Shown: positions 1-64,000 of the stretch, one piece after another | How the letters are laid out: the number at the start of each line of letters is the position of its first letter | Numbering within the stretch: the stretch's first letter is position 1 | Source of the DNA: Mesoterricola sediminis | GTDB lineage: Bacteria; Acidobacteriota; Holophagae; Holophagales; Holophagaceae | Reading direction: 5' to 3' | Assembly: GCF_030295425.1 (NCBI RefSeq) | Contig: NZ_AP027081.1 | Span: 2,649,001-2,713,000 of the forward strand | Length of the DNA stretch: 64,000 nucleotides | Translations under genes and position numbers: made by a program | The notes under the pieces: model-generated | Databases searched by the model: none | The model's input: only the letters and a program-made list of their open reading frames with translations | What the model was told of the DNA's origin: nothing

Positions 1-837
1 GGTGGTATTACCCCAGAGGTTTTGAACCTGACAATCCCATTCCAGGCTGCACCACCAATGACCATTAAGCTGGTGCGTGTGAAATACATTTATGTCGATA
101 ACGGAACTCGAAAGGTGGAGTGGGTTGGGAGGACCGATGCCAGCGAATTTACTGCTGCTGCGACGGCTGCCGAGACTTGCATCAAATCTTACTTCCCGGT
201 TGCCACCAGCCCTACGATTGTGGTGCCACAAAACGACCCATTCTTTGTCTGTTCTGAAGACTACAAGGACGAGTCGGGGAATCTGATTACAGCCAAAGGA
301 TCCGGCGTTTATTCCGATGGAAGTCTGCCGCCCTTTAATTTGTCCCAGTCGAGTTCGGCTTGGGGCGATGTTCACGATTTCGCGCAGGAGTGGGTGCCGA
401 TGACATCCACACTTGGAATTAATGGGGCACAGCCCGCGAACACCTTTGTCGCCCTCGTTGTTCCTAGAATCGCCGGGCACACATACCTGGTGAATGGCGG
501 GAATGCTCGGGGGGTGGGCACCCATAGCGATCACTTTGTTCTCTACCTTTACAATGAAGGTGAGGTGATCGCCCATGAAGTGGGGCACGCCCATGGCCGT
601 GATCACATCAAGTGGCCGCTGACGGGGAATGTCCCTGCGTCGCCGTGGGATGCGAATTACCCGTACTCGAATGGGGTGATAGGCGTGAATGGCTGGGATC
701 CCTTAAGCGGAACCAGTAAGGACAAGGGCGCTTTCGTGGACATCATGACCTACGGAACCCCTCGCTGGATTTCCGATTACACCTTCTACTGGTTGTGGAA
801 ATACGACTTCGACATGTGGCCTGGAAAACCCCAGTAA
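1..837 (+). CDS. Partial secreted metzincin-like zinc metalloprotease
   Basis: The reading frame is open to the left edge, so the 5' end, and with it any signal peptide, is missing. The TTG at base 22 is probably not the true start. Bases 574-606 encode HEVGHAHGRDH, the extended HExxHxxGxxH zinc site of metzincins. About 50 residues later MTYG (near bases 745-760) is a plausible Met-turn. The visible 278 residues otherwise resemble no subfamily I can name. It probably acts outside the cell or in the periplasm as an endopeptidase. The next gene starts 17 bp downstream and is also predicted to be secreted. Base composition is noticeably less GC-rich than the core genes to the right, fitting accessory DNA. 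The zinc site is clear; substrate is unknown. Confidence 0.75.
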   Translation, partial: GGITPEVLNLTIPFQAAPPMTIKLVRVKYIYVDNGTRKVEWVGRTDASEFTAAATAAETCIKSYFPVATSPTIVVPQNDPFFVCSEDYKDESGNLITAKGSGVYSDGSLPPFNLSQSSSAWGDVHDFAQEWVPMTSTLGINGAQPANTFVALVVPRIAGHTYLVNGGNARGVGTHSDHFVLYLYNEGEVIAHEVGHAHGRDHIKWPLTGNVPASPWDANYPYSNGVIGVNGWDPLSGTSKDKGAFVDIMTYGTPRWISDYTFYWLWKYDFDMWPGKPQ

Positions 838-854
838 TTCCAATGGAGATCAAC

Positions 855-1592
855 ATGCACAACATTCGCATCATGATTATGGGGATGGCTGTTTTGGCAA
901 CGAGCCACCTTTGCTCTCAAAGCCCCGTCTACTACAGGGGGATCATCCGATATCCATTGGAGGTGAACTTCCGCCCTCTCCCTCCAGGTGACGGGGGTGT
1001 AGATATCCTTCCTCCAGAACAATTCCCAACCGACCTCAGATCCAAAGAACAGGGTGAATTCACCCTCTTTTACCTGGATGACACCATTGAAACCTTCCCG
1101 TGCATTGTGGAGGCACGTGAGTTGGAGAAGAACGGTTTTGATAATGAGAACAATCACAAAAAGGGTAAGGCGATGGAGGCTTGGTTCTGGGCCTTGGTTC
1201 CGAGATACAAACCCGCTCGTGGCTATCGACTGATGAAGGGTGGAATTCTGGTCCGCGAAAAATATTTCCCGCAGTCGGAACAGGCTCCAAGTATCGACTT
1301 CAAAGAAGAGGCCACAGAAAGCGGGCTTAAAATCCATTGGACTATTGAAAGCGGGAAGGCGATGACTTATCACATTGTCCGCAGATCAGTGGATGAGGGA
1401 AAGACTTGGTCATCCATTGATATTCCTGGCAAGGGTTACTTGACCAAAGATCGGAATGAATTCGAAATCCCTTCAAGCGATCTAGAAAAGAATGCACACC
1501 CGATTCTAGATTTTTGGGCATGGCAGAACTTAGTAATGACGAGGTTCCAATACCAAATTGGCTCAGGCAAATTGCCACAGATAATTCGGTAA
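855..1592 (+). CDS. Hypothetical secreted protein, partner of the metalloprotease
   Basis: A 245-residue protein of unknown function. I chose ATG 855 because GGAG lies 6 bases upstream. In-frame ATGs at 795 and 843 overlap the protease gene or lack such a site. The N-terminus (basic residues, then a hydrophobic run to about residue 20) looks like a Sec signal peptide. A cysteine near residue 20 could be a lipidation site, but the lipobox is poor. The C-terminal ~100 residues read like a beta-rich, possibly fibronectin-type fold with alternating hydrophobics, which is only an impression. It follows the metalloprotease by 17 bp and shares its lower GC, so co-transcription and a shared extracellular role (inhibitor, substrate or accessory factor) are plausible but unproven. 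Confidence 0.6.
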   Translation: MHNIRIMIMGMAVLATSHLCSQSPVYYRGIIRYPLEVNFRPLPPGDGGVDILPPEQFPTDLRSKEQGEFTLFYLDDTIETFPCIVEARELEKNGFDNENNHKKGKAMEAWFWALVPRYKPARGYRLMKGGILVREKYFPQSEQAPSIDFKEEATESGLKIHWTIESGKAMTYHIVRRSVDEGKTWSSIDIPGKGYLTKDRNEFEIPSSDLEKNAHPILDFWAWQNLVMTRFQYQIGSGKLPQIIR

Positions 1593-1712
1593 GACCTTGC
1601 TTACACCTGAGTCCGTGCAATCCGCCTGCGGCGAATCTCCGGAAACCCAATATCCATGAGGGTTTGGTACCATTGTAGTCGGGTGATCGGTGTCACCCAA
1701 CGGGTGACCCGA
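1593..1712. other. Spacer with GGGTGA/TCACCC inverted repeats
   Basis: No gene is visible. Around 1681-1710 GGGTGA and TCACCC blocks alternate (TCACCC-AAC-GGGTGA is a perfect inverted repeat), just before the decayed transposase start. They could be the remains of the element's left end or its promoter. I could not pair them with a matching repeat beyond 3046. Confidence 0.3.
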
Positions 1713-3046
1713 ATGGGAATCAAGTTCATCAAGTCTGAGAAGATGGAACTGGTTGGAGGCGCAGGGCTTGCCTTGGTGGGCCAGATCCTGAACCGGTGCA
1801 CGACCCTGGGCAAGGATCTCACCCGGCAGTTCCCCAAGCGGACCGGAGCCGTGCCGACCGGCGACGTGGCTTTGGCCTACGTCGCAACCCTCTGCACGGG
1901 GAAGAGCGACTTCGAGGCCGTCTCGACCCTGGAGGACAAGGTGCTCGCGCCGGAGAGCCTGGGCCTTCAGGCCTTCCCTCGCCGGTCACCGTCCGGCAGC
2001 GGCTGGACGAAGGGGCGGACCTCTACATGCCCTACGTACAGAAAGCCACCGGCGACCTCCTACGCAAGAGCAAGGCCCCGATCACCGCCCTCTCCACCGG
2101 GCACGTGGCCCTGGACGTCGATGTCACCCCGCTGGACAACTCCAACTCCAAGAAGGAAGGCATCGGCTGGACCTACAAGCAATTCGAGGGCTACGCGCCC
2201 ATCGCCGCCTACCTGGGCGAGGAGGGCTGGGCCCTGGGCTTCGAATTGCGGGAGGGGACCCAACACTCGCAGAAGGAGACCCCGCGTTCCTGGCGCGGGT
2301 GAGCGCCCTCGCCAAGAAACTGGTGAGCGGGAGGAGGATCCTGCTCCGCATGGATTCCGGCAACGACGCATTGGAGAACTACGCCCTGGCTGCCGAGGAA
2401 GGCATCGACTACCTGGTCAAGCACAACTGGCGCACGGAGAACCTGGAGGTCTGGGCGGACAAGGCCGCGGGCATGCCGGAATCCGCCTGGAGCCACCCCG
2501 GGAAGGAAGCGGGTGGTGCGCTTCTCGGAGCGGATGGAACGAACGGTGAAGTTCAAAGGCGAGGAAAGGGTTGTTCGCTACCGGATGGTGGTGGAGGTTT
2601 CCGAGCGCACCACGGACGCCAAGGGCAACGCCCTGCTGCTCCCCCTGGTGGGCGTGGATGCCTGGATCACCAGCCTGGACCTGCCGGAAGCCGACGTGGT
2701 CGCCATCTACCGGGACCACGGCACGAGCGAGCAGTTCCATTCCGAGATGAAGGGAGAACTCGATCTGGAGCGGCTTCCCAGCGGCAAGTTCATGACCAAC
2801 GCCCTCATCCTGGAGATGGGCGTCCTGGCCTACAACGTCCTGCGCCTCATGGGGCAGATCGGCCTGAAGGGGTACAAGCAGCGGCACGAGAGCAAGCGTC
2901 GCCGCATCCGGACGGTGATCCAGGAACTGCTGTGCGTGGCGGCACGGGTCGTTCACCACGCGGGCCAGGTGGCCTACAAGTTCGGGCGGACCTGTCTGGC
3001 CTTCGACCGGCTGGTCCTGCTCCGAGCCCATTTCTGCGGCGCCTGA
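1713..3046 (+). pseudogene. Decayed IS1380-type DDE transposase (three frameshifts)
   Basis: One transposase can be followed across three frames. Frame 3 runs from ATG 1713 to about 1975, frame 2 to about 2275, frame 1 to about 2500, then frame 2 again to the stop at 3046. Joined, it gives about 440 residues with landmarks I recognise from the IS1380 family: an N-terminal 'LALAYVATLCTGKSDFEAV'-like region, the first catalytic Asp in LDVDVTPLDNSNSKKEG, the second in RMDSGNDALEN, and the glutamate in YRDHGTSEQFHSEMK. Three separate shifts in one gene, with long intact genes elsewhere in the window, point to real decay rather than read error. It cannot make active enzyme. I found no convincing terminal repeats or target duplication, so its element boundaries are undefined. 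Confidence 0.8.
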
Positions 3047-3302
3047 CGGCCTCCACGCTCTCGATCGGATGCCTCCAGAAACCACCGGCGTCAGGCCGGA
3101 GGACCATCCGGAATTTGGGGTATCCCGCCAAACGCCCCTGTTTCCCGGCCCACGAAGGGACCGTGAAGGTGCGAAGGCGGCCTTCGACATCTCAACCCGG
3201 CGCCTGGTCGGCGACAATGGCCCCATTCGGAGCGTGTTCCGTCGGATCCCGCAGGGATCCGCACGGATTCACGTTACACCGTGCCGGTGTTCGAGAGAAG
3301 AC
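3047..3302. other. Non-coding gap between IS1380 remnant and IS21
   Basis: No gene seen. A perfect hairpin, GGATCCC-GCA-GGGATCC, lies at 3244-3260, without a clear T-run. The sequence may contain the decayed right end of the IS1380-type element, but I could not identify it. Confidence 0.3.
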
Positions 3303-3442
3303 CTCCCTGTCAAGCGACATCAAAATTGACCCACCAGGCGACACGAAAACTGACCCACCTGGTAGTTGGGAACTGAAGCCGCCGGGGTGTCCGGAGCGGA
3401 GGCCGTAGGCCGTAGCGCAGGACATCCCGGCGGGCGCGGCCA

Positions 3443-4210
3443 TCATCCGGCCACTTCCTTGGCTGGCACGACGCCAGCCCGGCGCTTTTCCTTGAGGCGG
3501 TAGCTCTCTCCCTTGATCGTCACGATATGGCTGTGGTGCAGGAGCCTGTCCAGGATGGCCGTCGCGACCACCTCGTCCCCCAGCATCTCTCCCCAGGAGC
3601 CCACGGGCTGGTTGCTGGTGATCATCAGGCTGCCCTTCTCGTAGCGCTTCCGCACCAGATGAAAGAACAGATGCCCGGACCGTCGCTCCATGGGCAGGTA
3701 GCCGAGCTCGTCCACGACCAGGACATGGGGGCGGGCGAATACCCTCAGGGCCTCATCCAGCGCCCCGTGGTCCGAGGCCGCCGCCAGTTGGTGGACCAGG
3801 TCCGCGGCGTGGATGAACCTGGCGCTGTATCCCTGCTCGATGGCCTTCGCGATGGCCAGATGGGTCTTTCCCACGCCCGGCGGCCCCAGGAGCAGGACAT
3901 TCGTTGCGTTGGCGACGTAGCGTCCCGTCTCCAGTTCCGTCACAAGGCGGCGGTCCAGGCTGGGCTGCAGGCTGAAGTCGTAGTCCTCCATGCGCCGGTC
4001 CAAGGGGAACTTGGCCATCTGGATCCGCATCCGGGCCCGCTTCTGGTCCTTGCTTTCGATTTCCTCCCTGATCACCAAGTCGAGAAAGTCCAGGAAACTC
4101 ATCTCGTTCTGGGCCCCGCGGTCCAGGAGGGTGTCCAGGCGCTCCCGGGTGCTGACCAGCTTCAGCCGGATCAGGTGACGCTCCAGACGTTCGAGCCGGG
4201 GATCTACCAT
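3443..4210 (-). CDS. istB: IstB-like AAA+ ATPase of IS21
   Basis: A 255-residue helper ATPase that works with the IstA transposase in target choice and strand transfer. Walker A GPPGVGKT is at residues 109-116 and Walker B VLVVDEL at 163-169, both intact. The length matches IstB proteins. The start ATG overlaps the end of istA by 7 bp, the usual translationally coupled arrangement. The ORF itself appears functional even though istA is frameshifted, so the element would need IstA from another copy to move. Confidence 0.93.
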   Translation of the reverse strand: MVDPRLERLERHLIRLKLVSTRERLDTLLDRGAQNEMSFLDFLDLVIREEIESKDQKRARMRIQMAKFPLDRRMEDYDFSLQPSLDRRLVTELETGRYVANATNVLLLGPPGVGKTHLAIAKAIEQGYSARFIHAADLVHQLAAASDHGALDEALRVFARPHVLVVDELGYLPMERRSGHLFFHLVRKRYEKGSLMITSNQPVGSWGEMLGDEVVATAILDRLLHHSHIVTIKGESYRLKEKRRAGVVPAKEVAG

Positions 4211-5456
4211 GCCTCACCTCCCACGATGGCGGCGTAGTGGGAGAGTGGCCGCCGGATCTCGCTGGGTTTGCCCACCCGGGCGATGCCGTTGGTGAAGCTG
4301 ACGGCGTGACCAGGATCCTCGATGACTTGGCGGCGTCCTGGATGGACCGGATGCTCCGCGATCACCTGGTCCTGGCAGAACACCTGGATGGTGTCGGCCT
4401 CGACGGTCACCTCCAGGGTGGCCCCGATGAACTGGGGCGGGACGCTGTAGCGGTTGGTATCCACATCGATCCGGCCATCCGCAGCCACCGTCCGGGACAG
4501 GTGGCGCACCAGGAGGTAGCTGGGATGGTTTCCCATCGGGCGCAAGGCCGCCTTCTCCGCCGGAAATCGATCTATCGGCCTCTCGCCGATGGTCCCGTGG
4601 ATTCGGGTGTCGGCCACGTTGAGCATCCACCAGACCAGATGCTCATCCAGGGCCTCATCGGATTCCCAGCCCTCGCGCCCAAGGGCATTCCCCTTGGCAT
4701 AGCCGACGCTCCGTTCCACCTTGCCTTTCGTTTTCGCCCGGAACGGCTGGCAGGCCCTGGGCACCGTCCCCCAGTGACGGCAGAAGGCGTCGAATTCCGG
4801 ATGGAAGACGGGGATACCTCCCTTGCGCCTGTCCACCAGGGGCTTGGCATTGTCGGTCAGGAGGATCTCCGGGACGCCCTCGAAGTGCTGGAAGGCCCGT
4901 TCGATGCCCATGATCCAATCCCGCTGGCGGAGGCTCCCGGAGATCTCGATATAGCACCGCCGGCTGTAGCCGAGGGTCGCCACGAACACGTAGCGCTTCT
5001 GCCGGACTCCGCCGATCTGCAGCCACTTCTCCCCGAAGTCCACCTGCATCTGCTTGCCTGGCGGGGTCTCGAACCGGACCGTGGCCTGCTCAGCCCTCTC
5101 GTAGCTCTGCCGGAAGGGGCGGAGGGCCCTCTCGACGGTCCGCAGGCTCACGGAGACTCCGATGGCCTCCAGTTCCTGGCGAAGGACATCGGCATTCCGG
5201 CCCCTGCGTTGAACTGGTTCTGGATCCAGAAGTAATACCTGTCCAGGAGGCCGGCCCGGGAGCCGTTTCCATAGCTTCTGTCCGGCCCTCCACGAAGCCA
5301 GTCCCGGACCGTATTCCGAGAGAGGCCGACCTCCCGGGCGATCTTTCGGATCGACCAGCCCAAGTTCTGCAAAGCAAATATTTGGGCCACTGCACCGTCT
5401 CCGAGCATTCTGGCCTCCGGCTTATGGAGACCAGCGTCCCGCGGTTCGAACTCCAT
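4204..5456 (-). pseudogene. istA: IstA transposase of IS21, single frameshift
   Basis: The N-terminal part (5456 down to about 5200) has a helix-turn-helix region (IRKIAREVGLSRNTVRDWL). The C-terminal part (about 5200 down to 4204) has the integrase-like DDE core, with Asp in MQVDFGEKW and in LLTDNAK. The two parts are in different frames. Reading continues smoothly if one base is shifted near 5195-5205, where QNQFNAGAG joins RNADVLRQELEAIG. Joined length is about 417 residues. IS21 istA is not known to use programmed frameshifting and no slippery run is present, so I treat this as a disabling mutation. The downstream part could only be made from an internal start (GTG/ATG near 5151). Confidence 0.85.
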
Positions 5457-5552
5457 GCCCTCCTCCTTTCGGGGGGGTGGGTCAGAATTCGTGTCGCAAG
5501 TGGGTCAGTTTCGGATGTCGCCCGATACTCCCCTCAGTTCGGCAGTTTCAGA

Positions 5553-5572
5553 AAAGGGCCTCGCGGCCCTTT
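5553..5572 (+). terminator. Hairpin terminator AAAGGGCC-TCGC-GGCCCTTT
   Basis: Eight-base perfect stem with a four-base loop, followed by a T-rich stretch (TTCTGTTGTTCC). It lies just outside the right end of IS21, so it belongs to the pre-insertion sequence. It may have served a gene interrupted or separated by the insertion. Confidence 0.6.
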
Positions 5573-6356
5573 CTGTTGTTCCTTCCCTGCCGTTTGTCCC
5601 GGTCGTGAGCCCCCCCGTCAACGCGGGGGCTCATGACCGGGCGCAAGCGATCCGCTGAATTTATGTGGTCTTTGAAAGCCTGTGTGTGTCGAATCCCTCC
5701 ACGGACAGCCCGCGATCCGGGAGTGTGCCAGGCGCATTTCCTGGCGCGATGCCGGAGGGGTGGGCCGGTTTGGTGCGCTCACGTTGCCTTCACTTTGCTC
5801 ATTTCTGGTCAGTGGTTGAAGGGGCAGAGGGGAAACAAGGGCGCACCTCGTGCGTCCGCCAGTTTCCCGTTTGGACGATCAAGGGATGCGTTTCTGAGGT
5901 GGTATTGCGGCCCAAAGACCGGCCCCGATAGGGGGTGGGCGTAGGGTGCTTCTTCCCAAAACCGGAAAATCCGACTCAAGGATCCTCCATTGCCGACCGA
6001 TCAGGTCATCCAAGGGGACGGTGCCCCAAGGAGCTGGACATGGCGGAAACCAAACTGTTAGCAATTCCGGGGGCAGGTACCGGTCGGCCATGCGTGCATG
6101 ACGGCCCCAGCCCCCCAGAATTGCGGTGTTGAACAAGCTCGTTCGCAGCGGAGCCGGCGCGCTCGTTATGCGGAATTCGGGGTGGGTCGGGCTCCCTTGG
6201 GCATGCGGAGGGCCCCGACGATGCCCTGCATGGTCCGCAAGGTTCTCTGGCGACAGCCTGGTCCCGGGCTGCCGACCCATTCGGGCCAGACCCTTCCCAA
6301 TCCGGGCAGGGACGCCAGGCACGGGATGGTGGTGATGGGCGCAGTAGGGACGGCAG
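5573..6356. other. Intergenic stretch with a 17-bp-arm hairpin, no gene recognised
   Basis: About 780 bp without a convincing gene. Bases 5598-5614 (CCCGGTCGTGAGCCCCC) pair with 5625-5641 around a 10-base loop with only one G-T wobble. The rest has short open frames on both strands, but none looks like a protein family and none has a good start. The part next to 6357 may be the origin-proximal end of the IS91-type element, since those ends are non-coding and lack terminal inverted repeats. I cannot fix the boundary. Confidence 0.35.
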
Positions 6357-7496
6357 TCATGCTGGTGTCCCCTCGGGTGGCGCCCGCGGCCTGGGCAGGT
6401 GCTTGCGGGCCATCATCGAGCCACAGTCGGGGCACAGCATGTCCCGGCATTCGACGATGGCGATGAGCCGATCCTCCACGCCATCGTCGGGAGCGGGCTT
6501 TCGCCAGAGGTCCGGGATGGCCTGGTCGCCGAGGTGGGCCTTGGCCTTTTCCAGCAGCTTGGGCGAGGCGTATAGGCCGTAGTGCCTGACCTTGGTGAAC
6601 TGCTCCGGAAGCACATGGAGCAGGAACCGGCGTAGGAAGGCCACCTCCGGCAGGGTGGCCGTGGCCTTGCCCTTGGTCCGGAAAGTCACCTGGCCATCGG
6701 CAACCTCGAGGAGTCTCGAATTGGAGATCCCCACCCGGTGAACGTAGCGGCCCAGGTAGGCGAGGGCGTGCCAGGCCTCCCGGTAGGGGCGCTTGGCATA
6801 GACCACCCACTTCCGCTTGGCGAGCCTTGCCATGAGCACATTGAAGGCCACCCCCGTCAGGCCCAGTTCGCCCCGCTCCTGAGCCTCGCGCAGTAGGGCC
6901 ATGAACTTGCCCTTGAACAGGGCGCCCAGGCGATGGACGTGGAACAGGAATTTCTGGGAGGTCGGGACCCACCGGCTCCCGTCCAAGGCGATGCCGCCGG
7001 CGGAGACCAGGGCATGGGCGTGCGGGTGGTAGCGGAGGTCCCGGGTCCAGGTGTGGAGCACGAACGTCACCCCCAGGGTGGCTTCCAGGTGGGTGTGCCC
7101 CAGTTCCAGGAGCGTGGCGCTGGCCGCCTGGAACAGGATCCCGTGGAGCAGGCGCGCGTGGCTCATGGCGATCGGGCGCAGTTCGGACGGCTCGGTGAAC
7201 ACCAGATGGAAGTGCGCTGCCGCCAGGAGCCGCCTGGCCCGGGCCTCGATCCACTTCTCCTGGGCCAGGTTCTGGCATTTCGGGCAATGCCGGTTGCCGC
7301 AGGAGTTGTAGCTGGGGTGCTCCCGGCCGCAGTCCGGGCAGACGTCCACATGACCGCCCATGGCGGCCGTGCGGCAGCGGCTGATGGCCCGGAGGACCTT
7401 CGTCTGGCGATGACCCAGGGATGCGTCCGCCTCCAGTTCAGGGAGATGGCGCCTGACGATATCCGCAATGTCGAACCGGGGTCGGGAGTAGGCCAC
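6357..7496 (-). CDS. IS91-family HUH transposase (Y2)
   Basis: A 379-residue single-strand DNA transposase that nicks and re-joins the element for rolling-circle transposition. The N-terminal zinc-binding region (residues 53-74, CPDC...C...CPKC) is complete. The metal-binding HUH motif is HPHAH at 157-161. The paired catalytic tyrosines fit Y247 and Y251 in YLGRY. The C-terminus has another CxxC (CPDCGSMM). Length and all key residues are intact, so the enzyme is probably active. Its start lies 3 bp after the stop of the recombinase gene, so the two are co-transcribed. Confidence 0.93.
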   Translation of the reverse strand: MAYSRPRFDIADIVRRHLPELEADASLGHRQTKVLRAISRCRTAAMGGHVDVCPDCGREHPSYNSCGNRHCPKCQNLAQEKWIEARARRLLAAAHFHLVFTEPSELRPIAMSHARLLHGILFQAASATLLELGHTHLEATLGVTFVLHTWTRDLRYHPHAHALVSAGGIALDGSRWVPTSQKFLFHVHRLGALFKGKFMALLREAQERGELGLTGVAFNVLMARLAKRKWVVYAKRPYREAWHALAYLGRYVHRVGISNSRLLEVADGQVTFRTKGKATATLPEVAFLRRFLLHVLPEQFTKVRHYGLYASPKLLEKAKAHLGDQAIPDLWRKPAPDDGVEDRLIAIVECRDMLCPDCGSMMARKHLPRPRAPPEGTPA

Positions 7497-7499
7497 CGC

Positions 7500-8338
7500 C
7501 TACGGGACCAGGTCCTCCAAGGGACTCCGGACGGCAGCGATCTGGCTGGCCGAGACCTGGGTGTAGATCTGGATGGACTTGATGGACTTGTGGCCGAGCA
7601 GGACCTGGATGGTCCTCAGGTCCGTGCGGTTCTCCAGGAGGGAGGTGGCGAAGCTGTGCCGGAGCATGTGGGGCGTGACCACCTTCCCGATGCCCGAGGC
7701 CGCCGAGGCGCACAGGAGGGCGCGACGGGCCGTCTCCGGGCAGAGGGGACGTCCGAAGCGGGTTGAGAACAGCAGGGGTGGCGTGGGGCGCTCGTACTTC
7801 CAATATTCCCGGAGCATATCCAGCAGGACGGAGCGGAGCATGACTAGGCGCTGGCCCCCACCCTTGGCATGTCGGACGTGGATCACCCCCGCAGGGCATC
7901 GATGTCCTGGGTCTCCAGGCCGATGGCCTCGCTGATCCGGAGGCCCGTGGCGTAGATCAGGGCGAAGAACACGCTGTACTTGGCCACAGTGAAGGACTTG
8001 AGCACCCGGCCCACCTCGGCCGCGGTCAGGATGGTGGGCAGCGGGGCATCCTTCCTGGGCATGGAGATGAAGGCCACCTTGTCGGGCTGGCCCAGGGTTT
8101 TCCGGAATAGGAAGGCCAGCGCCGAGTAGTGGCATCGCAGGCGTTCCGGGCCGATGGGCTGGGCCTGGAGGTGCTCCACCCAGCGGCGGATTTCCGCCTG
8201 GGAGGCACGGTCGGCCGACTTGCCGACCATCTCCTGGAACCGCCGGATGGAGGCCAGATATTGCTGGATGGTTCCTTTGGCACGCCCGGCCATCCTAAGA
8301 TCGGACTCGAGTCGCGACAATACGGGGTTGTGGCTCAT
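7500..8338 (-). pseudogene. Tyrosine recombinase of the IS91-type element, frameshifted
   Basis: The start ATG at 8338 is preceded by GGAGG. The first ~150 residues contain the SAM-like core-binding domain and the first catalytic Arg (ATGLRISEA). The frame then closes after 'ETQDIDALRG'. The rest of the catalytic domain (GVIHVRHAKGGG, HMLRHSFATSLL, LLGHKSIKSIQIYTQV) continues in another frame from about 7890 to 7500. One single-base shift restores a normal ~280-residue integrase with the R-H-R-H-Y set. A C-rich run (CACCCCCGCAGGG) sits at the shift, so a homopolymer slip is the likely cause. Function is probably lost. Confidence 0.82.
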
Positions 8339-8417
8339 GATGAACCTCCTTGAATGTGGGGGACGGTGCTGTAACACCGCCACATTCAAGGAGCCTCATT
8401 TCAGCCAATTCCGCTAG

Positions 8418-8484
8418 CCGGTTCCGAATCCCTCACGCTGCCGGCGCGATCCTCCTCCGGCTGCGAACGCAGCCTTCGTTCAAC
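8418..8484. repeat. 67-bp repeat, copy A, with internal palindrome
   Basis: Matches 8651-8717 with only a few differences (the main ones in the segment CTCACGCT versus CTCAGGCA). Both copies contain the near-palindrome GGCTGCGAACGCAGCC followed by TTCGTTCAAC, after which they diverge. The position, just upstream of the IS91-type recombinase, suggests a repeated extragenic palindrome or a transposon-end duplication. Confidence 0.75.
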
Positions 8485-8531
8485 AGTCTTTCCACAGTCC
8501 CCGCGGGGACCTCAAACTTCAACTCGGCCAT
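8433..8531 (-). CDS. Possible 32-residue truncated ORF
   Basis: The ATG at 8531 has an AAGGAAAC upstream sequence and reads MAELKFEVPAGTVERLLNEG, then runs into the 67-bp repeat and stops. The opening looks protein-like (amphipathic), so this may be the 5' stub of a gene cut by the repeat or element insertion. It may equally be chance; no family is recognised. Confidence 0.25.
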   Translation of the reverse strand: MAELKFEVPAGTVERLLNEGCVRSRRRIAPAA

Positions 8532-8650
8532 TGGTTTCCTTTCGTAGATTGCTTGCTCGACACAACCAACCTACTGGAGCCAGTGGCCCCTTTGCTATCC
8601 GGTCGCCAAATACGGCACGGACACTAACTTACAGAAACCTTTGTACACAA

Positions 8651-8717
8651 CCGGTTCCGAGGCCCTCAGGCAGCCGGCGCGATCCTCCTCCGGCTGCGAA
8701 CGCAGCCTTCGTTCAAC
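8651..8717. repeat. 67-bp repeat, copy B, with internal palindrome
   Basis: Second copy of the repeat at 8418-8484, 166 bp downstream and about 95 bp before hutU. Here the outer arms also pair (GCAGCCGG with CCGGCTGC), giving a larger hairpin that could terminate transcription before hutU. Confidence 0.75.
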
Positions 8718-8809
8718 CCTCCCGCCCGGGGAGCGGGTGACTTGTGCCTTCCATCCCAGCCCCCCCTCCGGTCCCCGTGAGAGAATGCCCCCAGCAAAAG
8801 GAACCGCCC

Positions 8810-10474
8810 ATGACCCAAGCCACCGAAGCCCCCGTCTTCCGCGCCCCCCACGGAACCCACCTGCACTGCAAGGGGTGGCTCCAGGAGGCCGCCCTCCGCA
8901 TGCTCATGAACAACCTGGACCCGGACGTGGCCGAGCGCCCCGAGGACCTGATCGTCTACGGCGGCCTGGGCAAGGCCGCCCGGAACTGGGATTGCTTCAA
9001 CGCCATCGTCAAGGAACTCAAGCACCTGGGTGACGACGAAACCCTCCTGATCCAGAGCGGCAAGCCCGTGGGCGTCGTGAAGACCCACCCGGACGCCCCC
9101 CGGGTCCTCATCGCCAATTCCAACCTGGTGCCCCGCTGGGCCACCTGGGAGCACTTCCGCGAGCTGGACCGCAAGGGCCTGATGATGTACGGCCAGATGA
9201 CGGCCGGGAGCTGGATCTACATCGGCAGCCAGGGCATCGTCCAGGGCACGTACGAGACCTTCGCAGAGGCCGCCCGCCAGCACTTCGGCGGCAGCCTGGC
9301 CGGGACCTGGACCCTCACCGCGGGCCTGGGCGGCATGGGCGGGGCCCAGCCCCTGTCCGTGACCATGAACGGCGGCGTGGCCCTCTGCGTCGAGGTGGAC
9401 CGCACCCGCATCGAGAAGCGCCTCGCGACCCGCTACCTGGACGAGTGGACCGACTCCCTCGACGAGGCCATGGCCCGCGTCCAGCGCTACGTGGCCGAGA
9501 AGAAGGCCGTCTCCATCGGCCTCCTGGGCAACGCCTCCGAGATCCTGCCCGAGCTGGTGCGGCGCGGCGCGCGGCCCCACCTCGTGACGGACCAGACCTC
9601 CGCCCACGACGAATACAACGGCTACATCCCCGCCGGCCTCACCCTCGAGGCGGCCGCGGCCATGCGCAAGTCGGATCCCGAGGGCTACGTGAAGCGGGCC
9701 CTCGATTCCATGCGCGCCCACGTGGAGGCCATGCTGGCCTTCCAGAAGACGGGCTCGGTCACCTTCGACTACGGCAACAACATCCGCGCCCAGGCCCAGC
9801 GCGCCGGCTGCGCCGACGCGTTCGCCTTCCCGGGCTTCGTGCCGGCCTTCATCCGGCCCCTCTTCTGCAAGGGCATCGGGCCCTTCCGCTGGGCCGCCCT
9901 CTCCGGCGACCCCGAGGACATCGCCGTCACCGATCGGGCCATGATGGAGCTCTTCCCGGAGAACGAGGGCATGATCCGCTGGATCAAGGCCGCCTCCGAG
10001 AAGATCGCCTTCCAGGGCCTGCCCGCCCGGATCTGCTGGATCGGCGCCGGCGAGCGCCACCTGGCCGGCCTGAAATTCAACGAGCTGGTGCGGGAGGGCA
10101 AGCTGAAGGCCCCCATCGTCATCGGCCGCGACCACCTGGATTCGGGCAGCGTCGCCAGCCCCAACCGCGAGACCGAGGCCATGAAGGACGGCTCCGACGC
10201 CGTCTCCGATTGGCCCCTCCTCAACGCCATGACCGCCTGCAGCGGCGGCGCCAGCTGGGTGAGCCTCCACCACGGCGGCGGCGTCGGCATGGGCTTCTCC
10301 CAGCACTCCGGCGTCGTCATCGTGGCCGACGGCACGGAGCGCGCGGACCGCTGCATCCGGCGGGTCCTGTGGAACGACCCCGCCATGGGCGTCTTCCGCC
10401 ACGCGGACGCGGGCTACGACAGCGCCCGCGAGCACGCGGAGCGCATCGGCCTCCACGTGCCCCTGCCCCGGTGA
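8810..10474 (+). CDS. hutU: Urocanate hydratase
   Basis: A 554-residue cytosolic enzyme of histidine breakdown that converts urocanate to 4-imidazolone-5-propionate using tightly bound NAD+ as electrophile. The whole length matches the urocanase family (about 550-560 residues). Recognisable blocks are [15 protein letters not shown] near residue 50, the glycine-rich [12 protein letters not shown] (Rossmann region) near 175, [16 protein letters not shown] near 440 and [17 protein letters not shown] near 485. I chose ATG 8810 because AAAGGAA precedes it by 7 bases; the longer upstream frame is proline-rich and not conserved-looking. No other hut gene is next to it. The stop overlaps a small downstream gene by 4 bp. 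Confidence 0.97.
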
Positions 10475-10755
10475 TCCTGCCCGACCTGGACGACCTGGTC
10501 CTGGAATCCGACGAGGATTCCGGGATCGAGGAGCTGGGGCGCCGCGTCCTCTCGCGGGGCCCCTGGTCCACCGTGGCCTACCTGGTGCGCACCCGGGGTC
10601 CGGAAGGGCCCTGGGAGGGCCCCTTCCTGTGGCTGCACCGCTACCAGAAGGTGCCCCAGGGCTGGAAGCTGGTGAGCCGCTTCCACACCACCGAACCGGC
10701 GCAGCTGGCGGCCCTCGCGGGGGCCCTGGACGCCTGGCGGGACCTCCTGCCCTGA
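10471..10755 (+). CDS. Small conserved-looking protein coupled to hutU
   Basis: A 94-residue cytosolic protein of unknown function, starting at GTG 10471 inside the hutU stop (GTGA), so translation is coupled. It is acidic at the N-terminus ([17 protein letters not shown]) and contains a compact aromatic segment ([25 protein letters not shown]) with no membrane helix or signal. The tight overlap argues that it is real. A role linked to histidine or urocanate metabolism is only suggested by position. Confidence 0.7.
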
Positions 10756-10798
10756 AAAGGGCCGGCGCAGGCTGTATTCTGGAAGGTCTGGAGTCCGC

Positions 10799-12727
10799 AT
10801 GCCCGTCGCCCTCAGTCTGGTCAAGGTAACCAAGCGCTTCGGCGCCCAGCCGATCCTGGAGAACCTCAGCTTCGGCCTCATGACGGGCGAGAAGGTGGGC
10901 CTCATCGGACGGAACGGGGCCGGCAAGTCCACCCTCTTCAAGCTCCTGGCCGGGGAGGACACGCCCGATTCGGGCGAGGTGGTCCTCACCCAGGGCCTGC
11001 GGGTGGCCCGGCTCAGCCAGGACCCCCACTTCCCCCCGGGGGCCACGGTCCGGAGCGCCCTGGAGTGGGCCCTCAGCGATCACCGCGAGCTGATCCGGCG
11101 CCACGCGGAGATCCACGAGGCCCTGACGGGCGCGGCCCCGGACGCGGCCGAGCGCCTGCACCAGGAGCTGGACGCCGTCGAGCACCACCTGGGCCACATG
11201 GGCTGGGACCTGGAGCCCCGCCTGAAGGAGGCCGTCACCACGTGGGGCCTCCTGGACCTGGAGGCGGAGGTCGAGGCCCTCTCCGGCGGCTGGCGCAAGC
11301 GGGTGGCCCTGGCCCAGGCCTGGCTCAAGGACCCCGACGTGCTCGTGCTGGACGAGCCCACCAACCACCTGGACCCCGAGCAGGTGGAGCGCCTGGAGGG
11401 GTGGCTCCAGGCCTTCGCGGGCGCCCTCCTCCTGATCACCCACGACCGCCACCTCCTGGACGGGGTGGTGGACCGCATGCTGGAGCTGGAGAACGGTGCG
11501 GTCACCAGCTACGAGGGTTCCTATTCGGACTACCTCCTGGAGAAGTCCGACCGCGAGTTCCGCGAGGCCCGCCTCACCGAGCACATGCAGAACCGCCTCC
11601 GGCGCGAGCTGGCCTGGCTCCGTCGCGGCGCGAAGGCCCGGACCCGCAAGTCCAAGCTCCGCATCCAGGACGTCCTGGACCTCAAGGACGACGTCAAGGA
11701 CCGCACCCGGCAGGAGCAGCGGGTCTCCCTGGCCTTCGCGGGGGGCTCCAACCGCAGCGACAGCCTCCTCCAGGCCGAGGGCCTGCGCTTCGCCTACCCG
11801 GGCACCGACCGGGACCTGGCCGGGGGCCTGGACCTGGTGCTGCAACGCGGCATGCGGATCGCCCTGCTGGGCCCCAACGGCTGCGGCAAGAGCACGGTCC
11901 TCAAGCTCCTCCTTGGGGAGCTGGAGCCGACGGCGGGCGCCCTCACCCGGCACCCCCGCCTCTCCGTCTCCGCCATCAGCCAGGGCCGCGGCGAGCTCCG
12001 GGGGGACCTCTCGGTGGCCGACAACATCGCCGAGCGCGCCTCCATGGTCAAGGTGGGCGGCTCCGAGATGCTCGTCCTCGTCTACCTCTCCCGCTTCGGG
12101 TTCCCCGCCGACCAGCAGAAGCGCGCCGCGGGCACCCTCTCCGGCGGGGAGCGCAACCGCCTCCTGCTGGCCAAGGCCATGCTCCAGCCCGCGGACCTCC
12201 TCGTCCTGGACGAGCCCACCAACGACCTCGACATCCCGACCCTCCAGAACCTGGAGGAGGCCCTGCTGGACTACCCCGGGGCCCTCCTGCTCGTGAGCCA
12301 CGACCGGTTCTTCCTGGACCAGGTGGCGACCCACACCCTGGCCTGGAACCCCGCCGGGACGCCCCGGTGGGAGTTCTACGAGGGCAACCCCGCCTCCGTG
12401 CGGCGCCTGCGCGCCGAGCGCGCCCAGGAGGCCCCCAGGGCCGCCGCCGCCAAGGCCGCCGCGCCCCGCACCGACACCCGGGACCCCTCCCGGCGGAAGC
12501 CCGGGCTGTCCCAGAAGGAGGCCCGCCGCCTGGCGGAGGTGGAGGCCGCCATGGCCGGGCTCCAGGCCCGCATCGCCGGACTCGAGGCCCTGATGGCCGA
12601 CCCCGCCGCCTTCATCTCCGCCGACGCCCCCGGCCACCAGGCGCTCCGGGACAAGGAGGCCGCCCTCGCGGACCTGGACGTCCTGGAGATGGAATGGCTG
12701 GAACTCGAAGAGAAGCGGGAAGCCTGA
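10799..12727 (+). CDS. ABC-F family ATPase (Uup/EttA-like)
   Basis: A 642-residue soluble protein with two ABC ATPase domains and no membrane segment, which defines ABC-F. Such proteins act on ribosomes (translation factors, antibiotic target protection) or on DNA-related processes (Uup). Domain 1: Walker A GRNGAGKST (about 37-45), signature LSGGW (about 160), Walker B VLVLDEPTNHLD (about 181-192). Domain 2: Walker A GPNGCGKST (about 358), LSGGERN (about 447), LVLDEPTNDLD (about 470). The linker is about 80 residues and positively charged (RRGAKARTRKSKLRIQ). The C-terminal ~90 residues form a charged coiled coil, as in Uup. It overlaps the next gene by one base. Exact subfamily not settled. 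Confidence 0.93.
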   Translation: MPVALSLVKVTKRFGAQPILENLSFGLMTGEKVGLIGRNGAGKSTLFKLLAGEDTPDSGEVVLTQGLRVARLSQDPHFPPGATVRSALEWALSDHRELIRRHAEIHEALTGAAPDAAERLHQELDAVEHHLGHMGWDLEPRLKEAVTTWGLLDLEAEVEALSGGWRKRVALAQAWLKDPDVLVLDEPTNHLDPEQVERLEGWLQAFAGALLLITHDRHLLDGVVDRMLELENGAVTSYEGSYSDYLLEKSDREFREARLTEHMQNRLRRELAWLRRGAKARTRKSKLRIQDVLDLKDDVKDRTRQEQRVSLAFAGGSNRSDSLLQAEGLRFAYPGTDRDLAGGLDLVLQRGMRIALLGPNGCGKSTVLKLLLGELEPTAGALTRHPRLSVSAISQGRGELRGDLSVADNIAERASMVKVGGSEMLVLVYLSRFGFPADQQKRAAGTLSGGERNRLLLAKAMLQPADLLVLDEPTNDLDIPTLQNLEEALLDYPGALLLVSHDRFFLDQVATHTLAWNPAGTPRWEFYEGNPASVRRLRAERAQEAPRAAAAKAAAPRTDTRDPSRRKPGLSQKEARRLAEVEAAMAGLQARIAGLEALMADPAAFISADAPGHQALRDKEAALADLDVLEMEWLELEEKREA

Positions 12728-13812
12728 TGCGGGGCCGCAACCCCGGCATCGACCTCCTGCGGGGCCTGTCCATCGTCCTGGTGGTGCTCCACCACGTGGG
12801 CATGCGCGTCCCCTTCAAGGGCTCCGCCCTGGGGGCGGTCCTCCCGGCCTGGTTCCTCTCGGCCCTGGCCTGGAGCGGGTACGAGGCGGTCTTCGTGTTC
12901 TTCGTCGTCTCCGGCTACCTCATCGCCACCAACGCCCTCGACCGCTGGGGGTCCCTGGCCGCCGTGGACCTCCGGGCCTTCTACGCGCGCCGGGCCTCGC
13001 GCATCCTGCCCTGCCTCCTGGCCCTGGTCGCCGTCCTCGCCGCCCTCCACGCGGCCGGGGCCGCCGACTACGTCATCCGCCGGCCCGGCCAGTCCCTGGG
13101 ACGGGCCGTCCTCGCCGCCCTGGGCCTCCACCTGAACTGGTACGAGGGCGTCACGGGCTACCTGCCGGGGAACTGGGACGTCCTCTGGTCCCTGTCCATC
13201 GAGGAGGTGTTCTACCTGGCCTTCCCCATCGCGGCCCTCCTGACGCGGCGGAAGGGCGTCCTGGCGGCGATTCTCGCCGTCCTGGCCCTCTCCCTGCCCT
13301 GGTCCCGGGCGGCCCTCCAGGGGACCCCCATCTGGCAGGAGAAGGCCTACCTCCCGGGCATGGCCGGCATCGCCATGGGCGTCCTGGCGGCCCTGGCCCA
13401 GGCCCGTCCGGGCCCCGACGCGCGGCGCCTCCTGGCGGCGCTGGGCGGCGCCGGGCTCTTCGCCGCCATCTTCCTCCAGACCTGGCTCTGGCCCGTGCTG
13501 CGGAACGGCGACCTCCTCCTGCTCACGGGCTCGGCGGCCCTCCTGGTCATCGCCCTCCACGCCCGGGGTCCGGCCCCCCTGCCCTTCACGGGCTGGCTCC
13601 AGGCCATGGGCCGGCTCAGCTACGAGATCTACCTGACCCACATGTTCATCGTTTGGCCCATCGTGCGCCTGGCCAAGGCCCGGCCCGGCCCCTGGGCCTT
13701 CCTGTGGCATGTGCCGGCCCTCCTGGCGGCCTGGGGCCTGGGCTGGCTCGTGGCCAAGGCCCTGTCCCAGCCCGCCGAACGCGCCCTCCGGACCCGCCTG
13801 GGCGAAGCCTGA
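12727..13812 (+). CDS. Membrane acyltransferase 3 family (OafA/NodX-like)
   Basis: A 361-residue inner-membrane protein with about ten hydrophobic helices. The N-terminus has the family hallmarks: GIDLLRGLSIVLVVLHH (the R and the HH) and FFVVSGYLIA, followed by an arginine-rich loop (FYARRASRILP). WSLSIEEVFYLAFP near residue 155 is the conserved middle block and GRLSYEIYLTHMFIVWP near 297 the late one. These enzymes transfer acyl groups, usually acetyl or succinyl, to cell-surface glycans or lipids. The substrate cannot be read from sequence. The ATG shares a base with the stop of the ABC-F gene (TGATG). Confidence 0.92.
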   Translation: MRGRNPGIDLLRGLSIVLVVLHHVGMRVPFKGSALGAVLPAWFLSALAWSGYEAVFVFFVVSGYLIATNALDRWGSLAAVDLRAFYARRASRILPCLLALVAVLAALHAAGAADYVIRRPGQSLGRAVLAALGLHLNWYEGVTGYLPGNWDVLWSLSIEEVFYLAFPIAALLTRRKGVLAAILAVLALSLPWSRAALQGTPIWQEKAYLPGMAGIAMGVLAALAQARPGPDARRLLAALGGAGLFAAIFLQTWLWPVLRNGDLLLLTGSAALLVIALHARGPAPLPFTGWLQAMGRLSYEIYLTHMFIVWPIVRLAKARPGPWAFLWHVPALLAAWGLGWLVAKALSQPAERALRTRLGEA

Positions 13813-13813
13813 G

Positions 13814-14290
13814 TCAGGCCGTCTCCGCCGGCCACCAGGTGCGGCCGCCCTCCACCCCGAGGGCCACGGGGCGGGTCCGCACCGCCTGGCAGAAATCCAG
13901 GAGGCCGCGCCGGTCCCAGCGGGCCTCCGCCTGGCCCCAGAGCCACTCCCGCCCATCCCGCCGCTCGAAGATCGCGGCCCGCACCCGCACCGAGCCCCCG
14001 CGCCACCCCAGGGCCAGGAGGCCCACGAGGAAGGCGGCGGGCACCGGGCGCGGCGCGAAGGCCAGCCAGGTGCGCCCGTCCGGCTCCACCTGCCAGTGCC
14101 CCGGCCAGCCCTCGGCGAACATGATATTTTTATCGTTCTCCGTTCCAGAGCCGAAGCAGAGGCGGGCCAGCCAGGTCCCCTCCCCCGCCCCGGCCGGAAC
14201 CGGGTCGAGGCAGTGATCCTGCCTGTCCGAAGGGGGCCCTGCCAAGGGGCGGGCGCGGAGGGAGATCCAGATCGGAGGGGGGAGGGGCAT
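13814..14290 (-). CDS. Hypothetical protein, tryptophan-rich C-terminal half
   Basis: A 158-residue ORF convergent with the acyltransferase (stop codons 1 bp apart). The stretch from residue 60 on looks protein-like: LAFAPRPVPAAFLVGLLALG, then RAAIFERRDGREWLWGQAEA and WDRRGLLDFCQAV. The first ~40 residues are proline-rich and may not be translated, so the start (ATG 14290) is uncertain. No signal peptide or known domain. Position directly behind the acyltransferase does not by itself imply a link, as the strands differ. Confidence 0.5.
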   Translation of the reverse strand: MPLPPPIWISLRARPLAGPPSDRQDHCLDPVPAGAGEGTWLARLCFGSGTENDKNIMFAEGWPGHWQVEPDGRTWLAFAPRPVPAAFLVGLLALGWRGGSVRVRAAIFERRDGREWLWGQAEARWDRRGLLDFCQAVRTRPVALGVEGGRTWWPAETA

Positions 14291-14368
14291 GGGGCACCCG
14301 GGGCGTGCCCCAACGTACTTCAATAATCTATTAATGCAATACGCTTTTTGCGGGGACCTCGGGCGGGG

Positions 14369-15460
14369 TCAGCGGGCGCAGGTCCGCATGTCCCCCGTCG
14401 CCGGCACGTAGATCCCGGAGTGCTCGTCCCAGCAGGTCATGCAGACCCGCTTGCAGGCCCGGAACTCCGTGAGCTCGACCCGGGGGGAGAGGAAGTCCGG
14501 CTTCACCGGCTCCTCCCGCATGAGGTCGGTGCTCAGGTACTTCTTGTTGTCGTCGGAGAAGATGGTGGCCACCACCGCGTCCGCGCCCAGGGCCTCCTGC
14601 ACCTTGAGGGCCCCCAGGAAGTTGGCGCCGCTGGAGATGCCCACGCCCAGGCCGAGGCGGGAGGCCAGCATCTGGGCCATGAGGATGGCGTCCCCGTCGT
14701 CCACGGCCACCACCTCGTCCAGTTCGTCCATCTTGACGATGGCGGGAATGAACTCGTCGGAGATGCCCTGGATGCGATGCTTGCCCACCTTGTGGCCCGT
14801 GGAGAGGGTGGGGGAGTTGGCGGGCTCCAGGGGATACACGCGCACGGCGGGATTCCGCTGGCGGAGGAACCCGCCCACGCCCATGACGGTGCCGCCCGTG
14901 CCCACCCCGGCGACGAAGGCGTCGGGCACGAGCCCCTGCACGTGGAGCTGGCACCAGAGCTCGGGCCCGGTGCTGGTCAGGTGGGCGGTGACGTTGTCCT
15001 CGTTGGAGAACTGGCAGGGCAGGAAGCACCCCGGCGTCGCGGCCGCCAGCTCCTCGGAGAGGCGGATGCTGCCCAGGAAGCCCCCCTCCGCGTGGCTGAC
15101 CAGGCGGATCGTGGCGCCCAGGCTGCGGATGAGGTCCTTGCGCTCCTGGCTCATCCAGTCCGGCATGAAGATCGTCACCGGGTGCCCGAGGGCCCGGCCC
15201 AGGGCCGAGATGGCGATGCCGGTGTTGCCGCTCGTGGCTTCGGCGATGGGGGCCCCCGGCGCCAGGACGCCGCGCTCGTAGGCCCGGGTCAGCACGTGGA
15301 GGGCCATGCGGTCCTTGATGCTGCCCGTCATGTTGAGGTTCTCGGCCTTGGCGAAGATTCGCCGGGGTTTCCCCTCGAAGGTGAAGCGGATCTCCAGGAG
15401 GGGCGTGTTGCCCACCAGGTGCCCCAGGTCGTGGATGCGGCGCGCGGTTTCAGCGTTCAT
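14369..15460 (-). CDS. PLP-dependent cysteine synthase family enzyme with C-terminal Cys motif
   Basis: A 363-residue cytosolic fold-type II PLP enzyme. SIKDR places the PLP lysine at K49; TSGNTG (77-82) binds the substrate carboxylate; [12 protein letters not shown] near 205 binds the cofactor phosphate. These support O-acetylserine sulfhydrylase or cystathionine beta-synthase-like chemistry, making or remodelling cysteine. It is longer than CysK by a C-terminal extension ending in [13 protein letters not shown], whose three cysteines could bind metal or act in redox sensing. The start is ATG 15460, preceded by GAGGG at 6 bases. It diverges from imuB, with an inverted-repeat operator candidate 38 bp upstream. 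Confidence 0.88.
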
Positions 15461-15498
15461 AAATTCCCTCGTTTGAAGTCTTCCATGAATACAATCCC

Positions 15499-15517
15499 CA
15501 TTGTCATACCGACAATG
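15499..15517. promoter_or_regulatory. Inverted repeat CATTGTC-ATACC-GACAATG (operator candidate)
   Basis: Seven-base perfect arms with a 5-base spacer in the divergent region between the cysteine-synthase-like gene (38 bp away) and imuB (110 bp away). The symmetry suits a dimeric repressor. Whether it serves cysteine control or the DNA-damage response cannot be told from one site. Confidence 0.55.
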
Positions 15518-15627
15518 TGCCCACAATCCGTGCGCCCTCCGGAGGGCCCTGAGGGGCGGCACGCGGAAAAAATTACCGCTTTTATTTCGCTTTTTTTGCG
15601 CCATATTGAAGCGCTCGGAGGTCGAGC

Positions 15628-16773
15628 GTGCTGGCGATGTGGGTTCCCGAAATGCCATTCCAGATGGCCTGCCAGGGCGACGCGGGTCTGAAGGACCGTC
15701 CCCTGGCCTTCCTGAGCGAGGGGGCCGCCCGGACCCCCTGCCTCTGGCTGGTGAACCGCCGGGCGCGGGCGGAGGGCCTGGCCCCCGGCGAGCCCATGGA
15801 CCAGGCCCTGCGCCGGGTGCCGGGCCTGCGGGTGCTGGATCCCACGCCCCAGACCTGGTGGGAGGCCCAGGCCGCCCTGGGCGAGTTCCTCCAGCACTGG
15901 TCCCCCCAGGGCCTCCTGGGCCGCATGGGCGAGGCCCTCGTGGAGCTGCGGGGCACCGGGCGGCTCCACGGCGGTCCCCTCGACGCCGCGGCCCGCATGC
16001 AGCGGGATCTGCGGGAGGCCCACGGCTGGCTGAGCCACGGGGGCCTCTCCCTCAGCGCCACGGCCGCCCGCATCGCCACCCGGGCGCCCGAGGCCCCCGG
16101 CCTCCACCTGGCGCAGGTGCCCGAGGGGTCGGAACAGGTCTTCCTGGCCCCGCATCCCCTCATCCGCCTGCCGGACATCACCCCCCGGGTGCGCTACCGC
16201 TTCCGGCGCCTGGGGCTCATGCGCCTGGGGGACCTCCAGCCCGTGCCCCTGCCCACCCTCGCCCAGATCATGCCCGAGGCCGACGCCCGCGTGGCCCTCG
16301 CCCGGGCCCGGGGGGAGGACCGGCCCCGCCTGCCCATGCTGGCCGATCCCCTGGGGGAGTCCCGCCATCCCTGGCGGCTCGAGCCCCCCTGCCTGCCGGA
16401 GGAGGTTCCCCTGGCCATCTGGTGCCTGGACCGGTTCTGGAACGACGGCCGCACGCCCCGCCAGCTCACCCTCCGCTGGTGGGACGTGGACGGGGAGGCC
16501 CACGCCTGGAAGGCCCCCGAGGCCGCCCTGGCCGAGCCCGCCATGGCATTGGCCCGCCTCGTGGAGGCCGCCTTCCGCCGGGGCGCCACCCGGCGCATCC
16601 TCGTGCACCGCCTGGAACTGCACGCCGCCTGGGGCCTGGGCCGGCCCCGGAGCCTCTTCGAGGAGCCCCTGGCCCGCAAGCTGGGGGCCCTGGAGACCAC
16701 CCTGGCGAAGCTCCGCCGCCGCTTCCCCGGCCAGCCCGTGCTGCCGGGCTGGGCCAAGGGGGTGGCGTCATGA
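15628..16773 (+). CDS. imuB: ImuB-like Y-family polymerase homologue
   Basis: A 381-residue member of the Y-family group that includes ImuB, the non-catalytic hub of the bacterial mutasome that links the beta clamp and DnaE2. The N-terminus [14 protein letters not shown] and the following palm-like region (ADAL... [24 protein letters not shown]) fit ImuB. I see no intact pair of catalytic acidic residues. The GTG start at 15628 has GGAGG 6 bases upstream. dnaE2 follows 46 bp after the stop, bridged by a 17-codon ORF. No imuA (RecA-like) gene lies upstream, unlike the classic three-gene cassette. Likely induced by DNA damage, but I cannot identify a LexA box. Confidence 0.85.
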
Positions 16774-16823
16774 GACGCCCGCCTCCCGCCCAGCTGGGCG
16801 CGGCCGGGGAGGTGCCCCGGTGA
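16770..16823 (+). CDS. Possible 17-codon bridging ORF between imuB and dnaE2
   Basis: ATG at 16770 overlaps the imuB stop (ATGA) and its own TGA overlaps the GTG start of dnaE2 (GTGA). If translated, it would carry ribosomes from imuB into dnaE2. It contains the GGGGAGG that also serves as the dnaE2 ribosome site, so it may simply be chance. Confidence 0.3.
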   Translation: MRRPPPAQLGAAGEVPR

Positions 16824-19657
16824 CCTTCGCCCTCGCCATCACCGACTTCTCCGTGGGGGAAGGGGTCTACACGGCCCCCATGGCCGTGGCCCTCGCCAAG
16901 CACCTGGGTTACCGGGCCCTCGCCGCCTGGGATTCCGGGCTCCACGGCTGGCCGCGCCTGCGGGAGGCGGCCCTGGCGGCGGGGCTCACGCCCCTGCTGG
17001 GCTGCCGATTCCCGTGGCGGGGCTTCGCCTTCGGGGCCCTGCCCTGCTCCGACCGGGGGTACGGGGAGCTCTGCCGCCTGCTCACGGACCAGGCCCACGG
17101 CCGCGAGGGGGAGCCCCCCCGGGAGTGCGTCCTCCTGGCCGAGACCCCGGAGGGGCAGGCCTACCTGGCCCGGGAGGGCTTCGCCGTCCACCTCCTGGCG
17201 AATCCGCGGGCCAGCCGGGAGGGCCTGGACGCCGCCCGCCAGGGCATTCCCCTGGCCTGCCCCCAGGTGCTCCGCTTCCGCAAGGCGGCGGGGCTGGACC
17301 TGCACCGCCTCAAGCGGGCCATGGCCGGGCGCAGCACGGTGGCCCGGGTGGAGCCCCTCTGGGAGCCCCGGGACGCCGCCGTCACGCGGGCCCAGTGGGA
17401 GACCCGCTTCCCCGGCGCGGACCCCGCCGCGGCGCGGGAGACGGAGGCCATCCTGGAGCGGGCCTCGGCCTGGCGCATGCATTGGGGGGACTGGGTGATG
17501 CCCCGGCCCATCCGGGCCATGGACGCGGACCTGGACGCGGAGCTGGCCGAGCGGGTCCGGGCGGGCATCCCCCGGCGCTACGCCGAGCCGCCCCCGGAGC
17601 TGGCCGGGCGCATCGGGCTGGAGCTGGACCTCATCCGCCGCAAGCGCTTCGCGGGCTACTTCCTGGCCGTGCACGACATCATCCGGGAGGCCCGCGCGAC
17701 CCGAACCTGCGGGCGCGGCAGCGGCGCGGCCTCCGTCGTCAGCTTCCTCCTGGGCATCACCAACGTGGACCCCGTGGCCACGAACCTCATGTTCGAGCGC
17801 TTCCTCTCCGAGGCCCGCCGGGACCCGCCGGACCTGGACATCGACTTCGCCTGGGACGAGCGGGACGCCGTCATCGCCTCCGTCTTCCGCCGCTACGGGG
17901 CGGACCGCATCGCCATGGTCTCCAACCACGTCTACTTCAAGGCCAAGGGCGCCCTGCGGGACGTGGCCCTGGCCCACGGCCGCCCCGAGGCGGACCTCAA
18001 GGTCCTGGCCCGGCTCGTGCGGGGCTGGGACGAGGGCGTGGAGGGCATCCGGGGCAACCCGGCCTGGGCGGAGATCCTGGCCAAGGCCGAGGCCCTCCAG
18101 GGGCACTTCCACCAGCTCTCCGTCCACCCCGGGGGCACCGTCATCGCCCCGGGGCCCCTCTGGCACCACGTGCCCTTCGAGCCGGCCCCGGCCAAGGAGG
18201 GCGTGAGCATCACCCAGTGGGACAAGGACGGGGTGGAGGACTACGGCCTCGTGAAGATCGACCTCCTGGGCAACCGCAGCCTCGCGGTGGTGCGGGACGC
18301 CCTGCGGGAGCTGGGCCCGCGGGTGCCGCCCGAGGTGCGCTGGCAGCCCCGCGAGGATCCCGCCACCCGGGACCTGCTGGCCCGGGGCGACTCCATGGGC
18401 GTCTTCTACGTGGAGAGCCCCGCCACGCGCCAGCTCCAGCAGCGGGTGCGGCGGGGGGACTTCGAGACCCTGGTCATCCACAGCTCCCTCATCCGGCCCG
18501 CGGCCAACCGCTGGATCGACACCTACGTGAAGCGCTCCCGCGGCGAGGAAGCCTACGTCCCCAGCCACCCGGTGCTGGCCTCCCTGCTCTCCGAGAGCTA
18601 CGGCGTCCTCGTCTACCAGGAGGACGTGGTGCGGGTGGGCATGGCCATGGCCGGCTGGACCCACGAGGAGGCCGACAAGCTCCGCAAGATCCTCGGCAAG
18701 GACGACTGTTCCGTGAAGCTGCCGGCCTTCGAGGAGAAGTTCCGCGCCGGCTGCGCCGCCCAGGGCGTCCCGCCGGAGGTGGTGGAGGAGACCTGGGACA
18801 TGGTCCGCACCTTCCGGGGCTACTCCTTCTGCAAGCCCCACTCGGCCAGCTACGCCCAGGTGAGCTTCGAGAGCGCCTGGATCAAGGCCCACTTCCCGGC
18901 CCAGTTCTTCGCGTCGGTGATCACGAACCAGGGCGGCTACTACGCCCCCATCGCCTACCTGGGCGACGCGCGCCGCCACGGCCTGGTGGTGCGCGGCCCC
19001 GACGCCAACGCCTCGCGCTGGGACTTCTCCGCCGAGGGCGACCGCGCCCTGCGCGTGGGCCTCATGGCCGTCCGGGGCGCCCGGAAGGAGGAGGTGGACG
19101 CCCTCCTGGAGGAGCGGGCGCGGCGCGGCCCCTTCGGGGACCTGGAGGACCTCCTGGCCCGGGTGGACCTCTCCGTCCCCACCGTGGAGGCCCTCGGCTC
19201 CGGGGGGGCCTTCGACCGCTGGGCCCCGGACGGGGACCGCACCCGGCTCCTGTGGGCGCGCCTGGGCGGCATCCCCGAAGGCGTGCGCCCCCGGCCCACC
19301 GACCCCTTCGACCGCGCCGGCCTGGAGCTGGAGCTGCTGGGCCTCACCCTGGAGATCCACCCCGCCGCCCTCCAGCGGGCCCGCCACGGCGGCGCCCCCC
19401 ACCGCGCCGCCGACGTGGAGCGGCCCGGGCGCCACCTGCGCTTCTGGGCCCTCGTGGTGGCCGAGAAGACCGTCCGCACCGAGCGGGGCGAGCTCATGCA
19501 GTTCGTCACCTTCGAGGACGAGACCGCCCTCTGCGAGGCCGTGGCCTTCCCCGACGCCTACCGGAAGCGGAGGCGCCCCTTCCGGGTGGGGGACATCCTC
19601 CCCGTGGCGGGCCGAAGCACCCGCCAGGACGGCCTGGCGGCGCTGGAGGTGACGTGA
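16820..19657 (+). CDS. dnaE2: Error-prone DNA polymerase DnaE2 (ImuC)
   Basis: A 945-residue C-family polymerase alpha homologue for translesion synthesis with ImuB. It is shorter than most DnaE2 proteins (about 1,000-1,100). The N-terminal PHP domain lacks its usual opening (HxHSxFSF) and reads ITDFSVGEGVYTAP, so metal-dependent PHP activity is probably lost. The polymerase core is intact: GRGSGAASVVSFLLGIT near 300, PDLDIDF at about 337-343 carrying two catalytic Asp, YQEDVVRVG near 605, and FCKPHSASYAQVSFESAW near 670. The C-terminal OB-fold region has ALVVAEKTVRTERGE. The start is GTG 16820 with GGGGAGG upstream. Functionally coupled to imuB. Confidence 0.93.
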   Translation: MTFALAITDFSVGEGVYTAPMAVALAKHLGYRALAAWDSGLHGWPRLREAALAAGLTPLLGCRFPWRGFAFGALPCSDRGYGELCRLLTDQAHGREGEPPRECVLLAETPEGQAYLAREGFAVHLLANPRASREGLDAARQGIPLACPQVLRFRKAAGLDLHRLKRAMAGRSTVARVEPLWEPRDAAVTRAQWETRFPGADPAAARETEAILERASAWRMHWGDWVMPRPIRAMDADLDAELAERVRAGIPRRYAEPPPELAGRIGLELDLIRRKRFAGYFLAVHDIIREARATRTCGRGSGAASVVSFLLGITNVDPVATNLMFERFLSEARRDPPDLDIDFAWDERDAVIASVFRRYGADRIAMVSNHVYFKAKGALRDVALAHGRPEADLKVLARLVRGWDEGVEGIRGNPAWAEILAKAEALQGHFHQLSVHPGGTVIAPGPLWHHVPFEPAPAKEGVSITQWDKDGVEDYGLVKIDLLGNRSLAVVRDALRELGPRVPPEVRWQPREDPATRDLLARGDSMGVFYVESPATRQLQQRVRRGDFETLVIHSSLIRPAANRWIDTYVKRSRGEEAYVPSHPVLASLLSESYGVLVYQEDVVRVGMAMAGWTHEEADKLRKILGKDDCSVKLPAFEEKFRAGCAAQGVPPEVVEETWDMVRTFRGYSFCKPHSASYAQVSFESAWIKAHFPAQFFASVITNQGGYYAPIAYLGDARRHGLVVRGPDANASRWDFSAEGDRALRVGLMAVRGARKEEVDALLEERARRGPFGDLEDLLARVDLSVPTVEALGSGGAFDRWAPDGDRTRLLWARLGGIPEGVRPRPTDPFDRAGLELELLGLTLEIHPAALQRARHGGAPHRAADVERPGRHLRFWALVVAEKTVRTERGELMQFVTFEDETALCEAVAFPDAYRKRRRPFRVGDILPVAGRSTRQDGLAALEVT

Positions 19658-19722
19658 ACCGATCGAACGAAATCTGGATTGCACCATCTAATTTTGGACT
19701 TACCCTGGGGGTGGAGGCCGCC

Positions 19723-20133
19723 ATGCCCTTGCCCGTTCGGGAACCCCATGCGCAGGAACCGATCGCCCAAACAAGCCAACCCGGCGACGCCGACCTCCTC
19801 CTGTCCGCCTTCCGGAAGGTGGCTGCGGCCCTGGACCTGACCCTGGCCGAGCAGGCCGCCCTCCTGGGCGTGTCCCGGGCCACCATCGCCGGCTGGAAGG
19901 CCTCCCCCGGGCCGGATCCCGACAAGCTGGACCGCATGGCCCTCGTCGTCGCCATCCACGGCCTGGCCGGGGAGGCCTTCCCGGGCGACGGCGGCGCCGA
20001 GGGCTGGCTGCGCCGCCCCAACCTGGCCCCCCCCTTCCTGGGCGAGGCCCCCCTGGACCTCCTGCTGAAGGGGCGCTTCGAGAGCCTGCTGCGGGCCCAC
20101 GATCACCTGCAGGCCCTGGTGCGGGTGTGGTGA
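19723..20133 (+). CDS. Xre/MbcA/ParS-type antitoxin
   Basis: A 136-residue cytosolic protein. Residues ~30-62 contain a helix-turn-helix (LTLAEQAALLGVSRATIAGWK). The C-terminal half (LDRMALVVAIHGLAGEAF ... RPNLAPPFLGEAPLDLLLKG) matches the toxin-binding domain formerly DUF2384. Such proteins neutralise RES toxins and repress their own operon. I chose ATG 19723 because GGAGG lies 5 bases upstream. The last codons overlap the GTG of the RES toxin gene, so antitoxin and toxin are made together. It follows dnaE2 by 65 bp but has its own ribosome site. Confidence 0.92.
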   Translation: MPLPVREPHAQEPIAQTSQPGDADLLLSAFRKVAAALDLTLAEQAALLGVSRATIAGWKASPGPDPDKLDRMALVVAIHGLAGEAFPGDGGAEGWLRRPNLAPPFLGEAPLDLLLKGRFESLLRAHDHLQALVRVW

Positions 20134-20717
20134 AGCCCCTGCCCGCCCTCCAAGTCACCGGCACCTGGGTGCGCCTGCACCGGACGGAGGCCGGCCCCCT
20201 GGCCAGCCTCCTCACGCCGGCCGAACGGGACGCCGTCGCCCGCCGCCTGGGGGTCCCCGCCGCCTCCGGCCTCTGGGTGCCGGCCGCCTCCGGCTCCTGG
20301 GGCGGCCGCTTCACGCCCCCCCAGGGGCCCGGATCCCTGTACCTGGGCAGCGACCTCGCCACCTGCGTGGACGAGGTGGCCCACCACCACGCCCGGGCCT
20401 GCCGGGCCTCCGTGGGGACGCCACCCGGCACCCGGGCCACCTTCCGCCCCCTGCGCTTCGAGGTGGACGGCCGCTTCGCCGACGCCAGCGCCGACCGCCG
20501 GAAGCGCCTCCACGCCCCCGACGACTACGGGCCCTCCTGGGCCTACGGCCTCCGGGCCCGGGCGGACGGATGGGACGGCGTCCATTTCCGCAGCGTGCGC
20601 CACCGGGGCGGCTGGTGCCTGGCCGTCTTCCAGGAGCGGGCGGTCCGCTTCCAGGAGGCCCTCTGGGGGGCCGTCATCCTGGCCTGGGACGGCGCCCGGT
20701 CCGTGCGGATCGCCTGA
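20130..20717 (+). CDS. RES-domain toxin (NAD+-depleting)
   Basis: A 195-residue toxin. RES proteins degrade NAD+ and arrest growth. The family residues are visible: Arg in WVRLHRTEAGP near residue 15, Glu in YLGSDLATCVDEVAHH near 80, and Ser in GVHFRSVRHRGGW near 160. The start GTG 20130 overlaps the antitoxin stop (GTGA). Near residue 45 there is an unusual duplicated segment (VPAASG repeated within about 15 residues). The Xre-then-RES order and the coupling are the standard arrangement, so the pair is a confident type II toxin-antitoxin system. Confidence 0.92.
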   Translation: MKPLPALQVTGTWVRLHRTEAGPLASLLTPAERDAVARRLGVPAASGLWVPAASGSWGGRFTPPQGPGSLYLGSDLATCVDEVAHHHARACRASVGTPPGTRATFRPLRFEVDGRFADASADRRKRLHAPDDYGPSWAYGLRARADGWDGVHFRSVRHRGGWCLAVFQERAVRFQEALWGAVILAWDGARSVRIA

Positions 20718-20738
20718 ACCCGGGGGGTTGCGCAAATC

Positions 20739-20752
20739 TGAACATATGCTCA
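20739..20752. promoter_or_regulatory. Palindrome TGAACATATGCTCA (operator candidate)
   Basis: A 14-base near-palindrome (12 of 14 positions symmetrical), 54 bp before the NifX-like gene. The half TGAACATATG resembles SmtB/ArsR-type boxes, and GAACATATG also occurs before the second ArsR gene (51276-51284). The regulator is not known. Confidence 0.45.
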
Positions 20753-20805
20753 GAATGAGGGGAACCGGCCGCTCGAATGAACCCGCGCCGCTCCAGGAGT
20801 TCCCC

Positions 20806-21195
20806 ATGGCCTCCCTCCGCATCGCCCTCCCCTCCGCCCTGCCCGGCGGTCTCGAAGCGTCCATCGACGCCCACTTCGGCCACTGCGCCGTCTACACCCT
20901 CGTGGACGTGGCGGAGGGCCGCGTCCAGGGCGTCGAGACCCTGCCCGGCCTTCCCCACGAGGCTGGCGGCTGCCTCCAGGCGGTCAGCTACCTGGCCGGC
21001 AAGGGGGTCTCGGTCCTCATCGCCGGCGGCCTCGGCCGGCGCCCCCTGATGGGCTTCAATGAGGCGGGCATCGAGGTCTACCGGGGCGCCGGGCTCGCCG
21101 ACGTGGCATCGGCCGTCCAGGCCTGGATCCAGGGCCAGCTGCCCCGCTTCACCGCCGAATTCACCTGCCACGGCGGCGGCCACCACGCCCATTGA
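20806..21195 (+). CDS. NifX/NifB-C-type dinitrogenase cofactor family protein
   Basis: A 129-residue protein with the NifX/NafY fold: IALPSALPGGLEASIDAHFGHCAVYTLVDV at the N-terminus (the HFGHC block is typical), GVSVLIAGGLGRRPLMGFNEAGIEVYRG in the middle, and a histidine-rich tail HGGGHHAH. In nitrogen fixers these bind iron-molybdenum cofactor precursors. Stand-alone versions occur in many anaerobes with unknown metal-cluster roles. The start is ATG 20806 with AGGAG 6 bases upstream. No nif structural gene is nearby. A NifU-like gene follows on the same strand and a DUF134 regulator faces it, a combination often seen with stand-alone NifX proteins. Confidence 0.88.
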   Translation: MASLRIALPSALPGGLEASIDAHFGHCAVYTLVDVAEGRVQGVETLPGLPHEAGGCLQAVSYLAGKGVSVLIAGGLGRRPLMGFNEAGIEVYRGAGLADVASAVQAWIQGQLPRFTAEFTCHGGGHHAH

Positions 21196-21261
21196 CCCAC
21201 CCTACGGACGGCCGTACGGTTCTCGGCCGCCCGATGGTACCCTGGCTCCCGGAGGTACCCC

Positions 21262-21657
21262 ATGGTCTGGATCGGAGCCGTCGGCGCGCGCATCGTCCCC
21301 GCCAATTTCGGCCCGCTCCGCGGCCACCACGCCCACGCCCGGGTGGAGGGGTCCTGCGGGGACACCATGGAGATGTGGGCCGTCCTGGACGGGCCCCGGA
21401 TCGTGCGCGCCTCCTTCACCTCGGACGGCTGCGAGACCTCCGTGGCCTGCGGCAGCGCCGCGGCGCACCTGGCCCGGGGCCTCGTCCTCGACGAGGTGCG
21501 GCGCCTCCGGCCCCTGGACGTGCTGGAGGCCCTGGGCATCGCCGACGGCGAGGAGGCAGAGGAGGCGCACCACTGCGCCGATCTGGCCCTGACCACCCTG
21601 GTGCGGGCCCTCCAGGCGCCGGTCCCCGCGCCGAGCGCCGCGGACGCTCCCCGCTGA
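21262..21657 (+). CDS. NifU/IscU-like iron-sulfur scaffold
   Basis: A 131-residue protein with the three cluster-binding cysteines of IscU/NifU-N in matching places: C32 in GSCGDTME, C57 in the SFTSDGCETS block, and C105 in HHCADLAL. C63 is an extra cysteine. It probably holds a transient [2Fe-2S] or [4Fe-4S] cluster for transfer. The start is ATG 21262 with GGAGG 6 bases upstream. No cysteine desulfurase is next to it, so it may be a specialised carrier working with the NifX-like protein 66 bp upstream rather than the general assembly scaffold. Confidence 0.85.
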   Translation: MVWIGAVGARIVPANFGPLRGHHAHARVEGSCGDTMEMWAVLDGPRIVRASFTSDGCETSVACGSAAAHLARGLVLDEVRRLRPLDVLEALGIADGEEAEEAHHCADLALTTLVRALQAPVPAPSAADAPR

Positions 21658-21691
21658 GGTTTCGCCGGCGCGGCCCGAGCCGATGACCCGG

Positions 21692-22021
21692 TCAGCCCTC
21701 CTCCGCTGAGCCCCCGGGGGTCCCGGCGTCGATGAGCCGGAAGGCGCCGCCCTCGATGCGCAGCGCGCAGCCGTCCACCAGGGCCTCGGTGACCTTGCGG
21801 TGGGCCGATTCCAGGACCCGGCCGAAAGTGGCGCGGGAGATGCCCATGCGGGCCGCCGCGTCCTGGTGGTAGAGGCCCTCCCGGTGGGCGAGGCGCAGGG
21901 CCTCCAGCTCCTCCACGCCCAGGACCACCTCCCGGAGCTCGGCCAGGGGCACCGCCCGCGGCTTGAAATAGCTCACGCCGGGCATCTCCTCCACGCGCTT
22001 GCAGCAGGGCCGTCTGGGCAA
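21692..22021 (-). CDS. DUF134 family predicted DNA-binding protein
   Basis: A 109-residue protein with a sigma-70 region-4-like helix-turn-helix (HQDAAARMGISRATFGRVLESAHRKVTEAL). The N-terminal MPRRPCCKRV and the central VVLGVEELEALRLAHREGL match DUF134. These are suspected regulators often found next to NifX-type proteins. The start is TTG 22021 with GGAGG 6 bases upstream. It is 25 bp downstream of the LytTR regulator gene on the same strand and convergent with the NifU-like gene, so it could be the last gene of the signalling operon. The two N-terminal cysteines could sense metal or redox state. Confidence 0.88.
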   Translation of the reverse strand: MPRRPCCKRVEEMPGVSYFKPRAVPLAELREVVLGVEELEALRLAHREGLYHQDAAARMGISRATFGRVLESAHRKVTEALVDGCALRIEGGAFRLIDAGTPGGSAEEG

Positions 22022-22046
22022 GGGAACCTCCGGTGGAAGCTTAGCA

Positions 22047-22766
22047 TCAGGGGATGCCGAGCCTCGCCTTCAGCTCCGGCGCCGCGCCCCGGCTCACCTC
22101 CACCACGGCGCCCCCGGCCAGGTTCACCTGGAGGCGGCCGGAATCCAGGTTGCGCACGCCCACGACGGCCTCGGGACGCAGCAGCAGGTGGCGGTGGCCC
22201 TTCACGAGGCCCCGGCCCTCCAGGGCCTGCTCCGCCTCGGCCAGGGTCTTCCAGAGGGTGCGCCAGGGGCCGCCGGGGTGGGCCCACACGGCGCCGTCCC
22301 GGAATTCGAGGTGAGTGGTCTTGGCCAGGTCCAGCATCACCAGGCCGTCCCCGGCGCGCACGGGGAAGCGGAAGGCGCGCCCCGGCACGGGGCCGCGCCC
22401 CCCCGATCTGCCCGCGCGCAGGCGCTGGAGGGTGACCGCCAGGCGCTCCTCCGCCACGGGCTTGAGCAGGTAGTCCACCGCGGCGTGCTCGAAGGCCTTC
22501 AGGGCGTGCTCGGCGTAGGCGGTGACCAGCACCACGGGGACCGACGTCCCCAGCTCCGCCAGCAGGTCCAGGCCGGAGAGGCCGGGCATCTGGATGTCCA
22601 GGAAGAGGGCGTCCGCGGCGCCGCCGGCCTGGACCCACTCCGCGACGGAGGTGCCGTCCTCCAGCTGGGCCACCACGTCGCAGCCCTGCTCCCGCAGGAG
22701 GCGCACCAGGCGCTTCAGGTTGAAGGGTTCGTCCTCGGCCACCGCGACGCGCAGGGATTCAGCCAT
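22047..22766 (-). CDS. LytTR-family response regulator
   Basis: A 239-residue cytosolic transcription regulator. The receiver domain (1-120) has the acidic pair E11/D12, the phospho-acceptor D57 (LFLDIQMPG), T82 and K102 (YLLKPV). The C-terminal LytTR DNA-binding domain spans about 130-235 (KTTHLEFRDGAVWAH ... VKGHRHLLLRPEAVVGVRNLD). Its 5' end overlaps the kinase gene by 8 bp, so the two form one two-component system. LytTR proteins bind two direct repeats about 21 bp apart. Such a pair (24581-24611) lies upstream of the divergent SCO-like operon and is the best target candidate in the window. Confidence 0.93.
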   Translation of the reverse strand: MAESLRVAVAEDEPFNLKRLVRLLREQGCDVVAQLEDGTSVAEWVQAGGAADALFLDIQMPGLSGLDLLAELGTSVPVVLVTAYAEHALKAFEHAAVDYLLKPVAEERLAVTLQRLRAGRSGGRGPVPGRAFRFPVRAGDGLVMLDLAKTTHLEFRDGAVWAHPGGPWRTLWKTLAEAEQALEGRGLVKGHRHLLLRPEAVVGVRNLDSGRLQVNLAGGAVVEVSRGAAPELKARLGIP

Positions 22767-23952
22767 GGTCGGGGATCTCCAGGGGCAGGCGCAGCGTCGC
22801 CCGGGTCCAGGCCCCCTCCCGGACCAGGGCGAAGGCGGCGGCCGGGTCCAGGCCCAGCAGGGCCAGGCGCTCGCGCAGGTTCCGCAGGGCCACCCCCTCG
22901 GGGCGCCCCGCCTCCGGCGGCGCCCCCGTGTTGGCCACCTCCAGGACCAGCCCGTCCCCGGCGCGCCCCGCCCGGATCCGCAGCTCCCCCCCGCCCCGCT
23001 CGGGGGCGATGCCGTGCTTGATGGCGTTCTCGACCAGGGGCTGGAGGACCAGCGGCGGCACCTCCTGGGCGTCCAGGCTCCCGTCCCAGTCCCAGGTCAC
23101 CTGGAGGCGGCGGCCCAGGCGCAGGGCCTCCAGGGCCAAGTACCGCTCCGCCAGCTGGCGCTCGGCGGCGAGGGGGTGGGCGGTGCGCTCCCCCAGGTCC
23201 AGGACCTGCCGCAGGAGGCCGGCCATGTCCAGGAGGGCGCGCTCGGCCCCGGCCGGATCCTCCCGCACCAGCTCCGCGACGCCGCTGACGGCGTTGAAGA
23301 AGACATGGGGGTGCATCTGGCCCTGGAGGGCCCGGAGGCGCGTCCGGTCTGCCGCGTCCCGGGCGGCCGCCTCGGCGGTTTCCGCCCGCTCCATGCGGGC
23401 GAGGATGGCCCCCAGCAGGACGAGGAAGCTCAGGTAGGCGCCCGCGGCGATGAGGGTCCGCCGTCCCTGGGGCCCGGCCCCCGGCAGGCCGGCCCCCGGA
23501 AGGCCGGCCCCCGGAAGGCCGGCCCCCGGAAGGCCGCCCTCCGACCCGCAGGCGCCCCCGCCGCGGGGGCCGCCCCGGCCCATGCCCCCGTGGGGGCCGT
23601 GGCCGCCCATGCGGCCGTGGCCCATCATGGGGGCGGGCAGGCCCCCCGCGCCCAGGAGTGCCACCAGGATCCAGGTGCAGAGCAGGCCGAAGGGCAGGGC
23701 CTGCACCAGGCCGCGGGCCGGGGAAGCCAGGGGGCGTGGGTCGCCGGTCCACTGCCAGGGGAGGGGGGCCAGGACCAGGAGGGTGAAGCCCCAGGCGAAG
23801 GGCGCCAGGGCCTCCCCGTCCAGGTCCAGGCCGTCCGGGGCCAGGCCCCACCGGGCGGCGTTCCAGATGAGGCCGAAGACGAGGATGGCGCCCCAGGTCA
23901 GGGGGCGCCCCAGCCGATGCCGGAGGGACCCGGCGATTCCGCGCGCCTGCAT
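22759..23952 (-). CDS. LytS/YehU-type membrane sensor histidine kinase
   Basis: A 397-residue inner-membrane kinase. Three or four hydrophobic helices lie in the first ~190 residues. The dimerisation block carries the phospho-accepting H214 in QMHPHVFFNAVSG. The ATP-binding region has LVENAIKHG and a late glycine box. Between helices is a glycine, histidine and methionine-rich loop (PMMGHGRMGGHGPHGGMGRG), likely periplasmic and suited to metal binding, followed by four LPGAG repeats encoded by a 15-bp tandem repeat. The gene sits between a Spy-like periplasmic protein (59 bp upstream) and its LytTR partner (8-bp overlap), so it probably senses metal or envelope stress. Confidence 0.92.
   Translation of the reverse strand: MQARGIAGSLRHRLGRPLTWGAILVFGLIWNAARWGLAPDGLDLDGEALAPFAWGFTLLVLAPLPWQWTGDPRPLASPARGLVQALPFGLLCTWILVALLGAGGLPAPMMGHGRMGGHGPHGGMGRGGPRGGGACGSEGGLPGAGLPGAGLPGAGLPGAGPQGRRTLIAAGAYLSFLVLLGAILARMERAETAEAAARDAADRTRLRALQGQMHPHVFFNAVSGVAELVREDPAGAERALLDMAGLLRQVLDLGERTAHPLAAERQLAERYLALEALRLGRRLQVTWDWDGSLDAQEVPPLVLQPLVENAIKHGIAPERGGGELRIRAGRAGDGLVLEVANTGAPPEAGRPEGVALRNLRERLALLGLDPAAAFALVREGAWTRATLRLPLEIPDHG
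23476..23535. repeat. Four tandem copies of a 15-bp unit inside the kinase gene
   Basis: The unit GGCCCCCGGAAGGCC repeats at 23476, 23491, 23506 and 23521 (the first copy with one change). It keeps the frame and encodes the LPGAG linker, so copy number can vary without breaking the kinase. Confidence 0.9.
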
Positions 23953-24011
23953 GGGCTCAGTCTAGCCGGGCGGAAGGGGGAGCGTCGCCCACCCCTCCGC
24001 CCGGCCCTTGA

Positions 24012-24497
24012 TCAACGGAGCGGGCAGTCGCCGGTGCCGCGGAGGCCCTGGCCGCGCCCCTGCCCCCGGCCCCGCCCCGGCCCGGGACCCGCCGCAGCGG
24101 CCGCGTCCCAGGCGGCTTTCTGCTCGGGGGTGAGCAGCCGCTCCCGTTCCAGGTGGAGGGCCCGCTGTTCCTCCAGGAGGGCGAGGTGGGCCTGGCTCTC
24201 CCGGTCCACCAGGGCGCGCAGGGGGGTCTTCCCGTCGCGCAGGGCCGTGTGGAGGGCCTGGCGGGCCTCCTGGAGGGCCTTGTGCTTGGCGTCGAGGCTG
24301 GCCTGGTGCTGGTCGGCCAGCTTCTTGAAGGCCGCCTGCTGCTCGGGGCTCAGGTTGGGCAGCTGGGCGCAGGCGCCCTGGGGACCGCCACAGGCGCCCC
24401 GGCGCCCCCCCCAGCCCTGGGCCGCGACGGGCAGGGCGAGGGCGAGGATGAGGCCGCCCAGCAGGATGCGGCCCGGATGAATGGGGTGATGGAACAT
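24012..24497 (-). CDS. Spy/CpxP-like LTXXQ periplasmic protein
   Basis: A 161-residue exported protein with a clear Sec signal peptide (about 27 residues ending ALPVAAQ). Two LTxxQ-type boxes, LSPEQQAAFKKL near residue 50 and LLTPEQKAAW near 127, frame a long helical region, as in Spy, CpxP and the zinc-resistance protein ZraP. The tail is rich in Gly and Arg (GRGRGQGRGQG). Early cysteines (CGGPQGAC) could bind metal. ATG 24497 has GGAGG 4 bases upstream. It heads the minus-strand operon with the LytS-like kinase and LytTR regulator and may act as their periplasmic stress or metal gauge. Confidence 0.85.
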   Translation of the reverse strand: MFHHPIHPGRILLGGLILALALPVAAQGWGGRRGACGGPQGACAQLPNLSPEQQAAFKKLADQHQASLDAKHKALQEARQALHTALRDGKTPLRALVDRESQAHLALLEEQRALHLERERLLTPEQKAAWDAAAAAGPGPGRGRGQGRGQGLRGTGDCPLR

Positions 24498-24577
24498 GGT
24501 GCCTCCGATCGGCGGTCGTGCGATGGCCGCCTCGTCCCATTGGAGCCCCCCCGGACCGGATCGGCGGAGCCGGCCCG

Positions 24578-24658
24578 TCCAATCGCAGGATCCAGGGATC
24601 GAATCGCAGGAACCGGCCCTCCAACGGGGCCGGGCGGGGCGGGTTCCGGGCTTATACT
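24578..24658 (+). promoter_or_regulatory. LytTR-type paired direct repeats and -10 box before the SCO-like operon
   Basis: AATCGCAGGA occurs twice, at 24581-24590 and 24602-24611. The start-to-start distance is 21 bp (two helical turns), and the flanks also match (TC before, CC after). LytTR regulators bind such pairs. A TATACT at 24653-24658 is a plausible -10 for the SCO-like gene. No good -35 is visible, which fits an activator-dependent promoter. The same intergenic region also starts the Spy-kinase-regulator operon. Confidence 0.55.
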
Positions 24659-24744
24659 CGGATCGTCCACCCCCGCCGCGCCCTCCGGGCACCCCGACCC
24701 CGGCTCCCGCACCCACCCTGCGGGATCCCCTTCCCCTGGTCCCC

Positions 24745-25302
24745 ATGCCGATACCCCGCCCCCATCCCCTCCTCCCCGCCGCCGGGCTCCTCCTGGTGCT
24801 GGCCGCCTGCGGGGACCCGGCCCTGCCCCCCGGCGGGGACTTCACCCTGCAGGCCCCGGAGGGCGCCCTCGACACCCGGACGCTGCGCGGCTCGGCGCTC
24901 CTCGTGTGTTTCGGCTACGCCGCCTGCCCGGATCCGGTCCAGGCCCATGTGCGGGCCTGCGCCCAGGCCCTCCAGCGGTTGCCGGCCGACCAGCGCGCCC
25001 GGGTCCGGCTGCTCCTGGTGAGCAGCGATCCCTGGCGGGACACCCCGGCCCGCATGGGGGCCTACGCCGCCCTCCTGGATCCGGCCGTCACGGGCCTCAC
25101 GGGCGCCCCCGAGGTGGTGGCCGCGGTGGAGCGGGCCTTCGGGGCCCCGGCGGTCCGGGGTCCGGCGGGCCCCGACGGCGGCTACGACGTGACCCACAGC
25201 CGGCGCATCCACGTGGTGGATCCCCGGGGGCGCCTCGCCGCCGTGCTGCCCGCCAACGCGGGGCCTGACCGGGTGCTCTCGGCCCTCCGGCGGGTCCTGT
25301 GA
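24745..25302 (+). CDS. SCO1/SenC-like lipoprotein with incomplete CxxxC
   Basis: A 185-residue thioredoxin-fold lipoprotein. The signal peptide ends LLLVLAAC, a good lipobox. SCO proteins carry copper to cytochrome oxidase or act as thiol reductants, using CxxxC plus a distant His. Here the motif region is FGYAACPDPVQAH: C61 is present, but the second Cys is replaced by Val or Gln. The late His is kept (H151 in VTHSRRIHVVDP). Without both cysteines, copper binding would need another ligand (H68 or C73 are near). I chose ATG 24745 because the upstream frame is low-complexity and the lipoprotein signal begins here. It is the first gene of a seven-gene operon, overlapping the next by one base. 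Confidence 0.8.
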   Translation: MPIPRPHPLLPAAGLLLVLAACGDPALPPGGDFTLQAPEGALDTRTLRGSALLVCFGYAACPDPVQAHVRACAQALQRLPADQRARVRLLLVSSDPWRDTPARMGAYAALLDPAVTGLTGAPEVVAAVERAFGAPAVRGPAGPDGGYDVTHSRRIHVVDPRGRLAAVLPANAGPDRVLSALRRVL

Positions 25303-25595
25303 TGCCCCGGGCCACCGCCTGGACCCTGGGCCTCCTGGCCCTCCTGGCCTGCGCCGTGGGCCTGGCGTGGGCCGACGGTCCCCGTCTCGCCCGGCGAAGG
25401 GCGCCGGCCCGTGCGGCCACGGCGGCCTTCGTGGCCCGCCACCGGCTCACGGACCTGGCCCTCTTCACCGAAGCGCCCCACACCCGGCATCCGGGCCTGG
25501 CCCTGCCCCACGACGCCCTTCCCGACGACCCCCTGCCCCTGGATCGCCACCCCAGCGGCAGCCTGCTCCCGCCCCCCCATGCCACCCTGGATTGA
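25302..25595 (+). CDS. Small membrane-anchored periplasmic protein of the SCO/NosL cluster
   Basis: A 97-residue protein with one N-terminal hydrophobic helix (WTLGLLALLACAVGLAWA), then a periplasmic tail rich in His and Pro (PHTRHPGLALPHDALPDDPLPLDRHPSG). The histidines could hold a metal. ATG 25302 shares a base with the SCO stop (TGATG), and the 3' end overlaps the permease start by 17 bp, so it is embedded in the operon. No family recognised. Confidence 0.7.
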   Translation: MPRATAWTLGLLALLACAVGLAWADGPRLARRRAPARAATAAFVARHRLTDLALFTEAPHTRHPGLALPHDALPDDPLPLDRHPSGSLLPPPHATLD

Positions 25596-26712
25596 ACGCC
25601 ACCTCGGCTTCCTGGACCTTGCCCGGACCTCCCTCGCCCGCCGCTGGGGCCGCACCGCCGTCCTCCTCACGGTGCAGGCCCTGCTGGTCTTCCTGGTGGG
25701 ATCCCTCCTGCTCCTGGCCGCCGCCCTCCGCCAGGAGGCCGCCGCCGCGCTGGCGGGGGCCCCGGAGCTCATCCTGCAACGGCGCCTGGCCGGGGCGCCG
25801 GCGCCCGTGCCCCCGGACTACCTGGCGTCGGTCGGCCCCCTGCGCGGCCTGGCGTCCGCCGAAGGCCGCCTCTGGGGGCACCTGGCCGACCCGGGCACCG
25901 GCGCCACCCTCACTGTGCGGGTGCCCGGGACGCCCCTGGCCCCCGGCACCGTCCAGGTGGGGCCCACCCTCGCCGCCCTCCGCGGGTGGCGGGCCGGGGA
26001 CCGGATCGCCCTGCGGGACGCCAGCGGCGAGCCCCGCGTGTTCCAGGTGGCCGGCCTGCTGCCGGAGGCCGCGGCCCTGGCCAACGGCGACCTGGTCTTC
26101 ATGGGCGAGGCGGATTTCCGGACCTTCTTCCGCTACCCCGAGGGGCACTGGACGGACCTGGCCCTCGCCGCGGGCAACCCCCGGGAAGCCCGCACCCTCG
26201 CCACCAAGCTGACCCGCCTCCTCCCCGACGCCCGGGTGGTCCTCCGGGAGGATCTGATCCGGGCCTACGGCGCCGTCCTGGATTGGCGCCAGGGCCTGGC
26301 CCTGGCCGCCCTGGGGGGCGCCCTCCTGGCCTTCGCCATCCTCGCCTGGGACCGGGCCTCGGGCCTGTCCGCCGAGGAGCGCCGGGAACTGGCGGTCCTG
26401 CGGGCCCTGGGCTGGGACCCCGGCCACCTCATCGCCCTCAAGGCCTGGGAGGGCGCGCTGGGGTCCCTGGCCGCCTTCGCCGTCGGGTACGTCGGGGCCC
26501 ACGTCCATGTCTTCCATGCCGGAGGCCGCCTGCTGGAACCGGTCCTCCGGGGCTGGAGCCCCCTGCCCCCGCGCCTGGCGCTGATCCCCGCCGACACGGG
26601 CCCCGTCGTCCTCCTGCTCCTGGTGCTCACGGTGGCGCCCGCCGCCGCCGCGGCCCTCCTCCCCACCTGGCGCGCGGCCGCTTCCGAGCCGGCCGAGGGG
26701 ATGCAGCCATGA
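25579..26712 (+). CDS. FtsX/MacB-type ABC transporter permease
   Basis: A 377-residue inner-membrane protein. One helix lies near the N-terminus (VLLTVQALLVFLVGSLLLLAA), then a ~220-residue periplasmic domain, then three C-terminal helices. RRELAVLRALGWDPGHLIALKAWEGALG is the conserved cytoplasmic coupling region of FtsX/LolC/MacB permeases. These usually transmit ATP-driven motion to periplasmic partners rather than move small solutes. ATG 25579 overlaps the previous gene by 17 bp; ATGA overlap joins it to the ATPase. The partner is the gene that follows. Confidence 0.9.
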   Translation: MPPWIERHLGFLDLARTSLARRWGRTAVLLTVQALLVFLVGSLLLLAAALRQEAAAALAGAPELILQRRLAGAPAPVPPDYLASVGPLRGLASAEGRLWGHLADPGTGATLTVRVPGTPLAPGTVQVGPTLAALRGWRAGDRIALRDASGEPRVFQVAGLLPEAAALANGDLVFMGEADFRTFFRYPEGHWTDLALAAGNPREARTLATKLTRLLPDARVVLREDLIRAYGAVLDWRQGLALAALGGALLAFAILAWDRASGLSAEERRELAVLRALGWDPGHLIALKAWEGALGSLAAFAVGYVGAHVHVFHAGGRLLEPVLRGWSPLPPRLALIPADTGPVVLLLLVLTVAPAAAAALLPTWRAAASEPAEGMQP

Positions 26713-27383
26713 TCACCCTCGCCGGCGTCAGCAAAGCCTTCCATCCGGGCACCCCGGCGGAACACTGGGCCCTCCGGGACGTGGACCTGGCCCTGGAGCC
26801 CGGCCAGGTGACCGTGCTCACCGGCCCCAGCGGCGCGGGGAAGACCACCCTCCTGCTCTTGGCGGGCTGCCTGGCCAGGCCCACCTCCGGCCGGGTGCTT
26901 TTCCGGGGCGAGCCCATCTCCCACCTGGGCGAGCGCTTCCTGGCGGAGACCCGGAACCGGCACATCGGCTTCGTATTCCAGCAGTTCAACCTCCTCCCCG
27001 GCCGGTCGGCCCTCCAGAACGTCCTGCTTCCGGCCGTGCCCCTGGGCACCCCCTGGCGGGCCCGCCTGGACCGGGCCCAGGGCCTCCTGGAGACCCTGCA
27101 GGTGGGTCACCGGGCCCACGCCGAGGCCTCCCGCCTCTCCTCGGGGGAGCAGCAGCGGGTGGCCATCGCCCGGGCCCTCATGAACGACCCGGAGATCCTC
27201 CTGGCCGACGAGCCCACCGCCAACTTGGACGCCGCGGCGGCGGAGCGCTTCGTGGACCTCCTCGCCCGCCTCCACACCCGGGGCCGGACCCTCCTCCTCT
27301 CCAGCCACGACCCCCGGCTCGTGGCGAGCGGCGTCGCACACCGCACCCTCCGGCTCGCGGACGGGCGCCTGGAGGAGGCCTGA
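26709..27383 (+). CDS. LolD/MacB-type ABC transporter ATPase
   Basis: A 224-residue ATPase with all motifs: Walker A GPSGAGKT (39-46), Q-loop FVFQQFNLLP near 95, signature LSSGEQQRVAIARAL near 140, Walker B ILLADEPTANLD near 163, and switch His in LLLSSHDPRL. Length and the FNLLPGRSALQNVLLP region place it with LolD, MacB and FtsE. It powers the adjacent FtsX-type permease. Start codon overlaps the permease stop (ATGA) and its own stop overlaps the next gene by one base (TGATG). Confidence 0.93.
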   Translation: MITLAGVSKAFHPGTPAEHWALRDVDLALEPGQVTVLTGPSGAGKTTLLLLAGCLARPTSGRVLFRGEPISHLGERFLAETRNRHIGFVFQQFNLLPGRSALQNVLLPAVPLGTPWRARLDRAQGLLETLQVGHRAHAEASRLSSGEQQRVAIARALMNDPEILLADEPTANLDAAAAERFVDLLARLHTRGRTLLLSSHDPRLVASGVAHRTLRLADGRLEEA

Positions 27384-28378
27384 TGCTCCTCCGGCCCCTG
27401 GCCCTCGCCGTGCTCGCGGCCGCCCTCACCGGGACCCTGCTCCTGGGGGCGGCCCTGCCCCATGCCTGGCGGGTGCTCCGGCGGTGGAACCCCGCGGACG
27501 CCGGCGAGGCCCAGGTGCGGCTGGAGCGGGACACCTGGCTCTTCCCCCCCCTGGCCGCCTTTGCCCTGGCCCTCCAGGCCCTGGCCCTGCCCCTCTTCCT
27601 GCTGGACGCGGACCGGGCTGCCGCCCTGTTGCCCGGCGCCATGTGCGCGGTGGGCACGCTCCGGGCCAGCGCCCTCGGCTTCCCCGCCCTCTTCACGCAC
27701 CTGGCGCTGGTCCTCCTGGGGAGCGTCTGGCTGGCCCTCCACCGGATCGACGCCCGCACCCCGGGCGCGCCCCTGGCCCGGCCCCTGGCGGCCCTCCTGG
27801 GGGTCCTGGCCCCCCTGCAGGCGGCGGTCCTGGGCCTCCAGGCGGCCTTCTACGCGGACCTCGACCCGGCCCGGGTGACCTCCTGCTGCCAGACCCTCTT
27901 CGACCCCGCCACGGGCACGGCCGCGGGTGGGCTGGCGGCGTGGGCCCCGGGCCGCGCCCTGCCCGCCTTCATCGGGGCCCTCCTCCTGGCCGCGGCCCTG
28001 GCCTTCGCCTGCCTGCGCAAGCCCGCCCTGGGCCTCTGGGCGGCCCTGGCGGGCCTGGCCGCCGCGGCCGTGGCCTGCGCGGGCATCACCTCCTTCCTCG
28101 GCCCCTACGTGTACGAACTGCCCGGTCACCACTGCCCCTTCTGCCTCCTCCAGCCGGAGTACGCCCGCGTGGGCTGGCTCCTCTACCCGCCCCTCCTGGG
28201 CGCCACGGCCGCCGCCCTGGCCCTGGGCGCCCTGCACCCCCTCCGCGGCCGCTTCCAGGCTGCGCCGGCGGCGGCGGCCACGGCCCGCCGCCTCGCCTGG
28301 ACCGCGGGGCTGGGCTTCCTGGCCTTCCTCGTCCTGTCCCTGGTCCTGATCGGGCGCTCCCGCCTGATCCTGCTCTGA
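27383..28378 (+). CDS. Polytopic membrane protein with paired cysteines (DsbB/VKOR-like feature)
   Basis: A 331-residue inner-membrane protein with about eight hydrophobic helices. Two cysteine sites stand out: SCCQTLF (C168, C169) in a loop and HHCPFCLLQPEY (C251, C254) near a membrane boundary. The latter resembles the CPFC/CxxC sites of DsbB- and VKOR-type thiol oxidoreductases, but the overall pattern is not one I can assign. With neighbouring SCO-like and NosL proteins, it may pass electrons or metal across the membrane. It is coupled by overlap to the ATPase upstream and followed 7 bp later by nosL-like genes. Confidence 0.75.
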   Translation: MLLRPLALAVLAAALTGTLLLGAALPHAWRVLRRWNPADAGEAQVRLERDTWLFPPLAAFALALQALALPLFLLDADRAAALLPGAMCAVGTLRASALGFPALFTHLALVLLGSVWLALHRIDARTPGAPLARPLAALLGVLAPLQAAVLGLQAAFYADLDPARVTSCCQTLFDPATGTAAGGLAAWAPGRALPAFIGALLLAAALAFACLRKPALGLWAALAGLAAAAVACAGITSFLGPYVYELPGHHCPFCLLQPEYARVGWLLYPPLLGATAAALALGALHPLRGRFQAAPAAAATARRLAWTAGLGFLAFLVLSLVLIGRSRLILL

Positions 28379-28385
28379 GGTGCCC

Positions 28386-28931
28386 ATGCGCTCCCTCGCC
28401 ATCCTCGCCTTGTTGGCCCTTCCCTTGACCGCCCAGACCCCCTCGGCCCCGCCCGCCGCCGCGGCCCCCGCCGACGACCTGGCCCGGCACCCCCGCTGCG
28501 GGTTCTGCGGCATGGACCGGACGCGCTTCAGCGCCACCCGCATGCTGGTGGTGTACGCGGACGGCCACACCGAAGGCACCTGCTCCCTTCATTGCGCCGC
28601 CCTCGGCCTGGCCCTGAACCTGGACCGGGAGCCCGCCCGCCTGTGGGTCGGCGATCAGGGCGCCGGCACGGACCCCCGGCCCCTCCTGGACGCGGAGCAG
28701 GCCACCTTCCTCCTGGGCAGCCGCTTACCCGGCGTCATGACCGCCGTGAGCAAGGCGGCCTTCGCCTCCCGGGACGCGGCCCTCCGGGCCCAGGCGGCCC
28801 AGGGTGGGGAGCTGGCGACCTTCGAGCAGGCCCTCCAGGCCGCCTACGCGGACATGGCCAAGGATGTGGCCCGCATCCGCAAAATGCGGGCGGAGCGCAA
28901 GCGCCACGCCCAGCCCGCGGCCAAGCCATGA
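28386..28931 (+). CDS. NosL-family lipoprotein-like copper chaperone, first copy
   Basis: A 181-residue exported protein. The signal peptide ends near ALPLTAQ. HPRCGFCGMDRTRF (C38, C41, M43) is the copper site of NosL, and GHTEGTCSLHCAAL adds two more cysteines and a His. NosL binds Cu(I) for nitrous oxide reductase assembly, but NosL-like proteins also occur without nosZ, and none is in this window. A long charged helical tail (ADMAKDVARIRKMRAERKRH) extends beyond the NosL domain. ATG 28386 has GAGG 5 bases upstream. ATGA overlap joins it to the second copy. Confidence 0.87.
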   Translation: MRSLAILALLALPLTAQTPSAPPAAAAPADDLARHPRCGFCGMDRTRFSATRMLVVYADGHTEGTCSLHCAALGLALNLDREPARLWVGDQGAGTDPRPLLDAEQATFLLGSRLPGVMTAVSKAAFASRDAALRAQAAQGGELATFEQALQAAYADMAKDVARIRKMRAERKRHAQPAAKP

Positions 28932-29395
28932 GGCGCCTCGCCGCCTTCGTCGCCAGCGCCGTGCTCCTGGCGGACCCCGGGCCGCCCCCCGTGGGACCCA
29001 AGGCCGCCTGCCCCGTCTGCGGCATGCGGGTCACCCCGCACGGGGCCTGGGTGGCGTCCCTCACCTGGCAGGACGGCAGCGCCTCCCACTTCGATGGCGC
29101 CAAGGACCTGTTCAAGTTCCTCGCCGCTCCCGCCCGGTACCTCCCCGGCCGGAAGCGGGAGGCCGTGGCCGCCCTCCACGTGCGGGAGTACTACGGCCTG
29201 AAGCCCATCCGCGCCGAGGCGGCCTGGTACGTCGTGGGCTCCGACACCCTCGGGCCCATGGGCCACGAACTCGTGCCCCTGGCGACGGAGGCCGACGCCC
29301 GCGAGTTCCTCCGGGACCACGGCGGCCGCCGCATCCTCCGCTTCCCCCAGGTCGACGCCGCGGTCCTGGCGGGGCTGGACGCCGGAAGGTTCTGA
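28928..29395 (+). CDS. NosL-family copper-binding protein, second copy
   Basis: A 155-residue exported protein with a short signal region and the NosL site ACPVCGMRVTPHGAW (C28, C31, M33). YYGLKPIRAEAAWYVVGSDTLGPMGHELVPL is the late conserved block of NosL, with Met and His suited to copper. It lacks the first copy's extra cysteines and helical tail, so the two are diverged paralogues. ATGA overlap with the first copy; it ends the operon, facing a minus-strand gene 13 bp away. Confidence 0.87.
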   Translation: MRRLAAFVASAVLLADPGPPPVGPKAACPVCGMRVTPHGAWVASLTWQDGSASHFDGAKDLFKFLAAPARYLPGRKREAVAALHVREYYGLKPIRAEAAWYVVGSDTLGPMGHELVPLATEADAREFLRDHGGRRILRFPQVDAAVLAGLDAGRF

Positions 29396-29408
29396 GCCGG
29401 GAATCGGA

Positions 29409-30035
29409 TCACCTTTCAAGGTTGCAGAATTCAGCCAGTTTCCTGGCCGCATCCCTGGCGGGATTTCCAGCCGGGAATGCGGCCTCAACGGACATTTTCG
29501 AATAGGGTGAAGCCCGGATTTTCACCGCTACGGCTTCTGATCCAGCGACAAGTTTACGAATGATTTTGATCATTTTCTGGTGCGGCACATCCCCCGCCAT
29601 GGCAATGAACCCGAGGGCAGAGCCATCCACATCGGGGAGGCCGCACTTCCTCATCACAATGCCACTGAATTTCGCAACATAGGGTTCCGGCCCCTCGACC
29701 CGGACCTCCAGCAGGGCTTGACGCTCATTCTGCGCGTTCATCCGGAAGTCATCCCAGGGAAAGGCCGGATGCTTTGACCTCAATGCATTCACGTTTCCAA
29801 TATAAAGGCTCATCCCGAGGACATGCGAAGTGGCATGGCTGCCATAGATCACAAGCGCGGAATCCAGGTATCCGTTTCGCGTTTTCAATTTTCCCCGAAC
29901 CCAGATCTGGCGCAGGGACGCCGATTCAATGCCCTTTTCCCTGGGAGCTGCGAACGCCCAGCCTTCCTCCCCCAGGCCCGGGATCGAGAACGTTAGCATC
30001 ATCAATAGGACTATGATTTTATCCATGTGATTCAA
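29409..30035 (-). CDS. Hypothetical exported protein, lower-GC
   Basis: A 208-residue protein of unknown function. TTG 30035 has GGAG 4 bases upstream; ATG 30026 (MDKIIVLLMM) is the alternative with a poor site. Hydrophobic residues to about 20 look like a signal peptide. The middle (LDSALVIYGSHATSHVLGMSLYIG) and the single Cys region (GIVMRKCGLPDVDG) match nothing I recognise. Its codon use is less GC-rich than the NosL operon it faces, like the metalloprotease pair at the left edge, so it may be acquired. The insertion element begins 164 bp upstream. Confidence 0.6.
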   Translation of the reverse strand: MNHMDKIIVLLMMLTFSIPGLGEEGWAFAAPREKGIESASLRQIWVRGKLKTRNGYLDSALVIYGSHATSHVLGMSLYIGNVNALRSKHPAFPWDDFRMNAQNERQALLEVRVEGPEPYVAKFSGIVMRKCGLPDVDGSALGFIAMAGDVPHQKMIKIIRKLVAGSEAVAVKIRASPYSKMSVEAAFPAGNPARDAARKLAEFCNLER

Positions 30036-30286
30036 GGGTCTCCAGGCAAGGAGTCATGGCTATACGACGCCCGGTGATCAAGCGTTACATCATTATAATT
30101 ATTTGAATTCCGGGCGCACCCATCCGGGCCTCGCCCTGTACCGGCCCTTGGATTCCCGCATCCTGAGGCGCGGTTCCTCCCGATCGCAGCTTCGCTAGGC
30201 TGTGTTCGGAATCTATAGATTAGATAAATAGTTAACTTGTACTCATACGTAAAGGCTCGTACACCACGAATTTTCCTGGGGTAACG

Positions 30287-31041
30287 ATGCCGAGACGTTT
30301 CCTGACCGATGCCATGTGGGCAAAGCTTGAACCGCTCCTTCCGCCAGAGCGTGGAGGGATGGGGCGATCCCGTCACCCCAACCGTCCCATGGTGGAGGCG
30401 ATCCCGTGGAGGCACAGGACTGGGGCGCCGTGGAGGGACCTGCCGGAGGAATTTGGACCTTGGACAAGCGTGTACACGCGATTTGAGGCCTGGACCAAGC
30501 GCGGCGTGTGGCAAAGGATCCTGGAGCTCCTGCGCAAGGAAGCCGACCTGGAGTGGGTCATGCCGGATGGCACCATCATTCGCGCTCATCAACCTTCAGC
30601 AGGCAAAAGGGGGGGCTCTGGAACCAGGCGCTCGGACGATCTCGGGGTGGATGCTCGACCAAGATCCATTTGATCTGCGATGCCCACGGTAATCCTTTGG
30701 ATTTCATGGTCACTCCGGGGCAAGCCCATGGAAGCCGGTCTGCTGAAGGATTGCTGTGCGGTTGGCAGGCAGAGTACGTGTTCGGAGATCGGGCCTACGA
30801 TGGGAACCCGGTAAGGAAGGCGATCGAGGCCATGGGTGCGACAGCCGTCATCCCACCTCATCCCCGGCGCAAGAATCCGGCGGCCTGGGTCTCACACCTA
30901 TACAAGGCCCGCCATGCCATCGAGCATGGGTTCGCCAAGCTCAAACAGTTCAGGGCGCTGGCCACCAGGTTCGACAAAACGGCGCGAAGTTTCTCAGCCC
31001 AGGTGGCTTTGGCCTGCATCGTGATCTGGCTGAGGCTATGA
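30287..31041 (+). CDS. IS5-family transposase, copy 1 (orfAB by -1 frameshift)
   Basis: OrfA (30287-30673, N-terminal MPRRFLTDAMWAKLEPLLPP) holds the DNA-binding part and first catalytic Asp (VMPDGTIIRAH). OrfB continues in the -1 frame to 31041 with the second Asp in VFGDRAYDGN and the Glu in KARHAIEHGFAKLKQFR. The switch is at the run CAAAAGGGGGGG (about 30603-30614), an A4G7 slippery site seen in IS427-type members. Fusion would be about 250 residues. The second copy at 51734 has the same site and the same shift, so this is programmed frameshifting or slippage, not decay. Confidence 0.9.
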
Positions 31042-31074
31042 GCGGAGGGTGACAAGCGTTCCGGATCCTCATTG

Positions 31075-31127
31075 ATCCTATGAAACGCGGAGGCGCGGAG
31101 GATCTCGCAGAGGGTCGCGGAGGAAAG
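31075..31127. repeat. GxxExxY cassette left inverted repeat, copy 1
   Basis: About 52 bp beginning ATCCTATGAAACGCGGAGGC, rich in CGCGGAGG blocks. The inverse with few differences lies at 31254-31307. The pair frames the GxxExxY remnant. Confidence 0.8.
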
Positions 31128-31253
31128 CGCTCCTGGAACCTGCCCCTGGATATCGAGTGGAGGGGGCTTGTGGTTGAGCGGGCCTACCGGCTGGATTTGC
31201 TGGTTGACGACCTCGTGGTCGTGGAGGCTAAGGCGGAATGGAGAGGGCTTGAT
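31128..31253 (+). pseudogene. GxxExxY gene remnant, copy 1 (two internal deletions)
   Basis: Only the middle of the gene is left: from CTGGATATCGAGTGG to GTGGAGGCTAAGGCGG, encoding LDIEWRGLVVERAYRLDLLVDD and VVVEAKA, identical to the intact copy. About 217 bp before it (start codon, GxxExxY motif) and about 130 bp after it are missing. The PD-(D/E)xK-like residues survive, but no functional product is likely. The flanking inverted repeats are kept. Confidence 0.85.
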
Positions 31254-31307
31254 CCTTTCTCCGCGAGCCTCAGCGAGATCCTCCGCGCCTCCGCGTTCCA
31301 ATAGGAT
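31254..31307. repeat. GxxExxY cassette right inverted repeat, copy 1
   Basis: Inverse of 31075-31127. It ends ...CGCGTTCCAATAGGAT and matches over about 50 bp with a handful of changes. Confidence 0.8.
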
Positions 31308-31420
31308 GCTGCGAATGCGCGGCGCCATCAGGCACTGCAGCACAGACTCACTATTCCAGCTCCTCCATGCTCCGGCACGGATGGGTATTAGCCATTACTA
31401 TCCTAGATTACGAACACACC

Positions 31421-31903
31421 CTAGGCGAAGAAGAACGGCGCCTCCAGGTCCTCGGCCTGCATCACCTGGACGAGGGTGCGCAGGGCCCCGCGGAGGGTCT
31501 CCACCTGCTCCCGCTCCAGGGCCTCCAGGCCGGCCAGGAGGTGGCCCTGGGCCGGATGGGGCGCGGCGATGAGGAGGGCCTCGCCCCGGGGGGTGGGGAC
31601 CAGGGACACCCGTCGCCGGTCGGCGGGATCCGGGTTCCGGACCACCAGGCCCTTGAGGACGAGGCGGTCCACCACGCCCACGACGGTGCTGGGGTCCAGC
31701 TTCATGCGGGCGGCCAGGTCCTTCAGGGCGCAGGGGCCGCTCCGGCCCAGCTCCCACAGGGCCCAGAGCTGGGGACCGGTGAGCCCGAAGCGGCGCTCCA
31801 CGGACCGGGAGTAGGTCTCCAGGGCCTTAACGACCAGGCGGAGGTCCTGCATGCAGGCCTGGACGAGCTCGTGCTGGGTTTCGACGGCGGATTCCGTGGG
31901 CAT
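31421..31903 (-). CDS. MarR-family regulator diverging from the TolB-like gene
   Basis: A 160-residue winged-helix regulator. The recognition region reads LKDLAARMKLDPSTVVGVVDRLVLKGLVVR, and the wing NPDPADRRRVSLVPTPRGEALL is typical MarR. I prefer ATG 31903 to TTG 31939 because an operator-like inverted repeat (31913-31930) lies between them and would otherwise be inside the gene. The stop codon TAG is the CTAG target of the IS5-family insertion, so the gene ends exactly at the element. The pre-insertion sequence would also have stopped there. It probably represses itself and the divergent TolB-like gene. Confidence 0.87.
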   Translation of the reverse strand: MPTESAVETQHELVQACMQDLRLVVKALETYSRSVERRFGLTGPQLWALWELGRSGPCALKDLAARMKLDPSTVVGVVDRLVLKGLVVRNPDPADRRRVSLVPTPRGEALLIAAPHPAQGHLLAGLEALEREQVETLRGALRTLVQVMQAEDLEAPFFFA

Positions 31904-31912
31904 GGGGAACAG

Positions 31913-31930
31913 TTTGTATTGCAAATCAAA
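31913..31930. promoter_or_regulatory. MarR operator candidate TTTGTATTGCAAATCAAA
   Basis: Imperfect 18-base palindrome (7 of 9 pairs), 9 bp upstream of the MarR start and about 65 bp before the divergent gene. It is AT-rich against a GC-rich background, so both operator and promoter may lie here. Confidence 0.5.
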
Positions 31931-31993
31931 TTTCGGCAACGTACGGTGGAATGGGCGTGGGCTGTCCCGCGCCCCTTCCTGGACAGGCTCCCC

Positions 31994-33274
31994 ATGATGC
32001 TGCGCTCCCTAGCCAACCGTGGGCTCCGGCTTCCGCTGATGGCGCTGGCCCTGGCCGCCCTCCCCGGGGCCCCCGCCCAGGCGGCGGATGGCCGCGGCAC
32101 CCTGCGCCGCCTGGCGGTGCTGCTCCAGGCCGCGCCCGGGGCGGGCGTGGGCCGGGAGATCGCGGCCGAGATCCACGCCACCGCCCTGGCGGATCTCCAG
32201 GCCTCCGGGGCCTTCCGCCAGGTGGAGGCGGCCGGCGCCGATCACCGCGAACCGGGCGGCGGCCTCCTCCTGAAGGTGGCCCCCCGGGCCGGCGCCGCCG
32301 GGACCCTCCTCCTGGAGGCGCTCTGCCTCGAGCCCGCCACCCACCGCATCCTCTGGAAGCGCGCCTTCCAGGGCCCCGTGGGCGCGGCGCGGCGCATGGC
32401 CCACCGCGTGGCGGACGATCTGGTCGGCCTCGTGACCGGGGTCCCCGGCGCCGCCGACAGCGCCTTCGTGTTCGCCAAGGACCTGCCCCGGGGCATCCGG
32501 GAGATCCACGCCGTCGCCCGGGACGGCTCCGGGGAGCGGCCCCTGACGGCCTTCCAGAGCCTCACCGACTACCCCGCCCTGTCCGCGGACGGCCGACTGG
32601 CCGTGGTCTCGTACAAGGCCGGTCCCCCCCAGATCTGGGCCCAGCGGACCCCCCAGGCGCCCCTCGTCCCCCTGAGCTCCCACACGCCCACCCGCGGCAT
32701 GGGGATCCGGGACCTGGCCTGGTCCCCGGACGGCCGGCTCATCGCCTTTGTCCAGGACACCCCCCGGGGCCTCTCGGGCATCCAGACCCTCGATCCCGCC
32801 ACCACCGCCCGCACCGCCCTGACCCCCGGGGATCACCTGGACACCTGCCCCACCTGGAGCCCGGACAGCCAGCGGCTGGCCTTCGTGTCTGACCGGGCGG
32901 GCGTGGCCCAGGTGTTCGTCCAGGACCTGCACGGCGGCCAACCCCGTCAGCTCACCCGGGACGGGGCCCCCAAGGTGGCCGCCGCCTGGAGCCCCCTGGG
33001 CGACCGCATCGCCGTCGCGGCCCGGCAGGACGGCGCCACCCGCCTCCTCCTCCTGGCCCCGGACGGCACCGGGGTGACGGAGGTGGCCCGCTGGTCCCAG
33101 ACCGTGCGCGGGCTCCGCTGGTCTCCCGACGGGCGCTCCCTCCTGGTGGAGATCCAGGACGGCGGGCGCAGCCGGTTCCTCATCGCCGAGCCCGGCGGCA
33201 AGGTCCAGCCGGCCGATGGCCTCCCGACGGGCGCCCGCGGCCCGCTGTGGGTCAAGCTGGCCACCGCGGGCTGA
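31994..33274 (+). CDS. TolB-like periplasmic beta-propeller protein
   Basis: A 426-residue exported protein. The signal peptide ends near GAPAQA (about residue 33). A TolB N-terminal-like domain follows (residues ~40-170). Then come repeated WD40-like PD40 blades: YPALSADGRLAVVSY, DLAWSPDGRLIAFVQ, CPTWSPDSQRLAFVSD, AAWSPLGDRIAVAA, LRWSPDGRSLLVEI. TolB belongs to the Tol-Pal envelope system, but no tolQRA or pal is nearby. Control by a divergent MarR suggests a specialised paralogue. Starts at ATG 31994 or 31997, with no strong ribosome site. Confidence 0.87.
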   Translation: MMLRSLANRGLRLPLMALALAALPGAPAQAADGRGTLRRLAVLLQAAPGAGVGREIAAEIHATALADLQASGAFRQVEAAGADHREPGGGLLLKVAPRAGAAGTLLLEALCLEPATHRILWKRAFQGPVGAARRMAHRVADDLVGLVTGVPGAADSAFVFAKDLPRGIREIHAVARDGSGERPLTAFQSLTDYPALSADGRLAVVSYKAGPPQIWAQRTPQAPLVPLSSHTPTRGMGIRDLAWSPDGRLIAFVQDTPRGLSGIQTLDPATTARTALTPGDHLDTCPTWSPDSQRLAFVSDRAGVAQVFVQDLHGGQPRQLTRDGAPKVAAAWSPLGDRIAVAARQDGATRLLLLAPDGTGVTEVARWSQTVRGLRWSPDGRSLLVEIQDGGRSRFLIAEPGGKVQPADGLPTGARGPLWVKLATAG

Positions 33275-33277
33275 GGC

Positions 33278-33733
33278 TCAGCCCAGGGGCAGCCGCCCCG
33301 GCACCTTGCGCAGCTCCTGGACGAACTGGCGGTCGCAGCCCTGGATGTGGGGCACCAGCCAGTTCTTCAGGAAGGTGGGCAGGGCCAGGCCGCTGAGGGT
33401 TCCGTTCTTGAACTGGCGCAGGAGGTCCTGGCAGGTGGCGAGGAGTTCGGCGTGCTGGGCGGCGTGGCGCTCCAGCCCCCCGTAGCCCGCCTCGGCCATG
33501 AAGGCCTCCTCCCGCTGGAAGTGATCGCGGGCCGTCTGCACGAGCAGATCCATGACCCGGTAGGCCTCGTTGCGGTCGCCCCGGGCGGCGATGATCGCCT
33601 CCACCTCGGTCACGAGCGCCGCCAGCTGCCGGTGGTCCTCGTCCATGGGCTCGTGGCCCGTGGCATGGTCCCGCGGGGTCCAGGCAAAGGGGAGCGCCCC
33701 GGCTTTAGAGTTGGACTTCGAAAAAAACCACAT
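33278..33733 (-). CDS. Bacteriohemerythrin
   Basis: A 151-residue cytosolic di-iron protein that binds O2 for storage, delivery or sensing. The ligand set is complete: H34 (DEDHRQL), H71 and E75 (HFQREE), H90 and H94 (HAAQH), H129 and D134 (HIQGCD). I chose ATG 33733 because the following sequence, MWFFSKSNSK, leads directly into the domain; longer upstream frames overlap the promoter region. It is convergent with the TolB-like gene (3 bp apart). Common in microaerobes and anaerobes facing oxygen shifts. Confidence 0.92.
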   Translation of the reverse strand: MWFFSKSNSKAGALPFAWTPRDHATGHEPMDEDHRQLAALVTEVEAIIAARGDRNEAYRVMDLLVQTARDHFQREEAFMAEAGYGGLERHAAQHAELLATCQDLLRQFKNGTLSGLALPTFLKNWLVPHIQGCDRQFVQELRKVPGRLPLG

Positions 33734-33826
33734 CGGGAAACCATGCCATAACCCCCGCCGGGGGCCAATGCATTTCCCGTCCCGGGAATGGCCGCTTGGC
33801 ATGTCGCCAGCCATTTGGTCATACTT

Positions 33827-33840
33827 GTTGCTTATGCAAC
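33827..33840. promoter_or_regulatory. Inverted repeat GTTGC-TTAT-GCAAC at the MarR start
   Basis: Perfect 5-base arms overlapping the ATG at 33834. With CATACT (33820-33825) as a possible -10 box, transcription would begin near the start codon, so the mRNA may be leaderless and the site would block the promoter when bound. Likely autoregulation by the MarR protein. Confidence 0.45.
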
Positions 33841-34301
33841 TCCAGGTCCCTTGGGAAGAGGCCAGCCTACCCCTCATGCTCACGGTCGTCCGCAGCCGGC
33901 TGCGGCAGGTCTCCTGGCGGCTCTTGGCCCCCTACGGGGTGACCCCCCAGCAGTACCAGGTCCTGCGCGTCCTCTCCGACGCGCCGGGCCTCTGCCACAG
34001 CGACTTGGCGGGGGCCCTCGGCCTGGACAAGCCCACCGCCACCCGGATCCTGCAGAACCTGCGGCGCAAGGGCTGGGTCGAGGCCCGGGCCTGCCCCGGC
34101 CACGGTCGCCGGCTCCACCTGGAACTGACGGAGGCCGGCCTGGCCCTTGTCGGTCGTCTGGACGCCTTCCGGAAGACCGTGCGGGAGGGCCTGGAAGCGG
34201 ACATGTCTCCGGCCGAGCGCCAAGCCGTCCGGGACCTCCTTTTCAAATTGAAGCTCAACCTCGACCGCCTGGACGAAGTCCCGGTGATTGAACGTCCCTG
34301 A
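33834..34301 (+). CDS. MarR-family regulator of the RND pump operon
   Basis: A 155-residue winged-helix regulator: YGVTPQQYQVLRVLSDAPGLCHSDLAGALGLD, then the recognition helix KPTATRILQNLRRKGWVEA and wing GHGRRLHLELTEAGLALV. No good Shine-Dalgarno precedes ATG 33834. The gene may be leaderless or begin lower at ATG 33876. It lies 12 bp before an RND pump gene on the same strand, so it is probably the local repressor, released by a pump substrate. Confidence 0.87.
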   Translation: MQLQVPWEEASLPLMLTVVRSRLRQVSWRLLAPYGVTPQQYQVLRVLSDAPGLCHSDLAGALGLDKPTATRILQNLRRKGWVEARACPGHGRRLHLELTEAGLALVGRLDAFRKTVREGLEADMSPAERQAVRDLLFKLKLNLDRLDEVPVIERP

Positions 34302-34313
34302 GGTCGTCCCACC

Positions 34314-37300
34314 ATGTGGATCGTACGTCTCGCCCTGCGCCGCCCCTACACCATCGCCGTGATGTGCATGCTCCTGCTCCTCATGGGCGTGCTCTCCATG
34401 CGCCGCATGCAGGTGGACATCTTCCCCAGCATCGACATCCCCGTGGTGACGGTGGTGTGGAGCTACGGCGGCATGACGCCCGAGGAGATGGAACGGCGGG
34501 TGGTGGCCGTCAGCGAGCGGTCCATGTCCACCTCCGTCAACGGCATCGAGCGCATCGAATCCCAGAGCATCCAGGGCATCGGCATCCTCCGGGTCTACTT
34601 CCAGCCCGGCACCGACATCGGGGCGGCCATCGCCCAGATCGCCTCGACGAGCTCGACGATCCTCCGCATCCTCCCGCCGGGCATGACGCCCCCCAGCATC
34701 ATCCAGTTCAACGCCAGCAACGTCCCCGTCGTCCAGCTCACGGCGCGCAGCGACAGCCTCTCGGAGCAGCAGGTCTACGACCACGCCCTCAACTTCATCC
34801 GGCTCCGGCTGTTCACGATCCCGGGCCTGTCCACCCCCGGGCCCTTCGGCGGCCGCGGCCGCCAGATCTCCATGGACATCGATCCCGACAAGCTGGCCGC
34901 CCGGGGCCTCAGCCCCGCCGACGTGGTGACGGCCATCTCCAGCGAGAACGTCATCGTCCCCGCGGGCGTGGCCCGCCTCGGCGCCCGCGAACTGCCGGTC
35001 CTCACCAATTCCAATCCCTCGAAGGTGGAGGACCTGCGGGCCCTGCCCCTCAAGCTCGTCAACGGGTCTCCCGTCTACCTCCGGGACGTCGCCCGGGTCT
35101 ACGACGGGTTCTCGGACCAGACGAACATCGTCCGCATCAACGGCTCCCGGGCCACCTACCTGGCCATCCTCAAGAAGGCCGACGCCAGCACCCTGGCCGT
35201 GGTGGACGCGGCCAAGGAGATCCTCCCCGTCATCAAGGCCGCGGCCCCCCAGGGCCTGGAGCTCAAGTTCGACTTCGACCAGAGCCAGTTCGTGCGGGGC
35301 GCCATCTCGGACGTGGTGAAGGAGGCCTTCATCGCCTCCGTCCTCGTCTCGCTGATGATCCTGTTCTTCCTGGGGTCGGGCCGGTCCATGCTCCTGGTCT
35401 GCACCAGCATCCCCCTCGCCATCTTCGCCGGCATCATCGGCCTGAAGGTCTCCGGCCAGACCATGAACATCATGACCCTCGGCGGCCTGAGCCTGGCCAT
35501 CGGCATGCTGGTGGACGACGCCACCGTGGAGGTGGAGAACATCCACCGCAACCAGGCGATGGGCAAGCCGCTGACGGTGGCCATCCTGGACGGGGCCAGC
35601 CAGATCGCGGTGCCCGCCATCGTGGCGACGCTGGCGATCTGCATCGTGTTCTTCCCGGTCGTCCTCCTCGTGGGCCCGGCCAAGTACCTCTTCACCCCCC
35701 TGGCCATGGCCGTCGTCTACTCCATGCTGGCCTCGTACCTCCTGAGCCGGACCCTGGTGCCGACCCTGGCGCGCATGCTGCTGGAGCACGACCACCACGA
35801 CCCCGCCGGCCGCATGGGGCGCTTCAACGCCTGGCGCGAGCGCGGCTTCGGGCGCTTCCAGGACGCCTACGGACGCCTCCTGGACAAGGTCCTGCACCAC
35901 CGGGTCTTCGTGCTGGCCCTGGCCAGCGCCTTCGCCCTCGTCAGCACCGGCCTCCTCCTGGTGCTGGGCCGCGACTTCTTCCCCGCCGTGGACGTCGGCC
36001 TCATGAAGCTCCACGTGCGGGCCCCCTCCGGCACGCGCCTGGAGCAGACCGAGGTCCTCGTCGCCCAGGTGGAGCAGGCCATTCGCGACGCCGTCCCCGT
36101 CCGCGACCTGGCCACCGTGAACAGCAACATCGGCGTCCCGGGCCCCTTCAACCTGAGCATGATCCCGTCCGACAACGTCACCAGCGCCGACGCCGACGTC
36201 TTCGTGTCGCTCAACCACGGCCACCGCCCCACCCAGGCCTACATGCGTTCCCTGCGGGAGGAGCTGCCGAAGCGCTTCCCGGGGGTCTCCTTCTACTTCC
36301 AGCCCGCCGACATCGTCAGCCAGGTGCTCAACTTCGGCGTGCCCGCCCCCATCGACATCCAGGTCGAGGGCAACAACCTCGTCGCCAACGCCGAGGTGGC
36401 CCGCCGCATCGAGGCGTCTGTCCGCCAGGTTCCCGGCGCGGTGGACGTGCGGCTCAAGCAGGTGGTCAACGGCCCCGGCTACCGGGTGAACGTGGACCGG
36501 GTCCGGGCCGCCCAGCTCGGGCTCAACCAGCAGGCCGTGGCCAACGGGCTCCTGGTGTCCCTGTCCGGCAACGGCCAGCTGGCCCCCTCCTGGTTCCTGG
36601 ATCCGGTGACGGGCGTCAACTACACCGTGGCCGTCAAGACGCCCCTGGCCCGCATGGCCAGCCCCGGCGACCTCATGTCGACGCCGTTCAGCCTCCCCGG
36701 CGGGAACGCGCTCCTGCAGGCCGGGAACGCGCCCGTGGGCCCCGCCGCCCAGGCCACCTTCGAACCCCTGTCCAACTTCGCCTCCCTCCAGCGCATCTCC
36801 GTTCCGACCGAGATCAACCATTTCACCGTCCAGCGCGTGCTGGACGTGATGGCCAACGTCGAGGGCCGGGACCTGGGGGCCGTCATGGCCGACATCCAGA
36901 AGCAGGTGAAGGGCCTGGGCCAGCTCCCCCCGGGGACCCGGATCCGGGTGCGGGGCCAGTTCGAGGTGATGGTGGAGGCCTTCACGAACCTGGGCGGAGG
37001 CCTGGTCATCGCCATCGTCCTGGTCTACCTGCTCATGGCCGTCCTCTACCAGAGCTGGCTGGACCCCTTCATCATCCTCTTCGCCGTGCCGGGCGCCCTC
37101 GTCGGCATCCTGTGGATGCTGGCGGCCACGGGCACCACCCTCAACGTGGAGTCGATGATGGGCGCCATCATGGCCGTCGGCATCGCCACCTCCAACTCCA
37201 TCCTCCTGGTCAGCTTCGCCAACGACGTGCGCGTCGCCAACCCGGGGATGACGGCGCTGGAGGCGGCGCGGGCCGCGGGGCGGACCCGCCTGCGTCCCGT

Positions 37301-37535
37301 CCTGATGACCGCCCTGGCCATGATCCTGGGCATGATCCCCATGGCCCTGGCCCTGGGCGAGGCCGGAAGCCAGAACGCGCCCCTCGGGCGCGCCGTGATC
37401 GGGGGCCTCCTCATGGCCACGGTCGTCACCCTCTTCATCGTGCCCGTGGTCTACAGCCTCTTCCGCAAGAAGCCGCCCACGGCCCACCTCCTGGACGAGA
37501 AATTCAACACCGAGCAGCAAGGGAGTGAAGCATGA
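34314..37535 (+). CDS. RND efflux transporter, HAE1/AcrB family
   Basis: A 1,073-residue inner-membrane, proton-driven pump with the usual twelve helices and two large periplasmic loops. MWIVRLALRRPYTIAVM begins the first helix. GMLVDDATVEVENIHRNQ in helix 4 carries the paired Asp for proton relay. The second half has LYQSWLDPFIILFAVPGALVG and MTALAMILGMIPMALALGEAGSQNAPLG. The trimeric family exports drugs, bile salts or solvents together with a membrane fusion and an outer-membrane protein. It is placed before the membrane-fusion gene (reverse of acrAB) and overlaps it by ATGA. No outer-membrane factor is in this operon; the TolC-type gene at 42504 could serve. Confidence 0.94.
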   Translation: MWIVRLALRRPYTIAVMCMLLLLMGVLSMRRMQVDIFPSIDIPVVTVVWSYGGMTPEEMERRVVAVSERSMSTSVNGIERIESQSIQGIGILRVYFQPGTDIGAAIAQIASTSSTILRILPPGMTPPSIIQFNASNVPVVQLTARSDSLSEQQVYDHALNFIRLRLFTIPGLSTPGPFGGRGRQISMDIDPDKLAARGLSPADVVTAISSENVIVPAGVARLGARELPVLTNSNPSKVEDLRALPLKLVNGSPVYLRDVARVYDGFSDQTNIVRINGSRATYLAILKKADASTLAVVDAAKEILPVIKAAAPQGLELKFDFDQSQFVRGAISDVVKEAFIASVLVSLMILFFLGSGRSMLLVCTSIPLAIFAGIIGLKVSGQTMNIMTLGGLSLAIGMLVDDATVEVENIHRNQAMGKPLTVAILDGASQIAVPAIVATLAICIVFFPVVLLVGPAKYLFTPLAMAVVYSMLASYLLSRTLVPTLARMLLEHDHHDPAGRMGRFNAWRERGFGRFQDAYGRLLDKVLHHRVFVLALASAFALVSTGLLLVLGRDFFPAVDVGLMKLHVRAPSGTRLEQTEVLVAQVEQAIRDAVPVRDLATVNSNIGVPGPFNLSMIPSDNVTSADADVFVSLNHGHRPTQAYMRSLREELPKRFPGVSFYFQPADIVSQVLNFGVPAPIDIQVEGNNLVANAEVARRIEASVRQVPGAVDVRLKQVVNGPGYRVNVDRVRAAQLGLNQQAVANGLLVSLSGNGQLAPSWFLDPVTGVNYTVAVKTPLARMASPGDLMSTPFSLPGGNALLQAGNAPVGPAAQATFEPLSNFASLQRISVPTEINHFTVQRVLDVMANVEGRDLGAVMADIQKQVKGLGQLPPGTRIRVRGQFEVMVEAFTNLGGGLVIAIVLVYLLMAVLYQSWLDPFIILFAVPGALVGILWMLAATGTTLNVESMMGAIMAVGIATSNSILLVSFANDVRVANPGMTALEAARAAGRTRLRPVLMTALAMILGMIPMALALGEAGSQNAPLGRAVIGGLLMATVVTLFIVPVVYSLFRKKPPTAHLLDEKFNTEQQGSEA

Positions 37536-38644
37536 CCGCCGACACCAGCTTTTCCCGGTTCCGCCTGGGGGGCGTCGCGCTCCTCGCGGCGGCGGCCGCC
37601 GCCATCGGCGTCCTCTGGGCCTTCCAGCGCGCCGGCGTGGCGCGCGAGGCGGCCCACCTCCGCGCGAACGAGGAGGCGGGGCCCCGCGTCCGCGTCGCCC
37701 GCGTGGGCGGCGGTGGCGACACCGGCGCCCTCGAGTTGAACGGCGACGCCCTGCCCTGGGAGTCCACCACCCTCTACGCCAAGGCGAGCGGCTTCCTGCG
37801 CGAGATCCGCGTGGACAAGGGCACCCGCGTCGCCAAGGGCCAGGTGCTGGCCGTCATCGAATCCAGCGAAGTGAACACCGACGCCCGGGCCCTCAAGGCC
37901 GACGCGGAGAACAAGCGCCGCTACGCCGAGCGCCTGAAGAAGCTCTCCCAGGACGGCGTCATCAGCAGCCGCGACCTGGAGGACGCCGAAGCCGCCGCCC
38001 GCATCGCCGAGGAGAAGCTCGCCTCCCAGAAGGCGCTGCAGGGCTACCTCACCGTCACCGCCCCCTTCGCGGGCGTCATCACCCAGCGGTTCGCGGACCC
38101 CGGCGCCCTCATCCAGAACGCCGGCAGCAGCACCTCGGCCCAGCCCGTCGTCGCCCTGGCGCACGTGGAGCGCCTGCGGGTGACCTTCTACCTGGACCAG
38201 GCCGTGGCGGCGCGGGTGAAGCCCGGCCAGGCCGTCACGGTCCGTCCCATCGACCGCCCCGACCTCACCCGCCAGGTGACCGTGGCCCGGTTCTCCGGCG
38301 CCCTCGATCCCCGGACCCGGACCCGCCTGGCCGAGGCGGACCTGGACAACCGGGACGGGGCCTTCGTGCCCGGCGGCGCGGTGATCGTGGGCCTCGCCCT
38401 GCCCCGGGAGGCGAACCGCCTCGAGATCCCCTCCGAGGCCGTCCTGACCCGGGGGGACAAGACCTTCGCGGCCGTCGTCGGCCCGGACCAGCGCCTTGTC
38501 GTCCGTCCCGTCGCCCTGGGCGAGGACAACGGGAGCCGGGTGCGCGTCCTCCAGGGGCTCCAGGCCGGAGACCGGGTGGTGCTGAATCCGCCGGTCACCC
38601 TCAAGGACGGGGACCGGGTCCAGCCGGTGGACGTCAAGGGCTGA
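37532..38644 (+). CDS. RND periplasmic membrane-fusion protein
   Basis: A 370-residue HlyD/AcrA-type adaptor. One N-terminal hydrophobic helix (LGGVALLAAAAAAIGVLWAFQ) anchors it. The lipoyl half-motifs (SGFLREIRVDKGTRVAKGQVLAVIE and TVTAPFAGVITQRFADPGALI) flank an alpha-hairpin (about residues 115-170). Beta-barrel and membrane-proximal domains follow (VTVARFSGALDPRTRTRLAEAD). It connects the RND pump to an outer-membrane channel. ATG 37532 overlaps the pump stop. Confidence 0.93.
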   Translation: MTADTSFSRFRLGGVALLAAAAAAIGVLWAFQRAGVAREAAHLRANEEAGPRVRVARVGGGGDTGALELNGDALPWESTTLYAKASGFLREIRVDKGTRVAKGQVLAVIESSEVNTDARALKADAENKRRYAERLKKLSQDGVISSRDLEDAEAAARIAEEKLASQKALQGYLTVTAPFAGVITQRFADPGALIQNAGSSTSAQPVVALAHVERLRVTFYLDQAVAARVKPGQAVTVRPIDRPDLTRQVTVARFSGALDPRTRTRLAEADLDNRDGAFVPGGAVIVGLALPREANRLEIPSEAVLTRGDKTFAAVVGPDQRLVVRPVALGEDNGSRVRVLQGLQAGDRVVLNPPVTLKDGDRVQPVDVKG

Positions 38645-38656
38645 GCGCCCGGGGTG

Positions 38657-38878
38657 TTACCGGGCGAAGGGACACCCCCCGCCGGAGCAGCAGCCGCCGC
38701 CCGGGGGCATCGCCGGCGCGGTGCCGCCTCCCACGGCCACGGCGGCCGCGGAGAGGCGCCGCGCCATGCCCGCCTTCGCGCCGCAGGCGGGGCAGTCATG
38801 GGTCGCAGGGGCGTCCATGCGCTCGAGGCGCTCGTGACGCTCGCCACACCCTCGGCATTCATACTCATAAATGGGCAT
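38657..38878 (-). CDS. FmdB-type zinc-ribbon protein
   Basis: A 73-residue protein. MPIYEYECRGCGERHE and HDCPACGAKA give two CxxC pairs (C8/C11, C29/C32) for zinc, as in the FmdB/CxxC_CxxC_SSSS family, thought to be a small regulatory protein. The tail GGGCCSGGGCPFAR adds three cysteines and could hold a second metal. ATG 38878 has GGGAGG upstream. The start codon overlaps the -35 box of the divergent reductase gene, so transcription of the two may interfere. Confidence 0.88.
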   Translation of the reverse strand: MPIYEYECRGCGERHERLERMDAPATHDCPACGAKAGMARRLSAAAVAVGGGTAPAMPPGGGCCSGGGCPFAR

Positions 38879-38906
38879 TGGACCTCCCGGATGGAACCTA
38901 TATAAT
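38878..38906 (+). promoter_or_regulatory. Sigma-70 promoter TTGGAC-17-TATAAT
   Basis: TTGGAC at 38878-38883 and a perfect TATAAT at 38901-38906, 17 bp apart. Transcription would start near 38913, about 44 bp before the CoA disulfide reductase start codon. Confidence 0.75.
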
Positions 38907-38956
38907 CATTCAATCACCCAGGCATGCAACTGCCTGCCAGGCTCTTTGAGGGCATC

Positions 38957-40663
38957 ATGAACAGTTCCAAACGGATTGTCATCGTCGGCGGCGTCGCCGG
39001 CGGCGCCTCGGCCGCGGCCCGGGCCCGCAGGCTCTCGGAATCGGCCGAGATCACCCTCTTCGAGCGCGGGCCCTACGTGTCCTTCGCCAACTGCGGCCTG
39101 CCCTACCACATCGCCGGCGTGATCCCCGAGCGGAAGAAGCTCCTCGTCCAGACCCCCGAGAGCCTCATGGCCCGCTTCAACCTGGAGGTCCAGGTGAACA
39201 CCGAGGTGGAAGCGGTGGATCCCGCCGCCCGCACCGTCACCGTCCGGAACCTCAAGACCGGCCAGACCCGCCAGGTGCCCTACGACGCCCTGGTCCTGAG
39301 CCCCGGCGCCGAGCCCGTGCGCCCCCCCATCCCCGGCGCCGCCGACCCGCGCGTGCGGACCCTGCGGAACATGGGCGACATGGACGCCATCCTCGCCGCC
39401 CTGGCCGACGCCCGGCGCACCCTCGTGGTGGGCGCCGGCTACATCGGCCTGGAGATGGCCGAGGCCTTCCGGCACCGGGGCCTGGACGTGGTGCTGGTGG
39501 AGCGGCTGGAGCAGGTCATGAGCGTGGCCGACCCCGACATGGTGGGGCCCCTCCACGACGAACTGCGCCGGAACGGCGTCGACCTGCGCCTGGGCTGCTC
39601 CGTGGAGAGCTTCGAGGCGGGGGCCGAGCTCAGGGCCCTCCTGTCCGACGGCAGCCAGGTGGCCTGCGACCTGGCCATCCTGGCCATCGGGGTGCGCCCC
39701 GAAACGGCCCTGGCCCGGAAGGCGGGCCTCGAGCTGGGCCCCACGGGCGGCATCCGGGTGGACGAGCACATGCGCACCAGCGAACCCGGCATCTGGGCCG
39801 TGGGGGACGCGGTGGAGGTGCGGGACGCGGTCCTGGACGGCCCCGCCCTCATCCCCCTGGCCGGCCCCGCCAACCGGCAGGGCCGCATTGCCGCGGACGA
39901 CATCTTCGGCCGCCCCAGCACGTACAAGGGCACCCAAGGCACGGCCGTGTGCAAGGTCTTCGACCTGGCCTTCGCCATGACCGGCCAGACGGAAAAGGGC
40001 CTCCAGCGCCTGGGCGTCCCCTTTCGGAAGATCTACGTCCACCCCGCGGACCACGCCACCTACTACCCCGGGGCCCACCCCATCAGCCTCAAGCTCCTCT
40101 TCGAACCGGGCGAGGGCCACCTCCTGGGCGCCCAGGCCGTGGGCGCCGCCGGCGCCGACAAGCGCATCGACGTGCTCGCCACGGCCATGCGGGGCGGCCT
40201 CACGGTCTTCGACCTGGAGGACGCGGAGCTCTGCTACGCGCCCCCCTTCGGCAGCGCCAAGGACCCCATCAACATGGCCGGCTTCGTCGCCGCCAACGTG
40301 CTGCGCGGGGACGTGGCCCTGTGGGAGCCCGAGGAACTGGCCACCCTCCGGGAGGACCAGGTCCTGATGGACGTGCGGACCCTCACCGAGCACCGGGCCG
40401 GCACCATCCCCGGGGCCGAGCTGGCCCCCGTGGACGAGCTGCGGGACCGCCTGGACGACCTGGACCCCGCCAAGGAGTACCTGGTCTTCTGCCAGGTGGG
40501 CCTCCGGGGCTACGTGGCGAGCCGCCTCCTCTCCCAGCTGGGCTTCCGGGTGCGCAACCTCTCCGGCGGCTACAAGCGCTGGCAGATGTGGAAGGGCACG
40601 GCTGCCGGCCTGGCAGCGGAGCGCGCCTGCGGCGAGGATGGCACCTCGGCCTGCGGAGCCTGA
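38957..40663 (+). CDS. CoA-disulfide reductase with C-terminal rhodanese domain
   Basis: A 568-residue flavoprotein fusion. The N-terminal FAD site is IVIVGGVAGGASAAARARR, with active C46 in SFANCGLPYH, the single cysteine of CoA-disulfide and CoA-persulfide reductases. The NAD(P)H site is TLVVGAGYIGLEMAEA near 160. The dimerisation domain runs to about 450. The rhodanese domain (about 470-555) has C512 in FCQVGLRGY. Such fusions (Npsr-like) reduce CoA-persulfide or polysulfide and so handle sulfane sulfur. ATG 38957 has GAGGG upstream. A YeiH exporter follows 3 bp later. This fits sulfur respiration suggested by the Mo-enzyme operon at 57-63 kb. Confidence 0.93.
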   Translation: MNSSKRIVIVGGVAGGASAAARARRLSESAEITLFERGPYVSFANCGLPYHIAGVIPERKKLLVQTPESLMARFNLEVQVNTEVEAVDPAARTVTVRNLKTGQTRQVPYDALVLSPGAEPVRPPIPGAADPRVRTLRNMGDMDAILAALADARRTLVVGAGYIGLEMAEAFRHRGLDVVLVERLEQVMSVADPDMVGPLHDELRRNGVDLRLGCSVESFEAGAELRALLSDGSQVACDLAILAIGVRPETALARKAGLELGPTGGIRVDEHMRTSEPGIWAVGDAVEVRDAVLDGPALIPLAGPANRQGRIAADDIFGRPSTYKGTQGTAVCKVFDLAFAMTGQTEKGLQRLGVPFRKIYVHPADHATYYPGAHPISLKLLFEPGEGHLLGAQAVGAAGADKRIDVLATAMRGGLTVFDLEDAELCYAPPFGSAKDPINMAGFVAANVLRGDVALWEPEELATLREDQVLMDVRTLTEHRAGTIPGAELAPVDELRDRLDDLDPAKEYLVFCQVGLRGYVASRLLSQLGFRVRNLSGGYKRWQMWKGTAAGLAAERACGEDGTSACGA

Positions 40664-40666
40664 GCC

Positions 40667-41608
40667 ATGGACCGGACGACCCTGGCCCGCCTCCTCTGGC
40701 CCCTGGCGGCGGCCGCCACCCTCCTGCCCTGGACCGGATCGGCCACCGCCCTGGTGGGCGGCGCTCTCCTCGCCCTGCTCCTGGGCAACCCCTACCAGGC
40801 CCTCTTCAAGCGGTGGACCTCGCGCCTCCTCGCCTGGTCCGTGATCGGCCTGGGCGCGGGCATGGACCTGCGTGTCGTCCTCCGGGCCGGCTTCCACGGC
40901 CTGGGCTACACGGCCGTGACCATCCTCCTCACCCTGGCCCTGGGGATCTGGCTGGCCCGCCGCATGGGCGTGGCCGGCAACACGGGCATCCTCGTCAGCG
41001 CCGGCACGGCGATCTGCGGCGGCAGCGCCATCGCCGCCGTGGCCCCCGTCCTCTCCGCCGAGGAGCACGAGACCAGCGTCGCCCTGGGCACGGTCTTCCT
41101 GCTCAACGCCGCGGCCCTCGTGGTCTTCCCGGCCGTGGGGCACCTCCTCCACATGGACCAGGCGCCCTTCGGGTTCTGGTCGGCCCTGGCCATCCACGAC
41201 ACCAGCTCCGTGGTGGGCGCGGCCCTCTCGTACGGCCCCAAGGCCCTGGAGATCGCCGTCACCCTCAAGCTGGCCCGGGCCCTCTGGATCGTGCCCGTCG
41301 CCCTCGGCATCGGCCTGGTCCGCAAGGAGGGCGGCAAGGCCAAGGGCAAGCGGCCCTGGTTCATCCTCGGGTTCCTGGTCGCGGCCGCCCTGGCCACGTA
41401 CGTGCCCGTCCTGCACCAGCCCGGCGTCATGGTCGCCCGGGTCGCCCGCCAGGGCCTCGTCCTCACCCTCTTCCTCATCGGGTCGGGCCTCACGGCCGAG
41501 ACCCTCCGGAAGGTGGGCCTGCGTCCCTTCCTCCACGGCCTCCTCCTCTGGATCCTCGTGGGCGGGGCCACCCTGGGCGCCGTCCTGGCCGGCCTCCTCC
41601 ACCCCTGA
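40667..41608 (+). CDS. YeiH-family putative sulfur-compound exporter
   Basis: A 313-residue inner-membrane protein with about ten helices. WSVIGLGAGMDLRVVLRAG, GTAICGGSAIAAVAPVL and AIHDTSSVVGAALSYG are the hallmark blocks of the YeiH/YadS ('putative sulfate exporter') family. Its substrate in most organisms is unproven. Coupled 3 bp behind the CoA-disulfide reductase/rhodanese, it may export sulfite, sulfide or another thiol-cycle product. A perfect palindrome (41622-41637) follows the stop and may end the transcript. Confidence 0.9.
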   Translation: MDRTTLARLLWPLAAAATLLPWTGSATALVGGALLALLLGNPYQALFKRWTSRLLAWSVIGLGAGMDLRVVLRAGFHGLGYTAVTILLTLALGIWLARRMGVAGNTGILVSAGTAICGGSAIAAVAPVLSAEEHETSVALGTVFLLNAAALVVFPAVGHLLHMDQAPFGFWSALAIHDTSSVVGAALSYGPKALEIAVTLKLARALWIVPVALGIGLVRKEGGKAKGKRPWFILGFLVAAALATYVPVLHQPGVMVARVARQGLVLTLFLIGSGLTAETLRKVGLRPFLHGLLLWILVGGATLGAVLAGLLHP

Positions 41609-41621
41609 ACCCGCCATTCCA

Positions 41622-41637
41622 ACCGCCCCGGGGCGGT
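41622..41637. terminator. Palindrome ACCGCCCCGGGGCGGT, first of an identical pair
   Basis: Perfect 16-base palindrome just after the exporter. There is no T-run. Its 14-base core recurs exactly at 42028-42041, on the other side of the CheY-like gene. Confidence 0.5.
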
Positions 41638-41651
41638 GCTAAGCTTCCGCC

Positions 41652-42017
41652 ATGGCCCGCATCCTGGTGATGGACGATAGCGCATTCATGCGCACCCTCC
41701 TGAGGGGCGCCCTGGAGGCGGCTGGCCACGAGGTGGAGGACTTCCTGCCCATGAGCGCCCTCGAGGTGCTCAAGAAGACCAAGGAGTGGAAGCCGGACCT
41801 CGTCCTCACGGACTACCACATGCCCCTCATCAAGGGGGACGAGGTGGCGCGCATGGCCCAGCGCGGCTGCCCCGACGCCCGGATCCTGGTCCTGACGGCC
41901 ACGCGCGATCCGGATGTGGAGGCCCGCCTGCGGCGCTCCGGCGCTTCCCTCGTCCTCTATAAGCCCATGGCGGCGCCGGAGGTGCTGAGGCATGCGGAGG
42001 AACTGCTGGCCCAATAG
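41652..42017 (+). CDS. Single-domain CheY-like response regulator
   Basis: A 121-residue receiver with no output domain. The acidic pair D8/D9, phospho-acceptor D54 (LVLTDYHMP), Thr/Ser in LVLTATRD and Lys in LYKPMAAPE are all present. It probably signals by protein contact, as CheY does with the flagellar motor, or acts as a phosphorelay intermediate. No kinase or chemotaxis gene is next to it. It is bracketed by two copies of CCGCCCCGGGGCGG, so it seems to be transcribed alone. Confidence 0.9.
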   Translation: MARILVMDDSAFMRTLLRGALEAAGHEVEDFLPMSALEVLKKTKEWKPDLVLTDYHMPLIKGDEVARMAQRGCPDARILVLTATRDPDVEARLRRSGASLVLYKPMAAPEVLRHAEELLAQ

Positions 42018-42027
42018 CGCCGGAAGG

Positions 42028-42041
42028 CCGCCCCGGGGCGG
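42028..42041. terminator. Palindrome CCGCCCCGGGGCGG, second of the pair
   Basis: Same 14-base perfect palindrome as at 41623-41636. It lies 10 bp after the CheY-like stop. Terminator or regulatory role not settled. Confidence 0.5.
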
Positions 42042-42112
42042 GGATCGTCCGCGCGGCCTCCGAGGCCCCGCCCGGGGGCCGTCGGACGGAGTATTCTTTT
42101 AGAGGAAAATAG

Positions 42113-42153
42113 TTGACAAGTGCTCCTTGAGTATTATCCTATAGTTGTATAGG
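42113..42153 (+). promoter_or_regulatory. Promoter TTGACA-16-TATCCT overlapped by operator CCTATA-GTTG-TATAGG
   Basis: TTGACA at 42113-42118 and TATCCT at 42135-42140 form the promoter. A perfect inverted repeat, 42138-42153, covers the -10 box and start site, as expected for an ArsR repressor. The core TATAGTTGTATA resembles TATGATTGTATG before the second ArsR gene, at the same distance (about 23 bp) from the start codon. Confidence 0.75.
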
Positions 42154-42168
42154 CAAAGGAGTGACAGG

Positions 42169-42492
42169 TTGACCCTCTCGGCCCCCCTCATCTGCGATGT
42201 CAGCAAGCTCTTCGCCGCCCTGGGCGACGAGAGCCGGCTGCGCATCCTCAAGGTGCTCGTGGACGCCGGCCGCCCCATGGCCCAGGGGGCCGTGGCGGAG
42301 GCGGCGGGCCTGTCCCAGGCCAACGCCAGCAAGCACCTCATCCATCTGGCCCGGGTGGGCCTGGTGAACCGCGAGCCCAGCGGGAACCAGGTGCTCTTCA
42401 CCCCGGTCACCCCCCTCGTCCCCGAGGTCTGCGACCTGGTGTGCGGCTTCGTGGCCCGCCGCATCCAGGACGCCTACTCATCCATGTCGTAG
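42169..42492 (+). CDS. ArsR-family regulator heading the RND/thioredoxin operon
   Basis: A 107-residue winged-helix repressor. LFAALGDESRLRILKVL and the recognition helix AAGLSQANASKHLIHL are typical ArsR. It lacks the classical ArsR CxC metal site in helix 3 but has C88 and C92 in PEVCDLVCGFV near the C-terminus and C9 near the N-terminus, which could sense metal, persulfide or redox state. I chose TTG 42169 because AAAGGAG precedes it by 7 bases and the operator then sits just upstream; the earlier TTG at 42145 lies inside the operator. It is followed 11 bp later by the TolC gene. Confidence 0.88.
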   Translation: MTLSAPLICDVSKLFAALGDESRLRILKVLVDAGRPMAQGAVAEAAGLSQANASKHLIHLARVGLVNREPSGNQVLFTPVTPLVPEVCDLVCGFVARRIQDAYSSMS

Positions 42493-42503
42493 GAGCTGCG
42501 ATC

Positions 42504-43805
42504 ATGCCTTCCCTGCTGCGGATCCTTCCGCCCTTCCTCGCGCTGGTGGCCCAGGCCCAACAGCCCCTCACCCTGCCGGACGCCATCCGCCAGGCCTGGA
42601 AAGGCCAAACAGGCTTACAAGCTGGCGAGGCCCTGGCCGACAAGGCCCGGGCCGAGGCCGAGGCCCTGAAGGCCCTGCGCCTGCCCACGGTCTCCCTGGG
42701 CGTGGGCCTGACCCGGACCACCGAACCCATGCAGGTGTTCGGCACCCGCCTGGACCAGGCGCGCATCAGCCAGATGGACTTCATGCCCGACCGCCTCAAT
42801 CACCCCGCCGCGATCACCGGCGGCGGCGCCACCCTCACCGTCCAGCAGCCCCTCTACGCGGGCGGGCGCCTCGACGCCGCCGCCCGGGCCGGGGCGGCCC
42901 TGGCCGGCAGCGAGACCGCGGCCCAGGGCTGGCGGCGCCAGCAGGTGGCCCTCGCCGTGGCCCAGGCCTACTTCGGCGCCCAGGTGGCGGACCAGGCCGT
43001 CCGCTACGCGGAGGACACCCTCCGGCAGGCCCAGGAAACGGAGCGGTTCGTGGCCGCCCGGGTCGAGCAGGGCCTCCTGCTCCGTTCCGAGGGCGAGCGC
43101 GCCAAGGCCTTCCGGGCCCAGAGCGAGGCGGGCCTGGCGGAGGCCAAGGCCCGGGCGGCTTCCGCCCGCTCGGCCCTGTCCCTCCTGACGGGCGTGGACA
43201 CCGCGTCCGCCCACCTGAGCACCGACCTCGAAGCCCCCAGCGCCCCCCTCCCCGGCGGCCCCGGTCTGCGGGGCGACCTGGAGGCCGGCAAGCGGCTGGC
43301 CGAGGCCGCCCGGGCCGGCGTCGACGCCGCCAAGGGCGCCCTCCGGCCCGAGGTGGGCCTGAACCTCACCGCCGGCACCGCCCGCTACGCCCTGGGCGAG
43401 GGCGGCAACTGGACCACGGCCTCCGTGGGCGCCAAGTGGACCTTCTCCTTCGGCGACAGCCGACGGGTCAGCGCCGCCCGCGCCCAGGCCCGGGCCGCCG
43501 AACTGGGCCTCCAGTGGCAGACCCGCCAGGCCTCCCGCGAGGTGGAGGAGGCCCGCCGGGCCGTTGAGACGGCCGAGGCCAAGATCACCTTCGCCCGGAC
43601 GGCCGTCGAGGCCTCCGAGAGCGTCCGCGCCATCCGCACCGCCCGGCACCGGGAAGGGCTGCTGCCCCTCGTCGAGGTGCTCGACGCGGAGGCGGGCCTC
43701 TCCGGCGCCCGCACCCTCCTGCTCGGCAGCCGCCTGGAATGGCGCGTCAGCCGCGCCCAGCTCGCCCTTGCCCTTGGTCAACCCATCGAAGGCGTCACGG
43801 AGTAG
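42504..43805 (+). CDS. TolC-family outer-membrane efflux protein
   Basis: A 433-residue outer-membrane channel with a signal peptide (FLALVAQAQQ). Two OEP repeats form the trans-periplasmic alpha-barrel: heptad-rich helices near residues 95-190 and 290-400. YAGGRLDAAARAG and REGLLPLVEVLDAEAGLSGA are family blocks. It exports with the membrane-fusion and RND proteins directly downstream (3-bp gap, then ATGA). AGGAG is 8 bases before ATG 42504. It may also serve the RND pump at 34314, which lacks its own channel. Confidence 0.92.
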   Translation: MPSLLRILPPFLALVAQAQQPLTLPDAIRQAWKGQTGLQAGEALADKARAEAEALKALRLPTVSLGVGLTRTTEPMQVFGTRLDQARISQMDFMPDRLNHPAAITGGGATLTVQQPLYAGGRLDAAARAGAALAGSETAAQGWRRQQVALAVAQAYFGAQVADQAVRYAEDTLRQAQETERFVAARVEQGLLLRSEGERAKAFRAQSEAGLAEAKARAASARSALSLLTGVDTASAHLSTDLEAPSAPLPGGPGLRGDLEAGKRLAEAARAGVDAAKGALRPEVGLNLTAGTARYALGEGGNWTTASVGAKWTFSFGDSRRVSAARAQARAAELGLQWQTRQASREVEEARRAVETAEAKITFARTAVEASESVRAIRTARHREGLLPLVEVLDAEAGLSGARTLLLGSRLEWRVSRAQLALALGQPIEGVTE

Positions 43806-43808
43806 CCC

Positions 43809-44813
43809 ATGAACCGCACCCTCCTCATCCTGCCCCTCACCGCTGTCCTGGCGGGCCTCGCCTGCGGCAAGCACGAGGCGCCCGCCCAGGCCCCCGCCCT
43901 GCCCACCGCCCGGGTGAAGCTGGCCGCGCCGGCCGGTACCCTGGACGGCGGCTGGATCGCCGCCACCCTCACCTCCACCCGCAAGGCCACCCTCTCCACC
44001 CGCATGGCCGCCTCCATCCGGCGCGTGCACGTGACGGAGGGCCAGCAGGTCGCCGAAGGCGCCCTCCTGGTGAGCCTGGCCGACGAGGACCTGCAGGGGG
44101 GCCTCAAGGCCGCCCAGGCCGCCGTGGACGCCGCCAGCGCCCACCACCGGCGCATCCAGAACCTGGCCAGGCAGAACGCCAGCACCCCCAGCGAGCTGGA
44201 GATGGCGGCCACCCAGCTGGCCCAGGCCCAGGCGGCCCTGGCCGGCGTGAAGGCCAACCTGGCCTACACCCAGATCCGCGCCCCCTTCGCCGGGGTCGTG
44301 CAGCGCCGCTACGCGGACGAGGGGGCCTTCGCGGGCCCCGGCATGCCCCTGGTGGACCTGGAGGGCCAGGGCGCCCTTGAACTGGAAGGCACCGTCTCCG
44401 AGCAGGAGGCCAAGAGCCTCCGCAGGGGCCTGAAGGTGAGCTTCGAGGCGGAAGGCGCCAAGGGCTCGGCCGAGATTTCGGCCCTCTCCACCGGCGGCGA
44501 TCCGGTGTCCCACCGAGCCGCCTTCCGGGCCCGCGTCCTCGGCGGAGCCTGGCGCACCGGCGCCTTCGCCCGCATCCAGGTCCCCGGCATCAAGGCGGAA
44601 GGCCTCACCGTGCCCCGCACCGCCCTGGTCACCCGGGGCGAGCTGACGGGGGTCTTCGTGGCCCGGGACGGCAAGGCGGAGCTCCGCTGGCTCTCCCTGG
44701 GCGACGCGCGCGGCGAGGTGGTCCCGGTCCGGGCCGGCCTCACCGCGGGTGAACAGGTCATCGACACGCCCGGCGCCCTCACGGATGGGCAGCCCATCGA
44801 GGTGGTGAAATGA
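43809..44813 (+). CDS. RND membrane-fusion lipoprotein
   Basis: A 334-residue HlyD/AcrA-type adaptor. The lipobox is LAGLAC near residue 19, so it is lipid-anchored. Lipoyl halves (AASIRRVHVTEGQQVAEGALLVSL and YTQIRAPFAGVVQRRYADEGAF) flank a short alpha-hairpin. It links the RND protein downstream to TolC upstream. ATGA overlap with the pump gene. Confidence 0.92.
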   Translation: MNRTLLILPLTAVLAGLACGKHEAPAQAPALPTARVKLAAPAGTLDGGWIAATLTSTRKATLSTRMAASIRRVHVTEGQQVAEGALLVSLADEDLQGGLKAAQAAVDAASAHHRRIQNLARQNASTPSELEMAATQLAQAQAALAGVKANLAYTQIRAPFAGVVQRRYADEGAFAGPGMPLVDLEGQGALELEGTVSEQEAKSLRRGLKVSFEAEGAKGSAEISALSTGGDPVSHRAAFRARVLGGAWRTGAFARIQVPGIKAEGLTVPRTALVTRGELTGVFVARDGKAELRWLSLGDARGEVVPVRAGLTAGEQVIDTPGALTDGQPIEVVK

Positions 44814-47800
44814 GCATGGAACCCACGCAGGTCACCGCGCGGCTGGGCCTCGCGGGCCGGCTCGCCAAGGCCTTCCTCCGCAGCAAGCTGACGCCCCTCC
44901 TCGTCTTCGCCTCCCTCCTCCTGGGCGTGATGGCCGTGGTGCTCACCCCCCGGGAGGAGGAGCCCCAGATCATCGTCCCCATGGTGGACCTGTACGTCCC
45001 CTACCCCGGCGCCAGTCCGAAGGAGGTGGAGTCCCAGGTCACCACACCGCTGGAGAAGCGCCTCTGGGGCATCCCCGGGGTGGAGTACCTCTACAGCACG
45101 AGCCGGCCCGGCATGGCCCTCCTCACGGTGCGCTTCAAGGTCAACGAGCCCCAGGAGCCCAGCCTGGTCAAGGTCCACCAGGAGCTCGCAGCCCATCCCG
45201 AGATCCTGCCGGCGGGCGCCATGAAGCCCATCGTCCGCCTCCAGACCATCGACGACGTCCCCTTCCTGACCCTCACCCTCCACGGCGAGGGCCAGACCCC
45301 GGGCCAGCTCCGCCGCCTCGGCGAGGCCCTGGCCCGCGAGTTGTCCACCCTGCCCGACACCGCCCAGGCGAAGGTGATCGGCGGCGCCCGCCGCATGGTC
45401 CGCATCGAGCCCGACCCGGACCGGCTCCGGGCCCTGAACGTCAGCCTGGCTGAGCTCCAGCCGGCGCTCCAGAGCGCCGAGGCCCAGCTGCCCGCCGGAG
45501 CCCTCGTCGACCGCGGGCGCCGCACCAGCCTGGAGGCCACGGGCTTCGTCCTGGAGGCCCGGGAGCTGGACCGGCTCGTGGTGGCCGTGCGCAACCAGCG
45601 TCCCATCTACCTGGCCGACGTGGCCCGCGTGAGCGACGGCCCCGATCCCGAACCCCCCGTCGTCCTCTTCGGGGCCGCCGGCAGCCTCGAGAACGCCGTC
45701 ACCGTCACCCTCTCCAAGCGCGCCGGCGCCAACGCCACCGCCCTGAGCCACGCCGCCCTGGCGAAGGTCGAGGCCCTCCGGGGCGGCCTCCTGCCCCGGG
45801 CCCTCAAGGTGGACGTGACCCGCGACTACGGCGAGACCGCCGGCGACAAGAGCAACGAGCTCATCGAGCACCTGCTCATCGCCACCCTCTCCGTCATCGC
45901 CCTCATCCTCCTCGCCATGGGCTGGCGCTCCGCCGTCGTCGTCGGCGTGGCGGTCCCCGTGACCCTCGCCCTGACGCTGCTCCTCACCTACCTGTTCGGG
46001 TACACCCTGAACCGGGTGACCCTGTTCGCCCTCATCTTCTCCATCGGCATCCTGGTGGACGACGCCATCGTGGTGGTCGAGAACATCCACCGCCACATGC
46101 ACCTGCCCGGGCCCCGGAAGAGCTTCGCGGCCACCGTCGTCGAGGCCGTGGACGAGGTCGGCAACCCGACCATCCTCGCCACCTTCGCCGTCATCGCCGC
46201 CATCCTCCCCATGGCCTTCGTGCGGGGCCTGATGGGCCCCTACATGCGGCCCATCCCCGTGGGCGCCAGCCTCGCCATGCTCTTCAGCCTGGCCATCGCC
46301 TTCGTCATCAGCCCCTGGGCCTCCCTCAAGATCTTCCGCAAGGAGGCCCAGCTCCCCGAGACCGACGCCAGCGGCCTCCACCCGGCCACCGTCGAGAACG
46401 CCCCGGCCGAACCCGGCCACGCCCACGACCACCCCGGGGAGGGCGCCGAGGACTGGGGCACCCGCGCCTACCGCCGGGTCATGCGCGCCCTGCTCACCAA
46501 CGGACGCGTCCGGCTGGGCTTCTTCGTGGGCGTCGCCGCCCTCCTGGCCGGGGCCATGGCCCTCGTCGGCACCGGCGTCGTCAAGGTGAAGATGCTCCCC
46601 TTCGACAACAAGTCCGAATTCATGGTCCAGCTCGACCTGCCCGCGGGCACGCCCCGGGAGGACGCCCTCGCCCTGGGCCAGCGCGTGGCCAAGCGGCTCA
46701 TGGCCGAGCCCGTCGTGCGCAACGTACAGGTCTACAGCCAGGAGGCGGCTCCCTTCACCTTCGTGGGCATGGTCCGCCACAGCTTCCTTCGCCAGGACGC
46801 CAGCATGATCGACGTCCAGGTGAACCTGGTGGGCAAGGGCGACCGCAAGGAGCAGAGCCACGCCATCGCCACCCGCCTCCGCCCCGAGCTGGAGAAGATC
46901 ACCGTCCCCGCCGGCGCCCGGATGAAGGTGGTCGAGATCCCCCCCGGCCCGCCCGTGCTCGACACCGTCGTGGCCGAGGTGTACGGCCCCACCCCCGAGG
47001 AGCGCGCCCGCTACGCCTCCGAGGTCCTCAAGGCCTTCCGGGCCGTCGACGGTGTCGTGGACGTGGACTCCACCCTCAACCCCACCGACCCCAAGATCAG
47101 CCTCGTGCTTGACCGGGAGAAGGCCGCCCTCCACGGCGTCGCGCCCTCCCATGCGGTCCAGACCCTCTACATGGCGGGCCAGGGCCACGCCGCCGGCACC
47201 TTCCACGTCCTGGAAGGCGCCACCCAGGTGCCCGTGGTCGTCCAGCTCGCCCCCGAGCGGCGCCGCGAGCTGCGGGACCTCCTCCAGCTCACCGTCCCCG
47301 GCGCCCGGGGCCCCGTGCCCCTCTCCGAGCTCGTGACCGTGAAGGAGGGCCGCGAGGAGGCCGACATCCAGCACAAGAACCTCATGCCCGTCGCCTACGT
47401 GTTCGGCGACCTGGCCGGGACCATCGAGAGCCCCGTCTACGCCCTGGCGGCCCTCGGCAAGAAGATCGACGCCATCCCCGGCACCCACGGCAAGCCCGTC
47501 GTCCGCCTGGGCCTCAGCCACCCCGCCGCCACCGAAGACCTGGTCATGAAGTGGGACGGCGAGTGGCACATCACCCTCGAGGTCTTCCGGGACCTGGGCC
47601 TGGCCTTCGCGGCCGTCCTGGTGCTGATCTTCGTGCTCGTGGTGGGCTGGTTCGAGAGCTTCACGATCCCCTTCGTGATCCTCGTCCCCATCCCCCTCAG
47701 CCTCATCGGCATCATCCCCGCCCACGGGGCCCTGGGCGCCTTCTTCACCGCCACCAGCATGATCGGCTTCATCGCCGGCGCCGGCATCATCGTGCGCAAC

Positions 47801-48106
47801 AGCATCATCCTCGTGGATTTCATCGAGCTCAAGCTCTCCGAAGGCATGGCCCTCGAGAGCGCCGTGGAGGAGGCCGGCGTGGTGCGGTTCCGCCCCATGC
47901 TCCTCACCGCCGCCGCCGTCATGGTCGGCTCCAGCGTGATGCTGGCCGACCCGATCTTCCAGGGCCTGGCCATCAGCCTGATGGCCGGCGAGGTGGCGGC
48001 GACCCTCCTGTCCCGGCTCGCCGTGCCCGTGCTCTACTACCTCGTCGCCCGCCGGGGCCGCGCCGCGGACCTCCAGCGGAAGGCCGCCTCCCAGGAGCTC
48101 CCATGA
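44810..48106 (+). CDS. RND transporter of the ArsR operon
   Basis: A 1,098-residue inner-membrane pump with twelve predicted helices. ILVDDAIVVVENIHRHMH in helix 4 has the paired Asp of proton-driven RND pumps. It lacks the methionine-rich and acidic signature of CusA/CzcA heavy-metal pumps and is distinct from the AcrB-like pump at 34314. A His-rich loop (HDHPGEGAEDW) sits between the two halves. I know of similar pumps encoded beside thioredoxin, DUF2892 and rhodanese genes, but the substrate is unknown. A thiol, persulfide or metalloid compound is a guess from neighbours. ATGA overlap joins it to the thioredoxin. Confidence 0.92.
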   Translation: MSMEPTQVTARLGLAGRLAKAFLRSKLTPLLVFASLLLGVMAVVLTPREEEPQIIVPMVDLYVPYPGASPKEVESQVTTPLEKRLWGIPGVEYLYSTSRPGMALLTVRFKVNEPQEPSLVKVHQELAAHPEILPAGAMKPIVRLQTIDDVPFLTLTLHGEGQTPGQLRRLGEALARELSTLPDTAQAKVIGGARRMVRIEPDPDRLRALNVSLAELQPALQSAEAQLPAGALVDRGRRTSLEATGFVLEARELDRLVVAVRNQRPIYLADVARVSDGPDPEPPVVLFGAAGSLENAVTVTLSKRAGANATALSHAALAKVEALRGGLLPRALKVDVTRDYGETAGDKSNELIEHLLIATLSVIALILLAMGWRSAVVVGVAVPVTLALTLLLTYLFGYTLNRVTLFALIFSIGILVDDAIVVVENIHRHMHLPGPRKSFAATVVEAVDEVGNPTILATFAVIAAILPMAFVRGLMGPYMRPIPVGASLAMLFSLAIAFVISPWASLKIFRKEAQLPETDASGLHPATVENAPAEPGHAHDHPGEGAEDWGTRAYRRVMRALLTNGRVRLGFFVGVAALLAGAMALVGTGVVKVKMLPFDNKSEFMVQLDLPAGTPREDALALGQRVAKRLMAEPVVRNVQVYSQEAAPFTFVGMVRHSFLRQDASMIDVQVNLVGKGDRKEQSHAIATRLRPELEKITVPAGARMKVVEIPPGPPVLDTVVAEVYGPTPEERARYASEVLKAFRAVDGVVDVDSTLNPTDPKISLVLDREKAALHGVAPSHAVQTLYMAGQGHAAGTFHVLEGATQVPVVVQLAPERRRELRDLLQLTVPGARGPVPLSELVTVKEGREEADIQHKNLMPVAYVFGDLAGTIESPVYALAALGKKIDAIPGTHGKPVVRLGLSHPAATEDLVMKWDGEWHITLEVFRDLGLAFAAVLVLIFVLVVGWFESFTIPFVILVPIPLSLIGIIPAHGALGAFFTATSMIGFIAGAGIIVRNSIILVDFIELKLSEGMALESAVEEAGVVRFRPMLLTAAAVMVGSSVMLADPIFQGLAISLMAGEVAATLLSRLAVPVLYYLVARRGRAADLQRKAASQELP

Positions 48107-48519
48107 AATCCGCCCTCCCCTTCGTCCTCCTCGCGCTCGCGGCCGCCCTGGCCTGCGACCGCGCTTCCCGCACCACCCAACCCCAAGGAGCCTCCACCGT
48201 GTCCGCCGTCCAGACCCTCACCGCCGCCACCTTCCCCGCCGTCCGCGACCAGGCCAAGCCCGTCCTCATCGACTTCTGGGCCCCCTGGTGCGGCCCCTGC
48301 CGGACCCAGGGCCCCATCGTCGACCAGGTCGGGACCCAGGTCGGCGACACCGCCGTCGTCGCCAAGGTGAACGTGGACGACGAGCGCGCCCTCGCCGCCC
48401 AGTTCGGGGTCCAGGCCATCCCCACCCTGGTCGTCCTCAAGAACGGCCAGGTCGTCAACCGCTTCGTGGGCGTCCAGAGCGCGGACGTCCTCGCCGGCGC
48501 CCTCAACGCGGCGCGCTAA
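48103..48519 (+). CDS. Thioredoxin-like lipoprotein
   Basis: A 138-residue exported thioredoxin. The N-terminus (LALAAALAC, C18) is a probable lipobox, so it is anchored and faces the periplasm. The active site WCGPC (C63, C66) and cis-Pro loop (QAIPTLVVLKNGQ) are intact. Periplasmic WCGPC proteins usually reduce disulfides or persulfides and need an electron source across the membrane; none is obvious here. ATG overlaps the RND stop. Confidence 0.9.
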   Translation: MKSALPFVLLALAAALACDRASRTTQPQGASTVSAVQTLTAATFPAVRDQAKPVLIDFWAPWCGPCRTQGPIVDQVGTQVGDTAVVAKVNVDDERALAAQFGVQAIPTLVVLKNGQVVNRFVGVQSADVLAGALNAAR

Positions 48520-48528
48520 GGAGAGACC

Positions 48529-48741
48529 ATGAACGTCGACCGCATCGTCCACATCGTCGCCGGGACCCTCGTCCTGGCCAGCGTCGCCCTCACCCGCTGG
48601 CACAACCCGAACTGGATCTGGCTCACCGTCTTCGTCGGGGCCAACCTCCTCCAGAGCGGCCTCACCAACTGGTGCCTGATGTCCAGCATCCTCGCCAGGC
48701 TGGGCGTGAACACCCAGGGCGCCTGCGGCGTGAAGCCATGA
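48529..48741 (+). CDS. DUF2892/YgaP-like small membrane protein
   Basis: A 70-residue protein with two hydrophobic helices (IVHIVAGTLVLASVAL and WIWLTVFVGANLLQSGL) and the NWCLMSSILARLG block of DUF2892, the domain found fused to rhodanese in YgaP. It also has a late CGV. AGGAGAG precedes the ATG. ATGA overlap with the next gene. Likely forms a membrane partner with the rhodanese two genes down. Confidence 0.88.
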   Translation: MNVDRIVHIVAGTLVLASVALTRWHNPNWIWLTVFVGANLLQSGLTNWCLMSSILARLGVNTQGACGVKP

Positions 48742-48926
48742 CCCTCCTCCTCGCCAAGCGCATCGCCCTGGGCGTGCTGATCGGCGGCGGCCTGGGCTTC
48801 GCGTACCAGAGGCTCATCGGCTGCCGCACCGGCACCTGCCCCCTCACGGCCACGCCCCTGCGCGCCATCCTCTACGGCGCCGTCGTCGGCACCGTCTGGG
48901 CCCTCGGGTCCCGCTCCGGTTCCTGA
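48738..48926 (+). CDS. DUF6132-like small membrane protein
   Basis: A 62-residue protein with two helices. GLGFAYQRLIGCRTGTCPLTATP is characteristic: a CxxxxC loop between membrane segments, seen in small proteins that travel with DUF2892 and rhodanese genes. Sulfane-sulfur transfer or transport is plausible because of these neighbours. Confidence 0.75.
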   Translation: MTLLLAKRIALGVLIGGGLGFAYQRLIGCRTGTCPLTATPLRAILYGAVVGTVWALGSRSGS

Positions 48927-48935
48927 AGGATCGCC

Positions 48936-49301
48936 ATGCCGTCCCTGTCCACCTCCGACCTCACCCTCCTGGCCGCCCTGTTCATCGGGGTGGCCTGGTA
49001 CCTCCTCATGCGGCGGCGGGCCCAGGCCGAGCCCATGACCCGCCAGCGGCTCCAGGAGCTGCGCCAGCAGGGCGCCGTCGTCCTCGACGTCCGGAGCCCC
49101 GGGGAATTCGCCGCGGGCCACGCCCCCGGCGCCCGGAACATCCCCCTGGGCGACCTCAAGGCCCGCCTGGGCGAACTGGACCGGACCCGGCCCGTCCTGG
49201 CCTGCTGCGCCTCCGGCATGCGCAGCGGATCCGCCTGCGCGATCCTCCGCAGGGCGGGCTTCACCGAGGTCCACAACCTCGGCCCCTGGACGAACCTCTG
49301 A
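48936..49301 (+). CDS. Membrane-anchored rhodanese
   Basis: A 121-residue protein. A single N-terminal helix (TLLAALFIGVAWYLLM) anchors it, followed by one rhodanese domain: VVLDVRSPGEFAAGHAPGARNIPLG and active-site loop CCASGMRS with C91 as the persulfide carrier (C90 adjacent). The positively charged RRRAQ after the helix puts the domain on the cytoplasmic side. It ends the ArsR operon and likely moves sulfane sulfur together with the small membrane proteins upstream. Confidence 0.92.
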   Translation: MPSLSTSDLTLLAALFIGVAWYLLMRRRAQAEPMTRQRLQELRQQGAVVLDVRSPGEFAAGHAPGARNIPLGDLKARLGELDRTRPVLACCASGMRSGSACAILRRAGFTEVHNLGPWTNL

Positions 49302-49322
49302 CCTGAGGGCCAGACCCGCCCC

Positions 49323-51107
49323 TCAGTCCGGCTCGGCCCCCGAACGCAGCAGGACGGGCATCGCCGCCAGCGTGCGGCGGACCCGTCCCCGCTGGGCGGG
49401 GGTGGGCTGGACCGGTTCCCAGCCGCCCGCCCTCTGCCCTTCCCAGGCCGTTCCCTCGCCCTTGACCCAGCGCCAGGTGGCCTGGGTACCGTCCCCCTCC
49501 TCCCACACCAGGCCCACGGTGCGGGGCCTCCGGACGCGGATCTCCCCCTGGTTGTCGGCCACCACCTGGCGCGGATAGGCCTTCAGCGGACGCAGGAGGC
49601 TGGCGCCCAGGTGGCCCGGGTCCGGATCCCCCAGGGCGTCCGCCAGGGTGGGCATCAGGTCCAGGTTGCTGGTGAGGCGGGTCCGGTTCGCCGCCAGCGC
49701 TTCCCGGGCCGCCCGTGGAAAGGCCCGGGGCAGCCGCATCCACAGGGGCACCTGCAGGGTGGCGGGCCGCAGATCCTCCTGGCGGGCGATCGCCGGCCCG
49801 TCGAAATTCTCACCGTGATCGGAGGTGGAGATGACCCAGGTGTCCTCCAGGTGCCCCGCCTCCTCCAGGCTCCGCAGGACCTCCTCCTGCAGGTGGTCCA
49901 GGTAGGCGATGGCGTTCCAGTACCGGGCCAGGGACGCCCGCCGGAGCGGAAGCACGGACGGGCGCAGGCGCGCCACGTCGTCGGCGGTCCAGGGCGTGAA
50001 ACCGGGCACCTGCAGGTAGGGCGCGTGGGTGGCGTTGAAGTGGAGCACCGTGAGGGTGGGCCGGCCCTGGGTGCTCCGCAGCCAGTCCCGGAACCAGGGC
50101 AGGAGGTTGCCGTCCAGACAGCCCAGGTCGTTGACCAGGGGCAAGGGCTCCCGGTCCGCCGCGCGCCATTGATCCAGCCCGTCCACCAGGAGGAGGTCCG
50201 CCAGGTCCCCATCCTCCATGCGCTGGACGGAGAAGAAGGCGGTCGCCATGCCGTGGGCCCGGCCCCGGTGCCAGGGGAGCGGCGCCTGGTAGAACCCCTC
50301 CATGGGCTCGGCCGAGGCGACCCCCGTGAAGAGGGAGGGCAGGCACAGGTCCGTCATGGACGCCGAGGCGTAGGCCCTGGGGAAGGCCAGGATCTCCCCG
50401 CGGTCCAGGCGGGCCTTGAGGGCCGGGCGCAGCATGGGGTCCAGGCCGTCGGCGTTGAGGCTTTCGTTCACGATGAAGAGGATGTTGAAGGGTGGCGGCG
50501 GGCCCTGGGGCGCAGACGGACGGGTGAGCGTCATGGCCCGCACGAAGCCGCTGGCCCGCGCCCGTCGGGGGCTGAATTCCACCAGCGTCCTCAGGGCCAT
50601 CACATCGGGGGCCATGCCGCGCCCGGTGGCGTCCACCCGCTGGAACCCCAGGAGGAGCCCGATGGCCAGGACCAGCCCCACCCCCTTCCAGAGCCGGGAC
50701 CGGGGGGCGCCCGGAACCCCCCGGGCCACCCAGGCCACCCCGCCCGCCCCCAGGAGGACCGCCGGAAGGAGCCAGGGCCCGACGCGGTCCCGGGCCAGCA
50801 CCCAGGCGTAATCCGGCCGATTGGCCATGAATTCCAGGGTGCCGGCGTTCGGATACGCGCCCAGGAACACCCGGTAGACCCCGGACAGGAGGGTCCAGGC
50901 CGAAAGGCAGGCCAGGAAGAACAGCAGCCAGCCCCGCCGGGACGCCAACGGCTGGAGGAGCCAGGGATGGTAGAAGGCCAGGGCGAAGAGCGGCGTCCAC
51001 AGGAGCGGGGGCGCCAGGGTGGCCCAGGCCACGTCCCCCACGGCGAGGATCACCGTCACGTGGACGGCCAGGTGCAGCAGGATCCATCGGTTGAGCAGGG
51101 AGCGCAT
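49323..51107 (-). CDS. Membrane-bound sulfatase-fold enzyme (phosphoethanolamine transferase/LtaS-like)
   Basis: A 594-residue protein with about five N-terminal helices and a large periplasmic alkaline-phosphatase-fold domain. NILFIVNESLNADGLDP carries the first metal ligand, ASASMTDLCLP the likely Thr nucleophile (near residue 250), LHFNATHAPYL a His, and STSDHGEN the late Asp-His pair. This set fits enzymes that move phosphoethanolamine or phosphoglycerol to lipid A or surface glycans. I chose ATG 51107, directly before the first helix; a GTG at 51173 would add 22 residues. It is convergent with the rhodanese gene. Confidence 0.85.
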   Translation of the reverse strand: MRSLLNRWILLHLAVHVTVILAVGDVAWATLAPPLLWTPLFALAFYHPWLLQPLASRRGWLLFFLACLSAWTLLSGVYRVFLGAYPNAGTLEFMANRPDYAWVLARDRVGPWLLPAVLLGAGGVAWVARGVPGAPRSRLWKGVGLVLAIGLLLGFQRVDATGRGMAPDVMALRTLVEFSPRRARASGFVRAMTLTRPSAPQGPPPPFNILFIVNESLNADGLDPMLRPALKARLDRGEILAFPRAYASASMTDLCLPSLFTGVASAEPMEGFYQAPLPWHRGRAHGMATAFFSVQRMEDGDLADLLLVDGLDQWRAADREPLPLVNDLGCLDGNLLPWFRDWLRSTQGRPTLTVLHFNATHAPYLQVPGFTPWTADDVARLRPSVLPLRRASLARYWNAIAYLDHLQEEVLRSLEEAGHLEDTWVISTSDHGENFDGPAIARQEDLRPATLQVPLWMRLPRAFPRAAREALAANRTRLTSNLDLMPTLADALGDPDPGHLGASLLRPLKAYPRQVVADNQGEIRVRRPRTVGLVWEEGDGTQATWRWVKGEGTAWEGQRAGGWEPVQPTPAQRGRVRRTLAAMPVLLRSGAEPD

Positions 51108-51280
51108 CCGGGGCTTCCGGTCGGAACGAAGGGAGGTCCGCGCAGGCCGGGGGCTGGGGATGCCGGAAGGCACGCCGGAACGGAGGGGTGTATGAGCAAT
51201 TTATGCTGCCTCCCGCCCCTGTCAACGGCCCCGGGACCTGCCCGCCCGGAGGGCGCCTGGACAGGGGATGTCGCCGAACA

Positions 51281-51292
51281 TATGATTGTATG
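51281..51292 (+). promoter_or_regulatory. Operator-like TATGATTGTATG before second ArsR gene
   Basis: Partial match to the operator core before the first ArsR gene (TATAGTTGTATA), 17 bp before the start codon and centred about 24 bp from it, as in the first. GAACATATG overlapping it also matches the site before the NifX-like gene. Confidence 0.5.
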
Positions 51293-51309
51293 CGCGTAAC
51301 GGAGATTGA

Positions 51310-51645
51310 ATGCCCCCCCACAAGGCCATGACCGACCCCATGATCGAAGAGGTGAGCCGCCTCTTCCTGGCCCTGGGGGACCCGTCCCGCCTGAAGATCC
51401 TCCGCTGCCTCCTGGAGAACGGCGAACCCATGAGCCAGGGCGCCATCGCCGAGTGCACCGGCCTGTCCCAGGCCAACGCGAGCAAGCACCTGGCCTTCCT
51501 CGTCCGGGTGGGCCTGGCCAGCCGCGAACCCCAGGGCAACGCCGTCTTCTTCTCCCCCGTCATGCCCCTGGTGGGCGACGTGTGCGACCTGGTCTGCGGC
51601 CACGTCCACGAGCGGGTGAAGGCCGCCTACCAGGCGCTGAACTAG
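51310..51645 (+). CDS. Second ArsR-family regulator, stop codon at IS junction
   Basis: A 111-residue paralogue of the repressor at 42169: LFLALGDPSRLKILRCLLE, then GLSQANASKHLAFLVRVGL, and CDLVCGHVHERV (C92, C96) near the end; C33 and C49 are additional. GGAG is 5 bases before ATG 51310. The stop TAG lies in the CTAG target of the adjacent IS5-family element. The natural downstream gene, if any, is displaced by three mobile elements, so the regulator is now an orphan. The likely targets are its own promoter and the first ArsR operon. Confidence 0.88.
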   Translation: MPPHKAMTDPMIEEVSRLFLALGDPSRLKILRCLLENGEPMSQGAIAECTGLSQANASKHLAFLVRVGLASREPQGNAVFFSPVMPLVGDVCDLVCGHVHERVKAAYQALN

Positions 51646-51733
51646 GCTGTGTTCGGAATCTATAGATTAGATAAATAGTTAACTTGTACTCATACGTAAA
51701 GGCTCGTACACCACGAATTTTCCTGGGGTAACG

Positions 51734-52488
51734 ATGCCGAGAAGTTTCCTGACCGATGCCATGCGGGCAAAGCTTGAACCGCTCCTTCCGCCAGAGCGTG
51801 GAGGGATGGGGCGATCCCGTCACCCCAACCGTCCCATGGTGGAGGCGATCCTGTGGAGGCACAGGACTGGGGCGCCGTGGAGGGACCTGCCGGAGGAATT
51901 TGGACCTTGGACAAGCGTGTACACGCGATTTGAGGCCTGGACCAAGCGCGGCGTGTGGCAAAGGATCCTGGAGTTCCTGCGCAAGGAAGCCGACCTGGAG
52001 TGGGTCATGCCGGATGGCACCATCATTCGCGCTCATCAACCTTCAGCAGGCAAAAGGGGGGGCTCTGGAACCAGGCGCTCGGACGATCTCGGGGTGGATG
52101 CTCGACCAAGATCCATTTGATCTGCGATGCCCACGGTAATCCTTTGGATTTCCTGGTCACTCCGGGGCAAGCCCATGAAAGCCGGTCTGCTGAAGGATTG
52201 CTGTGCGGTTGGCAGGCAGAGTACGTGTTCGGAGATCGGGCCTACGATGGGAACCCGGTAAGGAAGGCGATCGAGGCCATGGGTGCGACAGCCGTCATCC
52301 CACCTCATCCCCGGCGCAAGAATCCGGCGGCCTGGGACTCACACCTATACAAGGCCCGCCATGCCATCGAGCATGGGTTCGCCAAGCTCAAACAGTTCAG
52401 GGCGCTGGCCACCAGGTTCGACAAAACGGCGCGAAGTTTCTCAGCCCAGGTGGCTTTGGCCTGCATCGTGATCTGGCTGAGGCTATGA
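51734..52488 (+). CDS. IS5-family transposase, copy 2 (orfAB by -1 frameshift)
   Basis: OrfA (51734-52120) and orfB in the -1 frame to 52488, nearly identical to copy 1 (a few substitutions, for example AMRAKL versus AMWAKL). Catalytic residues are as in copy 1: VMPDGTIIRAH, VFGDRAYDGN, and AIEHGFAKLKQFR. The A4G7 run at about 52050-52061 is kept. Near-identity of the two copies means transposition was recent or copies are being homogenised. Confidence 0.9.
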
Positions 52489-52521
52489 GCGGAGGGTGAC
52501 AAGCGTTCCGGATCCTCATTG

Positions 52522-52574
52522 ATCCTATGAAACGCGGAGGCGCGGAGGATCTCGCAGAGGGTCGCGGAGGAAAG
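52522..52574. repeat. GxxExxY cassette left inverted repeat, copy 2
   Basis: Starts ATCCTATGAAACGCGGAGGC. Pairs with 53047-53099 over about 50 bp with a few changes. Confidence 0.82.
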
Positions 52575-52624
52575 CGCTCCTGGAACCTGCCACCTCCCAA
52601 TGACACGTCCCAACGGGAGGCGTG

Positions 52625-53044
52625 ATGGGAAGGCATTGGGGAGAGGTCGACGGGGAGGATCATCCGCACAAGGAGATCACCCAGGCCATCATCGGGGAGG
52701 CCATCGAGATCCAGAAGGCTCTGGGGCACGGACTCCTGGAAGATCCCTACAAGGTCTGTCTGGCGCACTCCCTGAGACTGGCCGGCCATAAGGTGAAGCG
52801 GGAGGTTTTCCTGGATATCGAGTGGAGGGGGCTTGTGGTTGAGCGGGCCTACCGGCTGGATTTGCTGGTTGACGACCTCGTGGTCGTGGAGGCTAAGGCG
52901 GTCGAGAAACTGATGGATGCCCACTTCGCGCAACTGAAAACCCAGCTGCGTTTCAGCGGAATGGAGGTCGGCCTGCTCCTCAATTTCCGTCAGTGGCCTT
53001 TCACAGACGGTGGAATCAAGCGGGTGATACATACAAGGGCTTGA
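52625..53044 (+). CDS. GxxExxY protein (predicted PD-(D/E)XK-like)
   Basis: A 139-residue protein. GHGLLEDPYKVCL gives the name motif (G36, E39, Y42), followed by the nuclease-like core: RLDLLVDDLVVVEAKA with D79, E89 and K91. The GxxExxY family is widespread but has no settled function. ATG 52625 has GGGAGG 4 bases upstream. It is intact here, between two ~52-bp inverted repeats inside the IS5-family element. In the copy at 30.2 kb the gene is deleted on both sides of its core. No partner gene lies within the cassette. Confidence 0.88.
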   Translation: MGRHWGEVDGEDHPHKEITQAIIGEAIEIQKALGHGLLEDPYKVCLAHSLRLAGHKVKREVFLDIEWRGLVVERAYRLDLLVDDLVVVEAKAVEKLMDAHFAQLKTQLRFSGMEVGLLLNFRQWPFTDGGIKRVIHTRA

Positions 53045-53046
53045 TC

Positions 53047-53099
53047 CTTTCTCCGCGAGCCTCAGCGAGATCCGCCGCGCCTCCGCGTTCCAATAGGAT
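53047..53099. repeat. GxxExxY cassette right inverted repeat, copy 2
   Basis: Inverse of 52522-52574, starting just after the GxxExxY stop codon. It contains the CGCGGAGG-type blocks in reverse and ends CAATAGGAT. Confidence 0.82.
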
Positions 53100-53216
53100 G
53101 CTGCGAATGCGCGGCGCCATCAGGCACTGCAGCACAGACTCACTATTCCAGCTCCTCCATGCTCCGGCACGGATGGGTATTAGCCATTACTATCCTAGAT
53201 TACGAACACACCCTAG

Positions 53217-54737
53217 GGCCAATACTGTCGGTACAAGCCTTGCCAAGACGCCTCGGTAGCCTATAGTTGCAAGAAGAGGCGACCATGGCGAGGACTGCGG
53301 CGACGCTCCCGGCAGGGAGTCGGATCACCGATTACATGAGCTTGGGGGTAGTGGCAAAGACCTTCCCCCGAACCCACGTTGACGATGTTTTAAAACGCAC
53401 AGGCAGGACCAGTGCGCGGCAACGGGACCTCCCCGCCCATGTCGTCGTCTACTACGTGATCGCTCTCGCGTTATTCATGCAGGCTTCCTACGGTGAGGTG
53501 CTGAGGTGCCTGCTGGAAGGCGTCCAATGGTTGATGGACAAGGCTGTCGAGCCGAAGGTCTCCCACAAATCCAGCATTTCCCAGGCCCGAATTCGGCTTG
53601 GTTGGGAACCGATGAAGGTGCTTCACGACGAGATCGTCAAGCCTATCGCGACGCCTCAGACACGGGGTGCCTGGTTTCGAAACTGGCGGCTGGTGAGCAT
53701 TGACGGAAGCACCCTTGATGTTCCAGATGAGGCTGAGAACGAGGCAGCCTTCGGATCCATAGAGTCATCACGAGGCAAAGTCGCATTCCCGAAGGTCCGG
53801 TTTGTTTGCCTCTGCGAGCTTGGGACCCATGTGATGTTCGGGAGCTGCGTAGATTCCTATGAGGTCGGAGAGGTTGCCTTGGCGGAGGACGTGTTACCCC
53901 TGCTCGAACCAGGGATGCTCTGCCTGGCCGATCGCGGATTCAATTGCTTCAAGCTATGGAAGTTGGCCCAAGGAACCGGGGCTGATCTCCTTTGGCGCCT
54001 GCGTAAGGACATGAACCTGCCCAGGGAGAAGCAACTGCAGGATGGAAGCTACCTGAGCACCTTCTACGAGTATTGGTATGACCGGAAGAAGTCCACGAAT
54101 GGAATTCGGGTCCGCGTTGTGGAATACACCCTGGAGGGGATGGAGGGAGCGGAACCGATCTACCGCCTGGCGACTACCATCCTCGATCCAGAGAAAGCCC
54201 CAGCCAGGGAATTGGCTGCCCTCTATCACGAGCGATGGGAGATCGAGAGTGCGTTCGATGAATTGAAGACCCATCTCCGGGGTCGCCAGGTAACCCTTCG
54301 AAGCAAGACGCCTGACCTGGTCAGACAGGAGTTCTACGGGATGATGATGGCCCACTTTTCCATCCGCGGCCTGATGCATGAAGCGGCCCTGAAGGGGGAT
54401 GTCGATCCCGATCGCTTATCGTTCCTGCACGCAGTTCGGGTGATTCGCCGCAAGCTGACGCGTTTCGCGTCTCTCCCCCCCTCGGGAGAGGCCAGCATTC
54501 CATCAGAGCGTCCTGTCTGAGCTGCTGAGCGAACCTGCAGGCTGTAGCCGCGACCGGATGAATCCCAGGGCCATCAAGAGGAAAATGAGCAACTGGCCGA
54601 CCCGACTAAGAAGTCGAGCCGGGACGAGGCGAGTCGAATTCGAAATCGAGGTCCTGGAGACACCTCAGCCCCGGCACCGGAACCCCAAAGGGCATCGCCG
54701 GCGGCCTCGATGATTCATTGTACCGACAGTATTGACC
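53217..54737 (+). mobile_element. IS4-type insertion sequence
   Basis: The ends GGCCAATACTGTCGGTACAA (53217) and TTGTACCGACAGTATTGACC (54718-54737) are inverted with one change in 20. CTAG lies just outside each end (53213-53216 and 54738-54741). It could belong to the repeat or be a short target duplication; the left CTAG is shared with the adjacent IS5-family element. One transposase gene. About 215 bp after its stop is non-coding. Confidence 0.88.
53285..54520 (+). CDS. IS4-family transposase
   Basis: A 411-residue DDE transposase. First Asp in LVSIDGSTLDVPD near residue 145; second in LCLADRGFNCF near 218; and the YREK-like Glu block LYHERWEIESAFDELKTHL near 318, which is diagnostic of IS4. 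I chose ATG 53285 because GAGG lies about 6 bases upstream. Full length with no shifts, so probably active. Confidence 0.93.
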   Translation: MARTAATLPAGSRITDYMSLGVVAKTFPRTHVDDVLKRTGRTSARQRDLPAHVVVYYVIALALFMQASYGEVLRCLLEGVQWLMDKAVEPKVSHKSSISQARIRLGWEPMKVLHDEIVKPIATPQTRGAWFRNWRLVSIDGSTLDVPDEAENEAAFGSIESSRGKVAFPKVRFVCLCELGTHVMFGSCVDSYEVGEVALAEDVLPLLEPGMLCLADRGFNCFKLWKLAQGTGADLLWRLRKDMNLPREKQLQDGSYLSTFYEYWYDRKKSTNGIRVRVVEYTLEGMEGAEPIYRLATTILDPEKAPARELAALYHERWEIESAFDELKTHLRGRQVTLRSKTPDLVRQEFYGMMMAHFSIRGLMHEAALKGDVDPDRLSFLHAVRVIRRKLTRFASLPPSGEASIPSERPV

Positions 54738-54743
54738 CTAGGG

Positions 54744-55343
54744 CAGGTGGATCGAATCACCGGAACGATCGTGTCCCTTCCTTCGTGACGGCAAGGGTAA
54801 GTAAAGACCCCGTACGCCGAGTGCACCGAGACCCCGAGCCACGCGGAGTCAGCTTCGCGGTGTGGAAAATCAGGAAGGCCAACGGGCTCACGCCTCATTC
54901 CAGGCCTGGGACCGGACTCGGCCCGGGCTGCCCCTGAACCAGGGCCGCTGCGGAACGATGACCCAGGACTCCAAGCGGCATGGCACCCCCCCCCGGAGTG
55001 GCTGACGTTCCTCAAGCCGATCTGGCGGCTGAGCCCAGGCCCGTCCAAGGCTGGGGGCGCAGGGCACCCACAGGCTTGCATGCGGAAGGCCCGGAGCCCC
55101 CAGCCGAGCGATGCGCAGCATCGCGGCCCGCGCCAGCGGGCCAGGGCCTGGGCGGAGTGGGGCGGCGCGGTGGATCGCGAAGCTGGCTCAGCGTGACTCA
55201 GAGTCTCGGCGCACTCGGCGTACGGGATCTTGACTTACCCTTGCCGTTACGGAGGAACGGGACACGATCGTTCCGGTGACTCGATCGTTCCGGTGACTCG
55301 ATCGTTCCGGTGACACGATCGTTCCGGTGACTCGATCCACCTG
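54744..55343. repeat. 600-bp element with ~120-bp imperfect inverted ends
   Basis: The tips CAGGTGGATCGA (54744) and TCGATCCACCTG (55332-55343) are inverted. Complementarity then extends with gaps for about 120 bp (left to about 54865, right from about 55175), including ACCGGAACGATCG, AAGGGTAAGT and GTACGCCGAGTGC blocks. The right end has four tandem 17-bp copies of the ACCGGAACGATCG motif; the left has one. The ~310-bp centre has no gene I can support. This resembles the remains of an insertion sequence with multi-repeat ends (IS21-like style) or a MITE, but is not assignable. Confidence 0.65.
55265..55332. repeat. Four tandem copies of a 17-bp unit
   Basis: The unit CGATCGTTCCGGTGACT is repeated at 55265, 55282, 55299 (ending ACA instead of ACT) and 55316. 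No spacers, so not CRISPR. Each copy matches the single inverted motif at 54756-54770. Confidence 0.9.
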
Positions 55344-55358
55344 CGCGAGGGAGCCCGG

Positions 55359-56210
55359 CTAGCCCGCGGCGGCCAGGAGGCGGCGCAGGTAGGGCACCTG
55401 GGCCTCGGCGGCGCGGCGGCCCTCCTCGATGACGTAGGGGATCTTCGCGGTGTCGAAGAGGTGGACCCGCTTCTCGAACTCCGGCGCCACGAGGATGATC
55501 TCGGCGTGGTGGCTGAGGCTGTGCATGGCGAAGCGGGAGCGGAGCAGGTTGTTGGTCATGATGCTGCTCAGCTGGAAGGAGAAGCGCCCGAGGGCGTCGA
55601 ACCGGCGCTGGTAGGGACTCTCGAAGCCCATGGCGACGATGACCCCGGCGCCCTCCCGGATGGCCACGTTCACCGGCAGGGGATCCGACATGAAGCCGTC
55701 GATGAGCATCCGCTCCCCGACGCGGTGGGGCTTGAAGATGTAGGGCAGCGAGATGCTGGCGCGGATGGCGTCCACCACGCTCCCCGAATCCAGCACCGCC
55801 TGCTCCCCGTTGGCCAGGTCCGTGGCGGTGATGTAGAGGGGGATGCCCGCGTCCTCGATGCGCATGTCCCCGAAGGCCTCCCGCAGCCGCTGGAGGATCA
55901 GGGCGTCCTTGCGCAGGCCGAAGGCCTGGCCCCGCCCGAAGAGGCCCCCGAACAGGGCGCGCAGGAGGGCGTAGGGATCGCGCTGGCTGGTGACCTCCCG
56001 GGTCCACAGCCGGGCCGTCATGGCGGCGGACTCGTCGGCCCCCCGCCCTGCGGCGATCAGCGACGCGTAAATGGCCCCGGCCGAACAACCGACCACCATG
56101 TCCACCCCGATGCCCTCCCGGGCCAGCACTTCCTGCAGGCCAAGGGAGGCGGCGCACTTCACGCTGCCCGCCCCGATGACGAGGGCCACCTTCCGGCGCC
56201 CGGCCGTCAC
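55359..56210 (-). CDS. Patatin-like phospholipase
   Basis: A 283-residue cytosolic or membrane-associated lipid hydrolase with a Ser-Asp dyad: S43 in GCSAGAIYAS and Asp in LIDGFMSDPLPV near residue 170. The usual oxyanion-hole loop GGGxRG near the N-terminus is altered to GAGSVKCAAS, which may reduce or change activity. Overall order (RssA-type) and length are normal. The start overlaps the STAS gene stop (ATGA), so the two are co-translated. The target lipid is unknown; a role in signalling through the STAS partner is possible. Confidence 0.88.
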   Translation of the reverse strand: MTAGRRKVALVIGAGSVKCAASLGLQEVLAREGIGVDMVVGCSAGAIYASLIAAGRGADESAAMTARLWTREVTSQRDPYALLRALFGGLFGRGQAFGLRKDALILQRLREAFGDMRIEDAGIPLYITATDLANGEQAVLDSGSVVDAIRASISLPYIFKPHRVGERMLIDGFMSDPLPVNVAIREGAGVIVAMGFESPYQRRFDALGRFSFQLSSIMTNNLLRSRFAMHSLSHHAEIILVAPEFEKRVHLFDTAKIPYVIEEGRRAAEAQVPYLRRLLAAAG

Positions 56211-56635
56211 TGGGCGGTCCCGTAGCTGGCCGCGGCGCCGGCGGCGTCCGGAAAGAGCTTCATGAAGGAGGTGAACCCGCTCATCTCCAGCACCCGCCTC
56301 ACCCGGGGCTGGACCCCCGCGAGGCGCACATCGCCCCCGTGGCGGCGGGCCTCCTTCACCAGGAGGAGCATGGCGCCCAGGCCGGCGCTGCTGGTGTAGG
56401 CCACGCCCGTGAGGTCCAGGACGAGGTTCACCTGGCCCTCCCGGATCCGGGCCTCCAGGGCCGTCTCCAGGGCCTCCGCGGTCAGGGCGTCCAGACTGCC
56501 CGCCACCACGGCCACGGTGACGGCACCCCCCTCCTGGATCGCCACCTCCAGGGCCGCGTCCGCGGCGGGGCCTGGCTGCCCGAAGGGGGCGCGGCCGAGG
56601 GCGCCCTGCACGTACGGCGATTCAGAATCTTTCAT
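56207..56635 (-). CDS. STAS-domain protein (anti-sigma-factor antagonist type)
   Basis: A 142-residue protein. The STAS domain (about 35-135) has VAVVAGSLDALTAEALE, VNLVLDLTGVAYTSSAGLGAML with S82/S83 where SpoIIAA-type proteins are phosphorylated, and VRLAGVQPRVRRVLEMSGF. The first 30 residues are an unstructured extension. Such proteins bind serine-kinase anti-sigma factors; none is in the window. A 7-bp perfect hairpin (56637-56656) sits directly before the start codon and could hide the ribosome site. Confidence 0.88.
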   Translation of the reverse strand: MKDSESPYVQGALGRAPFGQPGPAADAALEVAIQEGGAVTVAVVAGSLDALTAEALETALEARIREGQVNLVLDLTGVAYTSSAGLGAMLLLVKEARRHGGDVRLAGVQPRVRRVLEMSGFTSFMKLFPDAAGAAASYGTAQ

Positions 56636-56636
56636 G

Positions 56637-56656
56637 GCCCACCCTGAAAGGTGGGC
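56637..56656 (-). promoter_or_regulatory. Hairpin at the STAS ribosome-binding region
   Basis: GCCCACC-loop-GGTGGGC (6-base loop) ends one base before the ATG of the STAS gene, so the GGTGGG that might bind ribosomes is paired. Possible translational control; may be chance. Confidence 0.4.
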
Positions 56657-56664
56657 TCATTCTT

Positions 56665-56679
56665 GATTGAATCTCAATC
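56665..56679. promoter_or_regulatory. Inverted repeat GATTGA-ATC-TCAATC (operator candidate)
   Basis: Perfect 6-base arms between the Rrf2 gene and the STAS gene, about 30 bp before the latter's start, in an AT-rich patch. It may be the Rrf2 binding site controlling STAS-patatin. Confidence 0.5.
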
Positions 56680-56682
56680 TTG

Positions 56683-57129
56683 TCAAGCGCCCATTTGCAC
56701 GGCCGCCTCCTGCAGGGGAGCGGCTGCCAGGATCGGGCCCAGGTCGGCCACGGTCAGGCGCTCAAGCTCGGCCACCAGCTTGTCCCGCAGGTCGCGGCAG
56801 CAGGCTTCGGCCGGACAACCTGCGCGGCCGGTGCACGTCCCGACGCCCAGGAGACAGGCGTGGCGCCACCCCGTTCCGTCCAGGGCGTCCACGATGGCCG
56901 CCAGGGGCAGCCCGGTGGGGGCCACCCGCAGCCGGAAGCCGCCGTTCCGGCCCCGGAGGGAATCGACGACGCCGGCCTTCTGCAGGGCCTGGAGCACCTT
57001 GGCCAGGAAGGGGCCCGGCGCGGCGGTCCGTTCAGAGAGGATCTCCACCCGCACCCAGCCCTCCCCCGGACCGCGGAGGTGCCCAAGGGTGCGGAACGCG
57101 TAGAAAACGGAAAGCGAGAAGATGGGCAT
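56683..57129 (-). CDS. Rrf2-family transcription regulator
   Basis: A 148-residue winged-helix protein. SVFYAFRTLGHL and LSERTAAPGPFLAKVLQALQKAGVVDSLRGRNGGFRL match Rrf2, including the RNGGF wing. The C-terminal half has five cysteines (C92, C99, C105, C110, C111), enough to hold an iron-sulfur cluster as IscR and NsrR do, though spacing differs. It likely senses redox state, NO or sulfur compounds. It lies 3 bp after the TorD-like gene, so it is probably the last gene of the respiratory operon. Confidence 0.88.
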   Translation of the reverse strand: MPIFSLSVFYAFRTLGHLRGPGEGWVRVEILSERTAAPGPFLAKVLQALQKAGVVDSLRGRNGGFRLRVAPTGLPLAAIVDALDGTGWRHACLLGVGTCTGRAGCPAEACCRDLRDKLVAELERLTVADLGPILAAAPLQEAAVQMGA

Positions 57130-57132
57130 GGG

Positions 57133-57675
57133 TCAGCCGAGGAGACGCCGGACCAGGCCGAGGGTCCCGGAAAGGGCCCGCCCGCCCGCGGCGAAGAAGG
57201 GGGGGGTGCCGGGGAGCGCCAGGCCCTCGACCACATGAGTGACCAGGGGTTCGAGGTGATCGTCCAGCAGGAGGCGCGCCAGCCGCTCCTGGGCAGGATC
57301 CTGGGCGCCCCGGAGGAGCGCGGCCAGGAGGCCCAGGAGGGCGCTCAGGTGATCCGGGGCGAGCCCCCCCCGGGGGAGGAGGCCGGCGGCGCGGTAGGGC
57401 ACGTCCAGGGCCGCCAGGAGTTCCTCGTCCCGCAGGCGCCCCGCCCGCAAGGCCGATAGTTCCAGGCGAAGGGGGGCCCGGTCGCGGGCCGCGAGGAACA
57501 GGCCCGCATAGGCCACCGCCAGGCCGGGTCCGGGCTCCATGGCGCCCAGGTCCGCCCGCAGGTCGCCGGGCACCCAGGGGAGGTCCAGGAAGGGGCCGGG
57601 GTCCCAGCCGGGGGCCCCCGGTTCGAGGAAGACCCCGGCCAGGGCCTCCAGGAGGTCCGGCAGCGTGGCGGCCAT
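57133..57675 (-). CDS. TorD/DmsD-like molybdoenzyme chaperone
   Basis: A 180-residue all-helical protein. LPDLLEALAGVFLEPGAP, a central YAGLFLAARDRAPLRLELSALR, GGLAPDHLSALLGLLAALL, and a late LGLVRR match the TorD/NarJ family in order. These fold and guide Mo-bis-MGD enzymes to the Tat system. ATG 57675 shares a base with the NrfD stop (TGATG). It serves the Tat-dependent reductase encoded upstream. Confidence 0.85.
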   Translation of the reverse strand: MAATLPDLLEALAGVFLEPGAPGWDPGPFLDLPWVPGDLRADLGAMEPGPGLAVAYAGLFLAARDRAPLRLELSALRAGRLRDEELLAALDVPYRAAGLLPRGGLAPDHLSALLGLLAALLRGAQDPAQERLARLLLDDHLEPLVTHVVEGLALPGTPPFFAAGGRALSGTLGLVRRLLG

Positions 57676-58643
57676 CACTTGAACCCGCTGGCCTGGCCCG
57701 CGAACACGAAGACGTAGCGGAGCACGTAGCCGCCGAAGATGACCAGGCCGGCCGCGGCCAGGGCCAGGTTGCGGGTGATGTGGAGGGTGCCCCGGCCCAG
57801 CAGCACCGGGCGGAACTCCCACAACTCAATGGCCAGGGGGGCCAGCAGCCCCGGCACCAGGAAGAGGCCCCAGAAGGCGAAGGTGTAGCGGCCGCCGAGG
57901 ATGAGGTCCAGGGCCTCCCGCACCGCCAGGGAGGAGAGCTGGCCGTGGATGAGGTACGGCAGGACGATGAAGCACTCCAGGGCGATCAGGCAGATGTCCA
58001 GGGTGTAGAGAAAGCGGAACTCGGCCAGGTCCTTGTCCCCCTTCTCCAGCATGCGCGCCAGGATGAGCGCGGCCGTGCCCGTGGAGAGGGCGCTGAAGAG
58101 GAAGAGCTGGGCCACCAGGTTCGTGTTCCAGAAGGGCCGGGCCTGGACGGCGCCCAGGAGGACGCCCGTGTAGATGCCCACCCCCACGGCCAGGGGGAAG
58201 CCGAGCATGGCTAGGTTCCGCCTCCAGGCCGTCAGGCTCGGATGCAGGGCCAGGAGCCGCTGCCGGCCAGGGAAAGTTGCGGGGAGCTTGGCGAAGAGGC
58301 GGGTCCGCTCCGCCTCGGACAGCCAGGCGTACGCGTTCAGGAGGGTGAGGCCCGTGAAGAGCATCAGGAGCCAGCTCCCGATGGACATGGGCGACTCCCA
58401 CCGGAAGGTGGCGAAGAGCTTCCAGAAGCGCCACCACTTCCCCAGGTCGAAGATCAGGAGGAAGCTGCCCAGGGCCACCGGCCAGGGCGCCAGCAGGGCG
58501 CCGGTGCGGGCGATGCGGGGGTACGAGGCCTGGCCATCCGTCTGGAGCCAGGTGCACAGGGCGGACACGAAGAAGATCCCGGCGGAGAGGCCGCCCAGGA
58601 AAAGGTAGTTGACGATGAGGAATTCCCAGACCGGTTCGTGCAT
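57675..58643 (-). CDS. NrfD/PsrC-type membrane subunit
   Basis: A 322-residue inner-membrane quinone-reactive subunit with about eight helices. WEFLIVNYLFLGGLSAGIFFVSAL is the standard opening of NrfD-type proteins. Long loops hold LGKWWRFWKLFATFRWESPMS, a block common to PsrC-like members. It exchanges electrons between menaquinone and the iron-sulfur subunit encoded immediately upstream (9-bp gap). No heme ligands expected. Confidence 0.92.
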   Translation of the reverse strand: MHEPVWEFLIVNYLFLGGLSAGIFFVSALCTWLQTDGQASYPRIARTGALLAPWPVALGSFLLIFDLGKWWRFWKLFATFRWESPMSIGSWLLMLFTGLTLLNAYAWLSEAERTRLFAKLPATFPGRQRLLALHPSLTAWRRNLAMLGFPLAVGVGIYTGVLLGAVQARPFWNTNLVAQLFLFSALSTGTAALILARMLEKGDKDLAEFRFLYTLDICLIALECFIVLPYLIHGQLSSLAVREALDLILGGRYTFAFWGLFLVPGLLAPLAIELWEFRPVLLGRGTLHITRNLALAAAGLVIFGGYVLRYVFVFAGQASGFK

Positions 58644-58652
58644 GGGGCGCTC

Positions 58653-59207
58653 CTACAGGAGGTAGTAAAGCTGCGGGCCGTTGCCCGTCTGGGGTTTCAG
58701 GACGCGGTAGCGCCGCCCTTCCAGGAGGGCGTGGACGGGGCTCTTCGGATCGGCCGCGTCCCCGAAGGTGCGCACCCGGCTGGGGCAGGTCTCCACGCAG
58801 GCGGGGACCTCCCCCCGGTCGACCCGGTGGGCGCAGAAGGTGCATTTGTCGACGACCTTCGTCTCCTCGTTGAAGAAGCGGGCCCCATAGGGGCAGGCCA
58901 CCATGCAGTACTTGCAGCCGATGCAGTCGGCCTCGCGCACCATCACGATGCCGTCCTCCCGCTGCCAGCTGGCGCCCGTGGGGCAGACCCGCACGCAGCT
59001 CGGGTTCTCACAGTGGTGGCACTGCTCGGGGTCGAAGGAGGCCCGGAGGCGGGGGAAGGCCCCCTCGCGCTCGGCGTTGATCCAGTTGCGGAACCGGCCC
59101 AGGGGGACCCGGTTCTCGGCCTTGCAGGCCACGACGCAGGCCTTGCAGTCGATGCATTTCCTGGAGTCCAGGACCATGATGTAGCGTCGGGTGGGGTTCT
59201 TGGGCAT
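58653..59207 (-). CDS. Four-cluster ferredoxin subunit (PsrB/PhsB/NrfC-like)
   Basis: A 184-residue iron-sulfur protein with sixteen cysteines in four groups: CIDCKACVVACK, CHHCENPSCVRVCP, CIGCKYCMVACP, and CTFC...CVETCP. It wires the catalytic and membrane subunits. No signal peptide, so it is probably exported bound to the catalytic subunit. ATG 59207 lies 2 bp after the catalytic subunit's stop. Confidence 0.94.
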   Translation of the reverse strand: MPKNPTRRYIMVLDSRKCIDCKACVVACKAENRVPLGRFRNWINAEREGAFPRLRASFDPEQCHHCENPSCVRVCPTGASWQREDGIVMVREADCIGCKYCMVACPYGARFFNEETKVVDKCTFCAHRVDRGEVPACVETCPSRVRTFGDAADPKSPVHALLEGRRYRVLKPQTGNGPQLYYLL

Positions 59208-59209
59208 GT

Positions 59210-61378
59210 TCACACCTTCACGACCTTGACGAACGTCTCGTGCATGGCGGCGTTCCCGCTCACCTTGTCCCAGGCGGTCTCGAGCAGCACCGCGTCGGCG
59301 GCGCCCACGTTGTGGACCGAGCGGAGCCAGGGGGACTTCTTCCCGAAGCCGTGCAGCATGAACACGCAGTCGGGGCGGATCTCCTCGGTGGCGCGGGCCT
59401 TGAGGCGGACCGTTCCGGCCGTGCTGCTCACCTCGACCAGGTCCCCGGTGCGGATGCCGAGCCGGGCGGCCTCGCCCGCGTTGAGCCAGAGATCGTTCTC
59501 GGGGTTGTGCTCGTGGAGCCAGGGGAGGTTGGCCAGGGCCGCGTGGGTCATGGTGGCCTTCCGGCCCAGGATCATGCGGTAGCGCCCCGCGGGGGGCTGG
59601 GCCGGCGCCGCGTAGGCCGGCAGCGGGTCGTGGCCGGCCTCCTGGAGACGTTCGGAGAAGAGCTCGATCTTCCCGCTCTTGGTGACGAACCGGTAGACCG
59701 CGTTGCGCGTGGTCCCGTACTTGGGCTCGCTGAAGGCGACGACGCCGTGCTTCTTCATGTACTCCAGGCCGTTCTCCACCGGAAGCTCCTTGGCCTCGGC
59801 CTCGATCCACTGGTCGATGGTGTAGTCGAAGTAGTCCGAGAGGCCCAGCCGCTTCGCCAGCCCCTGGGCGATCTCCAGGCATGGCCTGGTGTCGTGGATG
59901 GGCTTGACCACCTGCTGGCGGAGCACCGCCGCGGGCCAGATGCCGGGCATCACCTCGATCGGGTCCGTGCGCTCCAGGTAGTGGCTCTCGGGAAAGACCA
60001 CGTCGGCGTACCAGGCCGTGTCGCTCATGGCGATGTCCACGACCCCGATGAAGTCCATCCCCTCCATCATCCGCAGGGTCTTGCCCTGGTCCGGCACGGC
60101 GTTGAGGGGGTCCTGCTTGTAGATCATCCAGGCCTTCACCGGGTAGGGCTTGCCCTTCAGCACGTTCTCGCGCAGGGGCAGGTAGGCGCCGTCCTTGGCG
60201 CTGGCCAGGGGAAAGGCCTTCTCGATCTCGTCCACCCGGGACGCCTTGGGGTCGTCCCAGGGCAGGAAGAGGAACTCGCCCTTGGCCACCTTCCGGTTGG
60301 GCACCATCCCGCCCTCCCGGTCCCAGTTGCCGACGATGGCGTTCAGGATGGCCTGGGCGCGGCGCATCTGGAAGTCGTTCTGGTACCAGCTGGACCGCCG
60401 CCCGGCATAGAAGACGGCGCGGTGGCCGGCGTCGGCGAACTCACGCGCGATGCGGCGGATGTCCCGGGCCGGGATGCCGGTCTCGCCCTCGGCCCATTCC
60501 GGGGTGCAGCCCTTGACGTGCTCCGCGAGCTGCTCGAAACCCAGCGTCCACTGGTCGACGAAGACCTTGTCGTGGCGTTCCTCGGAGATGATCACCTGGA
60601 TCATGGCCAGGATGAACGCCATGTCCGTCCCGGGGCGGATGGGATACCACTCGTCGGCCTTGGAGGCCGTCACGGTGAAGCGGGGATCGAGGTAGACGAA
60701 CTTGGCCTTCCGCTCCATCACCCCGCCGATGAGGTCCATGGTGTCGGGCGTGATGATGCTCTCGAAACGGTTCGCGCCGGCCATGATCACATACTTGGCG
60801 TTGAGCAGGTCGAAGCTGGGCACGGTGCCGAACGTCACCGAGTAGGCGAGGTTCACCGAGGCGAGGCAGAGGCTCGGGTGGCGGAGGATGTTGGGGCTGC
60901 CGAAAGCCATGCCCAGGTTCTTGAAGAAGACTTCCTGGAACCCCTCGGTGCTGGACCACAGCGTCCCCTCGGGGCCGTACTTGTCCCGGGTCACCCGGAG
61001 CCTGGCCGCCGCGTAGTCGAAGGCCTCGTCCCAGGAGACGGGCCGCCACTTCCCTTCCCCGCGCGCGCCGGCCCGGATCAGGGGCTGCTTGAGCCGGTCG
61101 GGGTCGTACACCTGCTGGATGGCGGCGTTGCCCCGGGCGCAGAGCATGCCCCGGGACTTGGGGTTTTCCGGGTTGGGGTTGAGTTTCCGAACCCGGCCAT
61201 CCTCCACCATGGCGAGGACGGAGCACTTGTTGGGACAGAGCTCGCAGGAGGTGGGGATGCCGAAGGGCGCGGGCGGCTCGGGCCCGCCCTTGGCCTTGGA
61301 CAGGAACCGGGGACAGGCGACGCTCGTGGCGGCGAGGCCGCCGGCGCCCACCATCTGGAGGAAGAGGCGACGGTCCAT
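59210..61378 (-). CDS. Molybdopterin oxidoreductase catalytic subunit (PsrA/PhsA-like)
   Basis: A 722-residue periplasmic Mo-bis-MGD enzyme of the DMSO-reductase family. MDRRLFLQMVGAGGLAATS is a Tat-type signal (twin Arg). C45, C48, C52 and C80 hold a [4Fe-4S] cluster. C171 in RHPSLCLASVNLAYS is in the place of the molybdenum ligand. Length and the Cys ligand fit thiosulfate/polysulfide-type reductases. Arsenate or tetrathionate types are possible but less like it. With the B and C subunits, chaperone, porin and cytochrome, it makes an anaerobic respiratory complex. The substrate is not certain. Confidence 0.9.
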   Translation of the reverse strand: MDRRLFLQMVGAGGLAATSVACPRFLSKAKGGPEPPAPFGIPTSCELCPNKCSVLAMVEDGRVRKLNPNPENPKSRGMLCARGNAAIQQVYDPDRLKQPLIRAGARGEGKWRPVSWDEAFDYAAARLRVTRDKYGPEGTLWSSTEGFQEVFFKNLGMAFGSPNILRHPSLCLASVNLAYSVTFGTVPSFDLLNAKYVIMAGANRFESIITPDTMDLIGGVMERKAKFVYLDPRFTVTASKADEWYPIRPGTDMAFILAMIQVIISEERHDKVFVDQWTLGFEQLAEHVKGCTPEWAEGETGIPARDIRRIAREFADAGHRAVFYAGRRSSWYQNDFQMRRAQAILNAIVGNWDREGGMVPNRKVAKGEFLFLPWDDPKASRVDEIEKAFPLASAKDGAYLPLRENVLKGKPYPVKAWMIYKQDPLNAVPDQGKTLRMMEGMDFIGVVDIAMSDTAWYADVVFPESHYLERTDPIEVMPGIWPAAVLRQQVVKPIHDTRPCLEIAQGLAKRLGLSDYFDYTIDQWIEAEAKELPVENGLEYMKKHGVVAFSEPKYGTTRNAVYRFVTKSGKIELFSERLQEAGHDPLPAYAAPAQPPAGRYRMILGRKATMTHAALANLPWLHEHNPENDLWLNAGEAARLGIRTGDLVEVSSTAGTVRLKARATEEIRPDCVFMLHGFGKKSPWLRSVHNVGAADAVLLETAWDKVSGNAAMHETFVKVVKV

Positions 61379-61444
61379 GGGGACTCCGGGTCACGGCCGC
61401 CGCGCGCGCCGCCCGGGGGACAGCGCGCGCGGCGGCGGGGCCGA

Positions 61445-63127
61445 TCAGAACTTCACTTCCAGGCTGACGTACGTGTTCTTGATGCCCGAGGGCGACGCGT
61501 ACTGCAGCATGGGGTTGTTGTTGAGGTCGTAGGCGGCGTCCCAGCTCCCGGCCATGGGCGCGGGGGCGATGTGCCAGCCGCTGAAGGCGTGGGAGTACTT
61601 GTAGTCCAGATAGCCCACGCGCAGGGCCACGTTCCGGGCGAATTCCCAGTGGACGTAGGCCTCGAGCACGTCGCCGCGGGTGGACAGCTTCTCCATGGCC
61701 TCGCCGGTGGCGGGGCTGTAGGTGAACCACTTGGGCGAGCCGTGGTTGAACTCCAGGCCCAGGCCCAGGTTCGACAGGACGTCCCAGCGGGCGCCCACCC
61801 AGTAGGCGTTCGCGGTCTGGCTGTGGTCCTTGTCGCCCAGGAGGCCGCCGAAGCCCGTGAGCTGGACGCCGGGGCCGCCGTAGCCGGCCGGCATGTCCCA
61901 GTAGGCGCCGTACTGGCTGGTCTTGCCGTTGGGATGGCTCTTGATGTAGCCGAAGCTGGCGAAGTAGGTGAAGGCGTCGCCGATGCGGTGCTTCCAGGTG
62001 GCCGTCCACTGGTCCATGTCGCCCAGGTTGTTGGTGGCCGTGACGTACTGGATGCTGGGCATGCCGCCCATGCCTGGCTGGGCGGGCACGGGGAAGTTCG
62101 ACAGGCTCCCGAAGGGGATGTCGGTCATGTTCCCGAAGCGGTTGTAGCCCACGTACAGGTTGGCCGCGTGGACCGTCCCGAAGCCCTCGAAGAGGAAGGG
62201 GACGTCCAGCATGGCGCCCAGGACGGTGCTGTCCTTGAGGGAGCCGATGGGGTTCACCTGCATGGTCGCGGCGGCCGGATTGGCCTGGGTGGCATTGGTG
62301 AAGTTGAAGCCCACCACCGCGGCGCTGGACTTGACCAGGCCGCCCCCGCCGAAGCCGCTCTCGTAGCCCACCCCGTAGCAGAAGCCGAGGAGGGAATGCT
62401 CGGGGAAGCCCAGGGGCTCCAGGTGGAACTTCCAGCCGATCCCGTCGACCATGGCGTTGACCGCCAGGGCCTGGGGCGTCGCCTGCCGCTCGCCGCCCTC
62501 GCGGACCTCGTAGGGCGGCCCGTCGGAGGTGTTCTGGCGCCCGATGGAGAGGACGCCGAGGGCGGGCCAGTCGTAGACGAAGCTGGCGCGCTCCACGTGC
62601 AGGGCGTCGGTGGCCGGCACCTTGCCGCTGTTGAAGGAGTTCTGGACCGTGTTCGGCGAGCCGTTGAAGATCGGGGTGTCGGCCCCGCCGTGGACCTTGT
62701 ACATGGTCAGGCGGCCCATGATCTTGGCGTGTTCGCTGATGTTCATGGTCATGCGCAGGCGGAGCCGGGTGCTCCACTGGACCGAATTGCTCCAGTCCTG
62801 GTCGGGCATCTGCTGGGCCAGGGGCATGAAGGGATAGGGGTTGCTGGGGCTCATGGACGGGTTCTGCACGAACCCCATGAACTGCTTGTACGGCTTGAAG
62901 TGCCACTGGGCGGAATCGAAGCGGGTCCGGAGGTCGCCGCCCCAGGCGATGTTGTCCTGGGCCACCTTGGTCTCGACCTTGGTGAGGGTCTTCTCCTGGT
63001 CCTTGGCCTTCTCTTCGAGGACGGCCACCTGCTTCTTGAGGTCCTCCAGCTGCTTCTTCAGATCCTCCTGGGCGGAGAGCGCCGGGGCGAGGACGGCGAG
63101 GGCGAGGGCGATGCGGGTCATGGTCAT
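61445..63127 (-). CDS. DUF3373-like outer-membrane porin
   Basis: A 560-residue outer-membrane protein. Signal peptide to about residue 19 (ALSAQ), then a coiled coil (LKKQLEDLKKQVAVLEEKAKDQEKTL, about 22-55) that could touch the peptidoglycan, then beta-strand repeats ending in Phe (VSLEVKF), the usual barrel end. The pattern fits DUF3373 proteins of metal- and sulfur-respiring bacteria. GAGGAGC is 8 bases before ATG 63127. Its place between the cytochrome and the reductase suggests it brings in the oxidised substrate. Confidence 0.87.
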   Translation of the reverse strand: MTMTRIALALAVLAPALSAQEDLKKQLEDLKKQVAVLEEKAKDQEKTLTKVETKVAQDNIAWGGDLRTRFDSAQWHFKPYKQFMGFVQNPSMSPSNPYPFMPLAQQMPDQDWSNSVQWSTRLRLRMTMNISEHAKIMGRLTMYKVHGGADTPIFNGSPNTVQNSFNSGKVPATDALHVERASFVYDWPALGVLSIGRQNTSDGPPYEVREGGERQATPQALAVNAMVDGIGWKFHLEPLGFPEHSLLGFCYGVGYESGFGGGGLVKSSAAVVGFNFTNATQANPAAATMQVNPIGSLKDSTVLGAMLDVPFLFEGFGTVHAANLYVGYNRFGNMTDIPFGSLSNFPVPAQPGMGGMPSIQYVTATNNLGDMDQWTATWKHRIGDAFTYFASFGYIKSHPNGKTSQYGAYWDMPAGYGGPGVQLTGFGGLLGDKDHSQTANAYWVGARWDVLSNLGLGLEFNHGSPKWFTYSPATGEAMEKLSTRGDVLEAYVHWEFARNVALRVGYLDYKYSHAFSGWHIAPAPMAGSWDAAYDLNNNPMLQYASPSGIKNTYVSLEVKF

Positions 63128-63148
63128 GGTCGTGGCTCCTCGTTGGGC

Positions 63149-63460
63149 TCAGCCGCCGCAGGTCTCGGGCTGGGGGGAATCGGAGGCGTGGTTGATCAGG
63201 AAGGTCTTGATGTCCAGGAGCTGCTCCGGCGTGGCGAGCTTCGGCGCCATGGCCTCGCCCTTGTGCTTGCCGGCGTCGAAGAACTTGCGCCACTGGGCCT
63301 GGGTCCTGGAGAGGGGCGTCAGGGCCGCCGCGCCCTTCTCGTGGCAGGTCTTGCACTGCTTCTTGAAGTAGAACTTGCCCTTGGTGTCGCTGCCCTTGGG
63401 CTCGGCGGACAGGGGCAGGGCGAGCAGGGCCGCCGCTGTGAGGATGGAAAGGACTTTCAT
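63149..63460 (-). CDS. Small monoheme cytochrome c
   Basis: A 103-residue periplasmic cytochrome. Signal peptide to about residue 19. Heme site CKTCH (C36, C39, H40) and likely axial M71 (GEAMAPKL). The tail ends PETCGG with an odd extra cysteine. GGAAGGAGCC precedes the start. It heads the respiratory operon, so it may carry electrons to or from the reductase. Confidence 0.93.
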   Translation of the reverse strand: MKVLSILTAAALLALPLSAEPKGSDTKGKFYFKKQCKTCHEKGAAALTPLSRTQAQWRKFFDAGKHKGEAMAPKLATPEQLLDIKTFLINHASDSPQPETCGG

Positions 63461-63706
63461 GGCTCCTTCCTTTCGGGGGTGCGCGCTTGCGCGCGGAGGG
63501 GGGTGGAGGGGGACCCGGCCCCGGAAAAGGGCCGGCCAGGCAAGGCGAAGCGCCCGGTCCCTGCGCCCGGAGGCGGGACCGGTATTCGTGAAATCTGGAT
63601 CGAATTAAGCCGGGGTGACCGGATGCTGCGTCGATCTTCCGGAATAGAAGATGGCGCAGTCCACTTATCGAAGCAAGCGTATTTTTTTATTAAATTGTAT
63701 AACTAG
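63461..63706. promoter_or_regulatory. Upstream region of the cytochrome-reductase operon
   Basis: 246 bp without a gene. Bases 63681-63712 are very AT-rich against the local background (including TATTTTTTTATTAAATTGTAT) and are the likely promoter area for the minus-strand operon. TAACTAGTTA at 63700-63709 is a perfect 10-base palindrome but overlaps the stop of the next gene. A GC hairpin (CGCGCTTGCGCG, near 63481-63498) lies between the promoter area and the cytochrome. I cannot set the -35 and -10 boxes. Confidence 0.4.
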
Positions 63707-64000
63707 TTAGTTGATTGCTTGGCCCATGAGCTCCGTGAGGACGCCGTCCACGTCCTCGCCGTGCACGAGCCGCGGCCCGTCGGCGCCGATGAACCCGGCC
63801 TCCGAGGCGCGGTCCAGGAAGGCCAGGAGCCCGCCCCAGAAGCCGCCGCGGTCCAGGAGACCCACGGGCTTGGTGTGGATGCCCAGCTGCCGCCACGTGG
63901 TCACCTCGAAGAGTTCGTCCAGCGTCCCGTACCCCCCCGGCATGGCCAGGAAGGCGTCGGAGAGGTTCACCATGCGGGCCTTCCGGGCGTGCATGTCCTC
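63707..64000 (-). CDS. LOG-family protein (cytokinin riboside monophosphate phosphoribohydrolase-like), partial
   Basis: The 5' part is cut off by the right edge; the frame stays open through base 64000, so the ATG at 63994 is not necessarily the start. The hallmark [12 protein letters not shown] is present, and [18 protein letters not shown] before it is the other LOG block. These proteins release a base from nucleoside monophosphates; bacterial roles are varied. It ends just before the respiratory operon's promoter area and is on the same strand. Confidence 0.9.

Follow-up and report, generated by a model that had tools for sequence, protein, structure and literature searches.

A widespread gene cassette of NosL proteins, an FtsX-type ABC transporter and a cysteine-containing membrane protein, mostly without NosZ: a candidate periplasmic copper relay

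NosL is commonly taken as a marker of nitrous-oxide reduction. Mesoterricola sediminis codes for two NosL proteins in a cluster of seven genes that lacks nosZ, as the earlier note on this DNA had pointed out, and no nosZ was found in its genome. What do these genes serve? The cluster lies in a stretch of 64,000 nucleotides (the window), which is part of a complete genome of 4.52 Mb. All seven genes are on the + strand, between positions 24745 and 29395 (Table 1). The cluster had been recognized from the sequence as an SCO-like protein, an FtsX-LolD type ABC pair, a membrane protein with Cys sites and two NosL proteins; all genes were located, and Pfam confirms SCO1-SenC, FtsX, ABC_tran and both NosL domains. 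The coordinates agree that the genes overlap or almost abut. They form a single overlapping operon, and on this spacing a single transcript for all seven is likely. The seven reading frames are intact. A scan for promoters and terminators at the window cassette found nothing. NosL1 and NosL2 are the only NosL genes that a search of the genome returned. An adjacent gene, transcribed divergently (Table 1), possibly belongs to the same response.

Table 1. Genes of the cassette and its divergent neighbor, with positions in the window
Feature	Position	Strand	Evidence
LTXXQ (Spy/CpxP-like) / heavy-metal-resistance-like periplasmic protein	24015..24497	-	Pfam LTXXQ 1e-5; Metal_resist 3e-4 (below cut-off)
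SCO1/SenC-like lipoprotein	24745..25302	+	Pfam PF02630 SCO1-SenC E 4.7e-24; alignments
Small protein (sml), hydrophobic segment at N-terminus	25302..25595	+	Present in 55/57 well-flanked loci; column counts
FtsX-type permease	25579..26712	+	Pfam PF02687 FtsX E 3.3e-6; AlphaFold2 model; fold matches
LolD/FtsE-type ABC ATPase	26709..27383	+	Pfam ABC_tran E 2e-32; NCBIfam FtsE, LolD (below cut-off)
MemC, Cys membrane protein, eight helices	27383..28378	+	Alignment of 75; AlphaFold2; positive-inside charges
NosL1 (family NosLb)	28386..28931	+	Pfam NosL E 1.4e-9; family consensus
NosL2	28928..29395	+	Pfam NosL E 5.3e-27; phmmer vs 7og7 E 4.1e-9

A search for the membrane protein (MemC) in 297 Acidobacteriota genomes identified 11 carriers, with mostly the same set of genes adjoining. 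When 84,980 species genomes were scanned with a profile, at least 530 loci with a confirmed MemC relative were found. Thus, the survey of gene order that had been suggested shows that hundreds of bacterial genomes have this gene set, mostly without NosZ. The loci studied are the 80 best of these at least 530 matches, a non-random sample in which kinship inflates the counts; they include Desulfobacterota, Geobacterales, Nitrospirota, Methylococcales, Acidobacteriota, Lentisphaerae and Marinimicrobia. Across phyla, the core consists of NosL2 (53 of the 57 well-flanked loci), a small periplasmic protein (55), the FtsX permease (57), the LolD-like ATPase (56) and MemC. A second NosL (NosLb, 32 loci) and a thioredoxin-fold protein of the TlpA/ResA or SCO type (22 loci) are frequent additions. 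The commonest order is (Trx or SCO)-NosLb-NosL2-small-FtsX-LolD-MemC, unlike that in the window and in two congeners (G386 and G387), where both NosL genes are located 3' of MemC. Chance falls far short of explaining why these genes are together, as dozens of unrelated genomes have them side by side. The proposal that the genes act as one unit is consistent with a single operon that is kept together across phyla. No MemC relatives were found on plasmids or viral contigs. Between G386 and G387, dN/dS is 0.12-0.29 for all seven genes, which points to purifying selection on each of them.

Both NosL proteins from the window pass the Pfam cut-off for the NosL domain (38.8 and 95.2 bits; cut-off 24). 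NosL1 has the motifs CGFCGM, CSLHC and PGVM. NosL2 has CPVCGM and GPMG and is homologous to a NosL protein of solved structure (7og7). In NosL, a CXM motif (CXXCXM in clade II) and a second conserved Met have been linked to Cu(I) binding (PMC6530538). The corresponding residues in the window are CGFCGM with M118 and CPVCGM with M111, and this combination is conserved in both families. From these residues, we infer that the two NosL-type proteins may bind Cu(I).

The gene set resembles NosL-NosDFY in logic but is devoid of the defining parts of that system. Both have NosL homologs with CXXCXM and a second Met, and both pair a periplasmic copper chaperone with the two subunits of an ABC transporter (ATPase and permease). 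NosY is an ABC-2-like permease, whereas the permease of the cassette is of the FtsX/LolC type. None of the seven proteins has a NosD or NosY Pfam domain, MemC and the small protein are added, and nosZ is almost always missing. A NosL-NosDFY locus without nosZ was reported from Parageobacillus, and another cuproenzyme was proposed as its client (PMC13068155). It shares NosL, an ABC transporter and the lack of NosZ with the cassette but is of the NosDFY type according to its authors, whereas the cassette has FtsX/LolD with MemC. No description of the cassette was found in the open-access literature, and this widespread gene set is apparently undescribed.

The ABC pair was attributed to the mechanotransmission type in the earlier note. 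This holds for the permease, which has a LolC/MacB (type VII) fold. Its AlphaFold2 model (mean pLDDT 80.6) consists of TM1, a periplasmic alpha/beta domain (64-222) and TM2-4; together with the FtsX domain, these are the features of type VII ABC transporters. The fold matches the permeases of LolCDE, YbbAP (YbbP), MacB and HrtBA (HrtB), and is nearest to LolE/LolC (LolE 9rlc, Z 20.6, rmsd 6.4, 348 aligned). The ATPase matches FtsE (4.5e-57) and LolD (4.2e-53) from NCBIfam, both under the cut-off. The equivalog scores for LolCDE are missed by both proteins (lolCE 22.6 bits vs 362.45; LolD 180.1 vs 307.75). The cassette shares the TM1-periplasmic domain-TM2-4 arrangement and a LolD/FtsE-type ATPase with LolCDE, MacB, FtsEX, YbbAP and HrtBA. 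It differs in that it remains under the NCBIfam equivalog cut-offs and in having NosL proteins and MemC as partners, not LolA/B, MacA or EnvC.

MemC is modeled with eight long helices (AlphaFold2, pLDDT 91.1). C88, C168, C169, H249 and C251 are present in all 75 aligned sequences, H250 in 74 and C254 in 72. These residues are all on the predicted periplasmic side, as judged from loop charges (positive-inside). The CC and CPFC sites that were attributed to this protein are thus found (168-169 and 251-254), and C88 is a third conserved Cys site. MemC has no significant match in Pfam or NCBIfam, no relative among solved structures by profile and no Foldseek match at E 0.001. The top rows from VIA-align are generic four-helix or helical bundles, which says nothing on the fold being new. 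The small protein also has no significant Pfam or NCBIfam family; its family motif is LTDLCLFTEARYTRH..D..FQD.P...EHFPSG. MemC and the small protein represent two conserved protein families without current annotation.

The suggested survey of co-occurring copper enzymes covered the genes within 10 kb of MemC at 79 loci. At least one copper gene family is present at 43 of these, and none at the other 36 (some flanks are short). Encoded are parts of Cus pumps (CusA/CusB, 25 loci), multicopper oxidases (15), Cu-ATPases (7) and YtkA (2), while an SCO protein, with or without a paired cytochrome, is near 9 loci. Representative neighbors score over the curated NCBIfam cut-offs for CusA/CzcA and copper P-type ATPase, and a CusB-like protein was also seen. 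CusA-type pumps are near 13 of 46 cassettes, whereas the density of these pumps in the genomes concerned would predict 0.44. Kin loci are not independent in this count, yet their arrangements vary (upstream, downstream or divergent). Three loci are housed in nitrogenase-like clusters.

Near several loci, an SCO protein, a cytochrome c with a periplasmic-binding domain, an FKBP isomerase and a giant oxidase match the OmpB/MofA cluster as described in the available part of PMC5566968. That part names SCO as a copper chaperone and contains no NosL, FtsX or MemC; compared with the cluster described there, the cassette is a separate unit. Among the Holophagaceae, the giant OmpB/MofA-type oxidase is present in 8 of 8 carriers besides the window genome versus 0 of 16 non-carriers, a contrast that may be due to shared ancestry. 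The same distribution as for the oxidase is seen for the SCO protein of the OmpB-like pair, and the cytochrome adjoins this SCO in the carriers examined. The window genome is an exception: no multicopper oxidase was found with PF07731 or the giant-oxidase profile. Among the Geobacteraceae, 14 of 17 carriers have the giant oxidase versus 16 of 31 non-carriers (p = 0.06); the latter count implies that the oxidase does not need the cassette. Because of this weak link and the exceptional window genome, no single client explains the cassette. Plausibly, the client in many carriers is an OmpB/MofA-type multicopper oxidase, while many loci suggest Cus-type efflux instead.

On balance, we consider it somewhat probable that the cassette is an ABC-driven periplasmic Cu(I) relay, which loads or clears envelope cuproproteins. 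The reasons are the conservation of the cassette, with purifying selection between the congeners, its copper neighbors, the giant oxidase of the Holophagaceae carriers, the NosL residues, the permease fold and the periplasmic Cys and His residues of MemC, from which we infer the metal, the direction of transfer and the client. The loci with no copper gene nearby, the three in nitrogenase-like clusters, the Geobacteraceae counts and the window genome with its lack of a multicopper oxidase speak against it. Judging from the family residues, NosL1 and NosL2 would hold Cu(I) in the periplasm. The FtsX/LolD pair, given its type VII fold, would convert the energy of ATP hydrolysis into motion at the periplasmic face, and this motion would drive copper transfer among MemC, the small protein and the NosL proteins. 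With its periplasmic Cys/His sites, MemC may be a membrane station for copper or thiols. The thioredoxin-fold member (SCO or TlpA/ResA type) may maintain reduced thiols or forward copper. Copper would finally reach envelope cuproproteins, which in many hosts would be OmpB/MofA-type multicopper oxidases, or be passed toward CusBA efflux. It is tempting to speculate that this is a new kind of periplasmic copper machine, powered by ATP, with MemC as the founding family of membrane Cu(I)/thiol sites (C88, CC and HHCxxC), a mechanotransmission ABC transporter and two NosL proteins, which supplies OmpB/MofA-type extracellular oxidases, is linked to Cus, and occurs in many anaerobic and metal-reducing lineages. 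We put this broader proposal forward as tentative, and it may well prove wrong.

The main rival to the Cu(I) relay is pure copper detoxification, in which surplus Cu(I) in the periplasm or inner membrane is removed by the cassette for export by CusBA, with no loading of enzymes. The frequency of CusA/CusB genes, well above expectation, argues for it, as do the 12 of 79 loci that have multicopper oxidase and Cus genes jointly and the heavy-metal-resistance-like gene divergent from the window cassette. However, 54 of the 79 loci have no nearby Cus gene, and the only over-threshold CusA-type gene of the window genome is about 0.7 Mb away from the cassette. Also, those NosL and SCO proteins that have been studied act as metallation chaperones (PMC6530538, PMC7558416). 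We regard detoxification as rather unlikely, and the alternatives below as less likely still.

A thiol-redox machine, in which the ABC pair and MemC move or relay reducing power to disulfide reduction or the maturation of cytochrome c, with copper only incidental, would account for the five conserved periplasmic Cys residues of MemC. TlpA/ResA-like neighbors at 23 of the 79 loci and DsbD at 6 also fit. This is improbable, however, given the two NosL proteins of the cassette and the identified neighbors, which are mostly copper genes; moreover, a Pfam scan at E 1 matched MemC with none of DsbD, DsbB and VKOR.

The cassette might also be an assembly module for a NosZ or heme-copper oxidase whose genes lie at another site in the genome. 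The NosL and SCO families would be expected in such a module, and a cytochrome oxidase operon of the window genome codes for a CuA-type subunit II. According to the earlier note, an unknown target would be contradicted if the gene cluster strictly co-occurred with nosZ or a known oxidase; it does not. NosZ was searched with TIGR04246, for which G339, scoring over the cut-off, served as control (PF18764, silent in control genomes, was dropped). Two of 57 carrier genomes have NosZ, one over the curated cut-off and the other as a weaker full-length homolog. The remaining profile matches in these 57 genomes span only the CuA-domain end; that of the window genome is weak and located at its COX2 gene, and the two NosZ-bearing carriers are the positive control for its negative result. 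A COX1 match is absent from 12 of the 57 carriers (some assemblies are incomplete) but present in all 16 non-carrier Holophagaceae searched. Since NosZ is rare and COX1 is missing in part of the carriers, the cassette is not a NosZ or oxidase module. In addition, a separate SCO protein with an intact CAGVC adjoins the cytochrome oxidase operon of the window genome. As a general rule, this explanation is largely refuted by the NosZ and COX1 counts, and we consider it very improbable. LolCDE-like lipoprotein sorting with the NosL proteins as cargo is the least credible alternative, even though the permease fold is nearest to LolE/LolC, the ATPase is LolD-like and the window SCO has a lipobox (LAAC), because a lipobox-like pattern occurs in just 3 of 68 NosL2 and 3 of 45 NosLb sequences (crude scan) and scores are well under the lolCE and LolD cut-offs.

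In these genomes, NosL marks a system that is widespread and different from nitrous-oxide reduction, so that surveys of genomes in which NosL genes are scored as denitrification would be misled. If the copper role is true, metal reducers, sulfate reducers and methanotrophs would have energy-driven copper handling, and the cassette would be a candidate answer to the question of how secreted multicopper oxidases such as OmpB are supplied with copper.

The copy of the cassette in the window has diverged: its SCO protein has lost a ligand Cys, and its small protein lacks several residues that are otherwise invariant. The evidence that it is decaying is weak: dN/dS between window and congener is 0.34-0.73, synonymous divergence is high and, with such a GC content, difficult to estimate, and the neighboring NifX and NifU genes are likewise merely 60-62% identical. 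The SCO domain is well recognized (85.3 bits, cut-off 22.8) and retains the conserved His, but the copper-binding CxxxC is broken (CPDPV versus CPDVC in G386 and G387), so that the second copper-ligand Cys is missing. The small protein is degenerate at its motif (C53A, Y60H, D68L, Q74P, H82R and F83H), at residues that are invariant or almost so in 49 relatives. Its Cys-to-Ala exchange is common to G386 and G387; in that comparison, the other changes are specific to the window.

The NifX-like, NifU_N and DUF134 genes of the window (see the table) are matched in the congener genome G386, where the cassette is likewise flanked by these families. Three of the Geobacterales and related loci (L082, L091 and L098) have the cassette enclosed in a nitrogenase-like cluster. 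This cluster comprises Oxidored_nitro proteins, a NifH-like protein and an NMT1/SsuC-type transporter, as well as acetolactate-decarboxylase-like, URO-D, methyltransferase and NifX members. The flanking families at a further locus, L041, are identical to those at these three.

At six loci (L063, L072, L073, L081, L086 and L087), from methanotrophs and one Nitrospirae genome, a conserved protein of ~120-200 residues lies close to the cassette and to a copper P-type ATPase; it has no Pfam match. The Cys-rich small protein of Geomonas (CSGDCSICGC...CCC) also lacks a Pfam match. The repeat units that precede the Lentisphaerae gene for NosLb (the family of NosL1) possibly represent a metal-binding extension.

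Neither of the window's two RND efflux operons reaches the score cut-off for CusA; in appearance both are closer to the multidrug type.

Features near the cassette in other loci and elsewhere in the window
Feature	Location	Remark
NosLb reading frame (Lentisphaerae)	L084 6613-7302	repeated GCCSMKKDQAPASAEAD units ahead of the frame
Cys-rich small protein (Geomonas)	L094 5522-6073; L103 5572-6075	a short way upstream of the cassette
NifX-like, NifU_N and DUF134 genes	window 20806-22021	closely upstream of the cassette
Putative IS5-type transposase	window 30287-31041	two overlapping reading frames; recognised by eye only
RND efflux operons (two)	window 34314-37532; 44810-48103	
Molybdopterin oxidoreductase; ferredoxin-like, NrfD-like and chaperone-like genes; DUF3373 protein	window 55362-63460
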